64,000 nt of DNA from Planctomycetales bacterium ZRK34. GTDB taxonomy: Bacteria > Planctomycetota > Phycisphaerae > Phycisphaerales > Zrk34. Shown here piece by piece: positions 1-64,000 of the stretch. The notes under the pieces were generated by a model. It did not search any database. It saw only the letters and a program-made list of their open reading frames with translations, and had not been told where the DNA came from. Position numbers and translations under genes: made by a program. The DNA lies in NCBI GenBank assembly GCA_014873095.1, contig CP050848.1, forward strand, positions 5,453,850 through 5,517,849. The letters are read 5' to 3'. Positions within the stretch are counted from its first letter, which is position 1. Each line of letters starts with the position of its first letter.

Positions 1-1479
1 GATACCGGCCAGCGGCAGATCGCATTCGTGAGCCTGGGCGAAGGCAAGTTCGAACCGCGCGATGTCAAACTCGGCGTCGAGACTGAAGACGGACACGTCG
101 AGGTGCTTGACGGACTCAAGCCCGGCGAAATGGTCGTCACCAGCGGGCAGTTTCTGCTGGATTCCGAGGCGAAGATGCGCGAATCGCTGGCGAAGATGAT
201 CAAAGGCAACCTGGCTGCTGATCAGAAGGTCGTCGCCAAGGTCGAAGGCGCCAGCGAACTGAATGAACTGCCGGACGCGCTGGCCGATCAGCTCAACACG
301 CTGCTGCACGCGTATCTGACCATCAGCGAAAGTCTGTTCAACGATCATCTCGAAGGCGTCGACGCCTCGGCGAAGACGATTGCACAGGCGGCCGACGCCA
401 TGACACAGGTGGCGATCCCCGATCACCCGCACTTCTGGCATCAGCACGAGGAGGTGGCGACCGTCGGCGGTAAGGCGACGGACCTGGCTGCGGCGAAGAA
501 CCTCAAATCGGCTCGTTCATTGTTTGCCGATTTGAGCCTGGCCCTGGGTGATCTGCTCAAAGCGACCGGCGTCCCGCCGAGCTTTGACATGCCGATTCAG
601 CAACTGCACTGCCCGATGTACCGAACCGACCAGGGAGGCAACCTCTGGCTGCAGACCGGCGAGCAGGTGCACAATCCGTTCTACGGTGTCAACTCGCCAA
701 TGCCCGGCTGCTTCGATAAACGAACGGTGCTACCGGTGACCGGCCAACACAACACGGCTCCCGATCAGCCTGAAGGTCATGCTCAACCACACGATGCACC
801 GAAGCATGATGCGTCGATGCATGACGTTTCGAAAGACGCGCCCGACTCGGCAGACCATCCCTCCGTGGCAAAGGGCCGGCAGGTCATGGTTGACGAGCTG
901 TTCACGAATTATTTGGCAACCCAGATACAACTTGCCACGGATCAGATGCCCTATGTCGCTGATAATCTGGCACGAATCCGTCAGATCGCAAAACATCTGG
1001 ATGACCCGGAGCGCACCGAATGGCAATCGGTCGCCCAGGCGATCCCGGATGAAATCAAAGACATCAATCAGGCTCGCGAGGCATTCAGAAAAGTTTCTCC
1101 GCTGCTCGTATCCCTTGCGGAGAAACATCCGCCGAGCAAGGCCATCGTCGAGCAGTTGTATGTTGCAAAATGCCCGATGAAAAAAGGCGGCGTCTGGCTC
1201 CAGCCGACGGACTCGGTCACGAATCCCTATTACGGGAATATGATGCTGGACTGCGGAAGCATTCAGAAGCCGATCGAATCTGTTCCGGCTCCCGCGGATT
1301 CATACTACACGTGCAAGAAGCATCCCTGGATCATCACGGCCGAAGCCGAGAAGTGTCCAATCGGCGGCGAGCAACTGATTCCGCTGTCCCGTGCACGCAT
1401 GGTGGACCAGATGCTCGAGTTGCTCCAAGCTGACGATGACCAGGACGCCCCCGCCCCAACCACTGGCGCCAAGGAGTAA
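1..1479 (+). CDS. CusB-like RND efflux periplasmic adaptor, 3' part
   Basis: Open from the first base in the same frame, so the gene starts before the window. The first ~55 residues match the C-terminal part of heavy-metal RND adaptors (membrane-fusion proteins that link the inner-membrane pump to the outer-membrane channel), with the segment LDGLKPGEMVVTSGQFLLDS. Two DUF3347-like domains follow (about residues 85-230 and 290-420), each ending in a CPM...NPYYG/NPFYG...C pattern, separated by a His/Asp-rich linker. A degenerate heavy-metal-binding motif closes the protein (YTCKKH...KCPIGG, where relatives have CPMH...CPICGM). The cusA-like gene starts 3 bases after the stop, so the two are one operon. 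The family is clear; the exact metal (copper/silver or other) is inferred. Confidence 0.85.
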   Translation, partial: DTGQRQIAFVSLGEGKFEPRDVKLGVETEDGHVEVLDGLKPGEMVVTSGQFLLDSEAKMRESLAKMIKGNLAADQKVVAKVEGASELNELPDALADQLNTLLHAYLTISESLFNDHLEGVDASAKTIAQAADAMTQVAIPDHPHFWHQHEEVATVGGKATDLAAAKNLKSARSLFADLSLALGDLLKATGVPPSFDMPIQQLHCPMYRTDQGGNLWLQTGEQVHNPFYGVNSPMPGCFDKRTVLPVTGQHNTAPDQPEGHAQPHDAPKHDASMHDVSKDAPDSADHPSVAKGRQVMVDELFTNYLATQIQLATDQMPYVADNLARIRQIAKHLDDPERTEWQSVAQAIPDEIKDINQAREAFRKVSPLLVSLAEKHPPSKAIVEQLYVAKCPMKKGGVWLQPTDSVTNPYYGNMMLDCGSIQKPIESVPAPADSYYTCKKHPWIITAEAEKCPIGGEQLIPLSRARMVDQMLELLQADDDQDAPAPTTGAKE

Positions 1480-1482
1480 CCC

Positions 1483-4400
1483 ATGATCGGCAGAATTATT
1501 CAGTGGTGCGTGTACAACCGGGCGATGGTGCTGCTGCTGACCGCTTTCGTCATCGCGGCCGGTATCTGGTCGGCGAAACACATCAACATCGACGCCATCC
1601 CCGATCTGTCCGATGTGCAGGTGATCATTCGCACCGAGTACCCCGGCCAGGCGCCGCAGATCGTCGAGGACCAGGTGACCTACCCGCTGACGACCGCCAT
1701 GCTCGCGGTGCCCTACGCCAAGGTCGTGCGCGGCTACAGCATGTTCGGTTCCAGCTTCGTCTACATTATTTTCGAAGACGGTACGGACATGTACTGGGCG
1801 CGATCGCGCGTGCTCGAGCAGCTCAGCAGCCTCGGCAATCGCCTGCCCGCCGGGGCGACCCCGCAGCTTGGTCCAGATGCTACGGGCGTTGGATGGGTTT
1901 ACGAATATGTACTGAAAACCGGTAAATACTGCCCGGATCATCCGCACACGGTCTACGGCGACGACATCGACACATGCCCGATCGACAACCAGCCGCTGGT
2001 GAGATCGGAGCTGGATATGGCTGATCTGCGCGGGCTGCAGGACTGGTATCTCCGCTATGAGTTGACGGCCGTCGACGGCGTCAGCGAGGTCGCGCCGATC
2101 GGCGGCATGGTCAAGCAGTACCAGGTCACCGTCGACCCGGTGAAACTGCTGGCGTTCAACCTGCCGCTGGGCAAAATCAAGATGGCGATTCAGCGGTCGA
2201 ACATCGACGTCGGCGGGCGTCTGATCGAGATGTCGGAAACCGAGTACATGGTGCGCGGGATCGGGTACCTGGGTTCGCTGACCGACCAGCAGATCGCCGA
2301 GGCCAGCGCCCAGGGACAGCGCGTCGAAGAACTTCGCGCGCAGACCGTGCTTGATGAGCTTGGTGAGATCGCGTTGGGCGCTGACGATCAGGGGCGACCG
2401 ATCTACCTGCGTGACGTGGCGGAGGTGGGGCTGGGACCGGAAATCCGCCGCGGCGTGGCCGACTGGAACGGCGAAGGTGAAACCGTCGGCGGCATCATCA
2501 TCATGCGTTACGGTGAAAACGCACGCACAACCATCGACCATGTCAAAGCCAAGCTGCGCGAGTTGGAGAAGGGGCTGCCCCCGGGAGTGGCGATCGAGGC
2601 GGCATACGACCGTTCGGACCTGATCGACCGCAGCATCGACACGCTGCGGCACACGTTGTTTGAAGAAATCACAATCGTCTCGCTGGTGTGCGTTCTGTTT
2701 CTTCTACATGCGCGAAGCGCACTGGTGGCGGCATTCGTGTTGCCGCTGGGCGTGCTGGCGACGCTGGCGATCATGGTCCTGTTCGACATCAGCGCCAACA
2801 TCATGAGCCTGGGCGGCATCGCGATTTCGATCGGCGTGATGGTCGACAGCTCGATCATCATGGTGGAAAACGCGCATAAACACGTGGAGTATGAAAAGGA
2901 GCGCGTGGCCGAGGGAGGCGAGCCAAGATCGCATCGATCCGTGATCGCCGAAGCGGCGGCGGAGGTCGGGCCGAGCCTGTTCTTCGCGCTGCTGATCATC
3001 GTGGTCAGCTTTCTGCCGATCTTCGTGCTGGGCGAACAGGCCGGCCGCATGTTCAAACCGCTGGCGTATACGAAGTCGTTTGCCATGGCGGCGGGAGCGG
3101 TGCTGGCGATCACGATCATTCCGGTGCTCATGGGCTTTTTCATCCGTGAGCGCACGTTGCCGGCGACATGGTCTTCATCCAGACAGTGGTTGATCAGCCT
3201 GGCGGTCATCTTGATTCCGGCGGGTGTGCTGGCGCTGATGCCGCTGCCGGTGCTGCGCGACTACCGCTGGGCGATGGTGATCACGTGGGTGGTGCTCAGC
3301 GCGCTGGTGATCGTGCCACAGAAGATTCCGCACGAGCATCGCAATCCGATCAGTCGTGTGCTCGAAGCGATGTACAACCCGCTGTTCAACTTTGTCATGC
3401 GGTACAGGCTGCTGACGCTGGTGCTGGCGGCGGCGCTGGTTTTGGTGACGGTGATTCCGCTTCGTCAGCTTGGCAGTGAGTTCATGCCGCCGCTGGAAGA
3501 AGGCGACCTGCTGTACATGCCGACGACGGACCCGGGGCTGAGCATGGCCAAGGCACGCGAGCTGCTGCAGCAGACCGACAAGTTGATCGCACAGTTCCCG
3601 GAAGTCGAGAAGGTGTTCGGCAAAGCCGGCCGGGCCGAGACGGCGACCGATCCCGCCCCGCCGAGCATGTTTGAAACGACGATCACGCTGCGGCGTGACA
3701 AGGCGCAATGGCGACAGATTCCCGTAGGCAGGTTCTTCTCCGACTGGCCCAACTGGCTGAAGGAACCACTGGCCGATTGGTTCCCATTGACGCGGCCGAT
3801 CACCGTCGATGAGCTGGTTTACGGCTACGCGCTGCCGGGCGGGCCTCACGTGCCGGGTCTCAACGAGATTGTGCAGATACCGGGGCTGACCAACGCGTGG
3901 ACCATGCCGATCAAAACGCGCATCGACATGCTGTCCACCGGCATCAAGACGCCGATCGGCATCAAGGTCATGGGCCCGAATCTATCGACCCTGGCCCAGC
4001 TTGCCGACCAGATCGCCACGGTCGTGAAAACCTCCGAGGGCACCGGCGAATTCACCACCAGCGCCTTCGCGGAAAAGAGCGTCGGCGGCAACTATCTCGA
4101 CATCGACATCCACCGTGACCAGATCGCCCGCTACGGTCTGACCGTCGGTGATGTGCAGGATGTCATCATGTCCGCGCTCGGCGGGATGAACATCAGCCAC
4201 ACCGTCGAAGGCCTGCAGCGCTACCCGATCAATGTGCGATATCCCCGCGAACTGCGTGACAATCTGCCGGCTTTGAAACAAGCGCTTGTCGCCGCGCCAA
4301 CCGGGGCGCAGGTTCCGCTGGGGCAGTTGGCGGATGTGCGCATTCACAAGGGCCCGCCGATGATCAAGAGCGAAAACGCACGGCTGACCAGTTGGGTCTT

Positions 4401-5088
4401 CGTCGACATCGCAGGCATCGATGTCGGCAGCTATGTCGCCAACGCACAGCAGGCCGTCGCTTCGCAGGTGACGCTGCCGCAGGGGTATTCGATTGTGTGG
4501 TCCGGGCAGTACGAATACATGCAGGCGGCCCGGGCGAAGCTGATGGTGGCAGCGCCGCTGGCGGGTGTGCTGATCGTGCTGCTGTTGTACATGTCGACGC
4601 GAAGCTGGTTGCGCGTCGGGATCGTACTGCTGGCGGTGCCGTTCAGCCTGATTGGCGCCGTGTGGCTGCTGTGGCTGATGGACTATCACCTGTCGCTGGC
4701 GGTGTGGGTTGGTGTGATCGCGCTGGCGGGACTCGATGCCGAAACGGGGGTGGTCATGCTGCTGTATCTGGACACCAGCTTCAACCGCTTCGAAACCGAA
4801 GGCCGCATGCGCAGTCCCGATGACCTCTGGCTGGCGGTTCACGACGGGGCGGTCAAACGCATCCGTCCCAAGACGATGACCGTTATGGCCATCTTCATGG
4901 GTTTGATCCCGCTGCTTTGGGCACATGGCGCCGGAGCGGACACGATGCGAAGGCTAGCCGTGCCGATGATCGGCGGCGTGACCACGAGCTTTATCCTTGA
5001 GTTGTTGATCTACCCCGTGCTGTTCTACCTCGCCAAGCGCGTCGCCTTGCATCATCGATTCAGCACGGCAACGCCACAGGATAAATGA
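1483..5088 (+). CDS. CusA-like heavy-metal efflux RND pump
   Basis: Inner-membrane proton-driven pump that exports heavy-metal ions from cytoplasm or periplasm through the tripartite efflux complex. The 1201-residue protein has the RND layout: N-terminal membrane helix (residues ~13-32), porter domain, membrane block with GGIAISIGVMVDSSIIMVEN, a second porter domain and a second block with GVIALAGLDAETGVVMLLYL. The stretch GGPHVPGLNEIVQIPGLTNAW is characteristic of the heavy-metal (CzcA/CusA) branch. An extra Cys/His loop (YCPDHPH...DTCPIDNQPL) sits near residues 147-168 and resembles the metal-binding modules of the adjacent adaptor. The protein is somewhat longer than typical CusA (about 1050 residues), partly because of this loop and a longer middle membrane region. 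Substrate is inferred. Confidence 0.93.
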   Translation: MIGRIIQWCVYNRAMVLLLTAFVIAAGIWSAKHINIDAIPDLSDVQVIIRTEYPGQAPQIVEDQVTYPLTTAMLAVPYAKVVRGYSMFGSSFVYIIFEDGTDMYWARSRVLEQLSSLGNRLPAGATPQLGPDATGVGWVYEYVLKTGKYCPDHPHTVYGDDIDTCPIDNQPLVRSELDMADLRGLQDWYLRYELTAVDGVSEVAPIGGMVKQYQVTVDPVKLLAFNLPLGKIKMAIQRSNIDVGGRLIEMSETEYMVRGIGYLGSLTDQQIAEASAQGQRVEELRAQTVLDELGEIALGADDQGRPIYLRDVAEVGLGPEIRRGVADWNGEGETVGGIIIMRYGENARTTIDHVKAKLRELEKGLPPGVAIEAAYDRSDLIDRSIDTLRHTLFEEITIVSLVCVLFLLHARSALVAAFVLPLGVLATLAIMVLFDISANIMSLGGIAISIGVMVDSSIIMVENAHKHVEYEKERVAEGGEPRSHRSVIAEAAAEVGPSLFFALLIIVVSFLPIFVLGEQAGRMFKPLAYTKSFAMAAGAVLAITIIPVLMGFFIRERTLPATWSSSRQWLISLAVILIPAGVLALMPLPVLRDYRWAMVITWVVLSALVIVPQKIPHEHRNPISRVLEAMYNPLFNFVMRYRLLTLVLAAALVLVTVIPLRQLGSEFMPPLEEGDLLYMPTTDPGLSMAKARELLQQTDKLIAQFPEVEKVFGKAGRAETATDPAPPSMFETTITLRRDKAQWRQIPVGRFFSDWPNWLKEPLADWFPLTRPITVDELVYGYALPGGPHVPGLNEIVQIPGLTNAWTMPIKTRIDMLSTGIKTPIGIKVMGPNLSTLAQLADQIATVVKTSEGTGEFTTSAFAEKSVGGNYLDIDIHRDQIARYGLTVGDVQDVIMSALGGMNISHTVEGLQRYPINVRYPRELRDNLPALKQALVAAPTGAQVPLGQLADVRIHKGPPMIKSENARLTSWVFVDIAGIDVGSYVANAQQAVASQVTLPQGYSIVWSGQYEYMQAARAKLMVAAPLAGVLIVLLLYMSTRSWLRVGIVLLAVPFSLIGAVWLLWLMDYHLSLAVWVGVIALAGLDAETGVVMLLYLDTSFNRFETEGRMRSPDDLWLAVHDGAVKRIRPKTMTVMAIFMGLIPLLWAHGAGADTMRRLAVPMIGGVTTSFILELLIYPVLFYLAKRVALHHRFSTATPQDK

Positions 5089-5151
5089 ACCTCACACAGG
5101 AAAGGCTGGGCTGATTACAACTGCTGGTTGATCACCCCTGGTCAATTCAAA

Positions 5152-5224
5152 TGGCCGGGCTGGGACTCGAACCCAGGACCAACGGCTTAAAAGGCCGCTG
5201 CTCTACCGACTGAGCTACCCGGCC
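5152..5224 (-). tRNA. tRNA-Lys (anticodon TTT)
   Basis: Reading the minus strand gives a full cloverleaf: 7-bp acceptor stem GGCCGGG/CCCGGCC, D arm with AGCTCAGTCGGTAGAGC, anticodon loop CTTTTAA (anticodon TTT) and T arm GGTTCGAGTCC. The discriminator base is A. CCA is not encoded. It lies between cusA and xylA, in the opposite direction. Confidence 0.96.
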
Positions 5225-5427
5225 TTAAGTGGCGAAGCCACCAAGGCATGCGTCGTGTCTACCGACCGTTTGGCAACGGCCGCCTCCGACGGGCGAAGCA
5301 GTATACGCGCTGAGGCCCCAACCGCCAAGTCACCCCCCGCCACGGCGTGGCTGTCTTGCATCACAAAGGCGAAATACGTACACTCCGGTTCTTCGCGATT
5401 TCATAGCAACGCTATTACATATGGAGC
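5225..5427. other. intergenic, no gene seen
   Basis: About 200 bases between tRNA-Lys and xylA. Short open frames here lack a ribosome-binding site and family resemblance. The promoters of the tRNA (leftward) and xylA (rightward) should lie here, but I see no convincing -35/-10 pair. Confidence 0.5.
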
Positions 5428-6747
5428 ATGCGCATGGCCGAGTATTTCCCCCGCGTCAAGGCAATCAAGTACGAAGGCCCCGACTCGAAGAACCCGCTGG
5501 CGTTCAAACATTATGACCCCAAGCGGAAGGTCGGCGGCAAGACGATGGCGGAACATCTGCGTTTTGCGGTGTGCTACTGGCACTCATTCCGCGGCGCGGG
5601 GGCGGACCCGTTCGGCGTCGGCACACGCACCATGCCCTGGCTCGATGCGGCCGATGAAATGACCGCCGCTGAGCAGACGCTCGACGCCTGCTTCGAGTTC
5701 ATCAGCAAACTCGGCGTCGGTTTCTGGTGCTTCCATGACCGTGACATCGCCCCCGAGGGCGCCGATGTCGACGACTCGGCCCGCAACCTCGAACACATCG
5801 TCAAGCTCGCCAAAAAGAAGCAACGCGACACCGGCATCAAACTCCTCTGGGGCACGGCCAACCTGTTCAGCCACCCGCGCTACCGCTCCGGCGCCGCCAC
5901 CGCATGCAATCCCCACGTCGTCGCCCACGCCGCCTCGCAGGTCAAGCGTGCCCTCGACGCCACCAAGTACCTCGGCGGGTCCGGCTACGTCTTCTGGGGC
6001 GGGCGCGAAGGCTACGAGTCCCTGTTGCATACCGACATGGCTCGCGAGCTCGATCACCTCGGCCGGTTCCTGCACATGGCCCTTGATTACAAAAAGAAGA
6101 TCCGCTTCGGCGGCCAGTTCTTCATCGAGCCCAAGCCCAAGGAACCCACCAAGCACCAATACGACTCCGACGCCGCCGCGTGTCACGCCTTCCTGCAGAA
6201 GTACGACCTCGTCAAAGACTTCAAACTCAACATCGAGGCCAACCACGCCACCCTCGCCGGCCACGAGTTCATGCATGATCTCATGTATGCCGCCGACAAC
6301 AAAATCCTCGGCTCCGTCGACGCCAACCGCGGCGACACCCTCCTCGGCTGGGACACCGACCAGTTCCCGACAAACATCTACGAAACCGCCCTCGCCATGA
6401 TGGTCATCCTCAAGGCCGGCGGATTCACCAAGGGCGGGCTGAACTTCGACGCCAAGCTCCGTCGTCAGTCCGTCGACGTCGAAGATCTTTTCTACGCCCA
6501 CATCGGCGCGATGGACGCCTTCGCCCGCGGCCTGGTCATCGCCCACCAGATCATCAAGGACAAGGCCCTCGACAAGTTCGTCAACGACCGCTACAAGACC
6601 TGGAACTCCGACCTCGGCCGCAAGTTCGAAAAGGGCAAGCTCACCCTCGATCAGCTCGAAGCCTACGCCCGCAAGCACGGCGAACCCGCCGTCCCCTCCG
6701 GCCGCCAGGAGCTCATCGAAAACGTCTTCAACGACTACATCAAGTAA
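5428..6747 (+). CDS. xylA: Xylose isomerase
   Basis: Cytosolic enzyme that interconverts D-xylose and D-xylulose (and D-glucose/D-fructose) using two divalent metals. The 439-residue length is normal for the class II family. The family hallmarks appear in order: FHDRDIAPEG (catalytic His and Asp region), VFWGGREGY, FFIEPKPKEPTKHQYD (metal-binding Glu), KLNIEANHATLAGH (metal Glu and His) and SVDANRGDTLLGWDTDQFP (metal-binding Asp residues). A second ATG six bases downstream gives MAEYFPRV and could be the true start. No xylulokinase or transporter is adjacent, so it appears monocistronic; a strong terminator follows. Confidence 0.97.
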   Translation: MRMAEYFPRVKAIKYEGPDSKNPLAFKHYDPKRKVGGKTMAEHLRFAVCYWHSFRGAGADPFGVGTRTMPWLDAADEMTAAEQTLDACFEFISKLGVGFWCFHDRDIAPEGADVDDSARNLEHIVKLAKKKQRDTGIKLLWGTANLFSHPRYRSGAATACNPHVVAHAASQVKRALDATKYLGGSGYVFWGGREGYESLLHTDMARELDHLGRFLHMALDYKKKIRFGGQFFIEPKPKEPTKHQYDSDAAACHAFLQKYDLVKDFKLNIEANHATLAGHEFMHDLMYAADNKILGSVDANRGDTLLGWDTDQFPTNIYETALAMMVILKAGGFTKGGLNFDAKLRRQSVDVEDLFYAHIGAMDAFARGLVIAHQIIKDKALDKFVNDRYKTWNSDLGRKFEKGKLTLDQLEAYARKHGEPAVPSGRQELIENVFNDYIK

Positions 6748-6773
6748 CCACACAATTTCCCAAACCACCCCCA

Positions 6774-6811
6774 AGCCCCAGGCTGAGGCCCCCCGAAGCC
6801 TGGGGTTTTCT
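6774..6811 (+). terminator. Rho-independent terminator after xylA
   Basis: Inverted arms CCCCAGGCT and AGCCTGGGG (9 bp) enclose an 11-12-base loop and are followed by TTTTCTT, 27 bases after the xylA stop. Confidence 0.85.
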
Positions 6812-7158
6812 TATGCACTCTCATGCGCACCGCACGACAAAAAACACCTTGATCACACACCGTGATTTCAGCCCCCATCACCCCGGATTTCACCCCGTAA
6901 TCCGGGGTATTTTCTCTCCGGCGCGCACAACCATGACCATGCGTCGCGCCCATGCGCACCGGCGCGGCAAATTTCACCCTGTGCAAAACACATTTTGCTC
7001 GTTTTTTGCCGTTCTGCGCGCACCTGCGTGACGCGAAAAGACACCCTTGTGCGCGCGTCCCGATTATCAGCCCGCCATTGCCTTTGCGCGCACAAATACG
7101 TCGCACGAAAAGACTCGATTTATCAACTTCCGCGCCGCCATGCGACACATCTGTGCGC
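6812..7158. other. intergenic region with hairpin and GCGCGCAC repeats
   Basis: No convincing gene. An inverted repeat (ACCCCGGAT at 6880-6888, ATCCGGGGT at 6900-6908) followed by ATTTTCTCT may be a second terminator. GCGCGCAC recurs at 6921, 7016 and 7086, and a CGAAAAGAC motif occurs near 7033 and 7104. Function unknown. Confidence 0.45.
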
Positions 7159-8622
7159 TCATTTGTAGCGCCGACGGATCAGCCCGATGGCGGTCAGAGC
7201 CAGTATGGTGAATGATGCCGGCTCCGGGACGGGAGTCAGGCTCGAGAGGCGAAGGATTTCATCGTACAGCATCGTTTCGTGGTAGCCCACGTGCCAGACG
7301 TGGCCCTTGTCGGTGCCGTAGCCGCTGGGGTAGGTCCAGGCGGAGCCGTCCCACTGGACGGTTTGAAACCATCCGCCATAGATGGGGTCGACCAGCACAT
7401 TGTTGATGAACGGCCAGGCGGCATCGAACGCGTTCCACAGGTCGTCGCGTCCGCGCAGCAGTGCGAACTCGAGCGTGGCGCGCGTCAACTCGGCCTGATC
7501 CCACCAGACGACCTCTGTAGCACCCACGGGCGTGCCGTCGGGATTGACCGTCGCATGGACCAACCCGCCGTGGTAGACCGATGCGGAATTCATGTCGACG
7601 CCATAGGCCAGGCCGTAGTTCAGCAATCGGTTGGCTGTATCCAACCACGTGGCCGGCCCGCCGCGCTCCACGCCCCGACTCAGAAGGTACGCCAACTCGA
7701 GTTGGTGACCGGTGGAGACCGTCGCGCCCGTCGCTGGTTGCCAAGTCGCGTCGAAGGTGAATGGAATGTATTCGCGGTCCGCATGACCAGTCATCGGCTG
7801 AGATAACTGCACGATGAAGTGGCCGATGTCGAGCATGTCCTGGGCGATGACTGACCGGCGCGGATCGCTGCCGGGCGTGGCGTCGTAAAGTTCCATCGCC
7901 GCCTCGAAGGCGTGGGTCATGTAATCGATGTTGCGTTTGACCAGCAACGCAGAATAGTCGCGGGACTGAGTCGGCAGATAGGCCCCCGGTCCGTTGGACG
8001 TATCCGAGAAATGGGCCTTGTAATCGTTCCACCCGAGGTAGGCATTGTTCAGCAACGTGCCGGCGCCTGCGATCCGATACGTCTGCGCCAGCGCGTAGAC
8101 AGTATGCACCTGGCCATAGGACATCTTGTCCGTCGCAAAGGTGCCGCCGATGCGTTTGGTGCTGGTGGGCGGGCTGGAGCCGTCGGCATCCAGGCCCCAG
8201 AAGAAACCGCCGTAGGTCGTGTCGTAGGCCTTATCGAAAAGGTAGTCAACGCCGCGTTGTGCGGTCGTCAGAAATCGTGCCTCGCCGGAACTCGCCCGAA
8301 ACGCCGCGGTATTCAGGTAGACCGCCCGGGCCTGGGATATATCCGACATGTTGGCGATCTGCTTGAGATTGAACTGCCGATCGAGGTCCAGTTGGAACAG
8401 GCCGTTCCAGGTGGAACTCGGCGTGTGGATGTTGTCATACGCCCCCGCGCCGCTCTGGCCGTCGAGCCCGCCGTTGTACAGGTCCACCAGCGCGATCAGA
8501 TCCTGCCGCACCTGCCCGACATTGACGTGGTCGACAAGCACCTCGGCGTCAGCCAGCACACACACGACCAACACCCAGCCGATCATCAACCCCATCATGC
8601 TGCCACGCGATGCGCTCTGCAT
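7159..8622 (-). CDS. Secreted AGE-family epimerase-like protein with PEP-CTERM anchor
   Basis: Resembles the N-acylglucosamine 2-epimerase / cellobiose 2-epimerase family, an (alpha/alpha)6 barrel acting on sugar C2. Family-like segments are YGQVHTVYALAQTYRIAG (middle) and HVWHVGYHETMLYDEI (end). An N-terminal hydrophobic stretch (residues ~9-25) is a probable signal peptide. The C terminus is a PEP-CTERM signal: VPEPASF, a hydrophobic helix, then RRRYK, which targets the protein to a surface-sorting system. Typical AGE enzymes are cytosolic, so export is unusual and suggests action on extracellular polysaccharide fragments. Substrate is unknown. It is transcribed alone, opposite to its neighbours. 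Confidence 0.75.
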   Translation of the reverse strand: MQSASRGSMMGLMIGWVLVVCVLADAEVLVDHVNVGQVRQDLIALVDLYNGGLDGQSGAGAYDNIHTPSSTWNGLFQLDLDRQFNLKQIANMSDISQARAVYLNTAAFRASSGEARFLTTAQRGVDYLFDKAYDTTYGGFFWGLDADGSSPPTSTKRIGGTFATDKMSYGQVHTVYALAQTYRIAGAGTLLNNAYLGWNDYKAHFSDTSNGPGAYLPTQSRDYSALLVKRNIDYMTHAFEAAMELYDATPGSDPRRSVIAQDMLDIGHFIVQLSQPMTGHADREYIPFTFDATWQPATGATVSTGHQLELAYLLSRGVERGGPATWLDTANRLLNYGLAYGVDMNSASVYHGGLVHATVNPDGTPVGATEVVWWDQAELTRATLEFALLRGRDDLWNAFDAAWPFINNVLVDPIYGGWFQTVQWDGSAWTYPSGYGTDKGHVWHVGYHETMLYDEILRLSSLTPVPEPASFTILALTAIGLIRRRYK

Positions 8623-8755
8623 GAAATCTCCCGCAATATCTCACCTTGCGCGATGCGACCTGAATTGTACAGGAAATTATAGACGATTTGGATCGGTTGA
8701 GCCTGGCTCGGGGACAATATAAGAAAGCGCGCCACAAACACCGCTAAACTATTGC

Positions 8756-9514
8756 ATGATGATTCGACGTTGGCTGATCGGTGTGTTGGGGTGGGTGTTG
8801 GTCGCGATGTGCGGGGTGTCGTGCACGTCGGATGTGGTGGCTGAGGATGCGGGGGACGGCATCGCGGTTGTCGAGTTGTTTACCTCGGAGGGGTGTTCGA
8901 GTTGCCCGCCGGCCGATGCGCTGCTGGGCGAGATCGTCAAAGATGCCGAGCGATCGGGGCGGCGGGTGTACTGCCTTTCGATGCACGTGGACTACTGGAA
9001 TCGGCTCGGGTGGAAAGACCCGTATTCGGATGCGACGTACAGTCGGCGGCAGCGGGTATACGGCAAGCGGATGAAGCTTCGCGGCGTTTACACGCCGCAG
9101 ATGCTCGTCAACGGGACCGAACAATTCGTCGGTTCGGACCGGGGTAAGGCAACGCGGGCCATCAATGCGGCGCTGGCACAGAAGGCCTCGGCGCATGTCG
9201 AACTCGCGGCCAAGGTGGATGGTCAAAAGGTGACCGTGTCATATCAGGTTGCGGGCGTGCCGGAGGACGCAGTGTTGTGCGTCGCCTACGTGCAGAAACA
9301 TGCCGTGTCACACCCGGATCGTGGTGAGAACGGCGGACGTAAGCTCGAACATTTCAACATCGTGCGTGATTTTCGGACTGTGACACTCGACGGAGCCGGC
9401 GAGGGGGAACTGACGTTGACGCGACCGAAGGATACCGCGGGGCAGGTGATCGGGTTTGTCCAGAAGATTGATGGACGGATCGCGGGGGCGGATGGGGTTG
9501 ATGTCGAGCAATGA
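8756..9514 (+). CDS. DUF1223 family secreted thioredoxin-like protein
   Basis: The 252-residue protein starts with a signal peptide (MMIRRWLIGVLGWVLVAMCG). The family signature VVELFTSEGCSSCPPADALL carries a CxxC pair (CSSC) at about residues 46-49, followed by SMHVDYWNRLGWKDPYSD and RGVYTPQMLVNG. These identify the DUF1223 family, which has a thioredoxin-like fold and unproven biochemical function. It stands alone between divergent and convergent neighbours. Redox activity is inferred only from the CxxC pair. Confidence 0.85.
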   Translation: MMIRRWLIGVLGWVLVAMCGVSCTSDVVAEDAGDGIAVVELFTSEGCSSCPPADALLGEIVKDAERSGRRVYCLSMHVDYWNRLGWKDPYSDATYSRRQRVYGKRMKLRGVYTPQMLVNGTEQFVGSDRGKATRAINAALAQKASAHVELAAKVDGQKVTVSYQVAGVPEDAVLCVAYVQKHAVSHPDRGENGGRKLEHFNIVRDFRTVTLDGAGEGELTLTRPKDTAGQVIGFVQKIDGRIAGADGVDVEQ

Positions 9515-9561
9515 CGATGTTTTGAAGCGGCGGGCGAGCCCGCCGGCTAAACGAGGATATG

Positions 9562-10194
9562 TCAATCGATAGGTTTTGCGGGGACGCCGATGACTTTGGT
9601 GTTGTCCGGGACATCGCGGTTGACCACGGCGCCGGCGCCGATGATGGCGTCCGCGCCGATCACGCGGTTCGGCAGGACGATGCAGCCGGCCCCGAGCATG
9701 GCGCGCATGCCGATGAAGACATTGCCGGTAAGCGTGGCGCGGGGCGCGAGGTGGACGGCGGCTTCGATCTCAGCGTCATGCTCGACGATGGCGCCGGAGT
9801 TGACGATGACGCTGCGGTCGAGGCGGGCGCGGGCGTTGACGACGGCGCCGGGGCCGATGTAGACCCCCTCGGCGATGAGCGCCGAACCGCTGACATGAGC
9901 GCCGGGATGAATGATGCGGGCCAGGCGGACGCCTTCGTAGACCAGGCGGTTGGTGACGGTGAAACGCGTGGTGTTGTTGCCGATGGCGACGATGACCTCG
10001 GCGTCGTCGGGGTTGATGTCGGCGGCGGAGCCGAGCACTTTCCAGGAGCCCAGCGAGGTCTCGGCGGCGACCTGGTCGTCGATGAACCCGAGCACGCGCC
10101 GGCCGGCGCAGTCGGCGGCTTCGGCGACGACGAGTCCGTGATCGCCGGCGCCGTAGATGAGCACCGGGCGTGTGGAGTCTGCGGCTTGTCTCAA
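9562..10194 (-). CDS. NeuD-like sugar O-acyltransferase (left-handed beta-helix)
   Basis: An N-terminal Rossmann-like half (VLIYGAGDHGLVVAEAA...VLGFIDD) is followed by hexapeptide repeats (IIHPGAHVSGSALIAEGVYIGPG onward) and ends IGVPAKPID. This is the NeuD / sialic-acid O-acetyltransferase-like family that acylates sugar nucleotides or surface-polysaccharide precursors. I chose a TTG start at 10194, whose bases overlap the stop of the upstream zinc-ribbon gene. A longer reading frame reaches 10272, but the extra 26 residues are Arg/Pro-rich and unlike the family. A GTG at VLIYGAG is also possible. Coupling to the upstream gene implies an operon. Confidence 0.8.
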   Translation of the reverse strand: MRQAADSTRPVLIYGAGDHGLVVAEAADCAGRRVLGFIDDQVAAETSLGSWKVLGSAADINPDDAEVIVAIGNNTTRFTVTNRLVYEGVRLARIIHPGAHVSGSALIAEGVYIGPGAVVNARARLDRSVIVNSGAIVEHDAEIEAAVHLAPRATLTGNVFIGMRAMLGAGCIVLPNRVIGADAIIGAGAVVNRDVPDNTKVIGVPAKPID

Positions 10195-10703
10195 GGCATC
10201 TGCTCCGGGAGGTCGGTGGAATCCGATGGCGAGGCGCCCGGCCGGTAACGCTCGGCGACGGCGGTGTCCCATTCGGCCTGGCGGCGCGACAGCGGTAGAT
10301 CATAATACCTGCTGGAGCACCGGTAGCAGACCAGGTGGCGCGGGGCCAGGATGATGATCAGACCGTTGGCGACGATGACGACCGCCAACGCGCCGATCAA
10401 CAGCCACAACGGCGCATCGGCCAGACCCCACAGCGCCAGACAGATCAACCCCATCACCAGCACAATCACGAAACCCGTCAGCGGCGGGCAGGCGCTGCGG
10501 CGATACAGATCTTCGCATCCGCAGGCCGGGCATTTGCGGAGGTGGCCTTCATCGTCGAAGGCGCGTTCCCAATCCAGGTAATACTCAACTTCGGGGCCGT
10601 GGCGATTGGGCGCGTGCACCACCGGCGGCGGCGAGGCGGCGTCAGCCTTGACCCACGTGACGAAGCGGCCTTTTTTTGTGTGCAGTTTGATCCGCATGTT
10701 CAT
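10191..10703 (-). CDS. Small membrane protein with two zinc-ribbon halves
   Basis: A 170-residue protein from ATG at 10703. It has a CPACGCE motif at about residue 62, two adjacent hydrophobic helices (FVIVLVMGLICLALWGLA and LWLLIGALAVVIVANGLIIIL), then CYRCSSRYYD, so two CxxC pairs flank a membrane hairpin. The likely topology places both ribbons on the same side. The frame extends upstream to 10949, but that part overlaps mqnA on the other strand and is not protein-like. Function unknown; it overlaps the acyltransferase gene by 4 bases, suggesting co-translation. Confidence 0.7.
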   Translation of the reverse strand: MNMRIKLHTKKGRFVTWVKADAASPPPVVHAPNRHGPEVEYYLDWERAFDDEGHLRKCPACGCEDLYRRSACPPLTGFVIVLVMGLICLALWGLADAPLWLLIGALAVVIVANGLIIILAPRHLVCYRCSSRYYDLPLSRRQAEWDTAVAERYRPGASPSDSTDLPEQMP

Positions 10704-10769
10704 CGCTATTCTCACTGAACCGCCCGCGTGACACAAGAGCCGCACAACAGATCGGCTACAATGTGAACC

Positions 10770-11594
10770 ATGAACCAACCGCCCCGCCATGCTGTTGGGT
10801 GCGTGAGTTTTCTCAACGCCCGCCCGTTGATCGAAGGCCTTGACGGCCGCGATGACATCGAGGTTCGCTACGACGTGCCGTCGCGCCTCATCGAAGACCT
10901 CGAACGCGGCGAGGTCGACATCGCGCTGTGCCCGGTGATCGACTATCAACGGGCCGGGGTTGAGTTGGAGCTGGTGCCCGTCGGGGGAATCGGGTGTGAC
11001 GGGCCGACGCTGACGGTGCGTCTATTCAGCCGCATACCGATCCCGCAGATCACGCGGGTGTTGACCGACACGGACAGCCACAGCTCCGTGATTCTTCTGC
11101 GTGTGATTCTGGCTGACCAATACGGGATTCAACCGGAGATTGCGCCGCTGCCGGTCGAGTCGACGTGGCGCGACAGCGCCGAGGCGGTGTTGCTGATCGG
11201 TGACAAGGTGGTGTCTCGCGCGCCCGATGAAGCGGTTTATCCGCATCAGTTGGACCTCGGCGAGGCGTGGAAGAAGTTGACGGGGCTGCCGTTTGTGTTT
11301 GCCATCTGGATGGCGCGGCGGGGGGCATCGCTGGGCGCGCTGCCGCAGACGCTTTGGCATGCACAGCACAGTAACGCTTTTCGCATCGACGAGATCGTGA
11401 CCCGACATGCGGCGGTGCTCGGCTGGCCGGCGGACCTTGCGGCGCATTACCTCGGCGATCTACTGCATTACACGATCGGGCCGCCGCAGCTCCAAGCCGT
11501 CGAACTTTTCTGGCAACGCGCCCACGCGCTGGGGCAGATTCCACAACTGCGTCCGCTGCGCTGCAGCCAGCCCGTCGGCCAGGCCGAGTCTTAA
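10770..11594 (+). CDS. mqnA: Chorismate dehydratase, futalosine pathway
   Basis: Converts chorismate to 3-enolpyruvoyl-benzoate, the first step of menaquinone synthesis by the futalosine route. The 274-residue protein begins VGCVSFLNARPLIEG and contains EVDIALCPVIDYQ and TDTDSHSSVILLRVIL, typical of the MqnA branch of the periplasmic-binding-protein fold, then a late WXRG-like segment FAIWMARRGA. No other mqn genes are nearby. The stop is one base before the start of the next gene, so co-transcription with the sigma factor gene is likely. Confidence 0.9.
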   Translation: MNQPPRHAVGCVSFLNARPLIEGLDGRDDIEVRYDVPSRLIEDLERGEVDIALCPVIDYQRAGVELELVPVGGIGCDGPTLTVRLFSRIPIPQITRVLTDTDSHSSVILLRVILADQYGIQPEIAPLPVESTWRDSAEAVLLIGDKVVSRAPDEAVYPHQLDLGEAWKKLTGLPFVFAIWMARRGASLGALPQTLWHAQHSNAFRIDEIVTRHAAVLGWPADLAAHYLGDLLHYTIGPPQLQAVELFWQRAHALGQIPQLRPLRCSQPVGQAES

Positions 11595-11595
11595 C

Positions 11596-13329
11596 ATGCC
11601 CGCCTTTCTGAGTCAGTCCTTTCAGCGGCTCTGTCGCCAACTCGCCTTCGCCCCACCGGCGCGGCGACGATTACAGATCGACAACGCCGAACAGCTCTAC
11701 TGGCAGATCGATCCCGATCGAAATTACCCGCTCGATTTCCTCGTGTTCCGCATCACCGGGTATCGCCCCGACACATCCGACGGCACCACACTCGTCGGCG
11801 CCGCAGCTCGCCGCGACCTGCTCCTGCTCGTCGATGAACTCAGCAAAACGCTCGACGAACGCTTCAGCGATTATGACCCGCGCCCGCTGGATCAGCCCGC
11901 CGTCTGCGACAAGTTGAACGTCTCCGCCAAAACCATCACACGCTATCGCCGCCAGGGCCTGTTCGCTCGGCGTCTGATCTGGCCCGACGGTAAGCGTCGC
12001 CTTGCGTTTCTCCCGCAAAGCGTCGATCGGTTCACCGAGTCGCGCCGCGATAAACTTCAGCAGGCGGCGAGGTTCAATCGCATCGATGAGCCCACCCGCC
12101 ATCAGATCATCACCCGCGCCCGCCGCATTGCATCACGGGTCCAAGTCACGCCGTTCGCCGTCGCCGAGCATCTGTCGAAAAAGTTTGACCGCTCCACGGA
12201 AACGATCCGCCTGCTGCTGCTGGCCCATGACAAGCGCGATCCCCGTGTCGCCATCTTCCCGGACCACACCCCGCCGCTCACTGCAAAGCAGCAACGCATC
12301 ATCCACCGCGCTTACCATCGCGGCATCTCCGTGGCGCGCCTCGCCCGTCGTTTCAATAAATCCCGCACAGCCGTCTACCGCGCGATCAACCATCGCCGCG
12401 CCGCCGCCATCCTGCAGCTCGACATCCGTTACGTCGCCAATCCGGTCTTCCAACGCGCCGACGCTGACGAGGTGATCCTCGCCCCGGCCGCCGCGCCGGA
12501 ATCCACCACCGCAGCCATCGCTGCCATCAGCGCCACCGCCCCGCCATCGCTCGAATCGCTCCCGCTGCTCAGCAAGCTCACCGACCAGCCACCGCTCTCG
12601 CCCCAGCAGGAGCAAACCCTTTTCGTGCGCTACAACTACCTCAAGTTCCGCGCCGCCGAACGTCGAAATACCCTCGACCGCTATGATCCAAACTCCGGCA
12701 TTCTCGACGAAATCGAAACCCACCTTCGCCGCGCCGTCGCCATCAAGCATCAACTCGTACGCGCCAACATGCGGCTCGTCGTTTCCGTCGCCCGCAAACA
12801 TCTCACCGGTTCGCACCGCAGCGATCGCCTGAATCTACCCGACCTCGTTGGCGACGGCAGCATCGTGCTGCTCGAAGCGGTCGAAACCTTCGATCCCGCG
12901 CGTGGCAATCGTTTTTCGACCTACCTGACCTGGGCGCTGATGCGACGTTTCGCGCAGTCGACCGCCACCGTCACCGCCGCTCCGCGCCAGTCGGGTCTCG
13001 AATACTGGCCCGCCGCCATGAACCCCGCCATCGCCGCCGTCGAGCAGGCTGAGCAGGTCGCCGCAACGCTCGAACGTCTTCTCGCTCGACTCGATGATCG
13101 TGAGCGGTTCATCATCACCCGACACTTCGGCCTGACCGATCCGGCCGCAGACGACGATGCCGAATCGTCGGACCTCGCCGCCCAACCGCTGTCGCGCGTC
13201 GCCGAGCAACTCGGCATCAGCGCCGAGCGTGCCCGTCAGATCGAGCATCGCGCCATGCAGAAGCTTCGCCGGGCCGCCACCGCACAGGGTTTATCTCTGA
13301 ATCCCGGCGACGCGCCCTCGCCGCCCTGA
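11596..13329 (+). CDS. Sigma-70 family factor with long N-terminal HTH array
   Basis: A 577-residue protein starting at ATG 11596, directly after mqnA; an upstream in-frame extension lies inside mqnA and was discarded. The C-terminal ~250 residues carry sigma region 2 (RANMRLVVSVARKHL...LNLPDLVGDGSIVLLEAVETFDP...FSTYLTWALMRRF) and region 4 (LDDRERFIITRHFGL...LGISAERARQIEHRAMQKLRR). The first ~300 residues hold three helix-turn-helix-like units: VCDKLNVSAKTITRYRRQGL (MerR-like), VAEHLSKKFDRSTETIRLLL and VARLARRFNKSRTAVYRAI. Primary sigma factors lack these. It is probably an alternative factor of a planctomycete-type family that directs RNA polymerase; its regulon is unknown. Confidence 0.85.
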   Translation: MPAFLSQSFQRLCRQLAFAPPARRRLQIDNAEQLYWQIDPDRNYPLDFLVFRITGYRPDTSDGTTLVGAAARRDLLLLVDELSKTLDERFSDYDPRPLDQPAVCDKLNVSAKTITRYRRQGLFARRLIWPDGKRRLAFLPQSVDRFTESRRDKLQQAARFNRIDEPTRHQIITRARRIASRVQVTPFAVAEHLSKKFDRSTETIRLLLLAHDKRDPRVAIFPDHTPPLTAKQQRIIHRAYHRGISVARLARRFNKSRTAVYRAINHRRAAAILQLDIRYVANPVFQRADADEVILAPAAAPESTTAAIAAISATAPPSLESLPLLSKLTDQPPLSPQQEQTLFVRYNYLKFRAAERRNTLDRYDPNSGILDEIETHLRRAVAIKHQLVRANMRLVVSVARKHLTGSHRSDRLNLPDLVGDGSIVLLEAVETFDPARGNRFSTYLTWALMRRFAQSTATVTAAPRQSGLEYWPAAMNPAIAAVEQAEQVAATLERLLARLDDRERFIITRHFGLTDPAADDDAESSDLAAQPLSRVAEQLGISAERARQIEHRAMQKLRRAATAQGLSLNPGDAPSPP

Positions 13330-13366
13330 GTTCGTGCCGTTATAATCAGTCACAAGGAGGCAACAC

Positions 13367-13618
13367 ATGGCCGATCAGCTTTTCACGGTATACACCGCCC
13401 CCACCTTCAACGAGGCCGAGATGATTCATCAGGCCCTCGAAGAAGCCGGCATCCGCGCATTCATCGAGCAGACCCCCAGCCCACTGGACGGCCTGAACTC
13501 CATCAACCAGGGTACCCCCGTCATGGTCAACGACAACGATGCCGACGCGGCGCGTGACATCGTCAACGCTTTCCTCGCCGAGCACGCCGCCGATGATGCA
13601 ACCGCCGACGACGAGTAA
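13367..13618 (+). CDS. DUF2007 domain protein
   Basis: An 83-residue protein with a strong ribosome-binding site (AAGGAGG, 7 bases before ATG). The pattern LFTVYTAPTFNEAEMIHQALEEAGIRAFIE...VMVNDNDADAARDIV fits DUF2007, a small alpha/beta domain proposed as a signal-transducing module. The acidic tail (ADDATADDE) is probably disordered. It follows the sigma gene by 37 bases and may share its transcript. Confidence 0.85.
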   Translation: MADQLFTVYTAPTFNEAEMIHQALEEAGIRAFIEQTPSPLDGLNSINQGTPVMVNDNDADAARDIVNAFLAEHAADDATADDE

Positions 13619-13627
13619 CCCCAAACA

Positions 13628-14725
13628 TCAACCCTTCGTCATCACCGCGGCTTTCAGCGCATTCAAGTACGCCCCATCCGGATCGTCCTTGGTCGGCACC
13701 AGATAGCCGCCTTCGCCCAGTTCATTCCATGCATAGATGATCGCCAGTCGCTCGGGCGTCGCCTGATCGGGGTGTTGATCCATCCACGCGATCGCGTCGT
13801 TGACATGCCGCTGAAACAGCGCCGGCGTCCGCCCCGTGAAATACCAACTGTGATGCGCTTTGGGGTCGTGACTTTCCCAGGGCCGCTTGTCCCACCCGCA
13901 AACCATGCACGGAATATGCGGCATCTCGGCACTGCCCTGCCACGATGACGGAATCGACTGGATCAAGTCTTCATAACGATGTTCGGTTTCTCCCGCGCCC
14001 CAACCGATGCCGACGTTGTACCGCGTGGTGTGGGTGAACCCGACCGCCGGCGGCTTCGGGTGGCACGCCGCCAGCGCCACGCCCGGCAGTCCCGCGTCCT
14101 GCGCCGCCTTCTGAAGATGCGCAATGCCCGCCGCGTCAGAGTCCCGCGGATCGAACATGATGATCAGTGGTTTGCCGCCGACACGCAGGTGCTGCGGGTG
14201 AGTCAGAATCGGCATCCACATCGCCGTCGCCTGTTTCCAGCCTTCGGTATTCTTCAGTTGATACCCGCCGTGATTGGCCACGAGCATGCAGAACTTCATC
14301 CGCGTATTGTTTGGCGCTTTCATGAAGAGATTCATGCCCGTGTGCTTCGGGTCCGCCGCGACTTTCGCCGAGTCACTGTTGAAATACCAGCAGAAAGCCC
14401 AGAACCCCAGCCCGTGATCCGCAGCCAGGTCGATTTGTCGTGTCATGATCTCCGCGGAATCATCACGCCACCCCCAAAGCGGCTCGCGCCCGGCGAACTC
14501 CTCCAGCATGCGTCGCTTCATGTGCGTCGGCATGCCTTTGGCCCACGGCTCGTTCGGGTCATCCGCCTTGGCATTGCGCCCCGCCCAGCCGTCGAAGTAA
14601 TACGCCCCCACCATTGCCCGAGGCTTGCCGCCGTCATCCGCCGCAGCCCATCGCGGTGACACACCCGTCATCGCTGCACACGAAACCATACCCGCCCGCT
14701 TGACCAGTTCACGACGATTCAGCAT
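13628..14725 (-). CDS. Tat-exported GH99/WbsX-like protein
   Basis: The protein begins MLNRRELVKRAG, a twin-arginine-like signal, followed by a hydrophobic stretch. The mature part opens with VGAYYFDGWAGR and contains QIDLAADHGLGFWAFCWYFN, KPLIIMFDP and WNELGEGGYLVPT, the pattern of GH99-like (WbsX-type) domain proteins often found in polysaccharide loci. Such proteins are suspected glycoside hydrolases, but activity is not assured. Start 14725 was chosen because GAGGTG lies four bases upstream; an in-frame ATG exists at 14737. It converges on the DUF2007 gene and is followed (lower coordinates) by no operon partner. Confidence 0.75.
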   Translation of the reverse strand: MLNRRELVKRAGMVSCAAMTGVSPRWAAADDGGKPRAMVGAYYFDGWAGRNAKADDPNEPWAKGMPTHMKRRMLEEFAGREPLWGWRDDSAEIMTRQIDLAADHGLGFWAFCWYFNSDSAKVAADPKHTGMNLFMKAPNNTRMKFCMLVANHGGYQLKNTEGWKQATAMWMPILTHPQHLRVGGKPLIIMFDPRDSDAAGIAHLQKAAQDAGLPGVALAACHPKPPAVGFTHTTRYNVGIGWGAGETEHRYEDLIQSIPSSWQGSAEMPHIPCMVCGWDKRPWESHDPKAHHSWYFTGRTPALFQRHVNDAIAWMDQHPDQATPERLAIIYAWNELGEGGYLVPTKDDPDGAYLNALKAAVMTKG

Positions 14726-14794
14726 GTTGCACCTCATCACTGAAAAAGCCCGTGGACCGCCGTCCCCGGGCCGGGTCATAATCGTTCCGCGCCA

Positions 14795-16087
14795 TCATTT
14801 CTTCATATTCAAAACCCGGTCGCCAATGTCGTGCCGATAAAACGCCCCGTCGAATGCGATCTTCTCGCAGGCGGCGTTCGCCTTGTCGCGGGCCGTCGGC
14901 AGGTCGTCCGCCAACGCCACCACGTTCAACACGCGGCCGCCGTTGGTGACCACCTCGCCGTTTTCGCTCTTGGTCCCCGCATGAAAGATATATACATCCG
15001 GCAGCGCCGCCGCTTCATCAAGCCCCGTGATGACCTTGCCGTTTGTATACTTTCCAGGATACCCCCCGGAGCACATCACCACGCAGCAGGCCACTCGCTT
15101 GTCCCACGAAAGATCGACCTGGTCCAGTTTGCCATCGCACACCGCCAGCATGACTTCCAGCAGATCACCCTTAAGACGTGTCATCAGCGGCTGGCATTCC
15201 GGATCGCCAAACCGCACGTTGTATTCCAACACCTTCGGCCCGCCCGCCGTGAGCATTAACCCCGCATAAAGAACGCCTTTAAATTCGATCTCTTCGCGTC
15301 GCAGGGCGTCAACCGTCGGCACCAACACCTCCCGCTGAATCCGCATCATCATCGCGTCGTCGATCAGCGGAGTCGGGGTATAGGCGCCCATACCGCCCGT
15401 GTTCGGCCCCGTGTCGCCCTCGCCCACCTGCTTGTGATCCTGCGTCGGCTCCAACACGAAGATGTTTCGCCCATCAACCAGCGCAAGAATAGAAACTTCC
15501 TGCCCTGAAAGACGCTCTTCAATTACGCACACATCGCCAGCTTCGCCAAACTCGCGATCAATCATCACCGCCTTGACCGCCGCCTCCGCCTGCTCGGCAT
15601 TGTCACAAACAATCACGCCCTTGCCCTTGGCCAGCCCCGCCGCCTTAACCACGACCGGTGTTTCATGCGCCTGCACGTAGCGCAGCGCCGCCTCGGCATC
15701 TGTAAACGTGCGCCCTTCAGCGGTCGGCACCGCCGCCTCGCGCATCACCTTCTTCGACCATGCCTTGTCCGCCTCAAGTTGAGCCGCCGCCTGCTTCGGC
15801 CCGAACACCTTCAACTCCGGCCGGGTCAGTCGATCCGCCAGCCCCGCCGACAGCGGATCCTCCGGCCCGATCACCACCAGGCCCACCTTGTTCTGCTTGC
15901 AGAACCACACCACCGCGTCGGTCGTTTTCGTGTTGATTTCCGACAGGTCGAGCTTGACGTTCTGCCCCACCGACGCCGTCCCCGCATTGCCCGGTGAGAA
16001 GAACACCTTGCCGCATTGCTTGGACTGCTTGAGCTTCCACCCCAGCGCGTGTTCGCGCCCGCCGCTGCCGATGATCAGAACGTTCAT
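14795..16087 (-). CDS. purD: Phosphoribosylamine-glycine ligase
   Basis: Second step of de novo purine synthesis: ATP-dependent joining of glycine to phosphoribosylamine. The start at 16087 gives MNVLIIGSGGREHALGWKL, the universal PurD N terminus. ATP-grasp features follow: GPEDPLSAGLAD, PVVVKAAGLAKGKGVIVCD (nucleotide grip), DHKQVGEGDTGPNTGGMGAYTPTP and LEYNVRFGDPECQ (metal/ATP site). The 430-residue length is normal. An upstream in-frame extension of 24 residues is not family-like. It stands alone. Confidence 0.97.
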   Translation of the reverse strand: MNVLIIGSGGREHALGWKLKQSKQCGKVFFSPGNAGTASVGQNVKLDLSEINTKTTDAVVWFCKQNKVGLVVIGPEDPLSAGLADRLTRPELKVFGPKQAAAQLEADKAWSKKVMREAAVPTAEGRTFTDAEAALRYVQAHETPVVVKAAGLAKGKGVIVCDNAEQAEAAVKAVMIDREFGEAGDVCVIEERLSGQEVSILALVDGRNIFVLEPTQDHKQVGEGDTGPNTGGMGAYTPTPLIDDAMMMRIQREVLVPTVDALRREEIEFKGVLYAGLMLTAGGPKVLEYNVRFGDPECQPLMTRLKGDLLEVMLAVCDGKLDQVDLSWDKRVACCVVMCSGGYPGKYTNGKVITGLDEAAALPDVYIFHAGTKSENGEVVTNGGRVLNVVALADDLPTARDKANAACEKIAFDGAFYRHDIGDRVLNMKK

Positions 16088-16232
16088 GCCTGCTTCCTTG
16101 AGCGTGATAGCGAGAGTTAACCAAAGCTCGCATTCTAAGCCCCCCCGCCCCATCCGCAACCGCTCGGTAACACATGATTAACCCCCGCTTGACATGAGCC
16201 GCGACCCCGCTACGATACGTGACTCAACCTGA

Positions 16233-16306
<74 letters not shown>

Positions 16307-16351
16307 TTTCCCGGCCGGTTGCGCAACTCACCGGCCCACCAGTTAACGGCG

Positions 16352-16390
16352 AACGCCGGCGCAGAGACGCGTCGGCGTTTTCGTTTTCTA
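16352..16390 (+). terminator. Rho-independent terminator after tRNA-fMet
   Basis: Arms AACGCCG (16352-16358) and CGGCGTT (16373-16379) with a 14-base loop, followed by TTCGTTTTC. Confidence 0.75.
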
Positions 16391-16601
16391 CGCCAGTTCT
16401 CGCAACGGGTTACAGCCGGCAGCCATCTCATGCCGTGTCTCTGACTCGCCCCACGCCATAACCGGATCAGCAGTCCGCGACGCCGGATCGGCCCGTCTCG
16501 GCCCAAAGTCTCTCTTAACCGGGCAGAGACAGAGGCTCGGGTTATGGGCAGGTTGCGCTCGAAGTGGAAGCCGTGCGGTTCGGAATCACGCCCTCGCGGT
16601 T
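16391..16601. other. non-coding left end with GGTTATGG motifs
   Basis: No gene is convincing. GGTTATGG occurs at 16540-16547 and 16598-16605, and its complement CCATAACC at 16456-16463. These could be recombinase or regulator sites, but this is speculative. The attachment-site half would be expected somewhere in this stretch. Confidence 0.35.
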
Positions 16602-16654
16602 ATGGAAAATCGGGACCGGCCGCGCCAGTTCGCATAGGTAACTAATGAGGGGAC
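16602..16654 (+). promoter_or_regulatory. Repeated promoter-like element, copy A
   Basis: First of three near-identical plus-strand sites (others at 35073 and 50074). It consists of GGGAC (16612-16616), exactly 16 bases, then CATAGGTAACTA (16633-16644) and a purine-rich GAGGGGAC. The layout fits a -35/-10 promoter pair followed by a leader or ribosome-binding sequence. It precedes the integration module. Promoter function is inferred from position and fixed spacing. Confidence 0.6.
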
Positions 16655-16684
16655 CACATGTTTTCGCCCAACATTGGAGGCCGC

Positions 16685-16894
16685 ATGATCTCGACCCGCG
16701 ATCCACAGACCATGACCGAACGCGAGCGCCGCGACGAGGTCGCCACCATCCTCGCGGCTGGTCTGCTGCGCTGCGTGCGGGCGTCCAGATCGCAGCCTGA
16801 TGACAGCGACGAAACATCTTCGCCGGGGCCGCGAAATGGACTTGATGTTCCTTCGAAAACGAGGCTCAGTGTGGCTCAACGACCCACCGGTTAA
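16685..16894 (+). CDS. Small conserved protein of recombinase cluster
   Basis: About 69 residues from the ATG at 16685, which has GGAGG five bases upstream; an in-frame ATG at 16658 directly after copy A of the repeated element is the alternative. The core ERERRDEVATILAAGLLRCVRA resembles short proteins that I recall lying next to DUF2924 and serine recombinase genes in other genomes. Function unknown. The tail is low-complexity. Confidence 0.55.
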   Translation: MISTRDPQTMTERERRDEVATILAAGLLRCVRASRSQPDDSDETSSPGPRNGLDVPSKTRLSVAQRPTG

Positions 16895-16935
16895 CGGGTC
16901 GAGTCTCGCAACGCATGGCGAAAGGAGCCACATTC

Positions 16936-17445
16936 ATGCAGGACATCGCAACGCAACTCGCCGCCCTGGACGACATGACGACCGGCGACCTGGCCGACCT
17001 ATACAAGGAACTGCACGGCCAGCCCTGCCGCACCCGCCACCGGGCCTACCTGATCCGCAAGAACGCCTGGCGAATCCAGGCCAATGCCGAGGGCGACCTG
17101 TCGGAACGTGCCCGCCGACGCGCGGCGGAACTGGCCGATGACGCCGACGTGCGGGTGATGGCACCAAAGGCCATGATCTGCCCGCCCCAGACCGGCGAGA
17201 CGGTGACGGTCACCCGGCCAGTCTCACGCGGCCCAGCCAAACCATCCGATCCACGCATCCCTCCGCCGGGCACCGCGCTGGTCCGTGAGTACAAGGGCCG
17301 CACCATCCGGGCGGTCGTTCTCAAAGACGACCAGGGCTTCGAATGCGACGGCGAACGCTTCCGCACGCTGACGGCCTTGGCGAAGAAGGTCACCGGCAGC
17401 CATATGAACGGATTCCGCTTCTTCAGACTGGGGGCCAAGCGATGA
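16936..17445 (+). CDS. DUF2924 domain protein
   Basis: A 169-residue protein with DLADLYKELHGQPCRTRHRAYLIRKNAWRIQ near the start and a C-terminal EYKGRTIRAVVLKDDQGFECDGERFRTLTALAKKVTGSHMNGFRFFRL, both typical of DUF2924, whose members nearly always accompany large serine recombinases. The role is unproven; the C-terminal part looks like a small DNA-associated domain. ATG 16936 follows AAAGGAG by about 8 bases; an earlier ATG at 16915 lacks a site. The stop overlaps the recombinase start (ATGA). Confidence 0.85.
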   Translation: MQDIATQLAALDDMTTGDLADLYKELHGQPCRTRHRAYLIRKNAWRIQANAEGDLSERARRRAAELADDADVRVMAPKAMICPPQTGETVTVTRPVSRGPAKPSDPRIPPPGTALVREYKGRTIRAVVLKDDQGFECDGERFRTLTALAKKVTGSHMNGFRFFRLGAKR

Positions 17446-19013
17446 GTCGAGCCAAGAAGAAGACGCCCGTCAAGACAACGGTTCGGTGCGCCATCTACAC
17501 GCGCAAGTCCAGCGAGGAAGGCCTCGATCAGGAGTTCAACTCGCTCGATGCCCAGCGCGAAGCGGCCGAAGCGTTCATCGCCAGCCAGAAGGCCGAGGGC
17601 TGGACGGTACTGCCCGACCGCTACGACGATGGCGGCTACTCCGGTGGCAGCATGGAGCGGCCCGCGCTTGAGCGCCTGCTCCGCGACATCGACGCCGGAA
17701 AGGTCGACTGCGTGGTGGTCTACAAAGTCGACCGCCTCAGCCGATCGCTGATGGACTTCGCCCGCATCATGGAAACGTTCGAGCGCCAAGGCGTCTCGTT
17801 CGTCTCGGTCACGCAGCAATTCAACACCACCCATTCGATGGGCAGGTTGACGCTCAACATCCTGCTCAGCTTCGCCCAGTTCGAGCGAGAGATCATCGGC
17901 GAACGCATCCGCGACAAGCTGGCGGCGCAGGCCCGCAAGGGCAAGTGGACCGGCGGTGCCCCCGTGCTGGGCTACGACGTGGATCGGTCGGGACCGAGTC
18001 CGCACCTGGTCATCAACGCGAAGGAAGCCGCGCAGGTCCGTGAAATCTTCCAGATGTACCTGCGAGAGGCGGCGCTGCTGCCGGTGGTCAAGGAACTGGC
18101 CCGCCGCAACTGGGCGAACAAGCGCCGCACCACCAAGAAGGGAAAGCAGCTCGGCGGGCGTCCGTTCGATAAGGCGACGCTGTACGTCCTGCTGACCAAC
18201 CCGATCTACACCGGGCAGATGCCCTACAAGGGCGAGCTGTACCCAGGCGAGCACGAGCCGATCATCGACCGCGAACTGTTCGACAAGGTCCAGCACCAAC
18301 TCAAGGAGAATGGACGAACCGGCGGCGCGGAGGTGCGCAACAAATACGGCGCATTACTGCGGTGCCTGCTGCGGTGCAAGGGCTGCGGCACGGCCATGAC
18401 CCACACCTTCCATCGTGGCAAGGGCCGACACGTCTACCGGTATTACCGCTGCACGCACGAGATCAAGAACGGCCGCGATGCATGCTCGGCCGATTCACTG
18501 CCCGCCCAAGAGATCGAGGCCCTCGTCGTCGACGAGGTACGCCGGTTGGCCCACGACGAAGCGTTGCTCGCCCAGGTGCTCACGGACGCCCACGCGGCGA
18601 TCCACGCCGAACTGGCGGCCGCACAGCGCGACCTCGACGACCTGCGGCGGCAACTGGACCGTGACGGCCGGGAACTGAAACGACTGGCCGCCAGCGGGCG
18701 CACGGATGACGAGACGACGTCCCGCATCGCCGACCTGCACACTCGCCTCGCTGACGCGAAGCGGCAACAGCCACAACTGAAAGCCCGGGTCAGCGAACTC
18801 AACAATGAGATCGTCACGCACGCGGACGCCCGAGCCGCACTTGAGGAGTTCGATGACCTGTGGAAGAACCTGATCCCCCGCGAGCAGGCACGGCTCCTGA
18901 AGTTGCTGATTACCACGGTGGACTACGACGGGCAGGCCGGCACCGTGTCGGTCACCTTTCGCCCGACGAGCATCCGATCGCTGATTGACCGCCGACTGGA
19001 ACAAGCCGCATGA
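17442..19013 (+). CDS. Large serine recombinase (integrase)
   Basis: A 523-residue site-specific recombinase, the probable integrase of the element. The resolvase domain has the catalytic serine in CAIYTRKSSEE (Ser23 or 24), the VYKVDRLSRSLMDFARI helix and ERIRDKLAAQARKGKWTGGAPVLGY. A recombinase domain follows (KATLYVLLTNPIYTG), then a zinc ribbon (LLRCKGCGTAMTHTF...YYRCTH...CSAD) and a coiled-coil (residues ~375-460), the normal layout for large serine integrases. The N-terminal TRKSSEEGLDQEFNSLDAQREA is family-specific. It overlaps DUF2924 (upstream) and the HTH gene (downstream) by 4 bases each. Confidence 0.95.
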   Translation: MSRAKKKTPVKTTVRCAIYTRKSSEEGLDQEFNSLDAQREAAEAFIASQKAEGWTVLPDRYDDGGYSGGSMERPALERLLRDIDAGKVDCVVVYKVDRLSRSLMDFARIMETFERQGVSFVSVTQQFNTTHSMGRLTLNILLSFAQFEREIIGERIRDKLAAQARKGKWTGGAPVLGYDVDRSGPSPHLVINAKEAAQVREIFQMYLREAALLPVVKELARRNWANKRRTTKKGKQLGGRPFDKATLYVLLTNPIYTGQMPYKGELYPGEHEPIIDRELFDKVQHQLKENGRTGGAEVRNKYGALLRCLLRCKGCGTAMTHTFHRGKGRHVYRYYRCTHEIKNGRDACSADSLPAQEIEALVVDEVRRLAHDEALLAQVLTDAHAAIHAELAAAQRDLDDLRRQLDRDGRELKRLAASGRTDDETTSRIADLHTRLADAKRQQPQLKARVSELNNEIVTHADARAALEEFDDLWKNLIPREQARLLKLLITTVDYDGQAGTVSVTFRPTSIRSLIDRRLEQAA

Positions 19014-19474
19014 CAACCGTCACCCACGAAATCCACTTCGCCCGCAAGACACGCCGTAAGGTCATCAGGCCGGGCCCGCCTCCCGAGCCACCGCCCCCAA
19101 CAGGTCGCATCCCTCGCGTCTCGAAACTGATGGCCTTGGCGATCCGCTTCGACGAGATGCTCGCCAACGGCCAAGTCGCCAGCATGTCCGAACTCGCCCG
19201 TCTCGCCCACGTAACCCAGCCGCGCATGACGCAGATCATGAACCTGCTGCACCTCGCGCCGGATATTCAAGAGGAACTGCTGAACCTGCCACTCGTCCAG
19301 AGCGGCGACGACCCGATCACCGAGCGGGATATGCGGCCGATCACACAGCTACGGAATTGGCGTAAGCAGCGCAAGTTGAGAGGAACACGCACTCGCAGTC
19401 TTTCTGTCGACGCGCCTCCATCACCGAGCTCGAGCCCATGTCGTCTCAAGTCGACGCGCGAACTCCGCCAATAA
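19010..19474 (+). CDS. HTH protein accompanying the recombinase
   Basis: The 154-residue protein has a helix-turn-helix core MSELARLAHVTQPRMTQIMNLLHLAPDIQEELL at about residues 62-95, flanked by an N-terminal basic/proline stretch. Similar short HTH proteins follow recombinases of this kind. It overlaps the recombinase gene by 4 bases. The last ~40 residues (after RNWRKQRKL) are Ser/Pro/Arg-rich, unlike the rest, and overlap the tail of the convergent minus-strand gene; they may be a read-through created when the cargo block was inserted here. Confidence 0.75.
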   Translation: MTTVTHEIHFARKTRRKVIRPGPPPEPPPPTGRIPRVSKLMALAIRFDEMLANGQVASMSELARLAHVTQPRMTQIMNLLHLAPDIQEELLNLPLVQSGDDPITERDMRPITQLRNWRKQRKLRGTRTRSLSVDAPPSPSSSPCRLKSTRELRQ

Positions 19475-19693
19475 CTCAACATTTGCGTCCGTAAATCGAT
19501 CGGGAGCTCTTTCGCCTGCAATCCGTAGCAGGCTGCGGAAGGGTAGCAAGTACGGACACGACAGCCTCGCGTCACGCTTCTGCGAGCGGAGTGTCAAGAC
19601 CGGCACGGAGCCGCTGTATGACCGCTTGGTAGATTGGGCCAGAGCACAGAAGCCGAGCTTGGAGCCCTGCCACAAGAGGGTGCCGGCTTCCAC
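19421..19693 (-). pseudogene. Out-of-frame 3' continuation of the 19594-20607 gene
   Basis: On the minus strand, shifting frame near 19700 extends the upstream protein with a coherent sequence (DDVEAGTLLWQGSKLGF... LLRIAGERAPDRFTDANVELL), ending with a helix-like EFARRLETTWARAR at 19421. The uninterrupted frame instead ends in a Pro/Ser-rich tail that does not look like protein. The simplest reading is a one-base frameshift (natural or a sequencing error) that breaks the last gene of the cargo operon. Confidence 0.5.
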
Positions 19694-20607
19694 GTCGTCA
19701 GCGCCCCAAGCAGCAACTCCAACGAGAAATGCACACGACGATGCATCTCATAGGCAGCCCACGCCAGAGCGCAGTCAGCCGACTGACAACCGGGTGTCGT
19801 GACTCTCGCGTAGTGCTCAGCCAGGGCAGCAGACGACGAGCCAAAACCAGCCTGGATGGAACTCAACGCGAATCGAACGGTGGCAAGGAATCTGCTGTAG
19901 GTTTCCGTGTCCTGGTCTTCCTCTGGAGTAAGGAGCACCTTCTCAAGCAGTTCACGTTCTTCCTGAGAGTCAGGCTGGTCGAGCGCTCCGGCGGAGAATT
20001 GTGCGGCGTGCTGAGCAATGCTCTCGACGTCGATGGAACCGCCCTCAAGTATTCGCCGGACCACCGGGCTTTCGCCCAGATTCTGGCATCGAATCGCGTG
20101 CATGCGGCGGCCCCTGGGCGTGATCTTCGGGGCTTCCCACTTCCCCTCAATGGCATCATGGCCTACCAAGCCAATGGTGCGGCACGGCACGACATAGGTG
20201 CCGTAGGTGGCCCCGCCACGATCAAGCTTCAACGAGACCACGCTGCCGTTTGCCAGCAGGTCCATTTCGCCGCCGAACAAATCACTGCCAAGCAGTCCGC
20301 CGGTTCTTCGGCCAAGCTGCCTATCCGTCATCTGCGTTGCGGCGAGGACGACCAATTCCAGACGACGCTCGATGTCGTGAAACTCCTCCCAGTCGGGAGC
20401 ATGGGCCTTGCCCGAGTCGATGCCGCAGAGCGTGTAGTATTCCATGAGAACCCACGGCAGCAGCGACAAGTATCGTGCTCGCTGGGAGATTGTCGTAATG
20501 CCCGACACCCAGCCCTTCTCCAGGTCCTGATCCATCTTGCGAAGGCCAAGGATATCAAGGCCCCGGATGACTTCCTTCTCGCCGGCGTTCCAGAAGACCG
20601 TAGGCAT
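19594..20607 (-). CDS. Unrecognised protein at end of R-M/Septu operon
   Basis: Not assigned to a family with confidence. The start MPTVFWNAGEKEVIRGLDILGLRK is followed by GITTISQRARYLSLLPWVLMEYY (about residues 35-58), which recalls the N-terminal motif of DUF6361-like proteins seen in defence islands; this is from memory and unverified. The rest is alpha-helical with no catalytic motif that I can see. Start 20607 is preceded by GGGGGT; the gene follows hsdR by 16 bases, so it is part of the same operon. The C terminus seems frameshifted (see 19421-19693). Confidence 0.55.
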   Translation of the reverse strand: MPTVFWNAGEKEVIRGLDILGLRKMDQDLEKGWVSGITTISQRARYLSLLPWVLMEYYTLCGIDSGKAHAPDWEEFHDIERRLELVVLAATQMTDRQLGRRTGGLLGSDLFGGEMDLLANGSVVSLKLDRGGATYGTYVVPCRTIGLVGHDAIEGKWEAPKITPRGRRMHAIRCQNLGESPVVRRILEGGSIDVESIAQHAAQFSAGALDQPDSQEERELLEKVLLTPEEDQDTETYSRFLATVRFALSSIQAGFGSSSAALAEHYARVTTPGCQSADCALAWAAYEMHRRVHFSLELLLGALTTWKPAPSCGRAPSSASVLWPNLPSGHTAAPCRS

Positions 20608-20623
20608 CAGATACCCCCAACAC

Positions 20624-23600
20624 TCATGGTGCCCCACTCTCGGATCGGATGCGCCGGTACGCTTCCGCGCTTAACCATGTCGTTACGAGCTGTTGAAATC
20701 CCGGATCATTCATGAACTTGGCAAAGATCTCTTCATTCTGATCCATCCGCTCGACGAAGAGCGTCTCCAAAAGGTTCTTGAACACAAGCTCAAACTTGTC
20801 GTCGGGATTGACTACAGCAGCTCGCTTGATCGACTCATCAAGCACTGCGGCTTCTACCAATTGGTCGAAGAACAATTGGTCAGCCTGGTTGAAATCTGTG
20901 CCGAAACGGTCGTTGACCACATCAATCAAGCGCGAAAGCGGGGCCCTTTCTTCACGAACTACGCCTGACCCCACTTCCGACGGCCCGTCGAGCGCCTTTG
21001 CCTGCCCATCGCGAAGGCTGATTGACCCTTCGCTGATTCTCTGAAGCCGGTAGTAGTCCAGCCGGACCTCGTCGTCAAAATCGTAAGTGGGTCCACTGCT
21101 GCGACGCGGAAGCTTGGCGGACAGGTGGCGAAGGAATGTATAGAGCTTCTCCAAGTCAGAGTCTTGGTAAGGAATAACCTGGCTCAGGAAGCCATACAAG
21201 TTTTTGAAGGCCCGCACCTTGCCACGCCACAGCTCGATCGCATCTTCGTCCTCCGCAAGTCCGGCCTGAAACCGAGAGACCGCCGGATCGAGCGCGGCAT
21301 TCATGGCCTGATGATCCGCAACGCTCTGTCTCTGCCGTGGCTTGAAGTAGATGGCGCAGAATCGGTTGACTTCCTCAGGCAGGTACACTCCGGACGCATC
21401 TAGTTCAGCCTTGATCTCGTAGAGGCGAGCCGGGTCGACATCCTCCCCGATCTGGGCTCCCTCATAGTACGTCCTGAACGCCTCCTTGACCTCGTCACGA
21501 TTCTCCGGCACGAAGTCCAAGACAAACGTGTCTTCCTTGAGCGGATGTGTCCGATTCAAACGGGATAGCGTCTGGACCGCTTGTATCCCGGCGAGCCGTC
21601 TATCGACGAACATGGTGTGCAAGAGCGGCTGATCGAATCCCGTCTGATACTTCTCCGCGACCAGAAGGACTTGATATTCGCCGGTCGCGAAACGCTCTGG
21701 CAACTCCTTCTCACGGATGCCCTGGTTCATCTGCTCTTCCGTGTAGGTCACATCGGGAAGCTTGTCGTCCTGGACGGTCCCAGAGAAGGCCACAAGCGTG
21801 CGGATGGGATAGCCGTGTTCCTTGATGTACCTGTCGAACGCCTGCTTATAGCGTACGGCCTCGATCCGTGAACCTGTCAGGACCATGGCTTTCGCTCTGC
21901 CACCGATCTTGTGTCGTGTGACCGCTTGGAAGTGCTCGACCATGATGGTGGTCTTCTGGGCGACGTTGTGCGGGTGCAGCCTCAGGTATCTGGCAAGCGC
22001 CTTTGCTGCCTTCTTCCGTTCAACGTTCGGGTCATCCTCACAAGCCTTGAGCAGCTTGAAGTAGGTCTTGTACGTCACGTAGTTCTTCAGTACGTCGAGA
22101 ATGAAGCCTTCCTCAATGGCCTGCCGCATTGTGTACTGGTGGAACGCGCCGCCATTGCTGCCAAACACCTTCAGCGTCTTGTGCTTGGGAGTCGCGGTGA
22201 AGGCAAAGAAGCTCAAGTTAGCCTGGCGGCTGCGTTTGGCCATGCTGCGATAGAGTTCTTCCATATCCTCCGCGCCGTCTGCGGCGGCCATCTCTTTGGC
22301 CCTCTTGGCCAGCTCGTCACCGCCAAGCACGGCCTTTAGCTCCGTCGACGTCTCTCCCGACTGTGAGCTGTGCGCCTCGTCGATGATGACGGCGCATCGT
22401 CGGGTCCGCAAAAGTCCGTTGCCTGTCTTCCCCCTCTCTTCCGCTAGTTTAAGGAGTTGACGCGACACAAACGGGAACTTCTGCAGTGTCGTGATGATCA
22501 GCGGGACGGCGTTTTCGAGGGCCTCCGCAAGTTGCCGGGAGTCGTCATCGATCTTCTGCACGACTCCCATCTTGTGTTCAAACTGGTACACCGTATCTTG
22601 CAGCTGTTGATCCAGGACGACCCGATCAGTCACCACGATGACCGAGTCAAACACTCTCAGATCGTGCTCGTTGTGGAGAGATGACAGTCGGTGGGCCAGC
22701 CAGCCAATGGTATTGCTTTTGCCGCTTCCGGCCGAGTGCTCGATCAGATAGTTGTGACCGACTCCATGGTTACGGGCGGCTCCAACCAGCCTGCGGACGG
22801 CCTGAAGCTGGTGATATCTCGGAAAGATCATCGTTTCCCGCTTAACCTTCGACCCATCCTCAGCCCGCTTCTCCTCGACCTGGAGGTGAAGGAATCGAGC
22901 CAGCAGATCAAGCAGACTATCCCTCTCCAACACCTCCTCCCACAGGTAGCCCGTACGGTAGGTTCTGCCAGCGTCATCCGGGGGATTTCCAGCACCACCG
23001 ACATTGCCCTTATTGAAGGGCAGGAAATATGTGGCTGAGCCCGCTAGCCGCGTCGTCATGAACACCGCTTCCGTATCCACAGCAAAGTGGACAAGGGCCC
23101 GACGACGGAAGGCGAACAGCGTCTCGCGCGGATCGCGGTCTTGTTGGTACTGCCGCATCGCGTTCTCAACGGTCTGCCCGGATAGCGGGTTCTTCAGTTC
23201 CAGGGTGACCACTGGGATGCCGTTAAGGCTCAGCACCACATCAATGGATTTGTTCGAATCGGGGCGGAAGCGAAGCTGGCGGGTGATGCCGACATGATTT
23301 CTCTCATACTGCTGACCGAGTTCGGGATTCATGCCATGGGCGGCTTTGAAAAACGCAACACGCAATGTGCGTCCGTAGCATTTGAACCCGTGCCGCAGAG
23401 TAGCCAAGCTCCCATGGGAGTCCATCCACTTGCAGAGATCAGTCAGAATCTGTTCGCCGGTCCGATCACCATGCAAGGCCTGCAGCTTCGCCCATTCGAC
23501 TGGCTGCGTGTCGCGGATGAATGAAAGCACTTCATCGGGAAACACCGCGCTCTCGCGGTCAAACCCGTCACTTTTGACCGACACATAGCCGTTGGCCAAC

Positions 23601-23656
23601 AGGTGTTGTTCGATGACCGACTCGAAGGCAATCTCCCTGGTGTTGAATGCCGTCAT
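20624..23656 (-). CDS. hsdR: Type I restriction enzyme R subunit
   Basis: The motor and nuclease subunit of a type I restriction-modification complex, which translocates DNA with ATP and cuts unmethylated DNA. The 1010-residue protein has the N-terminal nuclease core (DVVLSLNGIPVVTLELKN, with ELK at about 153-155), helicase Walker A SAGSGKSNT (about 308-316), DEAH box (426-429), helicase C-terminal motifs (VAEKYQTGFDQPLLHTMFVDRRL...QTLSRLNRTHP) and a C-terminal assembly domain. Start 23656 overlaps the stop of the PtuB-like gene. Appears intact. Confidence 0.95.
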   Translation of the reverse strand: MTAFNTREIAFESVIEQHLLANGYVSVKSDGFDRESAVFPDEVLSFIRDTQPVEWAKLQALHGDRTGEQILTDLCKWMDSHGSLATLRHGFKCYGRTLRVAFFKAAHGMNPELGQQYERNHVGITRQLRFRPDSNKSIDVVLSLNGIPVVTLELKNPLSGQTVENAMRQYQQDRDPRETLFAFRRRALVHFAVDTEAVFMTTRLAGSATYFLPFNKGNVGGAGNPPDDAGRTYRTGYLWEEVLERDSLLDLLARFLHLQVEEKRAEDGSKVKRETMIFPRYHQLQAVRRLVGAARNHGVGHNYLIEHSAGSGKSNTIGWLAHRLSSLHNEHDLRVFDSVIVVTDRVVLDQQLQDTVYQFEHKMGVVQKIDDDSRQLAEALENAVPLIITTLQKFPFVSRQLLKLAEERGKTGNGLLRTRRCAVIIDEAHSSQSGETSTELKAVLGGDELAKRAKEMAAADGAEDMEELYRSMAKRSRQANLSFFAFTATPKHKTLKVFGSNGGAFHQYTMRQAIEEGFILDVLKNYVTYKTYFKLLKACEDDPNVERKKAAKALARYLRLHPHNVAQKTTIMVEHFQAVTRHKIGGRAKAMVLTGSRIEAVRYKQAFDRYIKEHGYPIRTLVAFSGTVQDDKLPDVTYTEEQMNQGIREKELPERFATGEYQVLLVAEKYQTGFDQPLLHTMFVDRRLAGIQAVQTLSRLNRTHPLKEDTFVLDFVPENRDEVKEAFRTYYEGAQIGEDVDPARLYEIKAELDASGVYLPEEVNRFCAIYFKPRQRQSVADHQAMNAALDPAVSRFQAGLAEDEDAIELWRGKVRAFKNLYGFLSQVIPYQDSDLEKLYTFLRHLSAKLPRRSSGPTYDFDDEVRLDYYRLQRISEGSISLRDGQAKALDGPSEVGSGVVREERAPLSRLIDVVNDRFGTDFNQADQLFFDQLVEAAVLDESIKRAAVVNPDDKFELVFKNLLETLFVERMDQNEEIFAKFMNDPGFQQLVTTWLSAEAYRRIRSESGAP

Positions 23657-24282
23657 GCGCGATTCTCCAGCTTTTGCCGCAACCACCACACCGCCACCTG
23701 GCGGTACGGCTGTAGCTCGCCGCCATCAGTCATTCGGTCGAGTTCTCGTTCGATGCGATCGGTCGGGATGGGTTTTTCAGCCTTCCACCAACCAAGAACA
23801 CCATCGAGAATGCCCTTCCGGTTGTTCCTGAGCAGAGCATGATTCAGATTTAGGACATTGTTCAGCTGGCCGTCAAACTCGGCATCATCGGATCGAACCG
23901 TCCCATCTGGATCGTACTTCAGGCGTGCTTCGATCTGGTGTGCTGGGTCGGCTGGATTCCAACGGATGTCGTCGTTGCCTTTGCGCGTATCGCAGTGCTG
24001 CAGGTGTCTCGGCAGTCCTTCCCCTCCAAGGCACGCGCCGAGCAGATTGCGGTATACAAGCTGCTGTTGCGGGTACGTTGCTTGACATTGCCAATGCTCG
24101 ATCTTCATGTCCCCCACGTTGGCGCGAATCCGGCCCATGCAGTAACAGCAAAGCCCTCGTTGCTCAGAGTGCAGCGCGACTCGCAGCCCATCCTTGTCCG
24201 CGTAGTTCTCGTAGTCACAATGCGGCGACTTGCGATGCTGGGTTAGGCTTGCTGGCTCCGCGCCCTTCGTGATGGCCCTCAT
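23653..24282 (-). CDS. PtuB-like HNH nuclease (Septu/retron-effector type)
   Basis: A 209-residue protein with a zinc/HNH core: CCYC (45-48), KIEHW (His63), YRNLL (Asn79), Cys84, HCDTRKG (96-102). The order matches the TIGR02646-type HNH proteins, which include PtuB of the Septu defence system and of the Ec78 retron. PtuB is the DNA-cutting effector restrained by PtuA. The gene overlaps the ATPase gene by 4 bases upstream and hsdR by 4 bases downstream. No reverse transcriptase or retron RNA is nearby, so a Septu-like rather than retron role is inferred. Confidence 0.8.
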   Translation of the reverse strand: MRAITKGAEPASLTQHRKSPHCDYENYADKDGLRVALHSEQRGLCCYCMGRIRANVGDMKIEHWQCQATYPQQQLVYRNLLGACLGGEGLPRHLQHCDTRKGNDDIRWNPADPAHQIEARLKYDPDGTVRSDDAEFDGQLNNVLNLNHALLRNNRKGILDGVLGWWKAEKPIPTDRIERELDRMTDGGELQPYRQVAVWWLRQKLENRA

Positions 24283-25523
24283 TCGTTCCCCCCCACAAAC
24301 TCGAGAAGTGTGCGTAAACGTGTGACTTCCGGGTCATCCTCGCCAAGATGATCTGCAAGCTTGCTCAATAACTCTCTCGCCTCGTCGAGTCTTGAGTCGC
24401 CCATGAGGCGGGAAAGCTTGGCCAGCAAATTATCGATCTCCTTGGCTCGTGGCTGGGAGTCCATGATCTCTTCGAGGACGCGACTCGAATCGACCCCGAA
24501 TGAGTGCGTTGGCGAGTACACCTGCCCATCCTTGATGATCTGGATTCGGCCGTGCTCGATCTCGCCAATGATCTGCGGGGAGTGTGTCGTGGCGACAAAC
24601 TGGCATTTCGGAAACGCCACCGTCAGATTGTCCACGATCAACCGCTGCCACTTGGGATGCAAGTGCAAGTCAAGCTCATCAATCAGGACGACCGCCTCTG
24701 CGTTCGCCGCCGGGTCCTTCATGCCCGGATTGGCTTGGATCAGACGGCGCGTCAAGTCCAGAACAAGTGCCAGCACGCCGCGCTCGCCATCGGAGAGCCA
24801 CGAGACATTCAGCGGCGTCTTGTCGCGGTCGATCATCAGCCCCTTTTCCTTATCTACCCTGAGACGCGAGAAGCCCGGCAGGAACCGCTGAACCACCTTC
24901 TCGAACGCCTTCAATGCCTTCCCGACATCGGGCTTTTCATCTTTCAGCGCAGCCTGAACGCGCATCCACGACGCGAACACACCTAACTGCAACGGACGCT
25001 CGGCCAGAGCGCCGGACAATGCCGCAGAGATATTGCCACCGGCTCGCCGACTGGAGGGACCACGCTCGGACGGCACCGCCCGACTGGTCGAGAAGAAGAT
25101 CGCAAAGGGCCGTCCACCCGAAGAGTTGTCAGCGGCCAGGTCGGGTGGGTCACCGAGGAACTCGCTCTTCGCCGGTGTCAGCACCACATCCTCGCGGGGC
25201 ATGCCCGCCTTTTTCTTTCTGGGAGCGCTGGTCTCACGTGGAACGTGGATCAGATACTCGTGTTCGATCTTACCGATGCCGATCCCGCATTGCACCGAAA
25301 GCGCCCCGCCCTCCACGCGAACATCATCCGGGGCGAAGCTCTCGGAATACGTCAGCCGGTTCATGTGCTTGACGACGGCCGACAGGGAAATCCGCAGCGC
25401 ATCCAGCACCGTTGTCTTGCCTACGCCATTGACGCCGACGATCAGGTTGAAGCCCGGCTGAAAGCGGAACTCCGCCGCTTCGATGGCGCGCAGGTTGGCG
25501 ATTTTCAGGCTGGTGACTCTCAT
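24279..25523 (-). CDS. PtuA-like AAA/ABC-type ATPase
   Basis: A 414-residue OLD/SMC-like ATPase: Walker A GVNGVGKTT (30-38), signature LSDGERG (243-249), Walker B VVLIDELD (278-285) and switch His in ATTHSPQII (about 314). The C-terminal helical part (VLEEIMDSQPRAKEIDNLL...GEDDPEVTRLRTLLEF) resembles PtuA of Septu systems, which senses infection and controls the HNH partner. It directly precedes and overlaps the PtuB-like gene and overlaps hsdS. No TOPRIM nuclease domain is evident, which argues against OLD nucleases. Confidence 0.8.
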   Translation of the reverse strand: MRVTSLKIANLRAIEAAEFRFQPGFNLIVGVNGVGKTTVLDALRISLSAVVKHMNRLTYSESFAPDDVRVEGGALSVQCGIGIGKIEHEYLIHVPRETSAPRKKKAGMPREDVVLTPAKSEFLGDPPDLAADNSSGGRPFAIFFSTSRAVPSERGPSSRRAGGNISAALSGALAERPLQLGVFASWMRVQAALKDEKPDVGKALKAFEKVVQRFLPGFSRLRVDKEKGLMIDRDKTPLNVSWLSDGERGVLALVLDLTRRLIQANPGMKDPAANAEAVVLIDELDLHLHPKWQRLIVDNLTVAFPKCQFVATTHSPQIIGEIEHGRIQIIKDGQVYSPTHSFGVDSSRVLEEIMDSQPRAKEIDNLLAKLSRLMGDSRLDEARELLSKLADHLGEDDPEVTRLRTLLEFVGGNE

Positions 25524-26809
25524 GCTGCGGCCTCCACATCAATGGCCCCGGTGACGGCGGCGGCGATCAGGGCAGCGCGACGCTCCTTGAGGAGTCGGAC
25601 TGTTCCTTGTGCGGATATGCTAATGGCGTCGAAGCGACGCGCCTGTGTCCGGATGAAGTCCGCGATCTCGATCTGCTCTTCCAACCGCGGGATCGGCAAC
25701 CAGACGTTCTTCACCGAGTCTTGCCCAATATTCTGCATTGAATTGCTGGCTCCGGTGGCATCACGCTCGAATTCGAAACGCCCGGCCGGGGATCGCAGAA
25801 GATAGACGAGGTATGGCTTGTGAATCGTCTTCGGGTTGAGGTGGAGGCGATACAGCTTGTCGCACAGGATGAGTTTGCGGCGAACCGTGCCCACGAGCGC
25901 GGTACTACCCAGTAACTGCACTGTGTTGGATCGGCTCATCAATACATCGCCCTCGACGACTTCGAGTTCAGGCTTCGGATCGAGATCAGGGGGAAGCGTC
26001 TTGTTCTCATCCGGATCGAACGCCATTCCGTTGACGCAGCCGGCCTTAAGAACGCCCCACTCGTCCGGTCCAGCCGGCATGTTCAGGCACTGGGGGGACC
26101 ACCCCTGCTCGATGTGGTTCATGTGGAACTTCAGCCGATCTACTGACCAATGCTTCGGAATCTCGCCGAGCCATTCGATGCCGGAGTGTTTCGTGGGGGC
26201 GGCGGGGTTGAGGCCGCGGGTGACGGCGTGGGTGATGAGGGCGCGGCGTTTCTCGGCCAGCAGGTCCAGCAGCCGCTCCTTGGCCACCACCATCGCATCC
26301 AGCTTCGCCGTCTCCCGGTCCAGGTAATCCGCAATCGCCCGCTGACGGTCGAGGGGGGGAAAAGGCACGGGGATCGCGGCCAGGTCGCTCGCATTGATCG
26401 CCGGATAGCTCACCCCGACCGAACGCCGCTCAACCTCGGCGAGGAAGCTCGGATCACGGAGAACGTAACGGCAGAAGCCGGGATCGAGTTTGTCTAGCAT
26501 GGGACGGATCACGGCGAATCCGGTCGAGACGATTAGGTTTGGCTGCGGCTCAATGATCGCAGCGATGGCTTGAAGATAGGTACGGACTGTCGAAATGATG
26601 ACGTCCCCGTGACGAACACGCCGTCGAGCCCGGGAGGGCGCGTCTTCAAAGCGGTAAGTCGCGGTGCCAGTGATGCCCGCGCCAGCTTCGACATTGCCGA
26701 TGTCGATGTACTCCAACTCCCAGTCCGGGTCGATGGATTCGGGCAGTGCCTCGTCATTGACGGTGGCGATGTACTTGATCTTGCGTGTTTCGCCAACTCC
26801 GGTGCTCAT
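25520..26809 (-). CDS. hsdS: Type I restriction specificity subunit
   Basis: The DNA-recognition subunit of the type I complex. Its 429 residues contain two target-recognition domains, each ended by a conserved helix: IPVPFPPLDRQRAIADYLDRETAKLDAMV (about 147-176) and IPRLEEQIEIADFIRTQARRFDAI (about 374-398). The middle hinge has the common GIEWLGEIPKHWSV. Two different TRDs predict a bipartite, asymmetric target; the bases cannot be read from sequence. It overlaps hsdM upstream and the PtuA-like gene downstream by 4 bases each. Confidence 0.95.
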   Translation of the reverse strand: MSTGVGETRKIKYIATVNDEALPESIDPDWELEYIDIGNVEAGAGITGTATYRFEDAPSRARRRVRHGDVIISTVRTYLQAIAAIIEPQPNLIVSTGFAVIRPMLDKLDPGFCRYVLRDPSFLAEVERRSVGVSYPAINASDLAAIPVPFPPLDRQRAIADYLDRETAKLDAMVVAKERLLDLLAEKRRALITHAVTRGLNPAAPTKHSGIEWLGEIPKHWSVDRLKFHMNHIEQGWSPQCLNMPAGPDEWGVLKAGCVNGMAFDPDENKTLPPDLDPKPELEVVEGDVLMSRSNTVQLLGSTALVGTVRRKLILCDKLYRLHLNPKTIHKPYLVYLLRSPAGRFEFERDATGASNSMQNIGQDSVKNVWLPIPRLEEQIEIADFIRTQARRFDAISISAQGTVRLLKERRAALIAAAVTGAIDVEAAA

Positions 26810-28809
26810 TCCGTCACCTCCCTGAGCAGGCGCAGAATCTCGGCTTCGGCCTTCTTCAGATCGGCATCAATCTCCTCCAGCGGGCGCGGAGGCGTGTAGG
26901 TGTAGAAGTGGCGATTGAAGTTGATCTCGTAGCCGACCTTATCCTTCTCCCGGTCCATCCAGGCGTCCGGCACATGGGGGCGAACCTCGCGCTCGAAGTA
27001 GGCTTCGATGTCATCGGTGAGCGGGACGTTCTCAAAGTCACGAAGGGATGTATCAGGCTCGAAATCCGAAAACTGCGTGGGCTTGTCGGCTAGGACGGGT
27101 TGAGCGGCCGGTTCGGTGACGGTGAAGACGCTGCGAAACAGCTTGTGCTCCGGGGCCTTCCAGCGGGTCTTGCGCTTCCTGAGGATCGTGGCGATGCGTA
27201 GGGCGACAGCGTTCCAGTCATCGAGCGGCTCCCGGCCGATCTGCTTGTCGATCTCCTGTATGTCATCGAGCAGGTGAGGTACGGCGTCGAGAAAACGGGC
27301 CTTGTCCTCGGCGGTCATCCGGTAGCGGAGGCGGAGCGGGCGTTCGACGGTGACGCGGGTGTAGCCGAATTCTTCGTTGCAAAAGACCTTGGAACGGTCC
27401 GACACGGTGAATCTACCGTAGCCCTTGACGATCTCGGCGATCTGGTCGGGTTCCGCTCCATCCTCGGCGTCGGGGCCTTCGCCGATCTTGCGGCGTTTGT
27501 CGCCCATGCTGCGGCGCATGGGGATGTAGATGTCGCGAGCGTCGAAGAGCTGGATTTTGCCCTTGCGGCGTTTGTCCTTACGGTTGGTGACGATCCAGAT
27601 GTAAGTGCTGATGGGTGTGTTGTAGAACATCTGCTCGGGCAGTGCGACGACGGCTTCGAGCCAGTCGTTTTCGATGATCCACTTGCGGATTTCGCTTTCG
27701 CCCGAGCCCGCGCCGCCGGTGAACAGCGGCGAGCCGCTAAAGACGATGGCCAGACGCGAGCCGTGCTTCTGCTTGTCGGGCTGGTATGGCTCGAACTTGC
27801 TGATCATGTGCTGGAGGAACAGGAGCGAGCCATCGTTGACGCGAGGCAGGCCTGCGCCAAAGCGGCCAGCGAAGCCGGATTTTGCATGCTCGCGCTTCAG
27901 TTCCATCTGCTGTTTCTTCCAGTCCACTCCGAAGGGCGGGTTGGCGATGAGATAGTCGAACCGGTGGCCGGAGAATTGATCATCGAGGAAGGTATCGCCG
28001 AACTTGATATTCTCGCCCGCGCCATTGTGGGCAACCTCCTTGATGAGCATGTCGGAGGCGGCGGTGGCGAAAGCGCGTTTGTTGTAGTCCTGGCCGTAGG
28101 TGTAGAGCCGGGCTTCGAGGTTGTGGCGGCGGAGGTAATTCTGGGCCTCGGCGAGCATGCCGCCAGTGCCGCAGGCGGGGTCGAGCATGGTGCGGACGGC
28201 GTCACCGGCAAGCAGGTCGTCATCCTGGATGAAGAGCATGCTCACCATCAGGCGGATGACCTCGCGGGGGGTGAAGTGGTCGCCGGCTGTCTCGTTGGCC
28301 AGTTCGTTGAAACGGCGGATTAGGTTTTCAAAGGCCAAGCCCATCTGACTGTTGGGCACGGTGTCGGGGTGCAAGTCAACGTCTGAAAACTGGGAGACGA
28401 CGAGGTAGAGGATATTGGCCTCTCGCATCTTCTCGATTTCGTTGCCGAACTCGAAGTAGTCGAAGATGCGGCGAACGTTGGCGGAGAAGCCATTGATGTA
28501 GCTGACCAGATGCTTGTCGATGTGGTCGGGGTCGCCCTTGAGCTTGGCGAAATCGAGCGGCGAATGATTGTGGAAGCGTTGCCCTGCGGCCTTGTTGAGG
28601 ACGGTGTCGAGGGCGGCATCCTTGTGTTTGCTGCGGTTCTTGGCACACGCAGTGAGGACCTTCGCCTTGGTCGGGGCGAGCACGCAGTCGAAGCGACGCA
28701 GGACGGTCATGGGCAGCATGACGCGCTCATATTGCGGCGGGCGATACGGCCCGCGGAGCAGATCGGCGATCTGCCAGATGAGGTTCGCGATTTCTTGGTG
28801 GGATGGCAT
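26806..28809 (-). CDS. hsdM: Type I modification methyltransferase
   Basis: N6-adenine methyltransferase of the type I complex; it protects host sites and, with HsdS, forms the core enzyme. The 667-residue protein has an N-terminal helical domain, motif I DPACGTGGML (210-219) and catalytic motif IV NPPF (290-293), then ALPEQMFYNTPISTYIWIVTNRK. It is longer than classical HsdM (about 500 residues) because of a C-terminal extension rich in charged residues (after ~500). It starts 3 bases after the DUF5655-like gene stop. Confidence 0.95.
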   Translation of the reverse strand: MPSHQEIANLIWQIADLLRGPYRPPQYERVMLPMTVLRRFDCVLAPTKAKVLTACAKNRSKHKDAALDTVLNKAAGQRFHNHSPLDFAKLKGDPDHIDKHLVSYINGFSANVRRIFDYFEFGNEIEKMREANILYLVVSQFSDVDLHPDTVPNSQMGLAFENLIRRFNELANETAGDHFTPREVIRLMVSMLFIQDDDLLAGDAVRTMLDPACGTGGMLAEAQNYLRRHNLEARLYTYGQDYNKRAFATAASDMLIKEVAHNGAGENIKFGDTFLDDQFSGHRFDYLIANPPFGVDWKKQQMELKREHAKSGFAGRFGAGLPRVNDGSLLFLQHMISKFEPYQPDKQKHGSRLAIVFSGSPLFTGGAGSGESEIRKWIIENDWLEAVVALPEQMFYNTPISTYIWIVTNRKDKRRKGKIQLFDARDIYIPMRRSMGDKRRKIGEGPDAEDGAEPDQIAEIVKGYGRFTVSDRSKVFCNEEFGYTRVTVERPLRLRYRMTAEDKARFLDAVPHLLDDIQEIDKQIGREPLDDWNAVALRIATILRKRKTRWKAPEHKLFRSVFTVTEPAAQPVLADKPTQFSDFEPDTSLRDFENVPLTDDIEAYFEREVRPHVPDAWMDREKDKVGYEINFNRHFYTYTPPRPLEEIDADLKKAEAEILRLLREVTE

Positions 28810-28812
28810 ACG

Positions 28813-29724
28813 TCAGTTTTCCTCGAAGCTCTTCTGAATCAGCGGCTTGGCTCTTTCCAGATCGTCAAGGTTCCGGATCGTCAGCTCCAGGTCGCCGGTG
28901 CCGTGGTGGCCGACGTTCCGTTTGTCGGCCGAGAACCCGTCCTCAAGCGTGACCTCGTCGGGACTCAGTGGAAGCCACATTAGAAGGCTGTTCCGGCCTG
29001 TCTGAAGCTGGATCGTGGCGAAGTTCTTCAGCCGCTTGCAGGCGATGTACCACTTGAGGAACTTGATCTGGACGTCGTCGCCCAGGCCCTGGACGTGGTC
29101 GCGGCAGGCGTCGAACAACTCCTTGAGCGGCGGCTCTGCCCGGGCCAAGTACTCTTCCTGCGTCGTATACTGCTTGGGACCACCGCCAGTGCCGCCATCA
29201 CCATCTTCGATCGGCTCGGCCGAGACGACGTTGACCAGATCCAGCATGAGCAGATCGTCGCCGAAAAAGGTATGGCGGAGCAGTTCGATGTTGCGGTTGA
29301 TCTGCTGGATGGCGTGAATGTCGTAGCGGGTGAAGTCTTCTGCGATACAGAGCAGACGCGGCCCGCTCCAATCCAACTGCTCGGCAGCTTCCTGGCCGAA
29401 CTGCCGCTGAACCAACAACTCGAACTCGGCTTTGTGGTCCATCAGCCAGTCGAGATAGAACAGGCCCTGGTTGATGACGTTGGCGTTCGAGTTCCGTTTA
29501 TATTCGATGATTGTGGGGCAGAAGTTCTCGTCGATCCCGAGCGTGTCGATCCTGCCCGCGTGGGTCTTGCCGGTGGAGTACTCCGAAGCAACAAAGCGGA
29601 CGTGCAGGAAGGTTTCGAGGTGCTTTTCGATAAGCACCTGAAGCTTCTTCTCCAGCCTGACCGCGCGGCCGACAAGCTCCTCGGCGTCGCCGCTGCTAAC
29701 GCGGAATAGTTTCACGTCGCTCAT
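28813..29724 (-). CDS. PD-(D/E)XK nuclease-like protein with DUF5655-type C terminus
   Basis: A 303-residue protein. The segment GRIDTLGIDENFCPTIIEYK gives a PD-(D/E)XK core (Asp60, Glu74, Lys76), as in NucS/Holliday-resolvase-like nucleases. The C-terminal ~110 residues (LKELFDACRDHVQGLGDDVQIKFLKWYIACKRLKNFATIQLQ) resemble DUF5655. Such proteins often flank type I restriction genes, where they may add DNA cleavage. It overlaps the upstream HTH gene by 4 bases and lies just before hsdM. The nuclease activity is inferred from motifs. Confidence 0.7.
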   Translation of the reverse strand: MSDVKLFRVSSGDAEELVGRAVRLEKKLQVLIEKHLETFLHVRFVASEYSTGKTHAGRIDTLGIDENFCPTIIEYKRNSNANVINQGLFYLDWLMDHKAEFELLVQRQFGQEAAEQLDWSGPRLLCIAEDFTRYDIHAIQQINRNIELLRHTFFGDDLLMLDLVNVVSAEPIEDGDGGTGGGPKQYTTQEEYLARAEPPLKELFDACRDHVQGLGDDVQIKFLKWYIACKRLKNFATIQLQTGRNSLLMWLPLSPDEVTLEDGFSADKRNVGHHGTGDLELTIRNLDDLERAKPLIQKSFEEN

Positions 29725-29924
29725 TCTTCATCTCCGATGCCGGTGACAGCGCGACCCGTCTTGACCCAAGAATCGATGGCTTCCTTGTGGAAGCGCCATC
29801 GCTTGCCGATCTTCGTGCCTGGCAGCTTGTTCTCGACTGCCAGCTTGTAGAGCGTGGACTTGGAGATCTTCAGATACTCTGCTAGTTCGTCCATCGTCAT
29901 GATCTCGTCGCGTTTCGCCGCCAT
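29721..29924 (-). CDS. Excisionase-family HTH DNA-binding protein
   Basis: A 67-residue protein with the helix-turn-helix MTMDELAEYLKISKSTLYKLAVENKLPGTKIGKRWRFHKEAIDSWV, the standard excisionase/MerR-like fold. First gene after a promoter-like sequence and before the nuclease/hsd genes, so it is more likely a local regulator of the operon than an excisionase. Co-translated with the next gene (ATGA overlap). Confidence 0.85.
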   Translation of the reverse strand: MAAKRDEIMTMDELAEYLKISKSTLYKLAVENKLPGTKIGKRWRFHKEAIDSWVKTGRAVTGIGDEE

Positions 29925-29981
29925 GGCTACTCCAACGCCCCGGGGATGATCTGTCCGCCCAGCCCCGTTTACGCATCGATT

Positions 29982-30009
29982 ATTATCCGTTTTTCGCCGA
30001 TGTTCACAA
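29982..30009 (-). promoter_or_regulatory. Sigma-70-like promoter for the R-M/Septu operon
   Basis: On the minus strand TTGTGA (30009-30004), 16 bases, then GATAAT (29987-29982). This is a good match to the -35/-10 consensus and lies about 60 bases before the HTH gene, in a locally AT-rich gap. Function inferred. Confidence 0.45.
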
Positions 30010-30025
30010 GTCGGCCAGGAGGACG

Positions 30026-30919
30026 TCAGTCGTCCTCGTCATCGGCAAAGAGTTCGTCTTCTGGAACGGACAAAAGGACGAGCAGCGTCTGCGTCGCAGG
30101 GACGCCGAAGTGGTGCTCGTACACCGGGGCTCGTGCGGCCTGAAAGTTGTCGAACGTCTGGCACCAGTCCTGGCCAAGGGCTTGTCCCTTCGTGTCGAGC
30201 AGGCATCCCGCAGCGAACGACTGCCACTTTGCCTGGGCCTCGGCGTGAAGATCGCTGCCACGCGGGCGCGGATAGCAGCCGCCTTCGATCATGGCCTGCG
30301 AGAAGAAGCTGAAGGCGATCCGGCCCTCGCGAACACCGATCAGTGCACACGGGAAATCCGACAGCTCGACGCTGCGTCGGGCGGTGCTCGTGATCGATGT
30401 CTTGAACTCGCTGGCCCAGAGTTCAATATCCGCGAATGACATTTCGCCGTCATTCACCAGCGGCCGCAGCAACTTCGTCGGAATGAGCAGTCCGGCGGCA
30501 AACGCATCGGCCTCCGTCTCGATGGTGCGGTCGCTCAGGAACTCACCTCTGGAGGGGTGCGACTTGCCCGTCCGCAGCAGGTATGCCCGGTGCCGGTCGA
30601 GGAAGTAGTGGCCCAATTCATGCGCGATCGAGAAACGCGTGCGCGGATGGTGCTCGCCATTTGGTTGGCGGTCGTACTTGGTGTTGAAGAACAGCAGGAA
30701 GCGGTTCTTGGATCGGTGGTATTCCAACTGGCCGTCGAAGCGATCCCGGAAGTCTGCCCCCTTGGCAGTGAGCAGCGGCTTCTCACTGGCCACAATCGCC
30801 AACGGGTCGATGGGCGCGGAGTCGATGTGCAGTGCGGCTAACACATCGGCCGCCTGCTCAATCGCCTTGTCTTGGCGGTTCCTGATCTCCGCCCATTCCA
30901 GTCGCGTCTTCTTGGCCAT
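30026..30919 (-). CDS. ImmA/IrrE-family metallo-endopeptidase
   Basis: A 297-residue protein with the zinc-protease motif RFSIAHELGHYFLDRH (HELGH at about 100-104) and a downstream EADAFAAGLLIPT containing the third zinc ligand. This is the ImmA/IrrE family, whose members cleave repressors (ImmR, DdrO) on stress or DNA damage. Start 30919 was chosen (MAKKTRL); an ATG 12 bases upstream is possible. It overlaps the acidic-protein gene by about 60 bases. A target among the two upstream proteins or the local HTH protein is plausible but unproven. Confidence 0.88.
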   Translation of the reverse strand: MAKKTRLEWAEIRNRQDKAIEQAADVLAALHIDSAPIDPLAIVASEKPLLTAKGADFRDRFDGQLEYHRSKNRFLLFFNTKYDRQPNGEHHPRTRFSIAHELGHYFLDRHRAYLLRTGKSHPSRGEFLSDRTIETEADAFAAGLLIPTKLLRPLVNDGEMSFADIELWASEFKTSITSTARRSVELSDFPCALIGVREGRIAFSFFSQAMIEGGCYPRPRGSDLHAEAQAKWQSFAAGCLLDTKGQALGQDWCQTFDNFQAARAPVYEHHFGVPATQTLLVLLSVPEDELFADDEDD

Positions 30920-31268
30920 CGTCGTGCCCATCCTCAAGCGCCTCGCGGCGCAGTTGATCGAGTAGTTCGTCGGTCTCCGAGTCTGCGTCGCCTTCGTTTC
31001 GGTTGAGCTGCAGCACATCGTCTGCGATGGATTCGCAGTCGAATTCTGGAAGATCGAACTCCGGCGCGGCCGGGGTCCAATCGGTGAACTCGCCCGAGGT
31101 CACGCGGTCGATGATCTCCTCGATCTGATCGTCGGGAAGTTTCTCGTCGGATAGCGACTCGAATTCCTTCTGCGCCTCTTCCGGCGTCATCGGCGCGTGG
31201 CCCGTGCGCCGGGCCAGCCCCTTCGCGATCTCCTGCCAGAATTTGTCTGATTCGGGGTTCATGTTCAT
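30858..31268 (-). CDS. Small acidic protein between sigma factor and protease
   Basis: A 136-residue protein, unusually rich in Asp and Glu, with an N-terminal helical part (FWQEIAKGLARRTGHAPMTPEEAQKEFESL) and a disordered acidic tail. Not recognised. Its position, between an ECF-like sigma factor (4-base overlap) and an ImmA/IrrE protease, would suit an anti-sigma factor or protease substrate. There is no membrane segment or zinc motif. Confidence 0.7.
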   Translation of the reverse strand: MNMNPESDKFWQEIAKGLARRTGHAPMTPEEAQKEFESLSDEKLPDDQIEEIIDRVTSGEFTDWTPAAPEFDLPEFDCESIADDVLQLNRNEGDADSETDELLDQLRREALEDGHDDGQEDATGMGGDQEPPRQGD

Positions 31269-31882
31269 CGCCTCTTCCCAGCGGACTGACGCATGAGTTC
31301 GTCCACCCGCTTCTTGAGGTTCTCGTGCGCCTTGTTCCGCGACACGTAGATGCTGTTCTTCGAGGTCCCGTGGATTTCTGTCAGACGCTGCGCATCCGCC
31401 GTACCGTCGGCTGCCAGGTCGGCCTGAATGATGGCCTTCTGCAGCGCCGGGAGTGTGTCGATGGCCTTGAGCACATACTCCCAGCGTTGGTCGTCAGGGC
31501 CGAAGAGTTGGGCGGTCCCATCGTTTTCGTTGCTCGGGCCAGCCGGATCAAAGTCGTCTTCGTATTCCCGGTTCTTCGAGCAGAAACTCATTTCTCGCCG
31601 CAACACGCTCTTCGCCGCGTTCTGGGCGATGCGGATGCACCATGACGGAAGCTGCCCTTTACCTTCGTGATACCGGTCGGCGAATCGCCAAATGTTGTGA
31701 ATCGCCCGATTGAATGCCTCGTCGCGTTCCTGTTCTTGAAGGACATGGGCGAAATACTTCGTCAGAAAAGCCTTCATCCGACCACCGTACCGTTGAAGGA
31801 ACAGGCGCAGCCCTTCCTGATCGCCCATGGCCATCATGAGGGCGATGTCTGAATCGCTCACAGTGACTTCACCGTCTGGCAT
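31265..31882 (-). CDS. ECF-like sigma-70 family factor of the defence block
   Basis: About 205 residues. Region 2-like: RDEAFNRAIHNIWRFADRYHEGKGQLPSWCIRIAQNAAKSVLRRE (about 55-100). Region 4-like: LPALQKAIIQADLAADGTADAQRLTEIHGTSKNSIYVSRNKAHENLKKRV. This fits small alternative sigma factors. ATG 31882 lies 7-8 bases after AAGG; a GTG one codon earlier is possible. First gene of the leftward block, so it may drive its own operon or the downstream defence genes. Confidence 0.8.
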   Translation of the reverse strand: MPDGEVTVSDSDIALMMAMGDQEGLRLFLQRYGGRMKAFLTKYFAHVLQEQERDEAFNRAIHNIWRFADRYHEGKGQLPSWCIRIAQNAAKSVLRREMSFCSKNREYEDDFDPAGPSNENDGTAQLFGPDDQRWEYVLKAIDTLPALQKAIIQADLAADGTADAQRLTEIHGTSKNSIYVSRNKAHENLKKRVDELMRQSAGKRR

Positions 31883-32134
31883 CACGTCACCTTCCGCTGT
31901 CGTACTGACTACGCGGCCCCCTTAACTGGCGGACCCATGAATTTTTCTGGCGGCCCCGGGTTAAGGCGAAGGGAGTCGCCCGGCGTATTCCTTCCATCAG
32001 CCGGACGTTCCGGTCTTGATAAAGGATCGCCGCTACCAAGATAGCCGCACAAGTGACGGCTGGCTAGCGGGATAGCGTGACGCGGCCGCCCCGCACCGTG
32101 CCACGCCCAACATGCGGGGAAAGGAGCCATAACC
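31883..32134. promoter_or_regulatory. Divergent intergenic region with palindrome
   Basis: 252 bases between the leftward sigma operon and the rightward 32135 gene. It holds a 13-base palindrome, CCGGACGTTCCGG (32001-32013), and an inverted pair CCTTAAC / GTTAAGG (about 31919 and 31966). Both divergent promoters must be here; no clear consensus boxes are seen. The palindrome is a candidate operator. Confidence 0.4.
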
Positions 32135-33319
32135 ATGGCCAAGCCGTTCGAACCCCGAAAAGTTCTCAAGCAAATCTCCAACCCGCTGCTGCGAGAGTTC
32201 TTCCGTCGTCGCGGCGAACTCGACGACGTGCCTTGGGACGACCTGACAGAGCACAAGATCGAGGCGATCTTCGAAGCGTGGCAGGCGTTGGACGAGCCGA
32301 AGAAGCTCGAGGTCCAGGTCATCCTCCGCGACGTCTTTGAGCTGGCCGACCATCGCGGCCGGGCGGTGCTCGCCGAGGAGATTCTCTGTCGCTGCCCGGA
32401 CCGCGCCGCCGAGTTCGAGGCGCAGGCGAGCAAGGCGGACAACGCGATGTGGGTGTACCTGAATGTTCACGAGGCCTTCGACGAGGCGGCGATGTTCGCC
32501 CGCGCCGATGCCCTCGCGGCCGGGCGGTACTGGAACCGTCGCAACAGTCTGCCGAAGAAGGTGATCGATGTGGACCAAGCCCTCTGCGATCGGCTGGCCC
32601 AGGCGCTGACGGCGTACTACGGGCCGACGCAGATGCGTGGGCGGCATTGCCACATTGTGCATTACCGTCGCTCGGGCGGTGGCGACTACTTCTTCGCCTA
32701 CCTCGACGACTACCCGGACAAGCACCTGGTGTTCGACGGCGACAGCGACCAACCCATCGTGCGCGCCGATCGCTACGCGTTCGAGAACGTGTTCGTCTAC
32801 AACGAAGGCGACGGTTCGATGGAGTTGTACGCCCAGGGCGGCAAGAAGCTCTGGGAGCCGTTGCAGACCGCGTTCTGCGAGGCGGTGCTGGATGAGAAGA
32901 TCGATCCGGCCGACCCCATGCGGCCGGCGTACCAGCTCGATCATCTGCTCACACCTGATTTCCCGCTGCCCACCGACCCGGCCGACGGTGTGGAGGAAGC
33001 GCGGATCACGCTGCTCCGCATCGCGCCGCCCGGCAGCGGCGGGTACATCGAGATCAAGGCGGATCTCAAGGGCAACCGCAACGACATCTACCGCAAGATC
33101 GAGCGATGGCTCAAGGCCGGCGTCGCGGTCGAAGGGGCACGTGTCGTCAAGGCGTCCTTCCTCCTGAAGTTCCAGGGCAACGGGCACGGCCGCCAGCCCA
33201 CGATGCCCTTCGATGTGACCCCCAACTCCAGCAACCTCAAGAGCAAACCCGACGAGCAGCGTGAAGTTGCCGACCGGTCCCTGAAGATGTGGAAGGTGGT
33301 GGAAGATGACGAGCATTGA
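32135..33319 (+). CDS. Unrecognised phage/element protein
   Basis: A 394-residue protein with GGAGC before ATG. No family recognised. The N-terminal third is helical (LKQISNPLLREFFRRRGELDD...). The middle has aromatic, acidic strands (DYFFAYLDDYPDKHLVFDG). The C terminus contains GGYIEIKADLKGNRNDIYRKIERWLKAG. It overlaps the next gene by 14 bases, so the two are co-translated. They sit between the cargo block and the second sigma factor. Confidence 0.8.
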   Translation: MAKPFEPRKVLKQISNPLLREFFRRRGELDDVPWDDLTEHKIEAIFEAWQALDEPKKLEVQVILRDVFELADHRGRAVLAEEILCRCPDRAAEFEAQASKADNAMWVYLNVHEAFDEAAMFARADALAAGRYWNRRNSLPKKVIDVDQALCDRLAQALTAYYGPTQMRGRHCHIVHYRRSGGGDYFFAYLDDYPDKHLVFDGDSDQPIVRADRYAFENVFVYNEGDGSMELYAQGGKKLWEPLQTAFCEAVLDEKIDPADPMRPAYQLDHLLTPDFPLPTDPADGVEEARITLLRIAPPGSGGYIEIKADLKGNRNDIYRKIERWLKAGVAVEGARVVKASFLLKFQGNGHGRQPTMPFDVTPNSSNLKSKPDEQREVADRSLKMWKVVEDDEH

Positions 33320-34277
33320 TGTGTTTCCAGTGCTGCTGAACGCGCTCGACGACGTCGGGCGCGTATTCGATCACGACGATACCTCCTGCTGGCCCCCGGG
33401 TGAGCTGGAGGCTTTGAAGCAACTCGGGCTGGTGCGTCAGGCCACCGGCGGCCTGCATGCACCATGCCCGAACTGCCATGAGGCGCACGTCGAACCGGTG
33501 ACGATTCGGCAGTCATCCGATGGCACGCGGCGGTACTTCATCCGATGTCCGGAGTCGATGCGTGTTGAGGTCACTGCTGAGATGTGTATCGGGTGGCAGG
33601 TCGACGGCGACGGTCTGGCCAAGGCCGTATCCGCCGCCATGGACCTGAAGTCCGCGCCGAAGGCGGTGGTCCCCGGTCGTCTCTGGCGGTTGGGCCGCAC
33701 GCCTTGGAAACAGGCGACGCGCGAGGTGGTGTTGGCGTGCCGCTTGGACGACGCCGATGCGACATCGGTCACGGCTCATCTTGGTTCAGGCGGACGGGCC
33801 ATTGTGTTCGTGCCGCGCGAAGCACCGGACGAACGCATCTGGCCAGGCCATGTGCCAGCGGTTGTCGCACTGTCGCGGGTCGCGACACTCACGCCGCATG
33901 GTATTGAATTGGATGTTGCCACGATCACTGAGATCGTCGGCGATGCCGACGTGTTGGCCGAAGAACGGTCAGCGCTGCCCGTTGATCCTGATGTGAAAAA
34001 GCAAACCGTCCGGCGGCAGGTCACGGCGCAACTGCAGTCGAAGGATTGGGACGACGTCCTGGTCGCGGCCTACAAGCAGCACGGCTCGTACCGCAAGGCG
34101 GCAGACGCGTTGACGGCACAGACCGGCGAACCGGTCAGCAAGGACAAGGTGCGGCGCGCTGTTGAACGGCGTGGCGGCATCGCCGAGGTCATGGCCGATT
34201 CGGACACCGCCTCGGTCGCCCGAACTGTCGCGTCGCAACGCCGCGACAGACAGAAAAAAGTTCTGACTTACCGTTAG
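33306..34277 (+). CDS. Unrecognised zinc-ribbon/HTH protein
   Basis: A 323-residue protein. A putative zinc site (CPNCHEAH, about residues 53-60, with RCPE later) lies near the N terminus. The C-terminal ~80 residues look DNA-binding (VRRQVTAQLQSKDWDDVLVAAYKQHGSYRKAADALTAQTGEPVSKDKVRRAVERRGG), with a helix-turn-helix similar to those of transposon or plasmid proteins. The middle is not recognised. It overlaps the 32135 gene and is followed by a terminator. Confidence 0.75.
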   Translation: MTSIDVFPVLLNALDDVGRVFDHDDTSCWPPGELEALKQLGLVRQATGGLHAPCPNCHEAHVEPVTIRQSSDGTRRYFIRCPESMRVEVTAEMCIGWQVDGDGLAKAVSAAMDLKSAPKAVVPGRLWRLGRTPWKQATREVVLACRLDDADATSVTAHLGSGGRAIVFVPREAPDERIWPGHVPAVVALSRVATLTPHGIELDVATITEIVGDADVLAEERSALPVDPDVKKQTVRRQVTAQLQSKDWDDVLVAAYKQHGSYRKAADALTAQTGEPVSKDKVRRAVERRGGIAEVMADSDTASVARTVASQRRDRQKKVLTYR

Positions 34278-34306
34278 CCACGGTATTGCAGTCACTTAGC
34301 ACGCTT

Positions 34307-34331
34307 CAGGCGGGCCTCGCGTCCGCCTTTT
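34307..34331 (+). terminator. Rho-independent terminator
   Basis: Arms AGGCGG and CCGCCT with a 9-base GC-rich loop and a short T tract (TTTT), about 30 bases after the 33306 gene. Confidence 0.65.
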
Positions 34332-34498
34332 CTATGCGCCAACCGCGACACCACGGGCCTCGGTCGAGGCCGGATCGGCTCACAACCGGTCAGCCCCGAC
34401 CGCACCTGTGATTCTCGCGGCAAGGTGTCGCGACACAGAACTTCGAACGTGCGTAAGGCGGCTGATCCGGGAGCATTTCGACCGGCCTCGAGGACACC

Positions 34499-35080
34499 AT
34501 GGCCTCGAGCCACGATATCGTTTCGGACCCGTTCACCGTCACCTTCATCCGCGTCAAAGCAGGCCAGCTGATCAAGCGGTCCGACTTCTCAAGTTCGGAC
34601 TTCGATGACCTGCAACAGGACATGCGCCTGTACCTCCTGGAGAAGGCCCACCTGTTCGACCCCGATCGGGGCAACCTCGAGTCGTTCGTCACCAAGGCGG
34701 TCAACTCGTGCGTGGGGATGATGCTGCGCCGCCAGGACTGCCTCAAGCGGCGAGAAGACAAGAAGGCCATCTCGCTCGAGCGCACGATGGTCGAGCATGA
34801 AGATGAGGTCAGCATGCTCGGCGAGGTGCTGCTGGAAGACGACGGCCAGCGGCGCACGCAGACCTACCCCAAGTCGGACTTCGAACACTTCGAGCTGAAC
34901 GAAGCGGTCGAGCATGTGATGGCCAAGCTCGATCCCGACGACCGCGATTTGCTTCTGAGCATCGCTGAACACGGCCTCAAGGAGACGGCGCGTATGCGTG
35001 GCGTGTCCTGGCGGCAGGTCACCAATGCGCGCGACCGGCTTCGCAAGGAGTTCGAGAAAGCCGGCCTCGGTCGTGATTAA
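34499..35080 (+). CDS. Small sigma-70-like factor of the phage
   Basis: A 193-residue protein. Region 2-like: FDDLQQDMRLYLLEKAHLFDPDRGNLESFVTKAVNSCVGMMLRRQDCLKRRED (about 36-88). Region 4-like: LDPDDRDLLLSIAEHGLKETARMRGVSWRQVTNARDRLRKEFEKAGL. This is the ECF/phage-sigma layout. It stands alone between a terminator and copy B of the repeated promoter-like element, which begins inside its last codons. That makes it the best candidate for the factor recognising the three elements, though nothing in the sequence proves this. Confidence 0.8.
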   Translation: MASSHDIVSDPFTVTFIRVKAGQLIKRSDFSSSDFDDLQQDMRLYLLEKAHLFDPDRGNLESFVTKAVNSCVGMMLRRQDCLKRREDKKAISLERTMVEHEDEVSMLGEVLLEDDGQRRTQTYPKSDFEHFELNEAVEHVMAKLDPDDRDLLLSIAEHGLKETARMRGVSWRQVTNARDRLRKEFEKAGLGRD

Positions 35081-35125
35081 TCGGGACGGCCTCTGCTGGT
35101 TGTCATAGGTAACTAGAGAGGGGAG
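35073..35125 (+). promoter_or_regulatory. Repeated promoter-like element, copy B
   Basis: GGGAC (35083-35087), 16 bases, CATAGGTAACTA (35104-35115), then GAGAGGGGA. It overlaps the stop codon of the sigma gene and precedes the DNA-metabolism genes. Similarity to copy A continues downstream (TGTTTT, then CCCG). Confidence 0.6.
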
Positions 35126-35142
35126 GACGTGTTTTGCCCGCC

Positions 35143-35190
35143 CCCCCGGAAGCTCCCGGAAGCCCCGGAAGTTCCCGGAACTCGCCCCGG
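35143..35190 (+). repeat. Tandem CCGGAAG leader repeats
   Basis: Downstream of copy B the leader contains four successive CCGGAA units (starting about 35146, 35156, 35166 and 35177) with 10-11 base period, ending in CCCCGGG. The RNA could form competing hairpins. No gene is present before 35271. Confidence 0.55.
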
Positions 35191-35270
35191 GCCTCGAAGG
35201 CAAGGCAGGGATGCCGACACCTTCGAGGCCCTCCGGCGGGCGGGCCGAATGGCAACGGCGAAGGAACGCG

Positions 35271-36101
35271 ATGCACACGACGAGGAACACGATGGACCTG
35301 AGCATTGATCTGAACATCTTCGAAGTCGAACCGGCCGAGGAATACCATCGCAAAGCCGATCGCTACCTCAGTAGCCACCAACTGATCGACTTCATCAAGT
35401 GCCCGTGGTTGTATCGCAAGAAGTCGCTCGGTCTGATCGTCGACACCGACTCGCCCAGTTACCTGATCGGCCGTGCCGCACACGTCCGCATTCTCGAAGG
35501 CCGCGATGCCTACGAGACACAATTTGCTATTGGCGGCCCGATCAATCCCAGGACCAACAAGCCGTTCGGCTCAAACACGAAGGCCTTCGCCGAGTGGGCG
35601 GTGGCCCAAGGCAAGCACGTCCTTTCCCACGACCAGGTCGATCTGATCGAACAGATGGCCAGCGGCGTGGCCATGAACGACGAGGCAGTCGATCTGCTGC
35701 TCTACGGCCGGTCCGAAGGCGTGCTCCGGGCCGACTACTGCGACACCCCGTGCCAGATCCGCATCGATTGGGTCCACCCGCACCGGGGCATCGTGGACTT
35801 CAAAACCTGCGATGACCTGACCTGGTTCGAAGCCGATGCCCGGCGCTACGGCTACCACCGACAGATGGCGTTCTATCGCGCGGTGCTGGCCCAAGTTCTC
35901 GACGGCGAGATGGTGCCGGTTCACCTCGTCGCGGTTGAGAAGAAAGAACCCTTCCGATGCGGGGTCTGGCGCGTCGGTGACGACACGCTGACCATCGCTC
36001 AACGCGAAAACGAATCCGCAATCCGGCGGCTGCGCACCTGCTGGGACAACGACCACTGGCCCACCGGCTTCGAGGAGGTGCGGGTGCTCGAAGTCGCCTG
36101 A
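35271..36101 (+). CDS. RecE/exonuclease VIII-like PD-(D/E)XK nuclease
   Basis: A 276-residue protein with SSHQLIDFIKCPWLYRKK, YLIGRAAHVRILEG and a late catalytic core IDWVHPHRGIVDFKTCDDLTWF (Asp, then D-x-K), followed by a Tyr-rich helix RRYGYHRQMAFYRAVL. This matches phage PD-(D/E)XK exonucleases of the RecE type, which resect double-stranded DNA for recombination. Two ATGs are possible (35271 and 35292), each with an AGGA site. It is the first gene after copy B; the AAA ATPase and DUF669 protein downstream complete a recombination set. Confidence 0.8.
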   Translation: MHTTRNTMDLSIDLNIFEVEPAEEYHRKADRYLSSHQLIDFIKCPWLYRKKSLGLIVDTDSPSYLIGRAAHVRILEGRDAYETQFAIGGPINPRTNKPFGSNTKAFAEWAVAQGKHVLSHDQVDLIEQMASGVAMNDEAVDLLLYGRSEGVLRADYCDTPCQIRIDWVHPHRGIVDFKTCDDLTWFEADARRYGYHRQMAFYRAVLAQVLDGEMVPVHLVAVEKKEPFRCGVWRVGDDTLTIAQRENESAIRRLRTCWDNDHWPTGFEEVRVLEVA

Positions 36102-36115
36102 TCAGGCATCTCTTC

Positions 36116-36175
36116 GCGCCCGGGCGGCTTGTGGCGGGTCCACCACATGCGACGGCCACCCCCCGGGCGCTTCTT
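36116..36175 (+). other. Structured intergenic element
   Basis: GCGCCCGGG (36116-36124) pairs perfectly with CCCGGGCGC (36162-36170), followed by TTCTTTT. The 37-base loop can itself fold (TGTGG...CCACA). It could be a terminator or an attenuator between the nuclease and ATPase genes. Confidence 0.5.
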
Positions 36176-36216
36176 TTGAACAACAACGCGAACCACTCAC
36201 GCACAAGGAAGCTCAC

Positions 36217-36996
36217 ATGTCCCTACTCGAAAAGATTCACACCGGACCACGTCACTCGCCGCCGCGATTCCTGATCTACGGCACCGAGGGTATCGGCAAG
36301 TCCACCACTGCGGCGCAGGCCCCCAAGCCCATCTTCATCCCGACCGAGGACGGCCTGGACCAGATCGACTGCGCCAGCTTCCCGCTCGCCAACAAGCTGG
36401 AAGATGTGGAGACGGCGATCCAAGCACTGCTGCACGACAAGCACACGTTCGAGTCGGTCGTAATCGACTCGGTCGACTGGCTCGAGCGACTGATCTGGGA
36501 CGCGCTGTGTGAACAGTACGGCGTCAACAGCATCGAGAAAGTCGACGGCGGCTACGCCAAGGGCTACACGCACGCCCTGACGCCGTGGCGGAAGGTGCTC
36601 AACGACTTGAACGCCCTGCGCAACCAGCGCGGCATGTGTGTGATCCTCCTCGCCCATGCCAAGGTCGAGAAGTTCGAAGACCCCGAGCACTCAGCCTACG
36701 ACCGCTACTCGCCGCGCCTGCACAAGCACGCCACGGCGCTGATCACCGAGTGGGCGGACGCGGTGCTGTTCGCCACCCGCAAGATCATCACCAAGACCGA
36801 AGACGGCGGCTTTGGCCGCGATCGGACCATCGCATCGGGCCTGGGCAAGGACGGCGGCGAGCGCGTGATCCGCACCGTGGGCAGTCCCGCCTGCGTGGCC
36901 AAGAATCGCTACGGCCTGCCGGCTGAACTGCCGCTCTCGTGGTCAGCGTTGATGCAGGCCATGTCCCCTCGAACCACCAACACCAAGGAGTCCTGA
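36217..36996 (+). CDS. Phage AAA ATPase (AAA_24 / Sak4-like)
   Basis: A 259-residue RecA-like ATPase with Walker A GTEGIGKST (about 24-32), Walker B SVVIDSVDWLERL and VILLAHAKVEKF. Phage proteins of this type (often annotated AAA_24 or Sak4-like) take part in single-strand annealing or recombination together with an SSB-like protein. It lies between a RecE-like nuclease and a DUF669 protein, which supports that role. Strong AAGGAAG site before ATG. Confidence 0.8.
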   Translation: MSLLEKIHTGPRHSPPRFLIYGTEGIGKSTTAAQAPKPIFIPTEDGLDQIDCASFPLANKLEDVETAIQALLHDKHTFESVVIDSVDWLERLIWDALCEQYGVNSIEKVDGGYAKGYTHALTPWRKVLNDLNALRNQRGMCVILLAHAKVEKFEDPEHSAYDRYSPRLHKHATALITEWADAVLFATRKIITKTEDGGFGRDRTIASGLGKDGGERVIRTVGSPACVAKNRYGLPAELPLSWSALMQAMSPRTTNTKES

Positions 36997-36999
36997 TCC

Positions 37000-37473
37000 A
37001 TGGCAAATCTCAATGGATTCAACGCGAACGACGTCGACCCGAACACCAGCTTCGACCCGATCCCGGCGGGCAAATACCTTGCGGCGATCACCGCCTCGGA
37101 AATGAAGCCGACCAAGAACGGCAACGGCAGCTACCTCGAGCTGACGTTCTCCGTCCTCGAAGGCGAGTATCAGGGCCGCACGCTCTGGGCACGGCTGAAC
37201 CTGAACAACCCCAACGCCACGGCGGTCAAGATCGCCCGAGGCGAACTGTCGGCGATCTGTCGCGCGGTCGGGGTGATGCAGCCCAGGGACAGCGTGGAAC
37301 TGCACAACCTGCCATTGGTCATCAACGTCAAGCTCAAGAAGCGCACCGACAACGATGAACTGACCAACGAACTCAAGGGTTTCGAGGCCAAGGCCGAAGT
37401 CGGTGCGCATGCCGCTGCATCCGGAGAGCAGGCTCCCGTGACCGACAACACGCCGCCGTGGAAGAGGGGGTGA
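37000..37473 (+). CDS. DUF669 domain phage protein (SSB-like role)
   Basis: A 157-residue protein beginning MANLNGFNANDVDPNTSFDP with PAGKYLAAITASEMKPTKNGNGSYLELTFSVLEGEYQGRTLWARL, the DUF669 signature. DUF669 proteins accompany phage recombinases and are presumed single-strand DNA binders. The C terminus (TDNTPPWKRG) is reminiscent of an interaction tail. Three bases separate it from the ATPase gene. Confidence 0.85.
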   Translation: MANLNGFNANDVDPNTSFDPIPAGKYLAAITASEMKPTKNGNGSYLELTFSVLEGEYQGRTLWARLNLNNPNATAVKIARGELSAICRAVGVMQPRDSVELHNLPLVINVKLKKRTDNDELTNELKGFEAKAEVGAHAAASGEQAPVTDNTPPWKRG

Positions 37474-37476
37474 CCG

Positions 37477-37767
37477 TTGGACACGATTCTTTACGACCTG
37501 AATGCGCGTAACGGTGGTAAGCCGCTCATGCTACGGGCCGGTTGCCACTCACCTGAGCCCCACGAGGTGCAGTTGAAGTTCGGCGGCACCGAGTCTGATC
37601 CGAAGGTGCTGATCAACTTTTCGCTGATCGACGGGGAGCTCTTCATCGACGTGATCGACATGGGCAGGCTCGATGAAGACGACGTGCCGTGCGGCGCACT
37701 CGCCTCACTGAGCGCCAAGCTCCGCGTCGGTCACGACGAACTGGTGGAGGAGGACGAGGAGGCGTGA
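37477..37767 (+). CDS. Small hypothetical phage protein
   Basis: A 96-residue acidic protein with a TTG start (GAGGGGG upstream) and no recognised domain. It ends in a Glu/Asp run (VEEDEEA). It overlaps the RusA gene (GTGA), so it is co-translated with it. Confidence 0.65.
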   Translation: MDTILYDLNARNGGKPLMLRAGCHSPEPHEVQLKFGGTESDPKVLINFSLIDGELFIDVIDMGRLDEDDVPCGALASLSAKLRVGHDELVEEDEEA

Positions 37768-38180
37768 AGCTGGCGCTGCCCTATCCACCGAGCATCAATC
37801 ACTACTGGCGTCACTACCGGGGCCGGACGGTGATCAGCCGGGAAGGTCGCAGGTTCCGCGAGGACATCTGTGACTTCCTGGCTACGTCGGCCCAGCGGAG
37901 TGGCAACGGGCCGCGCAAACCACCGGCGGGCGGACGCATCGCGCTGTGCATGGATGCGTTTCCGCCCGATCGCCGGCGTCGCGACCTGGACAACATCCAG
38001 AAGCCGGTGCTCGACGCGCTCGAGCACGCCGAGGTGTATCTCGACGACAGCCAGATCGACCTGCTGCTCACCCGGCGACGGGCCAGCGGCAAGCCCGGCC
38101 GCATCGAAGTGCAACTCGACGAGCTGCCGCTGCGCCGGTGCCCGCTGTGCGGTGCCGCGATCAATCCGGAGAACAACTGA
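37764..38180 (+). CDS. RusA-family Holliday junction resolvase
   Basis: 138 residues from a GTG start that overlaps the previous stop. The start LALPYPPSINHYWRHYRGR and catalytic segment DRRRRDLDNIQKPVLDALEHAEVYLDDSQI (the D...DN..K...DAL pattern) identify RusA endonucleases, which resolve branched DNA. A C-terminal CPLCGAAI adds a half zinc site not present in classical RusA. Part of the recombination module. Confidence 0.9.
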   Translation: MKLALPYPPSINHYWRHYRGRTVISREGRRFREDICDFLATSAQRSGNGPRKPPAGGRIALCMDAFPPDRRRRDLDNIQKPVLDALEHAEVYLDDSQIDLLLTRRRASGKPGRIEVQLDELPLRRCPLCGAAINPENN

Positions 38181-38182
38181 TC

Positions 38183-38833
38183 ATGAGTCAACCTCAACGC
38201 ATCTATCTGGCCGGGCCGATGACCGGATTGCCCGACCACAACTTCCCGGCGTTCCGCGCCGCCGCCGAGCGACTGCAGCAGGCGGGCTGGGAGGTGGTCA
38301 ACCCGGCGGACAACTTCGGCGGTCGCACCGATCTGCCGCGTGGCAGTTACCTGCGTGCGGACGTGGCGCTGCTGCTGCAGTGCGACGCCATGGCGATGCT
38401 GCCCGGCTGGGCGGATTCGCGGGGCGCGAAGCTCGAGTACCTGCTTGGCCGCGAACTGGGCATGCCGATCATCGACGTCGCCACGTTTCAGCCGTTGGCT
38501 GATGCACCGGCACCGACCGTGCATCTGCATGAATTGCGTCTTGCCGAGCCACCGCCGACCGTTCCCGTTCTCGATGAAGCTGCAGAACTGACCAGCGGCC
38601 AGCGCAACGCCGACTACGGACACCCCCGGGAGGATTTCGGGCGTACGGCGCAGATGTGGAACGGCGTGCTGGCGGAGAAGCTGCGCGAAGGTCAGCAGAT
38701 CGAGGCGATGGATGTGCCGCTGTGCATGATCGCCGTGAAGCTGGCGCGTCAAGCTCACCGGCACAAGCGTGACAACCTGGTCGACATCGCCGGGTACGCC
38801 CGAACGGCGGCCATGATCGCCGGGGAGGAATAA
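38183..38833 (+). CDS. DUF4406 protein with C-terminal DUF6378-like part
   Basis: A 216-residue two-part protein. Residues 1-100 (RIYLAGPMTGLPDHNFPAFRAAAERLQQAGWEVVNPA...WADSRGAKLEYLLGRELGMPI) match DUF4406, a nucleoside 2-deoxyribosyltransferase-like fold. Residues ~125-210 (RNADYGHPREDFGRTAQMWNGVL...MDVPLCMIAVKLARQAHRHKRDNLVDIAGYA) match DUF6378-type phage proteins. These are usually separate small phage genes; here they are fused. Probable role in nucleotide handling; the catalytic activity is unproven. Confidence 0.78.
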   Translation: MSQPQRIYLAGPMTGLPDHNFPAFRAAAERLQQAGWEVVNPADNFGGRTDLPRGSYLRADVALLLQCDAMAMLPGWADSRGAKLEYLLGRELGMPIIDVATFQPLADAPAPTVHLHELRLAEPPPTVPVLDEAAELTSGQRNADYGHPREDFGRTAQMWNGVLAEKLREGQQIEAMDVPLCMIAVKLARQAHRHKRDNLVDIAGYARTAAMIAGEE

Positions 38834-39645
38834 GTGGCCGCACGACGTTCCCGCAAATCTCGTGTGATGATCGCCTTCGGCGATGCTCATATCCCGCATC
38901 ACAACCCGCGTGCGGTCGAGGTCGTCTGCCGCGCGATCGAACACATCAAACCCGACCTGACCGTCTGCCTCGGCGACCTGCTCGACTGCGGGCAGTTCTC
39001 ATCGCACCCGCCGACCCACGGCGTGCCGGAGACGAACTACCAGGACGACCTTGCCGAGGCCAACGCGCTACTCGACCGGGTGCAGGCGGCCAGCGGTCGG
39101 CTGGTCATGGTCGAGGGCAACCATGAGTACCGACTCGACCGCTGGGCGGCGCTGACCAGCGAAGGACGGGGCGCGTACTCCATGCTCGCCCCGCGCCTGC
39201 AACTGTCGCGTGATCGCAAGAAGTTCACGTACGTGCCATACGGTTCGGCCACGGCCCGTTACCCGCACTACGCAATCAACTCGCGGATCGTCGCCGTGCA
39301 TGGATGGTCGTATGCCCGACACGCGACCAAGAACCACCTGCAGATCAGCCAGGGCAAGAGCATCATCCACGGCCATACGCACCGGGCCGACACAAGCATC
39401 ATCCAGAACATCTGGTCCCCCAGCACCGGAAGCGTGATCCAGGCCCGAAGCGCCGGTTGTCTGTGCAAGCCGATTCCGCTCTACGGCACGGGCCGGCCCG
39501 TCGAGTGGGTCAACGCTTTCATCCTCGGCTACCTCGGCCGACGCAGCGACACGCTCTACACGATTCCCATCATGGACGACCGCTGCATCCTGCCCGACGG
39601 CACGGAGATCGCCGCAGGCAAACTTCCGGGGGCGGGGGTGGCGGC

Positions 39646-39649
<4 letters not shown>
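38834..39649 (+). CDS. Calcineurin-like metallophosphoesterase
   Basis: A 271-residue protein with GTG start directly after the previous stop. The five phosphoesterase motifs are visible: GDAHIPH (about 17-23), GDLLD, GNHEYR, HGW and GHTHRA. These bind two metals and hydrolyse phosphoesters; phage members may act on DNA ends or nucleotides. It overlaps the helicase gene by 4 bases. Confidence 0.85.
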
Positions 39650-41369
<1,720 letters not shown>

Positions 41370-41373
<4 letters not shown>

Positions 41374-43799
41374 GCGTTGAAGCGGACAACCTGCAATCAG
41401 TGGCTGAACGCTACCTCGCGGCGGGCCTGTGTGTTCTGCCGGCGCGACGCGCCGAGAAGCGACCGGCCGTCGGTCGTTGGCGGCAGTACCAGAAGCGCCA
41501 GCCGACGCAGGCCGAGTTGTCGGCGTGGCTGGCCAATGGCCCGAATGCTCTGTGCGTGCTCTGCGGTACGACGCCCAAGCGAATCGAGATGATCGACTTC
41601 GATGCGGGCGGCGAGTTGTTCGAGGCATGGCGGGAGCGTGTCGATCCTGAGTTGTTCGCTCGGTTGTTCGTCGAACGCACGCCATCGGGTGGTTACCACG
41701 CGGCCTACGGCAACGAGGAGGCGATCTGCGGCAATCTCAAGCTCGCCCAGCGCCGTTCCGAGGACGAGGCTTCCGGGGGGAAGATCGAGACGCTGATCGA
41801 AACCCGTGGCGAAGGCGGGCTGTTCCTCTGCACACCCACCCCAGGGTACGAGCTGGTCCAAGGTGACCTCACCGATCTGCCTGTCCTGACCGGAGCCGAA
41901 CGCGATCAGTTGCTTCAGGCGGCGTGGGATCTGAACGAATACCTGCCGCCCGTGGTCGATGGGCCGCGACAGGCTTCTGGGGCCGGGGGCTGCACGGGGC
42001 CAACACGTGGCCACGTGTCGCTGCCGGTTGGCGGTGGTACAGCCGATCGACCTGGTGACGACTTCAACGCACGTGGCGACGTGGGCGAACTGTTGGCCGA
42101 ACACGGCTGGGTGCGTATCAAGGCCGCCGCCCCGGGAGCCGACGGCAACGAATACTGGCGTCGGCCCGGCAAGAATGCGGGCACGTCCGCCACGCTGAAG
42201 GAGGTGTCCGGGGGACGCGTGTTCTACGTCTTCTCGTCGAACGCCGCGCCATTCGAGCCGAATCGCGGCTACTCGCCGTTCGCCGTCTACGCGCTACTCA
42301 ACCATGGCGGATACTTCGAACAAGCGGCCAGTTCTCTCAGACAACTCGGCTTCGGTAGCAATTCTCTGGCCGACAATGCCGATGGGCCAGACATCTCGGC
42401 GATTATGCGAATGTCCGTCGCACCCGGCGCATGTCCGTCGGACAATGCGGCTCTTGGCCAGACAATGGCGATGTCCGACGGACAAGCCGCACCTTCGCCA
42501 CAGATCGCCGACCCCGGGCCGATGCCGGCCGAAATGCTACGGATGCCAGGTTTTGTCAGCGAGGTCATGGACCACTGCCTGGCGACCGCGCCGTACCCGA
42601 ATCAGGTGATGGCGTTCGCCGGGGCGCTGTCGCTGCTGGCCTTCCTCGCCGGGCGCAAGGTGCGCGACAACGGCGACAACCGCACCAACATCTACCTGCT
42701 CGGCCTGGCCCACTCGGCTGCCGGCAAAGATTGGCCACGCAAGATCAACACGCGTGTCCTCCACCAGATCGGCTTGGCCGAGGCGCTGGGCGAGCGATTC
42801 GCGTCCGGTGAGGGCATCCAGGACGCGCTGTTCCAGAAGCCGACGATGCTGTTTCAGACCGACGAGATCGACGGCATGCTGCAGTCGATCAACAAGGCCA
42901 AAGACGCCAGGCACGAGGCGATCATGAGCACGCTGCTGACGATGTACTCGTCGTCCAACAGCGTCTATCCCATGCGACGCAAGGCGGGCAAAGAATCGCC
43001 GGGCGTGATCGACCAGCCGTGCCTGGTCATCTTCGGCACGGCGATCCCGAACCACTACTACGAGGCGCTCAGCGAGCGGATGCTGACCAACGGCTTCTTC
43101 GCCCGCATGATCATCCTCGAAGCCGGGCCGCGTGCCCCCGGGCAGGAACCGAGCATTCGCGCGTTGCCTGACCGCGTGGTCGAGACCGCAACGTGGTGGT
43201 CCAAGTTCCATCCCGGCGAACACCGCGACAACCTGATCGAAGTCCACCCCGTGCCGGCCATCGTGGACCACACCGATGACGCCCGTCGGTTGCTGATTGA
43301 ATCGCGTGAAGAAGCCGAGGCGGAGTATGCCAAGGCCGAGTCCAGGAGCGACTCGGTCGGCACCACGGTCTGGGGCCGTGTCAGCGAGCAGACACGCAAG
43401 CTCGCGCTGCTGTACGCCATCAGCGAGAACCACGAGAACCCAACCATCAGCCTGCCGGGCGTGCGGTGGGCGTCGCAGTTCGTGATGCACCAGACCCGGC
43501 GCATGCTGTTCATGGCCGCGTCGCACGTGGCGGACAACCCGTTCCACGCCGAGTGTCTGAAGTTGCTGGAGAAACTCCGTGACGCCCCAGGCATGGAACT
43601 GCCGCACAGCGTGCTGCTCAAACGGATGAAGATGGACGCCAAGACCTTCACCGTGCTCGTCGAGACGCTCATCCAGCAAGGCGATGTCGAGATTGTGACG
43701 GGATCAACCGCAGGACGCCCAACGCGAGCGTACCGACTCGTGGGCGAGGTGAAACAAGCCGGTGAAACAAGTCCAGGGGGTGAAAGATGTCTGGCCTGA
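41370..43799 (+). CDS. Primase/DUF3987 replication protein
   Basis: A 809-residue protein with TTG start overlapping the helicase stop. N-terminal ~190 residues resemble the bifunctional primase/polymerase domain (AERYLAAGLCVLPAR...KRPAVGRWRQYQKRQPT...IEMIDFD...TPSGGYHAAYG). A middle domain (~225-330) has YWRRPGKNAGTSATL and SNAAPFEPNRGYSPFAVYALLNHGGYFEQAASSLRQLGFG. The C-terminal half (~385-750) is DUF3987-like, helicase-related (YLLGLAHSAAGKDWPRKINTRVL...FQTDEIDGML). It probably primes and unwinds DNA at the phage origin. The linker between middle and C-terminal parts carries DNA repeats (see 42371-42490). Confidence 0.82.
42371..42490 (+). repeat. 20-base register repeats in the primase linker (possible iterons)
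   Basis: ATGTCCGTCG starts at 42411 and 42431 and ATGTCCGACG at 42471, so copies sit on a 20-base grid. GACAATG follows at 42441 and 42461 and GACAAG at 42481 in the same register. TGTCCGTCGGACA (42432-42444) and TGTCCGACGGACA (42472-42484) are near-palindromes. Because 20 is not a multiple of 3, the periodicity is a property of the DNA and not of the protein. The position inside the replication gene recalls lambda iterons within gene O. Confidence 0.5.
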
Positions 43800-43991
43800 A
43801 CCCGACCATGCTTCACCATCCTTCACCCTTCTTTCACCCGGCAAAGGTGAAAGAAGTTGATCGCGGAAACACCATAAATACAAAGGAAAACAACAACTCT
43901 CTCTTCTTCTTTCCCCCTTTCACCCTCACCCCCTCGCGCGACGCCCGCACGTGTGTATTTGTGTGTGTGCGCGTGATAGGGGTGAAAGAAG
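43748..43991. repeat. GGTGAAA repeat cluster and hairpin
   Basis: GGTGAAA occurs directly at 43748, 43761, 43779, 43846 and 43981, and its inverse (TTCACC) near 43812, 43822, 43833 and 43919. The pair CTTCTTTCACC (43828-43838) / GGTGAAAGAAG (43846-43856) is an 11-bp perfect inverted repeat with a 7-base loop. It starts in the last codons of the primase gene and fills the AT-richer gap. Candidate origin or multi-site operator. Confidence 0.5.
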
Positions 43992-44120
43992 AAGGAAGTG
44001 CGCGGTTCCTTCCCGGGCCCAAGCGCAGGAGATGGCCGCGGGAACAGTCACGAGCATAGGCAGAGTTTGTTTTGCGTGTCCGGTTCACCACAAGTCCACA
44101 ACGCACATGGAGGTGCACTC
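43800..44120. other. intergenic region, no convincing gene
   Basis: About 320 bases between the primase and methylase genes. An open frame here (43787-44059) has no family resemblance and low-complexity composition. The gap holds the GGTGAAA cluster and a pyrimidine tract (about 43898-43932). Confidence 0.55.
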
Positions 44121-45533
44121 ATGACCACCGAGAATCCGACCAAGACGTTTGACGTAGAACTGCGGCTCATCGACGACATCAAGCCCTACGAGGCCAACCC
44201 ACGCCTAAACGACGACGCGGTCGATGCCGTCGCGGCAAGCCTGAAAGAGTTCGGCTTCCGCCAGCCCATCGTGATCGACGCCGACGGCGTGATCATCGTC
44301 GGCCACACCCGCTGGAAGGCGGCGAAGAAGCTGGGCCTGGCCAAGGTGCCGGTCCACGTCGCCACCGACCTGCCGCCGGAGAAGGTCAAGGCGTATCGCA
44401 TCGCTGACAACCAGACGGCGACGCTCGCCGAGTGGGACATGGACCTGCTGCCGATCGAACTGAAAGACCTTCAGCAGGCCGAATACGACCTGTCGTTGCT
44501 GGGCTTCGATGAGGACGAACTAGCCCAAATGCTCGACGGCGACGTGGCCGAGGGTTTGACCGACCCGGACTCGGTGCCCGAACCGCCCGATGATCCGGTC
44601 ACGCAGCGTGGCGACATCTGGGTGCTGGGCAACCACCGTCTGATGTGCGGCGACAGTAGTAGCGTGGAAGACCTGGATCGCCTCCTGGCGTCCGGCAACG
44701 TTCCGGGGGTTGATCTGGTCAACATGGACCCGCCCTACAACGTGAAGGTGGAGCCGCGCAGCAGCACGGCCATCGCCGCCGGCCTGTCGTCGTTCCAGAA
44801 CAAGAAGGCCCAGCTTCACCATCAGGGCTTCGACCAGGCTCGCGGCGTGGGCGATCCGAAGAAGGCCCGCAAGAAGATGCGAGCCAAGGACCGGCCGCTG
44901 GCCAACGACTTTGTCACCGACGACGCGTTCGACGCGATGCTGTTGGCCTGGTTCGCCAACGCCTCGCGGGTGCTCAAGCCGGGCGGGTCGTTCTATATCT
45001 GGGGCGGGTATGCGAACCTCGGCAACTACCCCGCACCGCTCAGGGCCGCCGGGCTGTACTTCAGCCAGGGCATCGTTTGGGACAAACAGCACCCGGTGCT
45101 CACGCGCAAGGACTTCATGGGCGCGTTCGAGATTTGCTTCTACGGCTGGAAGGAAGGCGCGGGCCACGAGTTCTACGGGCCGAACAACGCGACCGACCTC
45201 TGGCACGTGAAGAAGGTTAACCCGCAGGCGATGGTCCACCTGACTGAGAAGCCCGTTGAGCTGGCGGTGCGCTCGATTCAGTACTCGTCGCTGCCGGGGC
45301 AGAACGTCCTCGACCTGTTCGGCGGCAGCGGTTCGACGCTGATCGGCTGCGAGCAGACCGGTCGGCAGGCGTTCCTGATGGAACTGGACCCGGCGTACTG
45401 CGATGTGATCGTCGAGCGGTGGGAGAAGTTCACCGGGAGCAAGGCGGAGCGGATCGAAGCGGCAGCCGCGACTGAGACAGCCCCAACCGAAGTCGGGGCT
45501 GTTTCCGAGGTCGAGCAGGAGGTGGCAGCTTGA
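44121..45533 (+). CDS. ParB-domain DNA methyltransferase
   Basis: A 470-residue protein. Residues ~10-110 are a ParB/sulfiredoxin-like domain (IDDIKPYEANPRLNDDAVDAVAASLKEFGFRQPIVID...GHTRWKAAKKLGL). The rest is a DNA (adenine or cytosine N4) methyltransferase with DPPY (about 203-206), TEKPVEL, and a late LDLFGGSGST that binds SAM. This is a common phage orphan methylase layout, used for protection against host restriction or for regulation. ATG 44121 has GGAGGTG upstream; an upstream frame extension is not protein-like. Confidence 0.9.
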   Translation: MTTENPTKTFDVELRLIDDIKPYEANPRLNDDAVDAVAASLKEFGFRQPIVIDADGVIIVGHTRWKAAKKLGLAKVPVHVATDLPPEKVKAYRIADNQTATLAEWDMDLLPIELKDLQQAEYDLSLLGFDEDELAQMLDGDVAEGLTDPDSVPEPPDDPVTQRGDIWVLGNHRLMCGDSSSVEDLDRLLASGNVPGVDLVNMDPPYNVKVEPRSSTAIAAGLSSFQNKKAQLHHQGFDQARGVGDPKKARKKMRAKDRPLANDFVTDDAFDAMLLAWFANASRVLKPGGSFYIWGGYANLGNYPAPLRAAGLYFSQGIVWDKQHPVLTRKDFMGAFEICFYGWKEGAGHEFYGPNNATDLWHVKKVNPQAMVHLTEKPVELAVRSIQYSSLPGQNVLDLFGGSGSTLIGCEQTGRQAFLMELDPAYCDVIVERWEKFTGSKAERIEAAAATETAPTEVGAVSEVEQEVAA

Positions 45534-45535
45534 GG

Positions 45536-45892
45536 TCAGCGAACGTCAGGACATTCCGCCAGAGCCATGAACTCGATCATCGCGTCCTCGTACAGCCAGC
45601 CCGATGCGGGGTAAGTGCGACGACGCCTGACCTCAACGCATCCGCGTTCCTTCATGAACGCCAACGCAACGTTGACCTGCGTGTACGGTGTGTCGATGGC
45701 CTCGACCAGTTCTTCGAGGGTCGACCCGCCCGCCGCCCGTTCCTCCATGGCGTAGGCCACTTCGCGGTAGACGTCGCGCTTGCAACGGTGCGTGTAGTTG
45801 CGGTCCGGCTGGTCCGCGAAACTGACGGTCATCTCAAGATGATCGTCGAGCACGCGGAACTCCACGTCGCGCTGTCGATGGGGTCGTGGCAT
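45536..45892 (-). CDS. Small hypothetical protein (possible winged helix)
   Basis: A 118-residue protein with no assigned family. The second half (STLEELVEAIDTPYTQVNVALAFMKERGCVEVRRRRTYPAS) has the look of a winged-helix domain. It is last in a five-gene minus-strand block and converges on the methylase gene with a 2-base gap. Confidence 0.65.
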   Translation of the reverse strand: MPRPHRQRDVEFRVLDDHLEMTVSFADQPDRNYTHRCKRDVYREVAYAMEERAAGGSTLEELVEAIDTPYTQVNVALAFMKERGCVEVRRRRTYPASGWLYEDAMIEFMALAECPDVR

Positions 45893-45895
45893 GCT

Positions 45896-46444
45896 TCACG
45901 CTCCCTTCCTGGTTCCGGGGGTGCTGGCCAAGGCGAACTTGCCGCGATCGGCTTTGACGAACCGGCTGGCCTCGCCCTTGGTGTTGATCTCGCGCAGGAT
46001 CGATGCGTAGAGCGTGTTGGCGGGCGTCTTGCCTTCGCCGGGTGTCCACAGCCCGCGCTCGACGGCCAGGCCCACGATGTCCTTGCATCGCATCGGGTCG
46101 CCGGTGCCCAGCGACAGCAGGTGCGCCGCCGCGTCGATCAGGCTCATCGGCTTGTCGGCGTCCGCGTCACGTTTGCCGCCCTTGGCCCGACGTTTGGCCG
46201 TGTCGCGTTCGGTGGCGGGCGTGGCGTCCTTGGTCGCCTTCTTGGCGTTAGGGCCAGTGTCGGCCGCGTCGTCGAGACACTTTCGCAAGCGCTGGGCGCT
46301 CTTGATACGGATGGTCTTGCCGGTCTTGACGCTGGTGCCTTCCCATCCATCGTTGTCGTGTTCGTGGGTGATCTTCACCGGGACGAGGTTGCTGGCAACC
46401 TTGACCAGGTACGTCGCGCCAATCTGTACGTCGGACTTCTTCAT
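45896..46444 (-). CDS. HARE-HTH domain protein
   Basis: A 182-residue protein. The N-terminal part (KKSDVQIGATYLVKVASNLVPVKI...TGKTIRIKSAQRL) resembles a small beta-barrel. A charged Lys-rich linker follows, then SLIDAAAHLLSL...MRCKDIVGLAVERGLWTPGEGKTPANTLYASILREINTKGE, a HARE-HTH (HB1/ASXL) domain thought to bind DNA, perhaps modified DNA. Neighbourhood to a methylase gene fits that idea. GGAG site before ATG. Confidence 0.8.
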   Translation of the reverse strand: MKKSDVQIGATYLVKVASNLVPVKITHEHDNDGWEGTSVKTGKTIRIKSAQRLRKCLDDAADTGPNAKKATKDATPATERDTAKRRAKGGKRDADADKPMSLIDAAAHLLSLGTGDPMRCKDIVGLAVERGLWTPGEGKTPANTLYASILREINTKGEASRFVKADRGKFALASTPGTRKGA

Positions 46445-46465
46445 TGCATGTCTCCTTGTTGGAGG

Positions 46466-46500
46466 GTGAAAGAAAAATGCTCAGCGACATTCGCTGAGCA
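46466..46500 (-). terminator. Rho-independent terminator on the minus strand
   Basis: TGCTCAGCG and CGCTGAGCA (9 bp, 5-base loop) at 46478-46500, followed on the minus strand by TTTTTCTTTC. It overlaps the stop codon of the 46481-46717 gene. Confidence 0.75.
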
Positions 46501-46717
46501 GGTCTTCGATCTCTTGCGGCTCGCCGTTCGAGAGGAAGGCGAGCGTCTCGATCAACTTTTCCCGGACGTGCCCGAGGTCCCCGGCGTAGCACCAGTTCTT
46601 CGGGTCGCCCTTCGCGTTGGTCTGGTGGCGGTCCAGTTCCATGTCGAGCCAGTCGAGGACGCGGGCGATGTCCTCGCGTCGTTCGTCGTAGAGTTCGCGT
46701 GCGGTCTGCTTGGCCAT
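46481..46717 (-). CDS. Small hypothetical protein
   Basis: 78 residues, mostly helical (TARELYDERREDIARVLDWLDMELDRHQ), no family recognised. It ends inside the terminator hairpin. Belongs to the minus-strand block of small phage genes. Confidence 0.65.
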   Translation of the reverse strand: MAKQTARELYDERREDIARVLDWLDMELDRHQTNAKGDPKNWCYAGDLGHVREKLIETLAFLSNGEPQEIEDLLSECR

Positions 46718-46738
46718 GGTCGTGTGGTCCTTTCTGGG

Positions 46739-47008
46739 TCAGGCTTGGAAGCGCTGCATCTCGCGGTAGTAGTCGTGGATCATGCTGTTGGTGCCGCGAT
46801 GCCCGTCCGTGCGGCGCTGCACCTCGGTGGCGACCTTGAAGAGGTCCTCGTCGCTGATGCGGGCGGGAAGTTCCCATGTCTTCCAGGCCTGCTCGCCGCG
46901 CTTCGGGTCGCGGAGGATGCTGTCGATCCGAATGGTGTCGCTGCCGGTCTTGCGTTCGATGGCGAGGCTTCCGGCGTCGGCTTCGAGTTCGATTCGTGTG
47001 GTTCGCAT
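46739..47008 (-). CDS. Small hypothetical protein
   Basis: 89 residues starting MRTTRIELEADAGSLAIERK, with a strand-rich first half and a helical second half (DLFKVATEVQRRTDGHRG). No family recognised. It lies in a run of similar short genes with gaps of about 20-25 bases. Confidence 0.65.
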   Translation of the reverse strand: MRTTRIELEADAGSLAIERKTGSDTIRIDSILRDPKRGEQAWKTWELPARISDEDLFKVATEVQRRTDGHRGTNSMIHDYYREMQRFQA

Positions 47009-47032
47009 GGTTCGTGTTCCTCAGGTGCGGGG

Positions 47033-47224
47033 TTAGCGGCTGGTCTGGCGTCCGGCTTCGAACGCCGCCTCGAGGGCCTCGCGGATCTGCCAGACGCTCA
47101 ATTCGTGAAAGTCCAGGCTGTCGCGCCGGCGGGCTTCGAGCGTTTCCAACCCGAGCAGGTCGCGGGCGATGTTCTGGATCGTGGCGTCCTTGTATGCGTG
47201 GGTGTGCTTCGTGGTCCTGGCCAT
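47033..47224 (-). CDS. DUF6900-like small protein
   Basis: 63 residues with IQNIARDLLGLETLEARRRDSLDFHELSVWQIREALEAAFEAGR, which closely resembles the DUF6900 pattern of small phage and plasmid proteins as I recall it. Function unknown. First gene of the minus-strand block; AAGGAGA precedes the start. Confidence 0.7.
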   Translation of the reverse strand: MARTTKHTHAYKDATIQNIARDLLGLETLEARRRDSLDFHELSVWQIREALEAAFEAGRQTSR

Positions 47225-47354
47225 GGCCTATCTCCTTGTGGTGGCTTGCGTTACACACACATTGAGCCATGGAATCGCCGCCCCATCAAGGCATTTAACC
47301 GCCTGTCGGCAAAGAACTTACAGATTTCCGCAAGCATGCCTGGGGGCTAGAGAT

Positions 47355-47555
47355 ATGGCCGCTGAAACGCCCAAAATCACGGCCCTGACGCCTGCCCAGG
47401 CGGCGAAAATCCTCGCCGCCGCTGGCAGTCGCCGCATCACCGAGGTGATGGTGCGCGCCGACATCGAGGCCGGTGCCCCGACCAACGCCAACGGGACTGT
47501 GAACCTGGTGCATTACGCCGCCTGGCTGGCGCGGGAGGCGGCGCATGGCGGTTGA
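47355..47555 (+). CDS. Small protein before terminase
   Basis: 66 residues: ITALTPAQAAKILAAAGSRRITEVMVRADIEAGAPTNANGTVNLVHYAAWLAREA. It has a helix-turn-helix-like core and overlaps the terminase gene by 11 bases, the usual place of a small terminase subunit; that role is inferred. ATG 47355 was chosen; an upstream extension is not protein-like. Confidence 0.65.
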   Translation: MAAETPKITALTPAQAAKILAAAGSRRITEVMVRADIEAGAPTNANGTVNLVHYAAWLAREAAHGG

Positions 47556-49818
47556 TCCGAGGCAACTGCGGCCGTCCGTGCTGACGCGGATGATGAACTC
47601 CACGCCGCTGGGCGAGGTGATCAGCGAGCGGCAGTTGCGCCGGCACCGCAACCGGGCGGGCTACCGCATCGGAGATGAAAAGCATGTGGACCTGCTGCGC
47701 TATACCGCGTGGTTGGTGTGGTCGCGCCACAACCCGGAACCGGAGAGGGAACCGGCCGTCTCCGGGGGTTACGAAGCACTCAAGGAAGCTGCCCGCGCTC
47801 GCAACGCGGAACTCTCGGCGATCGGTCGAGACATCGGTGACATCCCCGAGGTCGTCGATCCACAGCGCAAGGCGCGAGCGTGCGAAGACTTTCGGTTCTT
47901 CTGCGAGACGTACTTCCCTGAGACGTTCAGCTTGCCGTGGTCGGATGATCACCTGAAGGTCATCGGCAAGATCGAAACCGCCGTGCTTCGGGGCGGTCTG
48001 TTCGCCATGGCCATGCCACGCGGCAGCGGCAAGACCACGCTGGCCGAGACGGCCTGCATCTGGGCGATGCTTACCGGCGCTCGCGAGTTCGTCTGCTTGA
48101 TTGGTTCGGACGCCGGTCACGCCCGCAACATGCTCGAAAGCATCAAGGTCGAGTTCGAGACCAACGAGCACCTGCTCGAAGACTATCCCGAGGCGGTCTA
48201 CCCGATCCACGCATTGGAGCGCATTCACAATCGCGCCAAGGGCCAGCTCTGCAAAGGCAAGCACACCCGGATCGTCTGGACGGCGGACGAGATCGTCCTG
48301 CCGACGATCCCAGGCAGCGCCGGATCGGGTGCGATCATCCGGGTTGCGGGTATCGAAAGCCGCATTCGCGGCATGAAGTACAAGCGGGCCGACGGTCGGG
48401 CGCTGCGCCCATCCCTTGTGGTGCTCGACGACCCGCAGACCGACGAATCGGCCCGCAGCGATCAGCAGGTTCGTGCCCGGATGGAGACGCTCAACGGTGC
48501 GATCCTCAACCTGGCTGGGCCGGGACAGAAGATTTCCGGCATCATGCCCTGCACGGTGATCCGGCCCGGGGATATGGCGGACCAGATTCTCGACCGCGAC
48601 AAGCACCCGGCATGGCAAGGTGAACGCACGAAGCTGGTTTACGCCTTCCCTGACAACGAGAAGCTGTGGGATCAGTACGCCCAGATGCGGGCCGACAGCT
48701 TCCGCAACGATGGCGATGGGCGCGAAGCCACCGAGTTCTATCGCAAGCATCGCAGCGAAATGGACGCGGGTGCAGTGATCGCCTGGCCGCAGCGCTACAA
48801 CGAAGACGAACTGTCGGCCATCCAGCACGCGATGAACCTCCGCATGCAGGACGAACGTGCGTTTTGGGCTGAATACCAGAACGAGCCGTTGCCTGAGGAT
48901 GAAGGCGATGGCGATCAGCTGACTGCCGAAGTCATCGCCGCCAAGACCAACGGCCACCCTCGGAAGGTTGCTCCCCTCGGTGCCAGCCATCTCACGATGT
49001 TCATCGACGTTCAGGCAAAGATGCTATTCCACGCTGTGGTCGCGTGGGAAGAGGACTTTACCGGTTATGTCCTGGACTACGGGACCTACCCGGATCAACA
49101 GCGGGCATACTTCACGCTGCGGGAAGCGCAGAAGACGCTCGGTCGAGCCGCACCGGGCGCGGGTTTGGAAGGATCGATCTACGCCGGCCTCGAACAACTC
49201 ACCGACGACTATCTGTCCCGAAGCTGGCGACGAGACGATGGAGCTGAACTGCGCATTGAGCGCTGCCTGATCGATGCGAACTGGGGCCAGTCGACTGACG
49301 TGGTCTATCAGTTCTGCCGCCAAAGCGCCCACGCCAGCCTGATCATGCCCAGCCATGGGCGCTACGTCGGCGCATCGAGCATTCCGTTCAGTGAATACAA
49401 GCGGAAACGCGGCGAGCGGATCGGCCATCACTGGCGCATCCCCAACGTCCAGGGACGTCGACAGGTACGGCACGTGCTGATCGATACCAACTACTGGAAG
49501 AGCTTCATCCATGCCCGGCTGGCCGTGGCCATGGGCGATCCTGGTTGCCTGTCGCTTTTCGGTCGAAAGTCGACGGAGCATCAGCTGATCGCAGAGCATC
49601 TGACCGCTGAGTACCGCGTCCAAACCCAGGCACGCGGCCGGGTCGTTGATGAGTGGAAGCTGCGTGCGGGTGGCCCGGACAACCACTGGTTCGACTGCTT
49701 GGTCGGCTGTGCCGTGGCGGCTTCGATTCAAGGCGCAATCCTGCCGGGCACTGAAGCAAAGACCGTGCCCGCACGCCAGCGACTGCGGCTCTCGGAAATC
49801 CAAAGGGGCAAGTGGTAG
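47545..49818 (+). CDS. Phage terminase large subunit
   Basis: The packaging motor: 757 residues. ATPase Walker A MPRGSGKTT (157-165), a Walker B-like SLVVLDDPQTDES, and a nuclease domain with TMFIDVQAKM and CLIDANWGQSTDVV and a late GGPDNHWFDCLVGCAVAA. The N-terminal ~60 residues (LTRMMNSTPLGEVISERQLRRHRNRAGYRIG) look like a small-terminase/HTH unit joined to the large subunit. It pumps phage DNA into the head through the portal encoded next. Confidence 0.92.
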   Translation: MAVDPRQLRPSVLTRMMNSTPLGEVISERQLRRHRNRAGYRIGDEKHVDLLRYTAWLVWSRHNPEPEREPAVSGGYEALKEAARARNAELSAIGRDIGDIPEVVDPQRKARACEDFRFFCETYFPETFSLPWSDDHLKVIGKIETAVLRGGLFAMAMPRGSGKTTLAETACIWAMLTGAREFVCLIGSDAGHARNMLESIKVEFETNEHLLEDYPEAVYPIHALERIHNRAKGQLCKGKHTRIVWTADEIVLPTIPGSAGSGAIIRVAGIESRIRGMKYKRADGRALRPSLVVLDDPQTDESARSDQQVRARMETLNGAILNLAGPGQKISGIMPCTVIRPGDMADQILDRDKHPAWQGERTKLVYAFPDNEKLWDQYAQMRADSFRNDGDGREATEFYRKHRSEMDAGAVIAWPQRYNEDELSAIQHAMNLRMQDERAFWAEYQNEPLPEDEGDGDQLTAEVIAAKTNGHPRKVAPLGASHLTMFIDVQAKMLFHAVVAWEEDFTGYVLDYGTYPDQQRAYFTLREAQKTLGRAAPGAGLEGSIYAGLEQLTDDYLSRSWRRDDGAELRIERCLIDANWGQSTDVVYQFCRQSAHASLIMPSHGRYVGASSIPFSEYKRKRGERIGHHWRIPNVQGRRQVRHVLIDTNYWKSFIHARLAVAMGDPGCLSLFGRKSTEHQLIAEHLTAEYRVQTQARGRVVDEWKLRAGGPDNHWFDCLVGCAVAASIQGAILPGTEAKTVPARQRLRLSEIQRGKW

Positions 49819-50010
49819 ATGACGCAGGCAACCGATCAATCACGGCGTCGCCCCAGGCGCGGTCTTGAGTGTCCCAGGTGTGGCTGCGCACATTTCCGGG
49901 TGCTGTACACACGCGGAACGACTGGCGGTCGCCTTCTGCGCCGCAGGGAATGTCGGTACTGCGGCCGTCGCATCACGACCTATGAGCAGTGCGCCGCTGC
50001 ACCCCGCTAA
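49819..50010 (+). CDS. NrdR-like zinc-ribbon mini-protein
   Basis: 63 residues: LECPRCGCAHFRVL...LLRRRECRYCGRRITTYEQ. The two CxxC pairs and RRRECxxCGRRxTTYE pattern match the N-terminal zinc ribbon of NrdR, the ribonucleotide-reductase repressor, but the ATP-cone domain is missing. It starts right at the terminase stop. A DNA-binding role is inferred. Confidence 0.7.
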   Translation: MTQATDQSRRRPRRGLECPRCGCAHFRVLYTRGTTGGRLLRRRECRYCGRRITTYEQCAAAPR

Positions 50011-50065
50011 GCGAACTTCTCCTCCATCACGTTCTAGATACGGAACATTCGCCCACCGCTTCATC

Positions 50066-50081
50066 GCAATCACATGATTGC
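50066..50081. promoter_or_regulatory. Palindrome overlapping copy C
   Basis: GCAATCACATGATTGC is a perfect inverted repeat (7-bp arms, 2-base centre) that ends 2 bases before the GGGAC box of copy C. Candidate operator. Confidence 0.45.
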
Positions 50082-50126
50082 GCGGGACCGGCTCTGCCCG
50101 TTCGCATAGGTAACTAGAGAGGGGAC
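50074..50126 (+). promoter_or_regulatory. Repeated promoter-like element, copy C
   Basis: GGGAC (50084-50088), 16 bases, CATAGGTAACTA (50105-50116), then GAGAGGGGAC. It precedes the portal/capsid/tail module. Between the boxes it shares GTTCG with copy A. Confidence 0.6.
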
Positions 50127-50147
50127 AGTTGATTCTCGGAGACGCCG

Positions 50148-50345
50148 TTGACTGAAGAACTGGACAACTCGATCAAGGAGAACGCCGCAGGGCCACGGAA
50201 GGCCAGCGGCGATTCGGGGTCTGTCGAACAGCATGGTCTTGCCGACCAGATCGCTACCGACAAGTACCTCGAATCTAAGAAGGCCAGCCGGTCGAAAGGA
50301 CTCGGCATCAAGCTGGCCAAAGTCAGCCCGGGAGGGACCGTCTGA
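50148..50345 (+). CDS. Small protein before portal
   Basis: 65 residues with TTG start. Low-complexity first half, then QHGLADQIATDKYLESKKASRSKGLGIKLAKV. Similar short proteins precede portal genes in related phages as I recall; it is in the place of a head-tail joining protein (gpW-like). It overlaps the portal gene by one base. Function unproven. Confidence 0.65.
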   Translation: MTEELDNSIKENAAGPRKASGDSGSVEQHGLADQIATDKYLESKKASRSKGLGIKLAKVSPGGTV

Positions 50346-51796
50346 TGGTGTGGCCGTTCCGCAAATCCAGGAAGGCTACCCAAGGTCGGTCCCTCCCGGC
50401 GATTCCGGGGGTGGTCCGTGCTCGCTACGACGCGGCGCAGACCACTGCCGAGAACGCCCGGCACTGGGCGATGGCCGATGCGATGTCGGCGGACGGTGCG
50501 GCCTCGGCCGACGTCCGCAAGAAGCTGCGCGAACGCGCTCGTTACGAGGTGGCGAACAACTCCTATGCAAAGGGCATCGTTCTGACGATCGCCAACGATG
50601 CCATCGGCACCGGACCGCGCCTGCAGCTACTGACCGCTGACCCGGAGATCAACCGTCAGGTCGAAACCGCGTTCACGGACTGGGCGAAAGCCGTAGACCT
50701 GCCGGAGAAGCTTCGCGCCATGCGCATGGCCAAGGCCACCGATGGCGAGGCCTTCGCTGTGCTCACGGCCAACCCGTTGATCGATTCGCCGGTCCAGCTG
50801 GACGTGAAGCTGGTGGAGGCCGACCGGATTGCATCGCCAGTGATGTCGATTGTGCCCACCTCCAATGACATCGACGGGATCATTCTCGATGTCTACGGCA
50901 ACCCCAACACGTACACCATTCTGCGTCAGCATCCCGGTGATCTGACCACGTGGAAGACACAGTACGACGTGGTGCCTGCCGACGCAGTCGTGCACTGGTT
51001 CCGCGTGGATCGGCCGGGCCAGCACCGTGGCATTCCCGAACTGACGCCGGCGCTGCCGTTGTTCGCCCAACTACGGCGCTACACGCTGGCGGTCATCGCG
51101 GCGGCCGAGACCGCCGCCGACTTCGCGGCTGTGCTGTTCACCGATGCCCCGGCCAACGGCGAGGCGCAGGCATTGGAACCGATGGACGTGGTCGAGCTTG
51201 AAAAGCGCATGGCCACGGTCTTGCCCGATGGGTGGAAGCTCGGTCAGGTCGATGCCAAGCAGCCCAGCACCGGCTATCGCGAGTTCAAGCACGAAATCCT
51301 CAACGAGATTGCCCGCTGCCTGAACCTGCCGTTCAACATCGCGGCGGGCAACAGTGCCGGCTACAACTACGCCTCCGGTCGTCTTGACCACCAGACCTAC
51401 TTCAAATCCATTCGGGTCGAGCAAGCTCATCTCGCCGAGGCGGTACTCGATCGCATCTTCGCCGCGTGGATTCACGAAGCGATGTTGATGACCGAGTTCG
51501 CCTTCCTGCGAACAGCCGGAGCCATGCCGCACCAGTGGTTCTTCGATGGCACCGAACACGTCGACCCGGCGAAGGAAGCGAACGCCCAGGCGACGCGCCT
51601 GAACAGCAACACCACCACGCTCGCTGCGGAATATGCCCGCCAGGGCAAAGACTGGGAGACCGAACTGCGCCAGCGCGCGAAGGAACGGGCGCTGATGCAG
51701 GAGTTGGGGCTGACCAGCACACCGAACGCACCGCAACCCACGGATGACGAAGACGAGGAGGTCGACACGGATGTCGAACAGCAGCAACCAGCCTGA
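50345..51796 (+). CDS. Phage portal protein (lambda type)
   Basis: 483 residues forming the ring through which DNA enters the head. Typical segments: VRARYDAAQTTAENARHWAMADAMSAD, RARYEVANNSYAKGIVLTIANDAIGTGPRL, VHWFRVDRPGQHRGIPELTPALPLFAQLRRYTLAVIAAAETAADFAAVLF and IARCLNLPFNIAAGNSAGYNYASGRLDHQTYF. Acidic C-terminal tail. It overlaps the next gene by 26 bases. Confidence 0.94.
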   Translation: MVWPFRKSRKATQGRSLPAIPGVVRARYDAAQTTAENARHWAMADAMSADGAASADVRKKLRERARYEVANNSYAKGIVLTIANDAIGTGPRLQLLTADPEINRQVETAFTDWAKAVDLPEKLRAMRMAKATDGEAFAVLTANPLIDSPVQLDVKLVEADRIASPVMSIVPTSNDIDGIILDVYGNPNTYTILRQHPGDLTTWKTQYDVVPADAVVHWFRVDRPGQHRGIPELTPALPLFAQLRRYTLAVIAAAETAADFAAVLFTDAPANGEAQALEPMDVVELEKRMATVLPDGWKLGQVDAKQPSTGYREFKHEILNEIARCLNLPFNIAAGNSAGYNYASGRLDHQTYFKSIRVEQAHLAEAVLDRIFAAWIHEAMLMTEFAFLRTAGAMPHQWFFDGTEHVDPAKEANAQATRLNSNTTTLAAEYARQGKDWETELRQRAKERALMQELGLTSTPNAPQPTDDEDEEVDTDVEQQQPA

Positions 51797-53846
51797 CTAT
51801 CTCAGCTTCCGCTGCCCGCTGACCGTCGAAGCGGCGGATGACAGCGAGAAGAAGATGCCGCGCTTCCGCATGGTCGCCTACACCGGCGGCGTGATGCGGA
51901 TCACCGGCTTCCCGCACCCGGTCGTGGTCGATCTCGAGGGCCTGGCCATCGAACGCCAGGACATCCCCGTCCGACTTGACCACAACCCGCGCCAAGGTGT
52001 GGGGCATACTCAGCGAGTCCTGGTCGAAAACGGTCAGGTCATCGCCGAGGGCCTGGTCAGCCGCGACACCAGTTGGGCGCGCGATGTCGCCAAGAGCGGC
52101 GTGAACGGCTTCCCTTGGCAAGCCAGCATCGGCGCTGCCGTGGTCGACGCCGAGTTCGTGCCCAACGGCCAGCGCATCACCGTCAATGGCCGGACCTTCG
52201 ACGGGCCGCTGCACGTGGTCCGCAAGGCCATCCTCAAAGAGATCTCGTTCGTCGACAGCGGTGCGGATACCGCCACGTCGGCGCGTATCGCAGCCACCAA
52301 CAAGGAGTCCCAAACGATGGACGCTACCGCCCCCGCAACCGCCACCGAATCCAACGCCGAACAGGAGGTCGCCCAGAACAACGCCGCCCCGGAAGCAAAC
52401 GCCGGCAACGATGCCCAATCGCCCAAAAGCGAATCGGCGCAAGAGGCAACGCCGCAACCGTCGAAGACGCCGGCAACGGCCCCGCCCCCCGGCACCGTCA
52501 ATGCGTCCGCTTCCGACAATTCCGGGGGCGGGGGTGACCCGGTGAGCGACATGCGTCGCCGCATGGCCGCCGAGACCCGGCGTGTCGAGGCGATCCGCAA
52601 GGTGTGCGCCGGCAAGCATCCCGACCTTGAGGCCAAGGCCATCGAGGAAGGCTGGGATGAGAGCCGCACCGAACTGCACGTGCTGCGCGCTTCGCGGCCG
52701 CAGGTGCCCGCCGTGGCGTCGCAGCCCCGCAACACCAGCCCGCAGGTCTTCGAGGCCGTGGCGATGATGGCGTCGGGCTTCCCCAACTCGCGGATCGAGG
52801 GCGTCTACGACGAGCCGATCCTCGAAGCGGCCGACAAGCTGCGCGGCGTGGGCATCCAGGAGTTCTGCGAACTGGCCTCGGGCCAGCGCCTGCCGCGCTT
52901 CCGGCGTGACGCCTCGGGCTGGCTGCAGGCCGCTTTCAGCACCACGTCGCTGCCGGGCATCCTCAGCAACATCGCCAACAAGATGCTGCTGGAGGGCTAC
53001 AACTACGTCGAGGATGCCTGGCGGAACATCGCCAAGATCGCTTCGGTCAACGACTTCAAGGAACACACCCGCTACCGGATGACCGGCAGCTTCCAGTTCC
53101 AGCAGGTCGGCCCCGACGGCGAACTGAAGCACGGCCAGTTGGGCGAGCAAACCTTCCGCCAGAAGGCCGACACGCACGGGATCATGTTCGCCCTGACGCG
53201 CCAGATGATCATCAACGATGACATGGGCGCGTTCACGGACATCCCGCGCCAGATCGGCATGGGCGCAGCCGAGGCGATTGCCGACGCGGTGTGGGGCCTG
53301 TGGCTGTCCAACCCGGTGCAGTCGGACGGCAAGGCGTTCTTCCACGCCGACCACAAGAACTACCTGGCCGGTGCCGACACAGCCCTGACCGTCGACGGTC
53401 TGACCGATGCCGAGGTCACCTTCGGCAAGCAGGTCAAGCCCAACGGCAAGCCGCTGGGCATTCGAGCCAGCAAGCTGCTGGTGCCCACGGCGCTGAAGGT
53501 CCCGGCCGAGATGCTCATGAAGAGCGTCAATCTCAACGAGACCACCACCGCCAACAAGGGCAAGCCCAACACCAATCCCCACGTCGGCAAGTTTGATGTG
53601 GTGTCCAGCGTGTACCTGTCCAACCCCTCGTTCACCGGCGCGTCGGACAAGGCGTGGTATCTGCTGGCCGACCCCAACCGCCTGCCCGCCGTCGAGGTCG
53701 CATTCCTCAACGGCGTGGACCGTCCCACGGTCGAGAAGACCGACGCCGACTTCGACCGGCTCGGCGTGATGTTCCGCGGGTACATCGACTTCGGCGTCAA
53801 GGAACAGGATCACCGTGGCGCGCTGAAGATGAAGGGCGAGGCTTAA
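51771..53846 (+). CDS. Prohead protease-major capsid protein fusion
   Basis: 691 residues. The first ~180 are protease-like (VAYTGGVMRITGFPHPVVVDLEGLAI...PVRLDHNPRQGVGHT...ASIGAAVVDAEFV...RKAILKEISFVDSGADTAT), resembling phage prohead proteases. A low-complexity Ala/Pro/Gln linker (~185-260) follows. The C-terminal ~430 residues match Mu gpT-like major capsid proteins (ASGWLQAAFSTTSLPGILSNIANKMLLEGYN...AFFHADHKNYL...DRPTVEKTDADFDRLGVMFRGYIDFGVKEQDHRG). One chain thus supplies scaffold/protease and shell. ATG 51771 overlaps the portal gene. Confidence 0.88.
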   Translation: MSNSSNQPDYLSFRCPLTVEAADDSEKKMPRFRMVAYTGGVMRITGFPHPVVVDLEGLAIERQDIPVRLDHNPRQGVGHTQRVLVENGQVIAEGLVSRDTSWARDVAKSGVNGFPWQASIGAAVVDAEFVPNGQRITVNGRTFDGPLHVVRKAILKEISFVDSGADTATSARIAATNKESQTMDATAPATATESNAEQEVAQNNAAPEANAGNDAQSPKSESAQEATPQPSKTPATAPPPGTVNASASDNSGGGGDPVSDMRRRMAAETRRVEAIRKVCAGKHPDLEAKAIEEGWDESRTELHVLRASRPQVPAVASQPRNTSPQVFEAVAMMASGFPNSRIEGVYDEPILEAADKLRGVGIQEFCELASGQRLPRFRRDASGWLQAAFSTTSLPGILSNIANKMLLEGYNYVEDAWRNIAKIASVNDFKEHTRYRMTGSFQFQQVGPDGELKHGQLGEQTFRQKADTHGIMFALTRQMIINDDMGAFTDIPRQIGMGAAEAIADAVWGLWLSNPVQSDGKAFFHADHKNYLAGADTALTVDGLTDAEVTFGKQVKPNGKPLGIRASKLLVPTALKVPAEMLMKSVNLNETTTANKGKPNTNPHVGKFDVVSSVYLSNPSFTGASDKAWYLLADPNRLPAVEVAFLNGVDRPTVEKTDADFDRLGVMFRGYIDFGVKEQDHRGALKMKGEA

Positions 53847-53901
53847 GCCTCGTCCCTTCCGGACCCAAATCTCAACACCTGACCTGTAAAGGACAACGAC
53901 T

Positions 53902-54246
53902 ATGACTGCTCGATTCATTCAGAACGGCAACAGCATCGACTACACGTCCGCCCCCGGAAGTGACGTGAGCGCCGGCGACGTGATCGTCCAGGGCGACCTG
54001 GTCGGCATCGCCAAGCTTGACATCACTGGCGGCGCGCTCGGCGCACTGGCGGTGACCGGCGTGTTCGACGTGCCTAAGACGGCAGGTGTCGGCGAAGCGA
54101 TCGGCGCTGGGGCGAAGGTCTACTGGGACGTCGCCGACGGCGTGGCCAAGGAAGACGCCGAAGCCGGCGCGAACAAGTACCTCGGCAAGACCGTGCTCGC
54201 CGCCGGTGACAACGACGCCACCGTCCGTGTCCGCCTGGAGCAGTAG
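53902..54246 (+). CDS. DUF2190 capsid decoration-like protein
   Basis: 114 residues: MTARFIQNGNSIDYTSAPGSDVSAGDVIVQGDLVGIAK...GVFDVPKTAGVGEAIGAGAKVYWD, the DUF2190 pattern, beta-rich, found just after capsid genes and believed to decorate the head. AAAGGA site before ATG. Confidence 0.85.
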   Translation: MTARFIQNGNSIDYTSAPGSDVSAGDVIVQGDLVGIAKLDITGGALGALAVTGVFDVPKTAGVGEAIGAGAKVYWDVADGVAKEDAEAGANKYLGKTVLAAGDNDATVRVRLEQ

Positions 54247-54249
54247 CCG

Positions 54250-54615
54250 ATGGGCGATCTCCTGCGTGACGGTCTGAACTGGCTGGAGCAACAGCGCACG
54301 GCCCACATGACCAGCCCGGTGACATATCGCCGGGCTGGTCCCGGGGGTCAGGCCGACGCCGAGGTGCAGGCCACGTTCGGCAAGACCGACTACGAGGTCG
54401 CCGACGACTACGGGGCCACGATCAGGACGCACGTGATCGACTTCCTGATCCTAGCCAGCGAGTTGGGATTCGAGCCGCAGGCGAGCGACGTGATCGTCGC
54501 GGACGGCCGCAAGTTCGAGGTGATGGACCTGGCCGGCGAGGGATCGTGGCGATGGTCTGACCCGTACCGCACGACCTTCCGCATTCACACCAAGGACACC
54601 GGACCACTGGAGTAG
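54250..54615 (+). CDS. Probable head-tail connector protein
   Basis: 121 residues; beta-rich with VTYRRAG..., IDFLILASELGFEPQASDVIVADGRKFEVMDLAGEGSWRWSDPYRTTFRIHTK. The arrangement resembles head-closure/stopper proteins, judged from pattern and position only. Confidence 0.65.
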   Translation: MGDLLRDGLNWLEQQRTAHMTSPVTYRRAGPGGQADAEVQATFGKTDYEVADDYGATIRTHVIDFLILASELGFEPQASDVIVADGRKFEVMDLAGEGSWRWSDPYRTTFRIHTKDTGPLE

Positions 54616-54619
54616 ACAC

Positions 54620-54859
54620 GTGACCGAATGCAGCCAGTTTGAGCATTGCCAGAAGCAGTTCGAGTCGCTCCACGAAAAGCTGGATCGACTCGACGAAGCG
54701 ATTCGCGGCACGCCCGGCAATGGCACTCGGCCTGGCATCCTTGTCCGGCTCGACCGGCTGGAGCAGGACGCCAAGCGCCAGTCCAAGCTCATCTGGCTGA
54801 TCATCGGTGCGGTCGTCACCGCATCGGCGTCCGGAGCGGTCGCCTTGATCACGGGGTAA
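54620..54859 (+). CDS. Small coiled-coil membrane protein (XhlA-like)
   Basis: 79 residues, GTG start. Coiled-coil region (FESLHEKLDRLDEAI...RLDRLEQDAKRQ) then one C-terminal membrane helix (LIWLIIGAVVTASASGAVALI). This layout resembles XhlA/holin-partner proteins. Role in lysis or tail insertion is unproven. Confidence 0.65.
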   Translation: MTECSQFEHCQKQFESLHEKLDRLDEAIRGTPGNGTRPGILVRLDRLEQDAKRQSKLIWLIIGAVVTASASGAVALITG

Positions 54860-54863
54860 TGCA

Positions 54864-55307
54864 ATGAGTCTCGTCACTGACATCGCGGACGCCGTCGCAG
54901 CGGAGATCAACACCGCCGCCCCCGGCACGTTCAGCCAGGCGTTCACCGCGCTGCGGAAGGTCGTCCCGGCCTACGAACTGGCCGAACTGACCGACCTGAA
55001 GGTGACGGTCGTGCCCAAGGCCGTGGAGATCTCCGGGTCGACGCGCAGCGCCAGTCAGTACGACATCACCGTCGACGTGGGCATCCAGAAGAAGCTGCCC
55101 GCAACGCCGGAGGTGGACGCCGAAGTCGAGACGCTGGGCACGCTGGTGGACCAGATCGCCGACTACCTGCGTCGCCGCCCGCTTGCCGGGGCACCGTTCG
55201 CGGCATGGGTGAGCATCACCAACGACCCGGTCTACGCCCCCGAGCACCTGTTGGAGAAGCGCGTGTTCACCAGCGTGCTGACTCTGACCTATCGAGCCAT
55301 GAAATGA
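54864..55307 (+). CDS. Probable tail-completion/terminator protein
   Basis: 147 residues; pattern VVPAYELAELTDLKVTVVPKAVEISGSTRSASQYDITVDVGIQKKL...DQIADYLRRRPL...YAPEHLLEKRVFTSVLTLTY resembles minor tail/tail-terminator proteins that cap the tube. Judged by sequence pattern and position. Confidence 0.7.
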   Translation: MSLVTDIADAVAAEINTAAPGTFSQAFTALRKVVPAYELAELTDLKVTVVPKAVEISGSTRSASQYDITVDVGIQKKLPATPEVDAEVETLGTLVDQIADYLRRRPLAGAPFAAWVSITNDPVYAPEHLLEKRVFTSVLTLTYRAMK

Positions 55308-55314
55308 GGCATAA

Positions 55315-55569
55315 ATGAACAACGTCATCATGCGAAAACTCGTTCTGACCGCCGACTACCAGCCACTGGCTGCGGAGCGTGTGGTCGGATCGTTCACCAT
55401 CAGCGCCCCACCCAGCAATGAGGACGATGCGATCTTCCAGGGCGATGAGGGGGCCGACGTGCCGTGGGTGCCGGGCGAATGGCACGAGTTCAATCGCGTC
55501 AACCTCGCAGAAGTGCAGGTCAAGGGAACGCCCGGCGACATCGTCACCGTGGTTGGGGGGACGTGGTGA
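55315..55569 (+). CDS. Small hypothetical phage protein
   Basis: 84 residues, beta-rich (MRKLVLTADYQPLAAERVVGSFTISAP), no family recognised. Its stop overlaps the start of the LRR gene (TGATG). Confidence 0.65.
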   Translation: MNNVIMRKLVLTADYQPLAAERVVGSFTISAPPSNEDDAIFQGDEGADVPWVPGEWHEFNRVNLAEVQVKGTPGDIVTVVGGTW

Positions 55570-56144
55570 TGCCGTACATCCAGGAACCCATCCCGGTTGT
55601 CAGCGATCCGCCCATGCGGGAGTGGTACATGCTGCAACTGCCGTGGTCCGGTGAGGTCACCGAGATCAGGCGGCTCAACATGCCCGACCTGCAGGAACTG
55701 TACTGCGATGGCAATCCGCTGACGGACCTGCCGTGGGATGAACTGCAGAACCTGTACTACCTCAGCGTTTACGACTGCGCGTTCGTCACGCTGGAACTGT
55801 GGCAGATGCCCAATCTGTATTCGTGCTACGCCGGCGACAACTACGACCTCGAAACCGTCGACGCCCACGACATGCCCAACCTCGGCGACATCGATGTGTA
55901 CTACTGCCAGTCGCTGACGACGCTGGACATCTCAGGCTGCACGAATCTCGGCTACATCTACGCCTACGGCTGCGCGTTCGATGAGGCGATGGTCGACCAG
56001 TTGCTCGCCGACCTCGTGGCCAACGGCACGACCGGCGGCTACCTGCGCATCAACAGCGGCACCAGTGCGCCGCCATCCGACCCCGACGGGCTGGCGCTGA
56101 AGGCCATCCTGATCGACCGTGGCTGGAGCATCTACCACAACTGA
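55569..56144 (+). CDS. Leucine-rich-repeat-like phage protein
   Basis: 191 residues with repeated LRR-like units: LNMPDLQELYCDGNPLTDLP, LQNLYYLSVYDCAFVTLEL, MPNLYSCYAGDNYDLETVD and CTNLGYIYAYGCAFDEAMV. Such solenoids bind proteins or sugars. LRRs are unusual inside a head-tail block; a surface or receptor-contact role is inferred. ATG 55569 was chosen because it overlaps the previous stop and begins the protein-like part. Confidence 0.75.
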   Translation: MPYIQEPIPVVSDPPMREWYMLQLPWSGEVTEIRRLNMPDLQELYCDGNPLTDLPWDELQNLYYLSVYDCAFVTLELWQMPNLYSCYAGDNYDLETVDAHDMPNLGDIDVYYCQSLTTLDISGCTNLGYIYAYGCAFDEAMVDQLLADLVANGTTGGYLRINSGTSAPPSDPDGLALKAILIDRGWSIYHN

Positions 56145-56168
56145 CCCCCGGAAATCGGAAGGAACGTC

Positions 56169-56432
56169 ATGAAGGAAATCCAACCCACCACCGTGCAAGT
56201 GAAGCTCTCCGACGGGCACGAGGACGAATTCGTCTTGGTCCACGACGGCGAGCAGATCATCGAGATGGTCGAGCCCAACAGCGGCAAGTTCGGCACGCCC
56301 CCGGGCCACACCATGCTGGCCGGGACCAAGGAAGAACTCGAAGCCGAGATCGCCCGGTTGAAGCTCAAGCCCAAGCGCCCGCGTCGGCCCATCGAGCGGA
56401 CGCCGCCGAGCGCGAGGCCGAGGAACGAATGA
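56169..56432 (+). CDS. Small hypothetical protein
   Basis: 87 residues: KEIQPTTVQVKLSDGHEDEFVLVHDGEQIIEMVEP..., then a Lys/Arg/Pro-rich tail. No family recognised. AAGGAA site upstream; it overlaps the next gene by 4 bases. Confidence 0.65.
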   Translation: MKEIQPTTVQVKLSDGHEDEFVLVHDGEQIIEMVEPNSGKFGTPPGHTMLAGTKEELEAEIARLKLKPKRPRRPIERTPPSARPRNE

Positions 56433-56857
56433 TCCGCTTCGAGATCGCCAAGCTGTTCTTCGACAAGAAGGCCGTGCGGGACAAGGCCGACGCCGGCACG
56501 CGGCGGGTGCTCTCGAAATTCGGCGCGTTCGTCCGCAGGACGGCTCGCAGCAGCATCCGAAAGCGGAAGAAGACCTCGTCGCCCGGATCGCCGCCGAGTA
56601 GTCACATCGGCTTACTGAAGAAGTTCATCTTCTTCGGATATGAGCCGGCGAAACGCAGCGTGGTGATCGGCCCGGTGCGGCTGAGCCAGAAGGGACGAGG
56701 CGAAGCGCCGAGCCTGCTGGAGTACGGCGGTTCGACCAAGGTCGAGCATCGAGGCAAGCGTAAACGAGCGAAGGTACGGCCACGACCATTCATGGGGCCG
56801 GCCTTCGAGAAGGAACAACCCAAGCTGCCCGCCATGTGGCGCGACAGCGTTCGATAA
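56429..56857 (+). CDS. Phage minor tail/connector protein (HK97 gp10-like)
   Basis: 142 residues, highly basic, with RVLSKFGAFVRRTARSSIRKRKK, SPPSSHIGLLKKFIFFGYEP, SLLEYGGSTKVEHRG and a C-terminal RPRPFMGPAFEKEQPKLP. The EYG and late F-M-x-P-A motif are typical of HK97 gp10/neck-tail connector proteins. Confidence 0.75.
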   Translation: MIRFEIAKLFFDKKAVRDKADAGTRRVLSKFGAFVRRTARSSIRKRKKTSSPGSPPSSHIGLLKKFIFFGYEPAKRSVVIGPVRLSQKGRGEAPSLLEYGGSTKVEHRGKRKRAKVRPRPFMGPAFEKEQPKLPAMWRDSVR

Positions 56858-56869
56858 GGAGATCGGACA

Positions 56870-57307
56870 ATGGCCGACGAATTCATCCTTGGCATGAACG
56901 CGAAAATCTACCAGGGGCCGACGGGCACCGACCTGGCCAGCCTCACCGAGATGAGCAACGTCAAGGACGTGACGCTCAACCTCGAAGCGGGCGAAGCGGA
57001 TGTCACCACTCGCGCCAACCAGGGCTGGCGGGCGACCGCGCCCACGCTTCGGGAATGCACCGCTGAGTTCGAGATGCTTTGGAAACCGGGCGACGCCGGC
57101 TTCGACGCGATCAAGACCGCGTTCCTGACCTCGGCAACCGTTCGCCTTGCCGTGCTCACCGGCGCTCGCGATGCCTCGGGCGTCGAAGGCCCGCTCGGTG
57201 ACTTCAGCATCACGAACTTCAGCCGGAACGAACCGCTCGAGGAAGGCGTCACCGTCAGCGTGACTGCCAAGCTCGCCGTGTTCGACCAGTGGGTGGAGGT
57301 GGCCTGA
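56870..57307 (+). CDS. Major tail (tube) protein
   Basis: 145 residues: NAKIYQGPTGTDLASLTEMSNVKDVTLNLEAGEADVTTRANQGWRATAPTLRE...GFDAIKTAFLTSATVRLAVLTGARDASGVEGPLGDFSITNFSRNEPLEEGVTVSVTAKL. This fits the tail-tube family; expressed at high level in phages. AAGGAG site before ATG. It overlaps the next start (TGATG). Confidence 0.85.
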   Translation: MADEFILGMNAKIYQGPTGTDLASLTEMSNVKDVTLNLEAGEADVTTRANQGWRATAPTLRECTAEFEMLWKPGDAGFDAIKTAFLTSATVRLAVLTGARDASGVEGPLGDFSITNFSRNEPLEEGVTVSVTAKLAVFDQWVEVA

Positions 57308-57786
57308 TGAAAACGTTCACTGATGCAGCCGGTCGTACCTGGACGCTGACGCTCAACCTCGGCACCGCCATGGCGGTCAAGGCCAAGCTGGACATCGATC
57401 TGCTTCAGCCGGAGGCGGGCGATCCGCCTCTGCTGACGCGCCTGGGCACTGATGAGATGCTTCTCGGCGAAGTGCTCTGCGCGATGCTCGAAGGTCAGTT
57501 CGTCACGCACAAGGTCACCGAGGACGACGTGCGCAGCGGCTTCGATGGCCAGACGCTGCTCGCGGCGCAGAAGGCGTTCTACGAGGAACTCATCGATTTT
57601 TTCCGGTCGCGCGGCCGCAACGACAGGGCCAAAGCGGTCGCCAAGCAGATGGCCATCATCGACGCGGCGGTGACCGCCATCGAGACGCGGATCGACAACA
57701 TCGACGTGGATCAGACGATCCGTGGTGCGATGTCTGGCGAATCGCCGGATCAATCGGCCTCGGCCCCATCGACTTCCGAGGGCTGA
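57307..57786 (+). CDS. Tail assembly chaperone, G-type
   Basis: 159 residues: TFTDAAGRTWTLTLNLGTAMAVKAKLDIDLL...LGEVLCAMLEGQFVTHKVTEDDVRSGFDGQTLLAAQKAFYEELIDFF. It corresponds to lambda gpG, the chaperone of the tape measure. A canonical -1 slippery heptamer T TTT TTC lies in frame at 57597-57603. See the next entry for the probable frameshift product. Confidence 0.75.
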   Translation: MKTFTDAAGRTWTLTLNLGTAMAVKAKLDIDLLQPEAGDPPLLTRLGTDEMLLGEVLCAMLEGQFVTHKVTEDDVRSGFDGQTLLAAQKAFYEELIDFFRSRGRNDRAKAVAKQMAIIDAAVTAIETRIDNIDVDQTIRGAMSGESPDQSASAPSTSEG

Positions 57787-57797
57787 CGCTGCGGCAA

Positions 57798-58037
57798 TTG
57801 CTGTGGATGGCCGAGGGCCTTGGTCGCGAGCGGTGGGCGCACACGTCGATCATCTGTTCGCTGATCGCCAACGCCAACCGCGATCCGAAGAAGCACCGCG
57901 CCTTCAAGCCATCTGACTTCGATCCGTACCAACGCACCAACCGGCGATCACGAATGGTCGCCACCAAGCAGGACCTGAACCTTCTTAGAGAGGCCCTTGA
58001 GGCCCGCCCCCGGAACCCCCAACTGAAAGGCAATTGA
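57798..58037 (+). CDS. T-type continuation of the tail chaperone (-1 frame)
   Basis: This 79-residue frame (starting at an ATG) lies in the -1 frame relative to the G gene. The open frame continues upstream without a stop, and the part IAGSIGLGPIDFRGLTLRQLLWMAEGLGRERW before and around the ATG looks coding, as in the T part of gpGT. The G and T parts are probably joined by programmed -1 frameshifting. No ribosome-binding site precedes 57798. Confidence 0.65.
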   Translation: MLWMAEGLGRERWAHTSIICSLIANANRDPKKHRAFKPSDFDPYQRTNRRSRMVATKQDLNLLREALEARPRNPQLKGN

Positions 58038-58038
58038 C

Positions 58039-58407
58039 ATGGACGTCTCCGCAATCCTCGAATCGCTCGGCAACATCCTCAACTCCGGCTTCGGCTTCGC
58101 CATCACCTGGCTGGTCATGGTCGGCGTGTTCCTCTGGCTGGCCAGCAAGTTCAACCCGTTCCAGGAGAAGTGGAAGGAATGGGAAGGCTCGATCATCACC
58201 GGCATCAAGCTGGCCGAGAAGGAAATCCCCGACGACACGCCCAACGCCGGTCTCGCCAAGCTCGACGCGGCGCTGCGATTCGTGCTCAAGGCCTACGCCG
58301 ACGCCAACAACGGCAAGCAACCCCCGGCCAGTCTGGTCGAGCAGATCAAACAGGGCATCCAGATCAAGCACGCCGACCTCGACCGCTACGGCGGCCTGAC
58401 CAAGTGA
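58039..58407 (+). CDS. Membrane protein, holin-like
   Basis: 122 residues: one N-terminal membrane helix (FGFAITWLVMVGVFLWLA) followed by a helical cytoplasmic part (ALRFVLKAYADANNGKQPPASLVEQIKQG). The layout recalls LL-H-type holins. There is no endolysin in the window to support this. GAAAGG site upstream. Confidence 0.6.
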   Translation: MDVSAILESLGNILNSGFGFAITWLVMVGVFLWLASKFNPFQEKWKEWEGSIITGIKLAEKEIPDDTPNAGLAKLDAALRFVLKAYADANNGKQPPASLVEQIKQGIQIKHADLDRYGGLTK

Positions 58408-58450
58408 TTGCTGTCATCGCACCCCCAACCTCCACGGAAGGAGACCCCCA

Positions 58451-58852
58451 ATGAACCCCCGGACAACCACCCGTTCGCTTCTGTTCCTCGCCGTCGTTCT
58501 GGCGCTGGCGACCGCCGCAGGCTGTGCCGCCACGCCCCAGGATCGATGGTTCCAGCAGCGTGAAGCGCTGAACACCGCCAACCGCATCTACCTGGCCCAC
58601 GTGCCGGTGATGACCGACGAGCAGATCGTCCACCACGGCGAACTGCTGCAGACGGCCCGCGCCCAACTCGATCAGGCCAAGACGCAGCTGCCCGAAGGTG
58701 GTTCGACGTTCGACACCACGCTCGACATGGTCGAGGCACTGCTCACTCGCGTGATCGCACTCGAAGCCGCCCCCGGAAGCGTGACGCCTGTGCCCGCTGT
58801 TCCTGACCCTGCAAACCCGAACACGGAGGACACTCCCAATGACACCCGTTGA
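58451..58852 (+). CDS. Lipoprotein, possible spanin-like
   Basis: 133 residues with a signal peptide and lipobox LATAAGC (Cys about 25). The mature part is helical with a Pro-rich tail. It could be an outer-membrane spanin-like or superinfection lipoprotein; no family recognised. It overlaps the next gene by 14 bases. Confidence 0.7.
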   Translation: MNPRTTTRSLLFLAVVLALATAAGCAATPQDRWFQQREALNTANRIYLAHVPVMTDEQIVHHGELLQTARAQLDQAKTQLPEGGSTFDTTLDMVEALLTRVIALEAAPGSVTPVPAVPDPANPNTEDTPNDTR

Positions 58853-59045
58853 AATCCTCGCTCTCATTCAGTCCGCCCGTTCGCTGCTCGATCTGGGCAT
58901 CTCGCAGTACCGCCTGGCCGAACAGGAGGGCCGGCTCACCGACGAGCAGCGTGCGGCCATCCTCGAAGCGGCCGACCTGACCGATGACCGTGTCGATGCC
59001 GTGGTCGCCGCAGCCCGCCAGCGTCTCGGTCTGTCCGTCAACTGA
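58839..59045 (+). CDS. Small helical protein
   Basis: 68 residues: TPVEILALIQSARSLLDLGISQYRLAEQEGRLTDEQRAAILEAADLTDDRVDAVVAAARQRL. No family recognised. Overlap with the lipoprotein gene suggests translational coupling. Confidence 0.65.
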   Translation: MTPVEILALIQSARSLLDLGISQYRLAEQEGRLTDEQRAAILEAADLTDDRVDAVVAAARQRLGLSVN

Positions 59046-59056
59046 GGAAGCAATCC

Positions 59057-61075
59057 GTGGCATCCACCCAAGGCATCCGCGCAGGCCGTGCATTCGTCGA
59101 GCTGTTCGCTGACGACAGCAAGCTCGTGCGCGGCCTGCGCCGGGCGGAGCGAAAGCTGCGTGCCTTCGGCGACTCGGTCCGCAACTTGGGCCTGAAGATG
59201 GCCGCGCTTGGCTCGGCCATGCTCGCGCCGCTGGCGGCGTCGGCGAAGCTGTTCAGTGGCTACGGCGACCAAGTGGCGAAGATGGCCAAGCGGACGGGCC
59301 TGTCGGTCGAAACGCTCAGCGAACTGCGCTTCGTCGCGTCGCAGACCGGCACCGAGTTCGAGACGCTTGAAAACGCCTTCCGCAAGATGCAGCGGTCGAT
59401 CTACGACGCCGGGCGGGGTCTTTCCACGCAGGTCGACGCACTCAACGACCTCGGCCTGACATTCCAGGACTTGGACGGGTTGTCGCCCGAAGACCAGTTC
59501 AAGCTGCTGGCGGATCGCATCAGTCAGGTCGAAGACCCGACGCGCAAGGCCGCGTTGGCGATGTCGCTGTTCGGGCGGACGGGCACGAATCTGCTGCCGA
59601 TGTTCGCCAGCGGGGCCAAGGGCATCGAGATTCTGCAGGCAGAGGCGCGGCGGTTGGGCCTGACCATGTCGGCCGAGGACGCCAAAGCCGCCGAAGATTT
59701 CACCGACGCGCTCGACCGGCTGTGGAAGGTGATCAAGATGGGCGTGTTCCACGTCGGGGCTGCTTTGGCCCCGGTGCTGCAGAAGGTGGCAGACACGATC
59801 ACGACGCTGGCTGTGCAGATTTCCGCTTGGGTGCAGCGCAACCAGCAATTGATCGTCACCGTGCTGAAGGTGGTCGTTGGGATCATCGCCGTCGGTGTTG
59901 CCATCGCGGTGCTGGGTACGGTGATCTCCGGCTTCGCCACGATTCTCGGTGCGTTGATTACCGTCGTCACCACCGTGGTCGCCGTGCTGAAGGTGCTCGG
60001 CGCGGTGATCGCGTTCCTCGTCTCGCCGATCGGCCTGGTCATCGCGGCCGTGGCGGCGCTGGCGGGCTATCTGATCTACGCCACCGACGCGGGCGGCAAA
60101 GCGCTGGCGTGGCTGGGTGGCCGGTTCAAGGTCCTGAAAGAGGATGCGCTGACCGCCTACCAGGGCATCGCCGACGCGCTGGCCGCCGGTGACATCGGCC
60201 TGGCGGTCAAGATTCTGTGGTTGACGATCAAGATGGAATGGACACGCGGCGTCAACTTCCTCGAGAAGGCGTGGCTGAACTTCCGCAACTTCTTCATTCG
60301 CATTGGATACGACGCTTGGCACGGCCTGCTGGCGGTCGCGGAGATCGTCTGGCATGCGCTGGAGGTCGGGTGGATCGAGACGACCGCATTCTTCGCCAAG
60401 GCGTGGCAGAACTTCGTCGGCTTCTTTGCCCGCACATGGGAGCGGATCAAGGCCGGGGCGAAGAAGGCGTGGAACTGGATCAAGTCGCTGTTCGACGACT
60501 CGGTGGACCTCGAAGCGGAGAACAAGCTGGTCGAGGAGCAGAAGCAGGCCGCGATCAATCGCATTGATGACGAGCAGAAGCGACGGGTTGCCCAGCGCGA
60601 AGCGCAGCGGGAAGCCGAGCGCCGACGCGCTGCCGCTGTGCATGAAGCGACGCTCGCCGAGATCGGCCGCGAGAACATGGAAAAGCATCGCGAGCTCGAC
60701 GCCGAATATGCCAGCAAGATGGCGGACAACGAGGCCGACTTGGCGAAAGCCCGCAAGGAATGGCGCGAGGCCGTCGACGCCGCGAAGAAGAAGCGCGAAG
60801 CGAAGGAAGCGGACGAGGGCCCCGGCGGTCTGGAAGGCCCTGACGACATCATCAACAAGGCACGCGACGCGCTGGCGGGCCTCGGCGACATCGGCGATCT
60901 GGTCCAGGCCGAGGCGGCGAAGATCGGCGTCAAGGGAACGTTCAACGCAGCCGCCGTGCGCGGTCTTGCTGCCGGTGACGCGGCCGACCGCACCGCCAAG
61001 GCCACCGAGGAAACCGCCAAGCACACGAAGAAGCTCGTCCAGGCCGCCACCACCGGCGGCTTGACGTTCGCCTGA
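59057..61075 (+). CDS. Tape measure protein
   Basis: 672 residues from GTG. The N-terminal helices (FVELFADDSKLVRGLRRAERKLRAFGDSVRNLGLKM...TGLSVETLSELRFVASQTGTEFETLENAFRKMQRSI) and central hydrophobic helices (~265-345) are typical of tape measure proteins, which set tail length and enter the host. The C-terminal half is coiled-coil and charged (EEQKQAAINRIDDEQKRR). The large hydrophobic centre could form a channel in the membrane. Confidence 0.88.
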   Translation: MASTQGIRAGRAFVELFADDSKLVRGLRRAERKLRAFGDSVRNLGLKMAALGSAMLAPLAASAKLFSGYGDQVAKMAKRTGLSVETLSELRFVASQTGTEFETLENAFRKMQRSIYDAGRGLSTQVDALNDLGLTFQDLDGLSPEDQFKLLADRISQVEDPTRKAALAMSLFGRTGTNLLPMFASGAKGIEILQAEARRLGLTMSAEDAKAAEDFTDALDRLWKVIKMGVFHVGAALAPVLQKVADTITTLAVQISAWVQRNQQLIVTVLKVVVGIIAVGVAIAVLGTVISGFATILGALITVVTTVVAVLKVLGAVIAFLVSPIGLVIAAVAALAGYLIYATDAGGKALAWLGGRFKVLKEDALTAYQGIADALAAGDIGLAVKILWLTIKMEWTRGVNFLEKAWLNFRNFFIRIGYDAWHGLLAVAEIVWHALEVGWIETTAFFAKAWQNFVGFFARTWERIKAGAKKAWNWIKSLFDDSVDLEAENKLVEEQKQAAINRIDDEQKRRVAQREAQREAERRRAAAVHEATLAEIGRENMEKHRELDAEYASKMADNEADLAKARKEWREAVDAAKKKREAKEADEGPGGLEGPDDIINKARDALAGLGDIGDLVQAEAAKIGVKGTFNAAAVRGLAAGDAADRTAKATEETAKHTKKLVQAATTGGLTFA

Positions 61076-61089
61076 TTGTAGAGGCACGG

Positions 61090-61914
61090 ATGCCCATCAC
61101 CTGCACCGAAAACATCGACTCGCGGCAGTACACCGAGGATCAGTCGGCCGAGCTGGTCTACTCGATTCGCGGCACGGCCGACGAAGACGCCGCGATGGCC
61201 TCGCTGAAGGCGACCGCCCCCGACATCTTCCGGGGCCTCGTCCGCCAGCCGCCGACGGTGGAACCTGTCCACATCGACACGGTCAATCCTGACCGGTGCA
61301 TCTGGACGGGCACGGCGCAGTACGCCCCGCGCCAATATGAACAGCCGCCGGAGACCGGCGACTCGTCGTTCAGCTTCGACACCGGCGGCGGCACGCAGCA
61401 CATCACGCAGTCGTTGGGGACGGTCGGCAGTTACGCCGCGTCGGGCACGGCTCCCAACTTCCGGGGGGCGATCGGCGTCACGCACGACAACGTCGAGGGC
61501 GTGGACATCACCATCCCCGTCTACAACTTCTCCGAGACGCACTACCTGCCCGCATCGCAGGTGACCAACACGTACAAGGGGACGCTCTTCGCACTGACCG
61601 GCAAGGTGAACAGCGGTGCGTTTCGCGGCCTGGCCGCAGGTGAATGCCTGTTCCTCGGCGCGTCGGGTTCGCGGCGCGGCACCGATGAGGAGGACGACTG
61701 GGAGATCACGTTCCGATTCGCCGGAAGCCCCAACCGCACCGGCATCAGCGTCGGTCCCATCACCGGCATCGCCAAGAAGGGCTGGGAGTATCTGTGGGTG
61801 CGTTACGCCGACGTGGAGGACACGGCCAGTAACACGCTGGTCAAGCAGCCCGTCGCCGCCTACGTCGAGAAGGTCTACGAAGAGGCGAGCTTCGCCGGAT
61901 TGGGGATCGGTTGA
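61090..61914 (+). CDS. Tail protein, probable baseplate/distal tail
   Basis: 274 residues, beta-rich, directly after the tape measure gene, in the place of a distal-tail protein. Segments: MPITCTENIDSRQYTEDQSAELVYSIRGTADED, YAPRQYEQPPETGDSSFSFDTGGGTQHITQSLGTVGSYA and NRTGISVGPITGIAKKGWEYLWVRY. No family named. It overlaps the next start (TGATG). Confidence 0.7.
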   Translation: MPITCTENIDSRQYTEDQSAELVYSIRGTADEDAAMASLKATAPDIFRGLVRQPPTVEPVHIDTVNPDRCIWTGTAQYAPRQYEQPPETGDSSFSFDTGGGTQHITQSLGTVGSYAASGTAPNFRGAIGVTHDNVEGVDITIPVYNFSETHYLPASQVTNTYKGTLFALTGKVNSGAFRGLAAGECLFLGASGSRRGTDEEDDWEITFRFAGSPNRTGISVGPITGIAKKGWEYLWVRYADVEDTASNTLVKQPVAAYVEKVYEEASFAGLGIG

Positions 61915-64000
61915 TGGGTGACGCGATGAAAAAGGTGCGCACCGGCGACCCGCTGGTTGTACCCGCCCAGGCGTACAACGCCTTCATCGATGCGGCGAAG
62001 GATTTTCAGCAGCGCACAGCCAGTCTTGGCCAGCAGGCCACGCCCGGCTATCGCTCGGCAGGCATCGTGCTGGTCAAGAATGAATCCGGCGAAGACCGCG
62101 CCCGTTTCGACGTGCTGGGACTCAGCGATCCGATCTTCCTGCCCGACACCGGTGCCGTCGCCGAGCAGTCGTTCAAGAACGCGGTCGCGTTCCGAGGGGA
62201 CATGCCCGACGAGACGCTGCACCAGGGCAAGTTCGTGATCTTGCTTGAACCCCTCGCCGCCGGTGCGATCGGTCGGGCCTACCTGGCGGGTGTCACGGTG
62301 GCACGTCTGCGTCTCGAAGACGCGGCCCAGCAGGTTACGCATGCAGAGATCATCGACGCCGACGCCACGGCGCTGCAACCTGCCGTCGGTGGATCGGCGG
62401 CGGTGCTGTGGCATCAAGATCAAACTGGTGATGTGTGGGCTGTCGTGCGGTTGGGCAATGCCGCGCCCGCCGGTGTGTGGGTGCAGATCACATCGACCGA
62501 GGCCAACGGCGGTCAATACGCGAGCTGGCAGGAAGTCGAAATCACCGACGACGGCAGCGGCGGACTCGAATGGTCGGCGGTCACCGATGGCCTGAACGGC
62601 ACCGACGACGGCGCGCTCTACGAGGTCAACGGCATCGAGAACATCCCGGCCGACACCGTCGTGCAGGCGTTCGCCAATCCGGCCTACGACCCGGCGACGG
62701 GCACACTTCCCGCATGGCTGTTCCAGTACGAGCAGCCGGAGATCATCGGCTTCGGCATCCCGGCCGACGGCGAAGTGGATGTGCCGCACGACGCGGACAT
62801 CGACCTGATCGTCACCGACGTCGGCGGCACCCCGATCCTCGACGACGAAGGCCAGCAACAGACGATCAAGGTCTGGCGCAACGCGCTGAAGCGTTCGCTC
62901 TACACCGACTTCCAGTCCGGCGACGTGTTCGTCTACGTCAAGTTCCCGCAACCTGAGGGCAGCGTCGAGGGCTGCATCTTCAGTCGCACCGAGGCGTTCA
63001 AGAACTACCGCGAATGGCTGCCCGAAGATGGCTATTCGCTGTACCCGAACCAGGAGCCGCCCGCGACGACCGACATCACCGGCGACCCCGGCAACGAGGA
63101 ACACGTCCACGTCATCGGCAAGATGTATATGTCGACCGACGCCGAGGGCAAAGGCTGGGCACCGTGGTTCGTGATTGATCCCGAGGCATTCGGCTCATTC
63201 AAGGTCAAGACCGACGACACCGACGACACGCCCGGCTACCTCGACGATGAACTGCAGGTCGGCGAGAACCCCGGCCAGCCGCACACGTGGATTCGCAAGC
63301 GCGTCAACGACGAACCCGCCGGTCCGGATGCCAACGATCACAAGCTGCGGCTCTACCACGGCGACTGGGATGCAGCGAACACGAACAAGACCGGCAACCT
63401 GATGTCGCTCGGCGCGCCCGGTGCGAACGTGCAGGTGGTCGACGGCGGCGTCGATCCCGGCCCCGGCACGGCGTGGTTTACCTTCACCGAGTACGAGGAC
63501 GAGTACGACGACAAGAAGCACAGCAAGGTCAAGGCGAAGGCAGGCGCGAAGAAGCTGGTCATCGATGGCATCGGCAAAGTCTTCACCGACGCCAATGACA
63601 CCACGCCCGGATTCCTCGACGATGAAATCATCGTAACGCCGCAGAGCGGCCACGCATGGCTGAAGAAGACCGTCCAGCCCGGTGGCGCTGTCGATAACAA
63701 GCTGCTGCTCGAGCACAACACCCAAGGCCCCAAGGACAGCGAGATCGATCCGATCGCCGCCGTGGCCGTAGTCGATGTCGAAGGCACGCCCACGCTCCGC
63801 ATCACCGCCCGCAAGTCGGGCCACGACGCCCGGGGCCACCACACCGGTGACGCCGGCAACGAGGATCACGATGTCGTTGTGGCCGACGAGAAGGTCAAGT
63901 CGTGGGAGGAGGACCCCAACGCCGGCTACCTGCTCGACAAGATTGAGGGCGACGGGTTCTGGATCGTCAAGAGCCTGCAGAACAACCGCATCGTCCTCGA
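61914..64000 (+). CDS. Large phage tail/fibre protein, cut by window end
   Basis: Open from ATG 61914 (overlapping the previous stop) to the end of the window without a stop, at least 695 residues. The N-terminal part starts MGDAMKKVRTGDPLVVPAQAYNAFIDAAKDF, followed by acidic beta-rich stretches. From about residue 420 a motif repeats: DDTDDTPGYLDDE, DANDTTPGFLDDE and SWEEDPNAGYLLDK, as in phage fibre-like or adhesin proteins. Probably a baseplate or tail-fibre protein; function inferred from position and repeats. Confidence 0.75.
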   Translation, partial: MGDAMKKVRTGDPLVVPAQAYNAFIDAAKDFQQRTASLGQQATPGYRSAGIVLVKNESGEDRARFDVLGLSDPIFLPDTGAVAEQSFKNAVAFRGDMPDETLHQGKFVILLEPLAAGAIGRAYLAGVTVARLRLEDAAQQVTHAEIIDADATALQPAVGGSAAVLWHQDQTGDVWAVVRLGNAAPAGVWVQITSTEANGGQYASWQEVEITDDGSGGLEWSAVTDGLNGTDDGALYEVNGIENIPADTVVQAFANPAYDPATGTLPAWLFQYEQPEIIGFGIPADGEVDVPHDADIDLIVTDVGGTPILDDEGQQQTIKVWRNALKRSLYTDFQSGDVFVYVKFPQPEGSVEGCIFSRTEAFKNYREWLPEDGYSLYPNQEPPATTDITGDPGNEEHVHVIGKMYMSTDAEGKGWAPWFVIDPEAFGSFKVKTDDTDDTPGYLDDELQVGENPGQPHTWIRKRVNDEPAGPDANDHKLRLYHGDWDAANTNKTGNLMSLGAPGANVQVVDGGVDPGPGTAWFTFTEYEDEYDDKKHSKVKAKAGAKKLVIDGIGKVFTDANDTTPGFLDDEIIVTPQSGHAWLKKTVQPGGAVDNKLLLEHNTQGPKDSEIDPIAAVAVVDVEGTPTLRITARKSGHDARGHHTGDAGNEDHDVVVADEKVKSWEEDPNAGYLLDKIEGDGFWIVKSLQNNRIVL

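Follow-up and report, generated by a model that had tools for sequence, protein, structure and literature searches.

The known switches built on M78 (ImmA/IrrE-like) proteases act through destruction of a repressor, and the usual targets of these proteases are DNA-binding regulators bearing an HTH. Among the described examples, ImmA/ImmR pairs control prophages (PMC12637031), and the pairs CapH+CapP and CapK+CapS control immune operons (PMC13373217). In the characterised members CapP and PprI, the cleavage of regulators is stimulated by ssDNA (PMC10904395). Protease-dependent control of sigma factors has been described in type III CRISPR systems. There, CalpL/CalpT/CalpS form a proven arrangement of a protease, an anti-sigma factor and an ECF sigma factor (PMC11417357), and in the type III-E system Csx29/Csx30/CASP-sigma a protease relieves the locus-encoded inhibition of an ECF-like sigma factor, with autoregulatory motifs (PMC10028731).

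The window (the whole stretch of DNA that was analysed, 64 kb in length) holds a cassette encoding an ECF-type sigma factor, a small acidic protein and an M78 protease. We consider it reasonably probable that this cassette is a lysogeny/induction switch, in which the M78 protease cuts a candidate anti-sigma factor and the freed sigma factor fires a phage early operon.

Composition and conservation of the cassette

The sequence-only reading had described an ECF-like sigma factor, a 136-residue acidic protein and a HELGH metalloprotease overlapping each other, and all three reading frames were found in place, intact and overlapping. All lie on the reverse strand. The sigma gene (31265-31885, 206 aa) has a GTG start at 31885 and an alternative ATG at 31882, the latter being the gene end used in the sequence-only reading. 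It overlaps the acidic protein gene (30858-31268, 136 aa) by 4 bp, and the start of the protease gene (30026-30931, or start at 30919) falls inside the acidic reading frame, giving an overlap of about 60-75 bp. Codon-position changes and dN/dS against the related loci L044, L045, L035 and L036 indicate purifying selection on all three genes; for the acidic gene, dN/dS amounted to 0.025/0.29, 0.081/0.70, 0.19/0.90 and 0.26/0.79, respectively.

The protease matches Peptidase_M78 (Pfam), and the PADLOC capP model covers it over its full length (E 1.4e-44). Its best solved structure is CapP (7t5t), both by profile (4e-18) and by the fold of a good model, followed by IrrE/PprI, and the HELGH catalytic motif is invariant among 12 relatives. 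As an M78 protease with an HEXXH motif and a C-terminal sensor-like domain, it is of the CapP type. A second CapP-like protease gene follows an XRE gene elsewhere in the same genome (L062, near 3,338,000), with an M78 gene adjacent on the opposite strand.

The sigma protein matches PF04542 (Sigma70_r2) with E 4e-5, just below the Pfam gathering score, and 25 NCBIfam sigma models, including the ECF superfamily, every one of them under its curated cut-off. When compared with solved structures, its profile spans regions 2 and 4 of RpoE and other ECF factors end to end. Regions 2 and 4 alone at a length of about 200 aa characterise ECF (group 4) sigma factors, and the 206-aa protein has this composition. 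The model of the type III-E sigma factor matches it weakly (21 bits vs a cut-off of 100). A weak sigma match was also obtained at L010.

The third component is strongly acidic (pI 4.05, with 40 D+E vs 11 K+R), and no family match was obtained with the Pfam, NCBIfam and PADLOC models. It consists of N-terminal helices, a linker, a two-helix C-terminal motif (VLQLNRNEG...LLDQLRREALED) and an acidic tail. The structure model is helical and of low confidence (mean pLDDT 65), with the tail after the two helices disordered, and did not have the quality needed for comparing folds. A profile search against solved structures matched nothing but designed helical repeats and coiled coils, which were judged to be matches of composition and rejected as relatives; no known anti-sigma domain showed a detectable resemblance in this search. 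When genome contigs were scanned with this protein as the sole query, there were zero matches.

Cassettes in other genomes were retrieved with the protease profile, profiles being built from three remote members. The order of sigma gene, small protein gene and protease gene is kept in about 20 loci, which bears out the treatment of the three genes as a single unit. They include a plasmid of Isosphaeraceae bacterium EP7 (L006, where no gene is listed at the position of the protease), MAGs named Planctomycetota, Hydrogenedentota, Nevskiales and Rhodopirellula, and viral contigs. Every close protease relative is accompanied by both other genes except where the contig is cut, and for viral-contig proteases with a profile E < 1e-70 both partners were present upstream in every one. 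An Acidobacteria MAG (L042) holds a fragment of the small protein together with the protease, and in L037 the upstream genes are missing. Four remote loci (L049, L050, L054 and L058) carry, in the same order, a sigma-type gene, a gene for a protein of 118-125 aa and a CapP-type protease gene, and the same three-gene order was assigned by position in L051-L053 and L061. Beside the EP7 cassette lies a DUF1883 gene (L006:13077-13796), adjoined by a Cas2-like 91-aa reading frame recognised by eye; a protein 51% identical to the DUF1883 protein is encoded beside the cassette of L039 (L039:981-1310).

The small protein keeps the same position in all cassettes and is present wherever the sigma factor and a CapP-type protease occur together. 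Across loci the N-terminal halves diverge, and a C-terminal motif of the type LxLxRNxG...LxxxRxxA is common. This two-helix motif could be an anti-sigma segment that wraps around the sigma factor, or a docking site for the protease. The acidic protein is a candidate anti-sigma factor that probably holds the sigma factor inactive. It could be argued instead that the protease cleaves the sigma factor itself or the HTH protein encoded at 29721, with the acidic protein serving as a chaperone or adaptor; M78 proteases do usually cut HTH regulators, and this one is encoded close by. We regard such a scenario as very unlikely, because the small protein accompanies the sigma factor and protease wherever both are found, and because the HTH protein is of the excisionase/Mad1-like type and was not seen beside related cassettes, which makes it a doubtful conserved substrate.

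Prophage setting and exchange with repressor switches

From position 16915 rightwards the window is a prophage, extending from the recombinase through the terminase, portal and capsid genes. The end of the element (16915-19474, forward strand) encodes a DUF2924 protein, a large serine recombinase and a conserved 154-aa protein, and is kept in L035, L036, L045 and L047. To the right of the cassette follow genes for a Sak4-like annealing protein, SSB, helicase, primase, terminase, portal and capsid. The cassette is divergent, across a gap of 250 bp, to the first phage early gene (32135-33319, forward strand; phrog_37634, function not assigned), which is the presumed target of the switch. Further early genes on the same strand (33306-37473) encode a conserved 323-aa protein, a sigma-like protein (34499), a DUF3799 nuclease-like protein, the Sak4-like annealing protein and SSB. 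Early genes and cassette have both been retained in L035, L036, L044 and L045, which belong to the same phage family. The cassette of L125 and L127 has DUF3799-type early genes on one side and an integrase-like gene, recognised by eye, on the other. Genes divergent from it encode, among others, a DUF3799 protein (in L125 78% identical to that encoded at 35211) and a second sigma-like protein.

The sigma-like gene inside the early operon of the window (34499-35080, forward strand) scores 47.9 bits with the ECF superfamily model, and counterparts of it are present in L035, L036 and L045. Its product may act one step further along in a cascade of transcription.

With the first early protein as query, 41 viral contigs and further genomes were collected. 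Where the upstream side is present, 28 viral contigs have an M78 gene immediately before the early gene and in its orientation, and in nearly all of them it is preceded by an XRE gene, which is the ImmR/ImmA layout. The divergent sigma cassette occupies this place in five loci (the window, L035, L036, L044 and L045), and in L063 a divergent XRE+M78 pair is found at the cassette position. On the tree of the early protein the switch type changes at least three times, two of the changes being forced by well-supported branches, although the long branches of L036 and L063 leave the exact number of exchanges unsure (at least 2-3). Judged from this tree, one of the two switch types, the XRE+M78 pair or the sigma cassette, has taken the place of the other more than once in one phage lineage. 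Such repeated exchange represents a natural experiment on the replacement of lysogeny switches. The M78 protein of L063 (L063:7114-8586) is 490 aa long, and its CapP match is confined to the first 276 residues.

Elements of the divergent gap and the choice of target

Two cis-elements lie in the gap between the cassette and the early operon. One, GTTAAG-N7-CGTAGT (31908-31926, reverse strand), faces the sigma gene, and the other, GTTAAG-N18-CGTATT (31960-31989, forward strand), faces the early operon and has the appearance of an ECF -35/-10 promoter. In the 64-kb window the pattern GTTAAG-N5..19-CGTANT matches exactly twice (0.01 expected), at these two copies, which are inverted relative to each other with the form GTTAAG...CGTA(G/T)T. 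A slightly longer pattern has 3 matches in the 5.7-Mb genome vs 9 for a reversed control, and is thus at background level outside the divergent gap. The outward copy is conserved in L035, L036, L044 and L045. Upstream of the sigma gene, an inverted-repeat arm followed by a CGTA at the same spacing was found in 12 of the 18 modules, compared with a mean of 0.9 and a largest value of 4 in 200 shuffles; several of the remaining modules hold near variants recognised by eye. The half-site itself varies among modules (GTTAAG, TGTAAC, TGTCAC, CGTAAG, GTGAGG). The GTTAAG/TGTAAC forms occur upstream of the early genes in all eight sigma-type loci and in none of the 25 XRE-type loci, a contrast that is descriptive, as these half-sites were picked after the sigma-type loci had been viewed.

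TGTAAC and CGTA resemble the boxes that ECF sigma factors use at -35 and -10, with a spacing of 16-17 bp. The copies with a spacing of 17-18 bp suit an ECF promoter, whereas those with 7 bp misfit ordinary -35/-10 geometry. The two spacings, seen in the window (31908-31989) and in the gaps of L125, L127, L041, L049 and L054, differ by 10 bp, or one helical turn.

The 7-bp spacing and the inverted-repeat layout are operator-like, and could indicate that the sigma-like protein is a DNA-bound repressor or activator, sitting on the half-site inverted repeat and blocking both divergent promoters until the protease inactivates it or an acidic co-repressor. The classical switch at the same spot is indeed a repressor, and protease and repressor are paired in the XRE+M78 loci. 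On the other hand, the protein matches ECF sigma factors along its full length, in region 2 as well as region 4, the CGTA box resembles ECF -10 elements, and the outward copy, with its spacing of 17-18 bp in the window and in its nearest relatives, suits an ECF promoter, so that this explanation seems to us rather improbable, though worth keeping in mind.

To the left of the cassette lies a variable defence cargo (20624-29924, reverse strand) encoding a Mad1/excisionase-like HTH protein, a PDC-S18 protein, a type I methylase with its specificity subunit, a PtuA-like ATPase and a 1021-aa reading frame (20624-23689, reverse strand) that is restriction-subunit-like by position. The cassette was previously supposed to lead this block as a stress switch, turning on type I restriction after damage or phage entry. 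The two do share a strand and are separated by a gap of only 101 bp. However, this gap contains sigma70-like promoter candidates for the block (29979-30009, reverse strand; consensus match alone), and a pattern scan of the 64-kb window found no ECF-like element before the block, the element copies facing only the sigma gene and the early operon. The cargo between protease and recombinase also varies freely among relatives that keep the cassette: type I restriction is present in the window and in L045, type II methylases with genes on mixed strands in L035 and L036, and L044 has patatin-type and type I genes, encoded on the other strand from the cassette, while L125 and L127 have no defence cargo between the cassette and the integrase-like gene. 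The missing element copy, the separate promoter candidates and the exchange, inversion or absence of the block in relatives all disfavour its control by the cassette, which for this locus we consider unlikely.

The PDC-S18 protein (446 bits) and the excisionase/Mad1-like HTH protein (28813-29924) head the type I restriction genes and are candidate regulators of that block. Assignment of the block to a MADS system was rejected, as the HTH protein at 29721 scored 71.4 bits vs a cut-off of 80, its neighbours best fit type I methylase/specificity and PDC-S18 models, and mad2/mad5 matches were far weaker.

What survives of the proposed link to defence concerns distant cassettes, which also speak for the restriction-block alternative. 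These adjoin a patatin and CD-NTase pair (CBASS) in L041, Prok-E2_B and ThiF genes in L049, and Multi_ubiq, Prok-E2_E and ThiF/JAB genes (Bub-like) in L054; other neighbours are a SAVED protein (L058), a DUF6791/ThiF protein (L053) and a DUF499 protein (L050). The defence genes of L041, L049 and L054 are transcribed divergently from the cassette, with element copies in both orientations, outward ones among them, in the intervening gap. The module is therefore not phage-specific, and by analogy with CapH+CapP and CapK+CapS the same logic of sigma release may serve immune operons in remote relatives.

The proposed switch and described systems

The lysogeny/induction reading draws on what was seen directly: three genes kept together as a unit, a protease of the CapP type, a location among phage genes, a pair of elements in the divergent gap, and the exchange of the cassette with XRE+M78 pairs. 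The three-part mechanism of sigma factor, inhibitor and protease, put forward earlier from the sequence, is plausible. In the quiet state, the acidic protein would bind the ECF sigma factor and keep it off promoters. The CapP-type protease would sense DNA damage, most likely as ssDNA in the manner of CapP and PprI, and would cut the acidic protein, either directly or with host proteases completing its degradation. With the element at 31960-31989 as promoter, the freed sigma factor is then predicted to transcribe the early operon at 32135; through the copy at 31908-31926 it would also transcribe its own operon, generating positive feedback. Counted against this switch are the lack of detectable similarity between the acidic protein and known anti-sigma domains, the low confidence of its structure model, the 7-bp spacing of the sigma-facing element, and the position of distant cassettes beside defence operons rather than phage genes.

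More broadly, the chances are about even that these loci represent a separate class of damage-responsive switches, composed of a CapP-type protease, an anti-sigma factor and an ECF sigma factor, interchangeable with phage repressor-protease switches, adopted by CBASS and ubiquitin-like immune operons, and equipped with their own paired outward promoter elements. The parts are all of known kinds, and their combination and exchange with repressor switches appear to be new. No description of an M78 protease combined with an anti-sigma factor and a sigma factor was found in open-access papers, subscription papers being outside the scope of the search, which makes this weak evidence.

In comparison with CapH/CapP, the cassette protease is CapP-like over its full length and distant cassettes stand beside CBASS and ubiquitin-like operons, but in place of the HTH repressor CapH there is an ECF sigma factor together with an acidic protein that is not of the HTH kind. 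The ImmA/ImmR switches of prophages and ICEs likewise place an M78 protease in the control region of a mobile element, at the same place relative to the early genes. Unlike them, the cassette has no XRE gene, carrying the sigma factor and small protein instead; it is divergent from the early operon, whereas ImmA/ImmR are co-oriented with it, and it is predicted to work by activation and not by derepression. IrrE(PprI)/DdrO shares the protease fold, and ssDNA-stimulated cleavage of a regulator is a property of IrrE(PprI) (PMC10904395), but the substrate there is an XRE-type repressor of DNA-repair genes. The three-part logic proposed for the cassette, with a candidate anti-sigma factor, would be that of CalpL/CalpT/CalpS; however, the CalpL protease is of the SAVED-Lon type and is switched on by cyclic tetra-adenylate, and that of the cassette is a zinc protease of the M78 family. 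Near the cassette, no CRISPR genes were noticed. With Csx29/Csx30/CASP-sigma the cassette would share the release by a protease of an ECF sigma factor from a locus-encoded inhibitor, as well as autoregulatory motifs within the locus, although the protease there is an RNA-guided, caspase-like TPR-CHAT enzyme in place of an M78/CapP one. If the proposed switch is correct, the module frees an activator, the sigma factor, and thereby joins the world of ImmA and CapP to that of the type III CRISPR proteases and anti-sigma factors.
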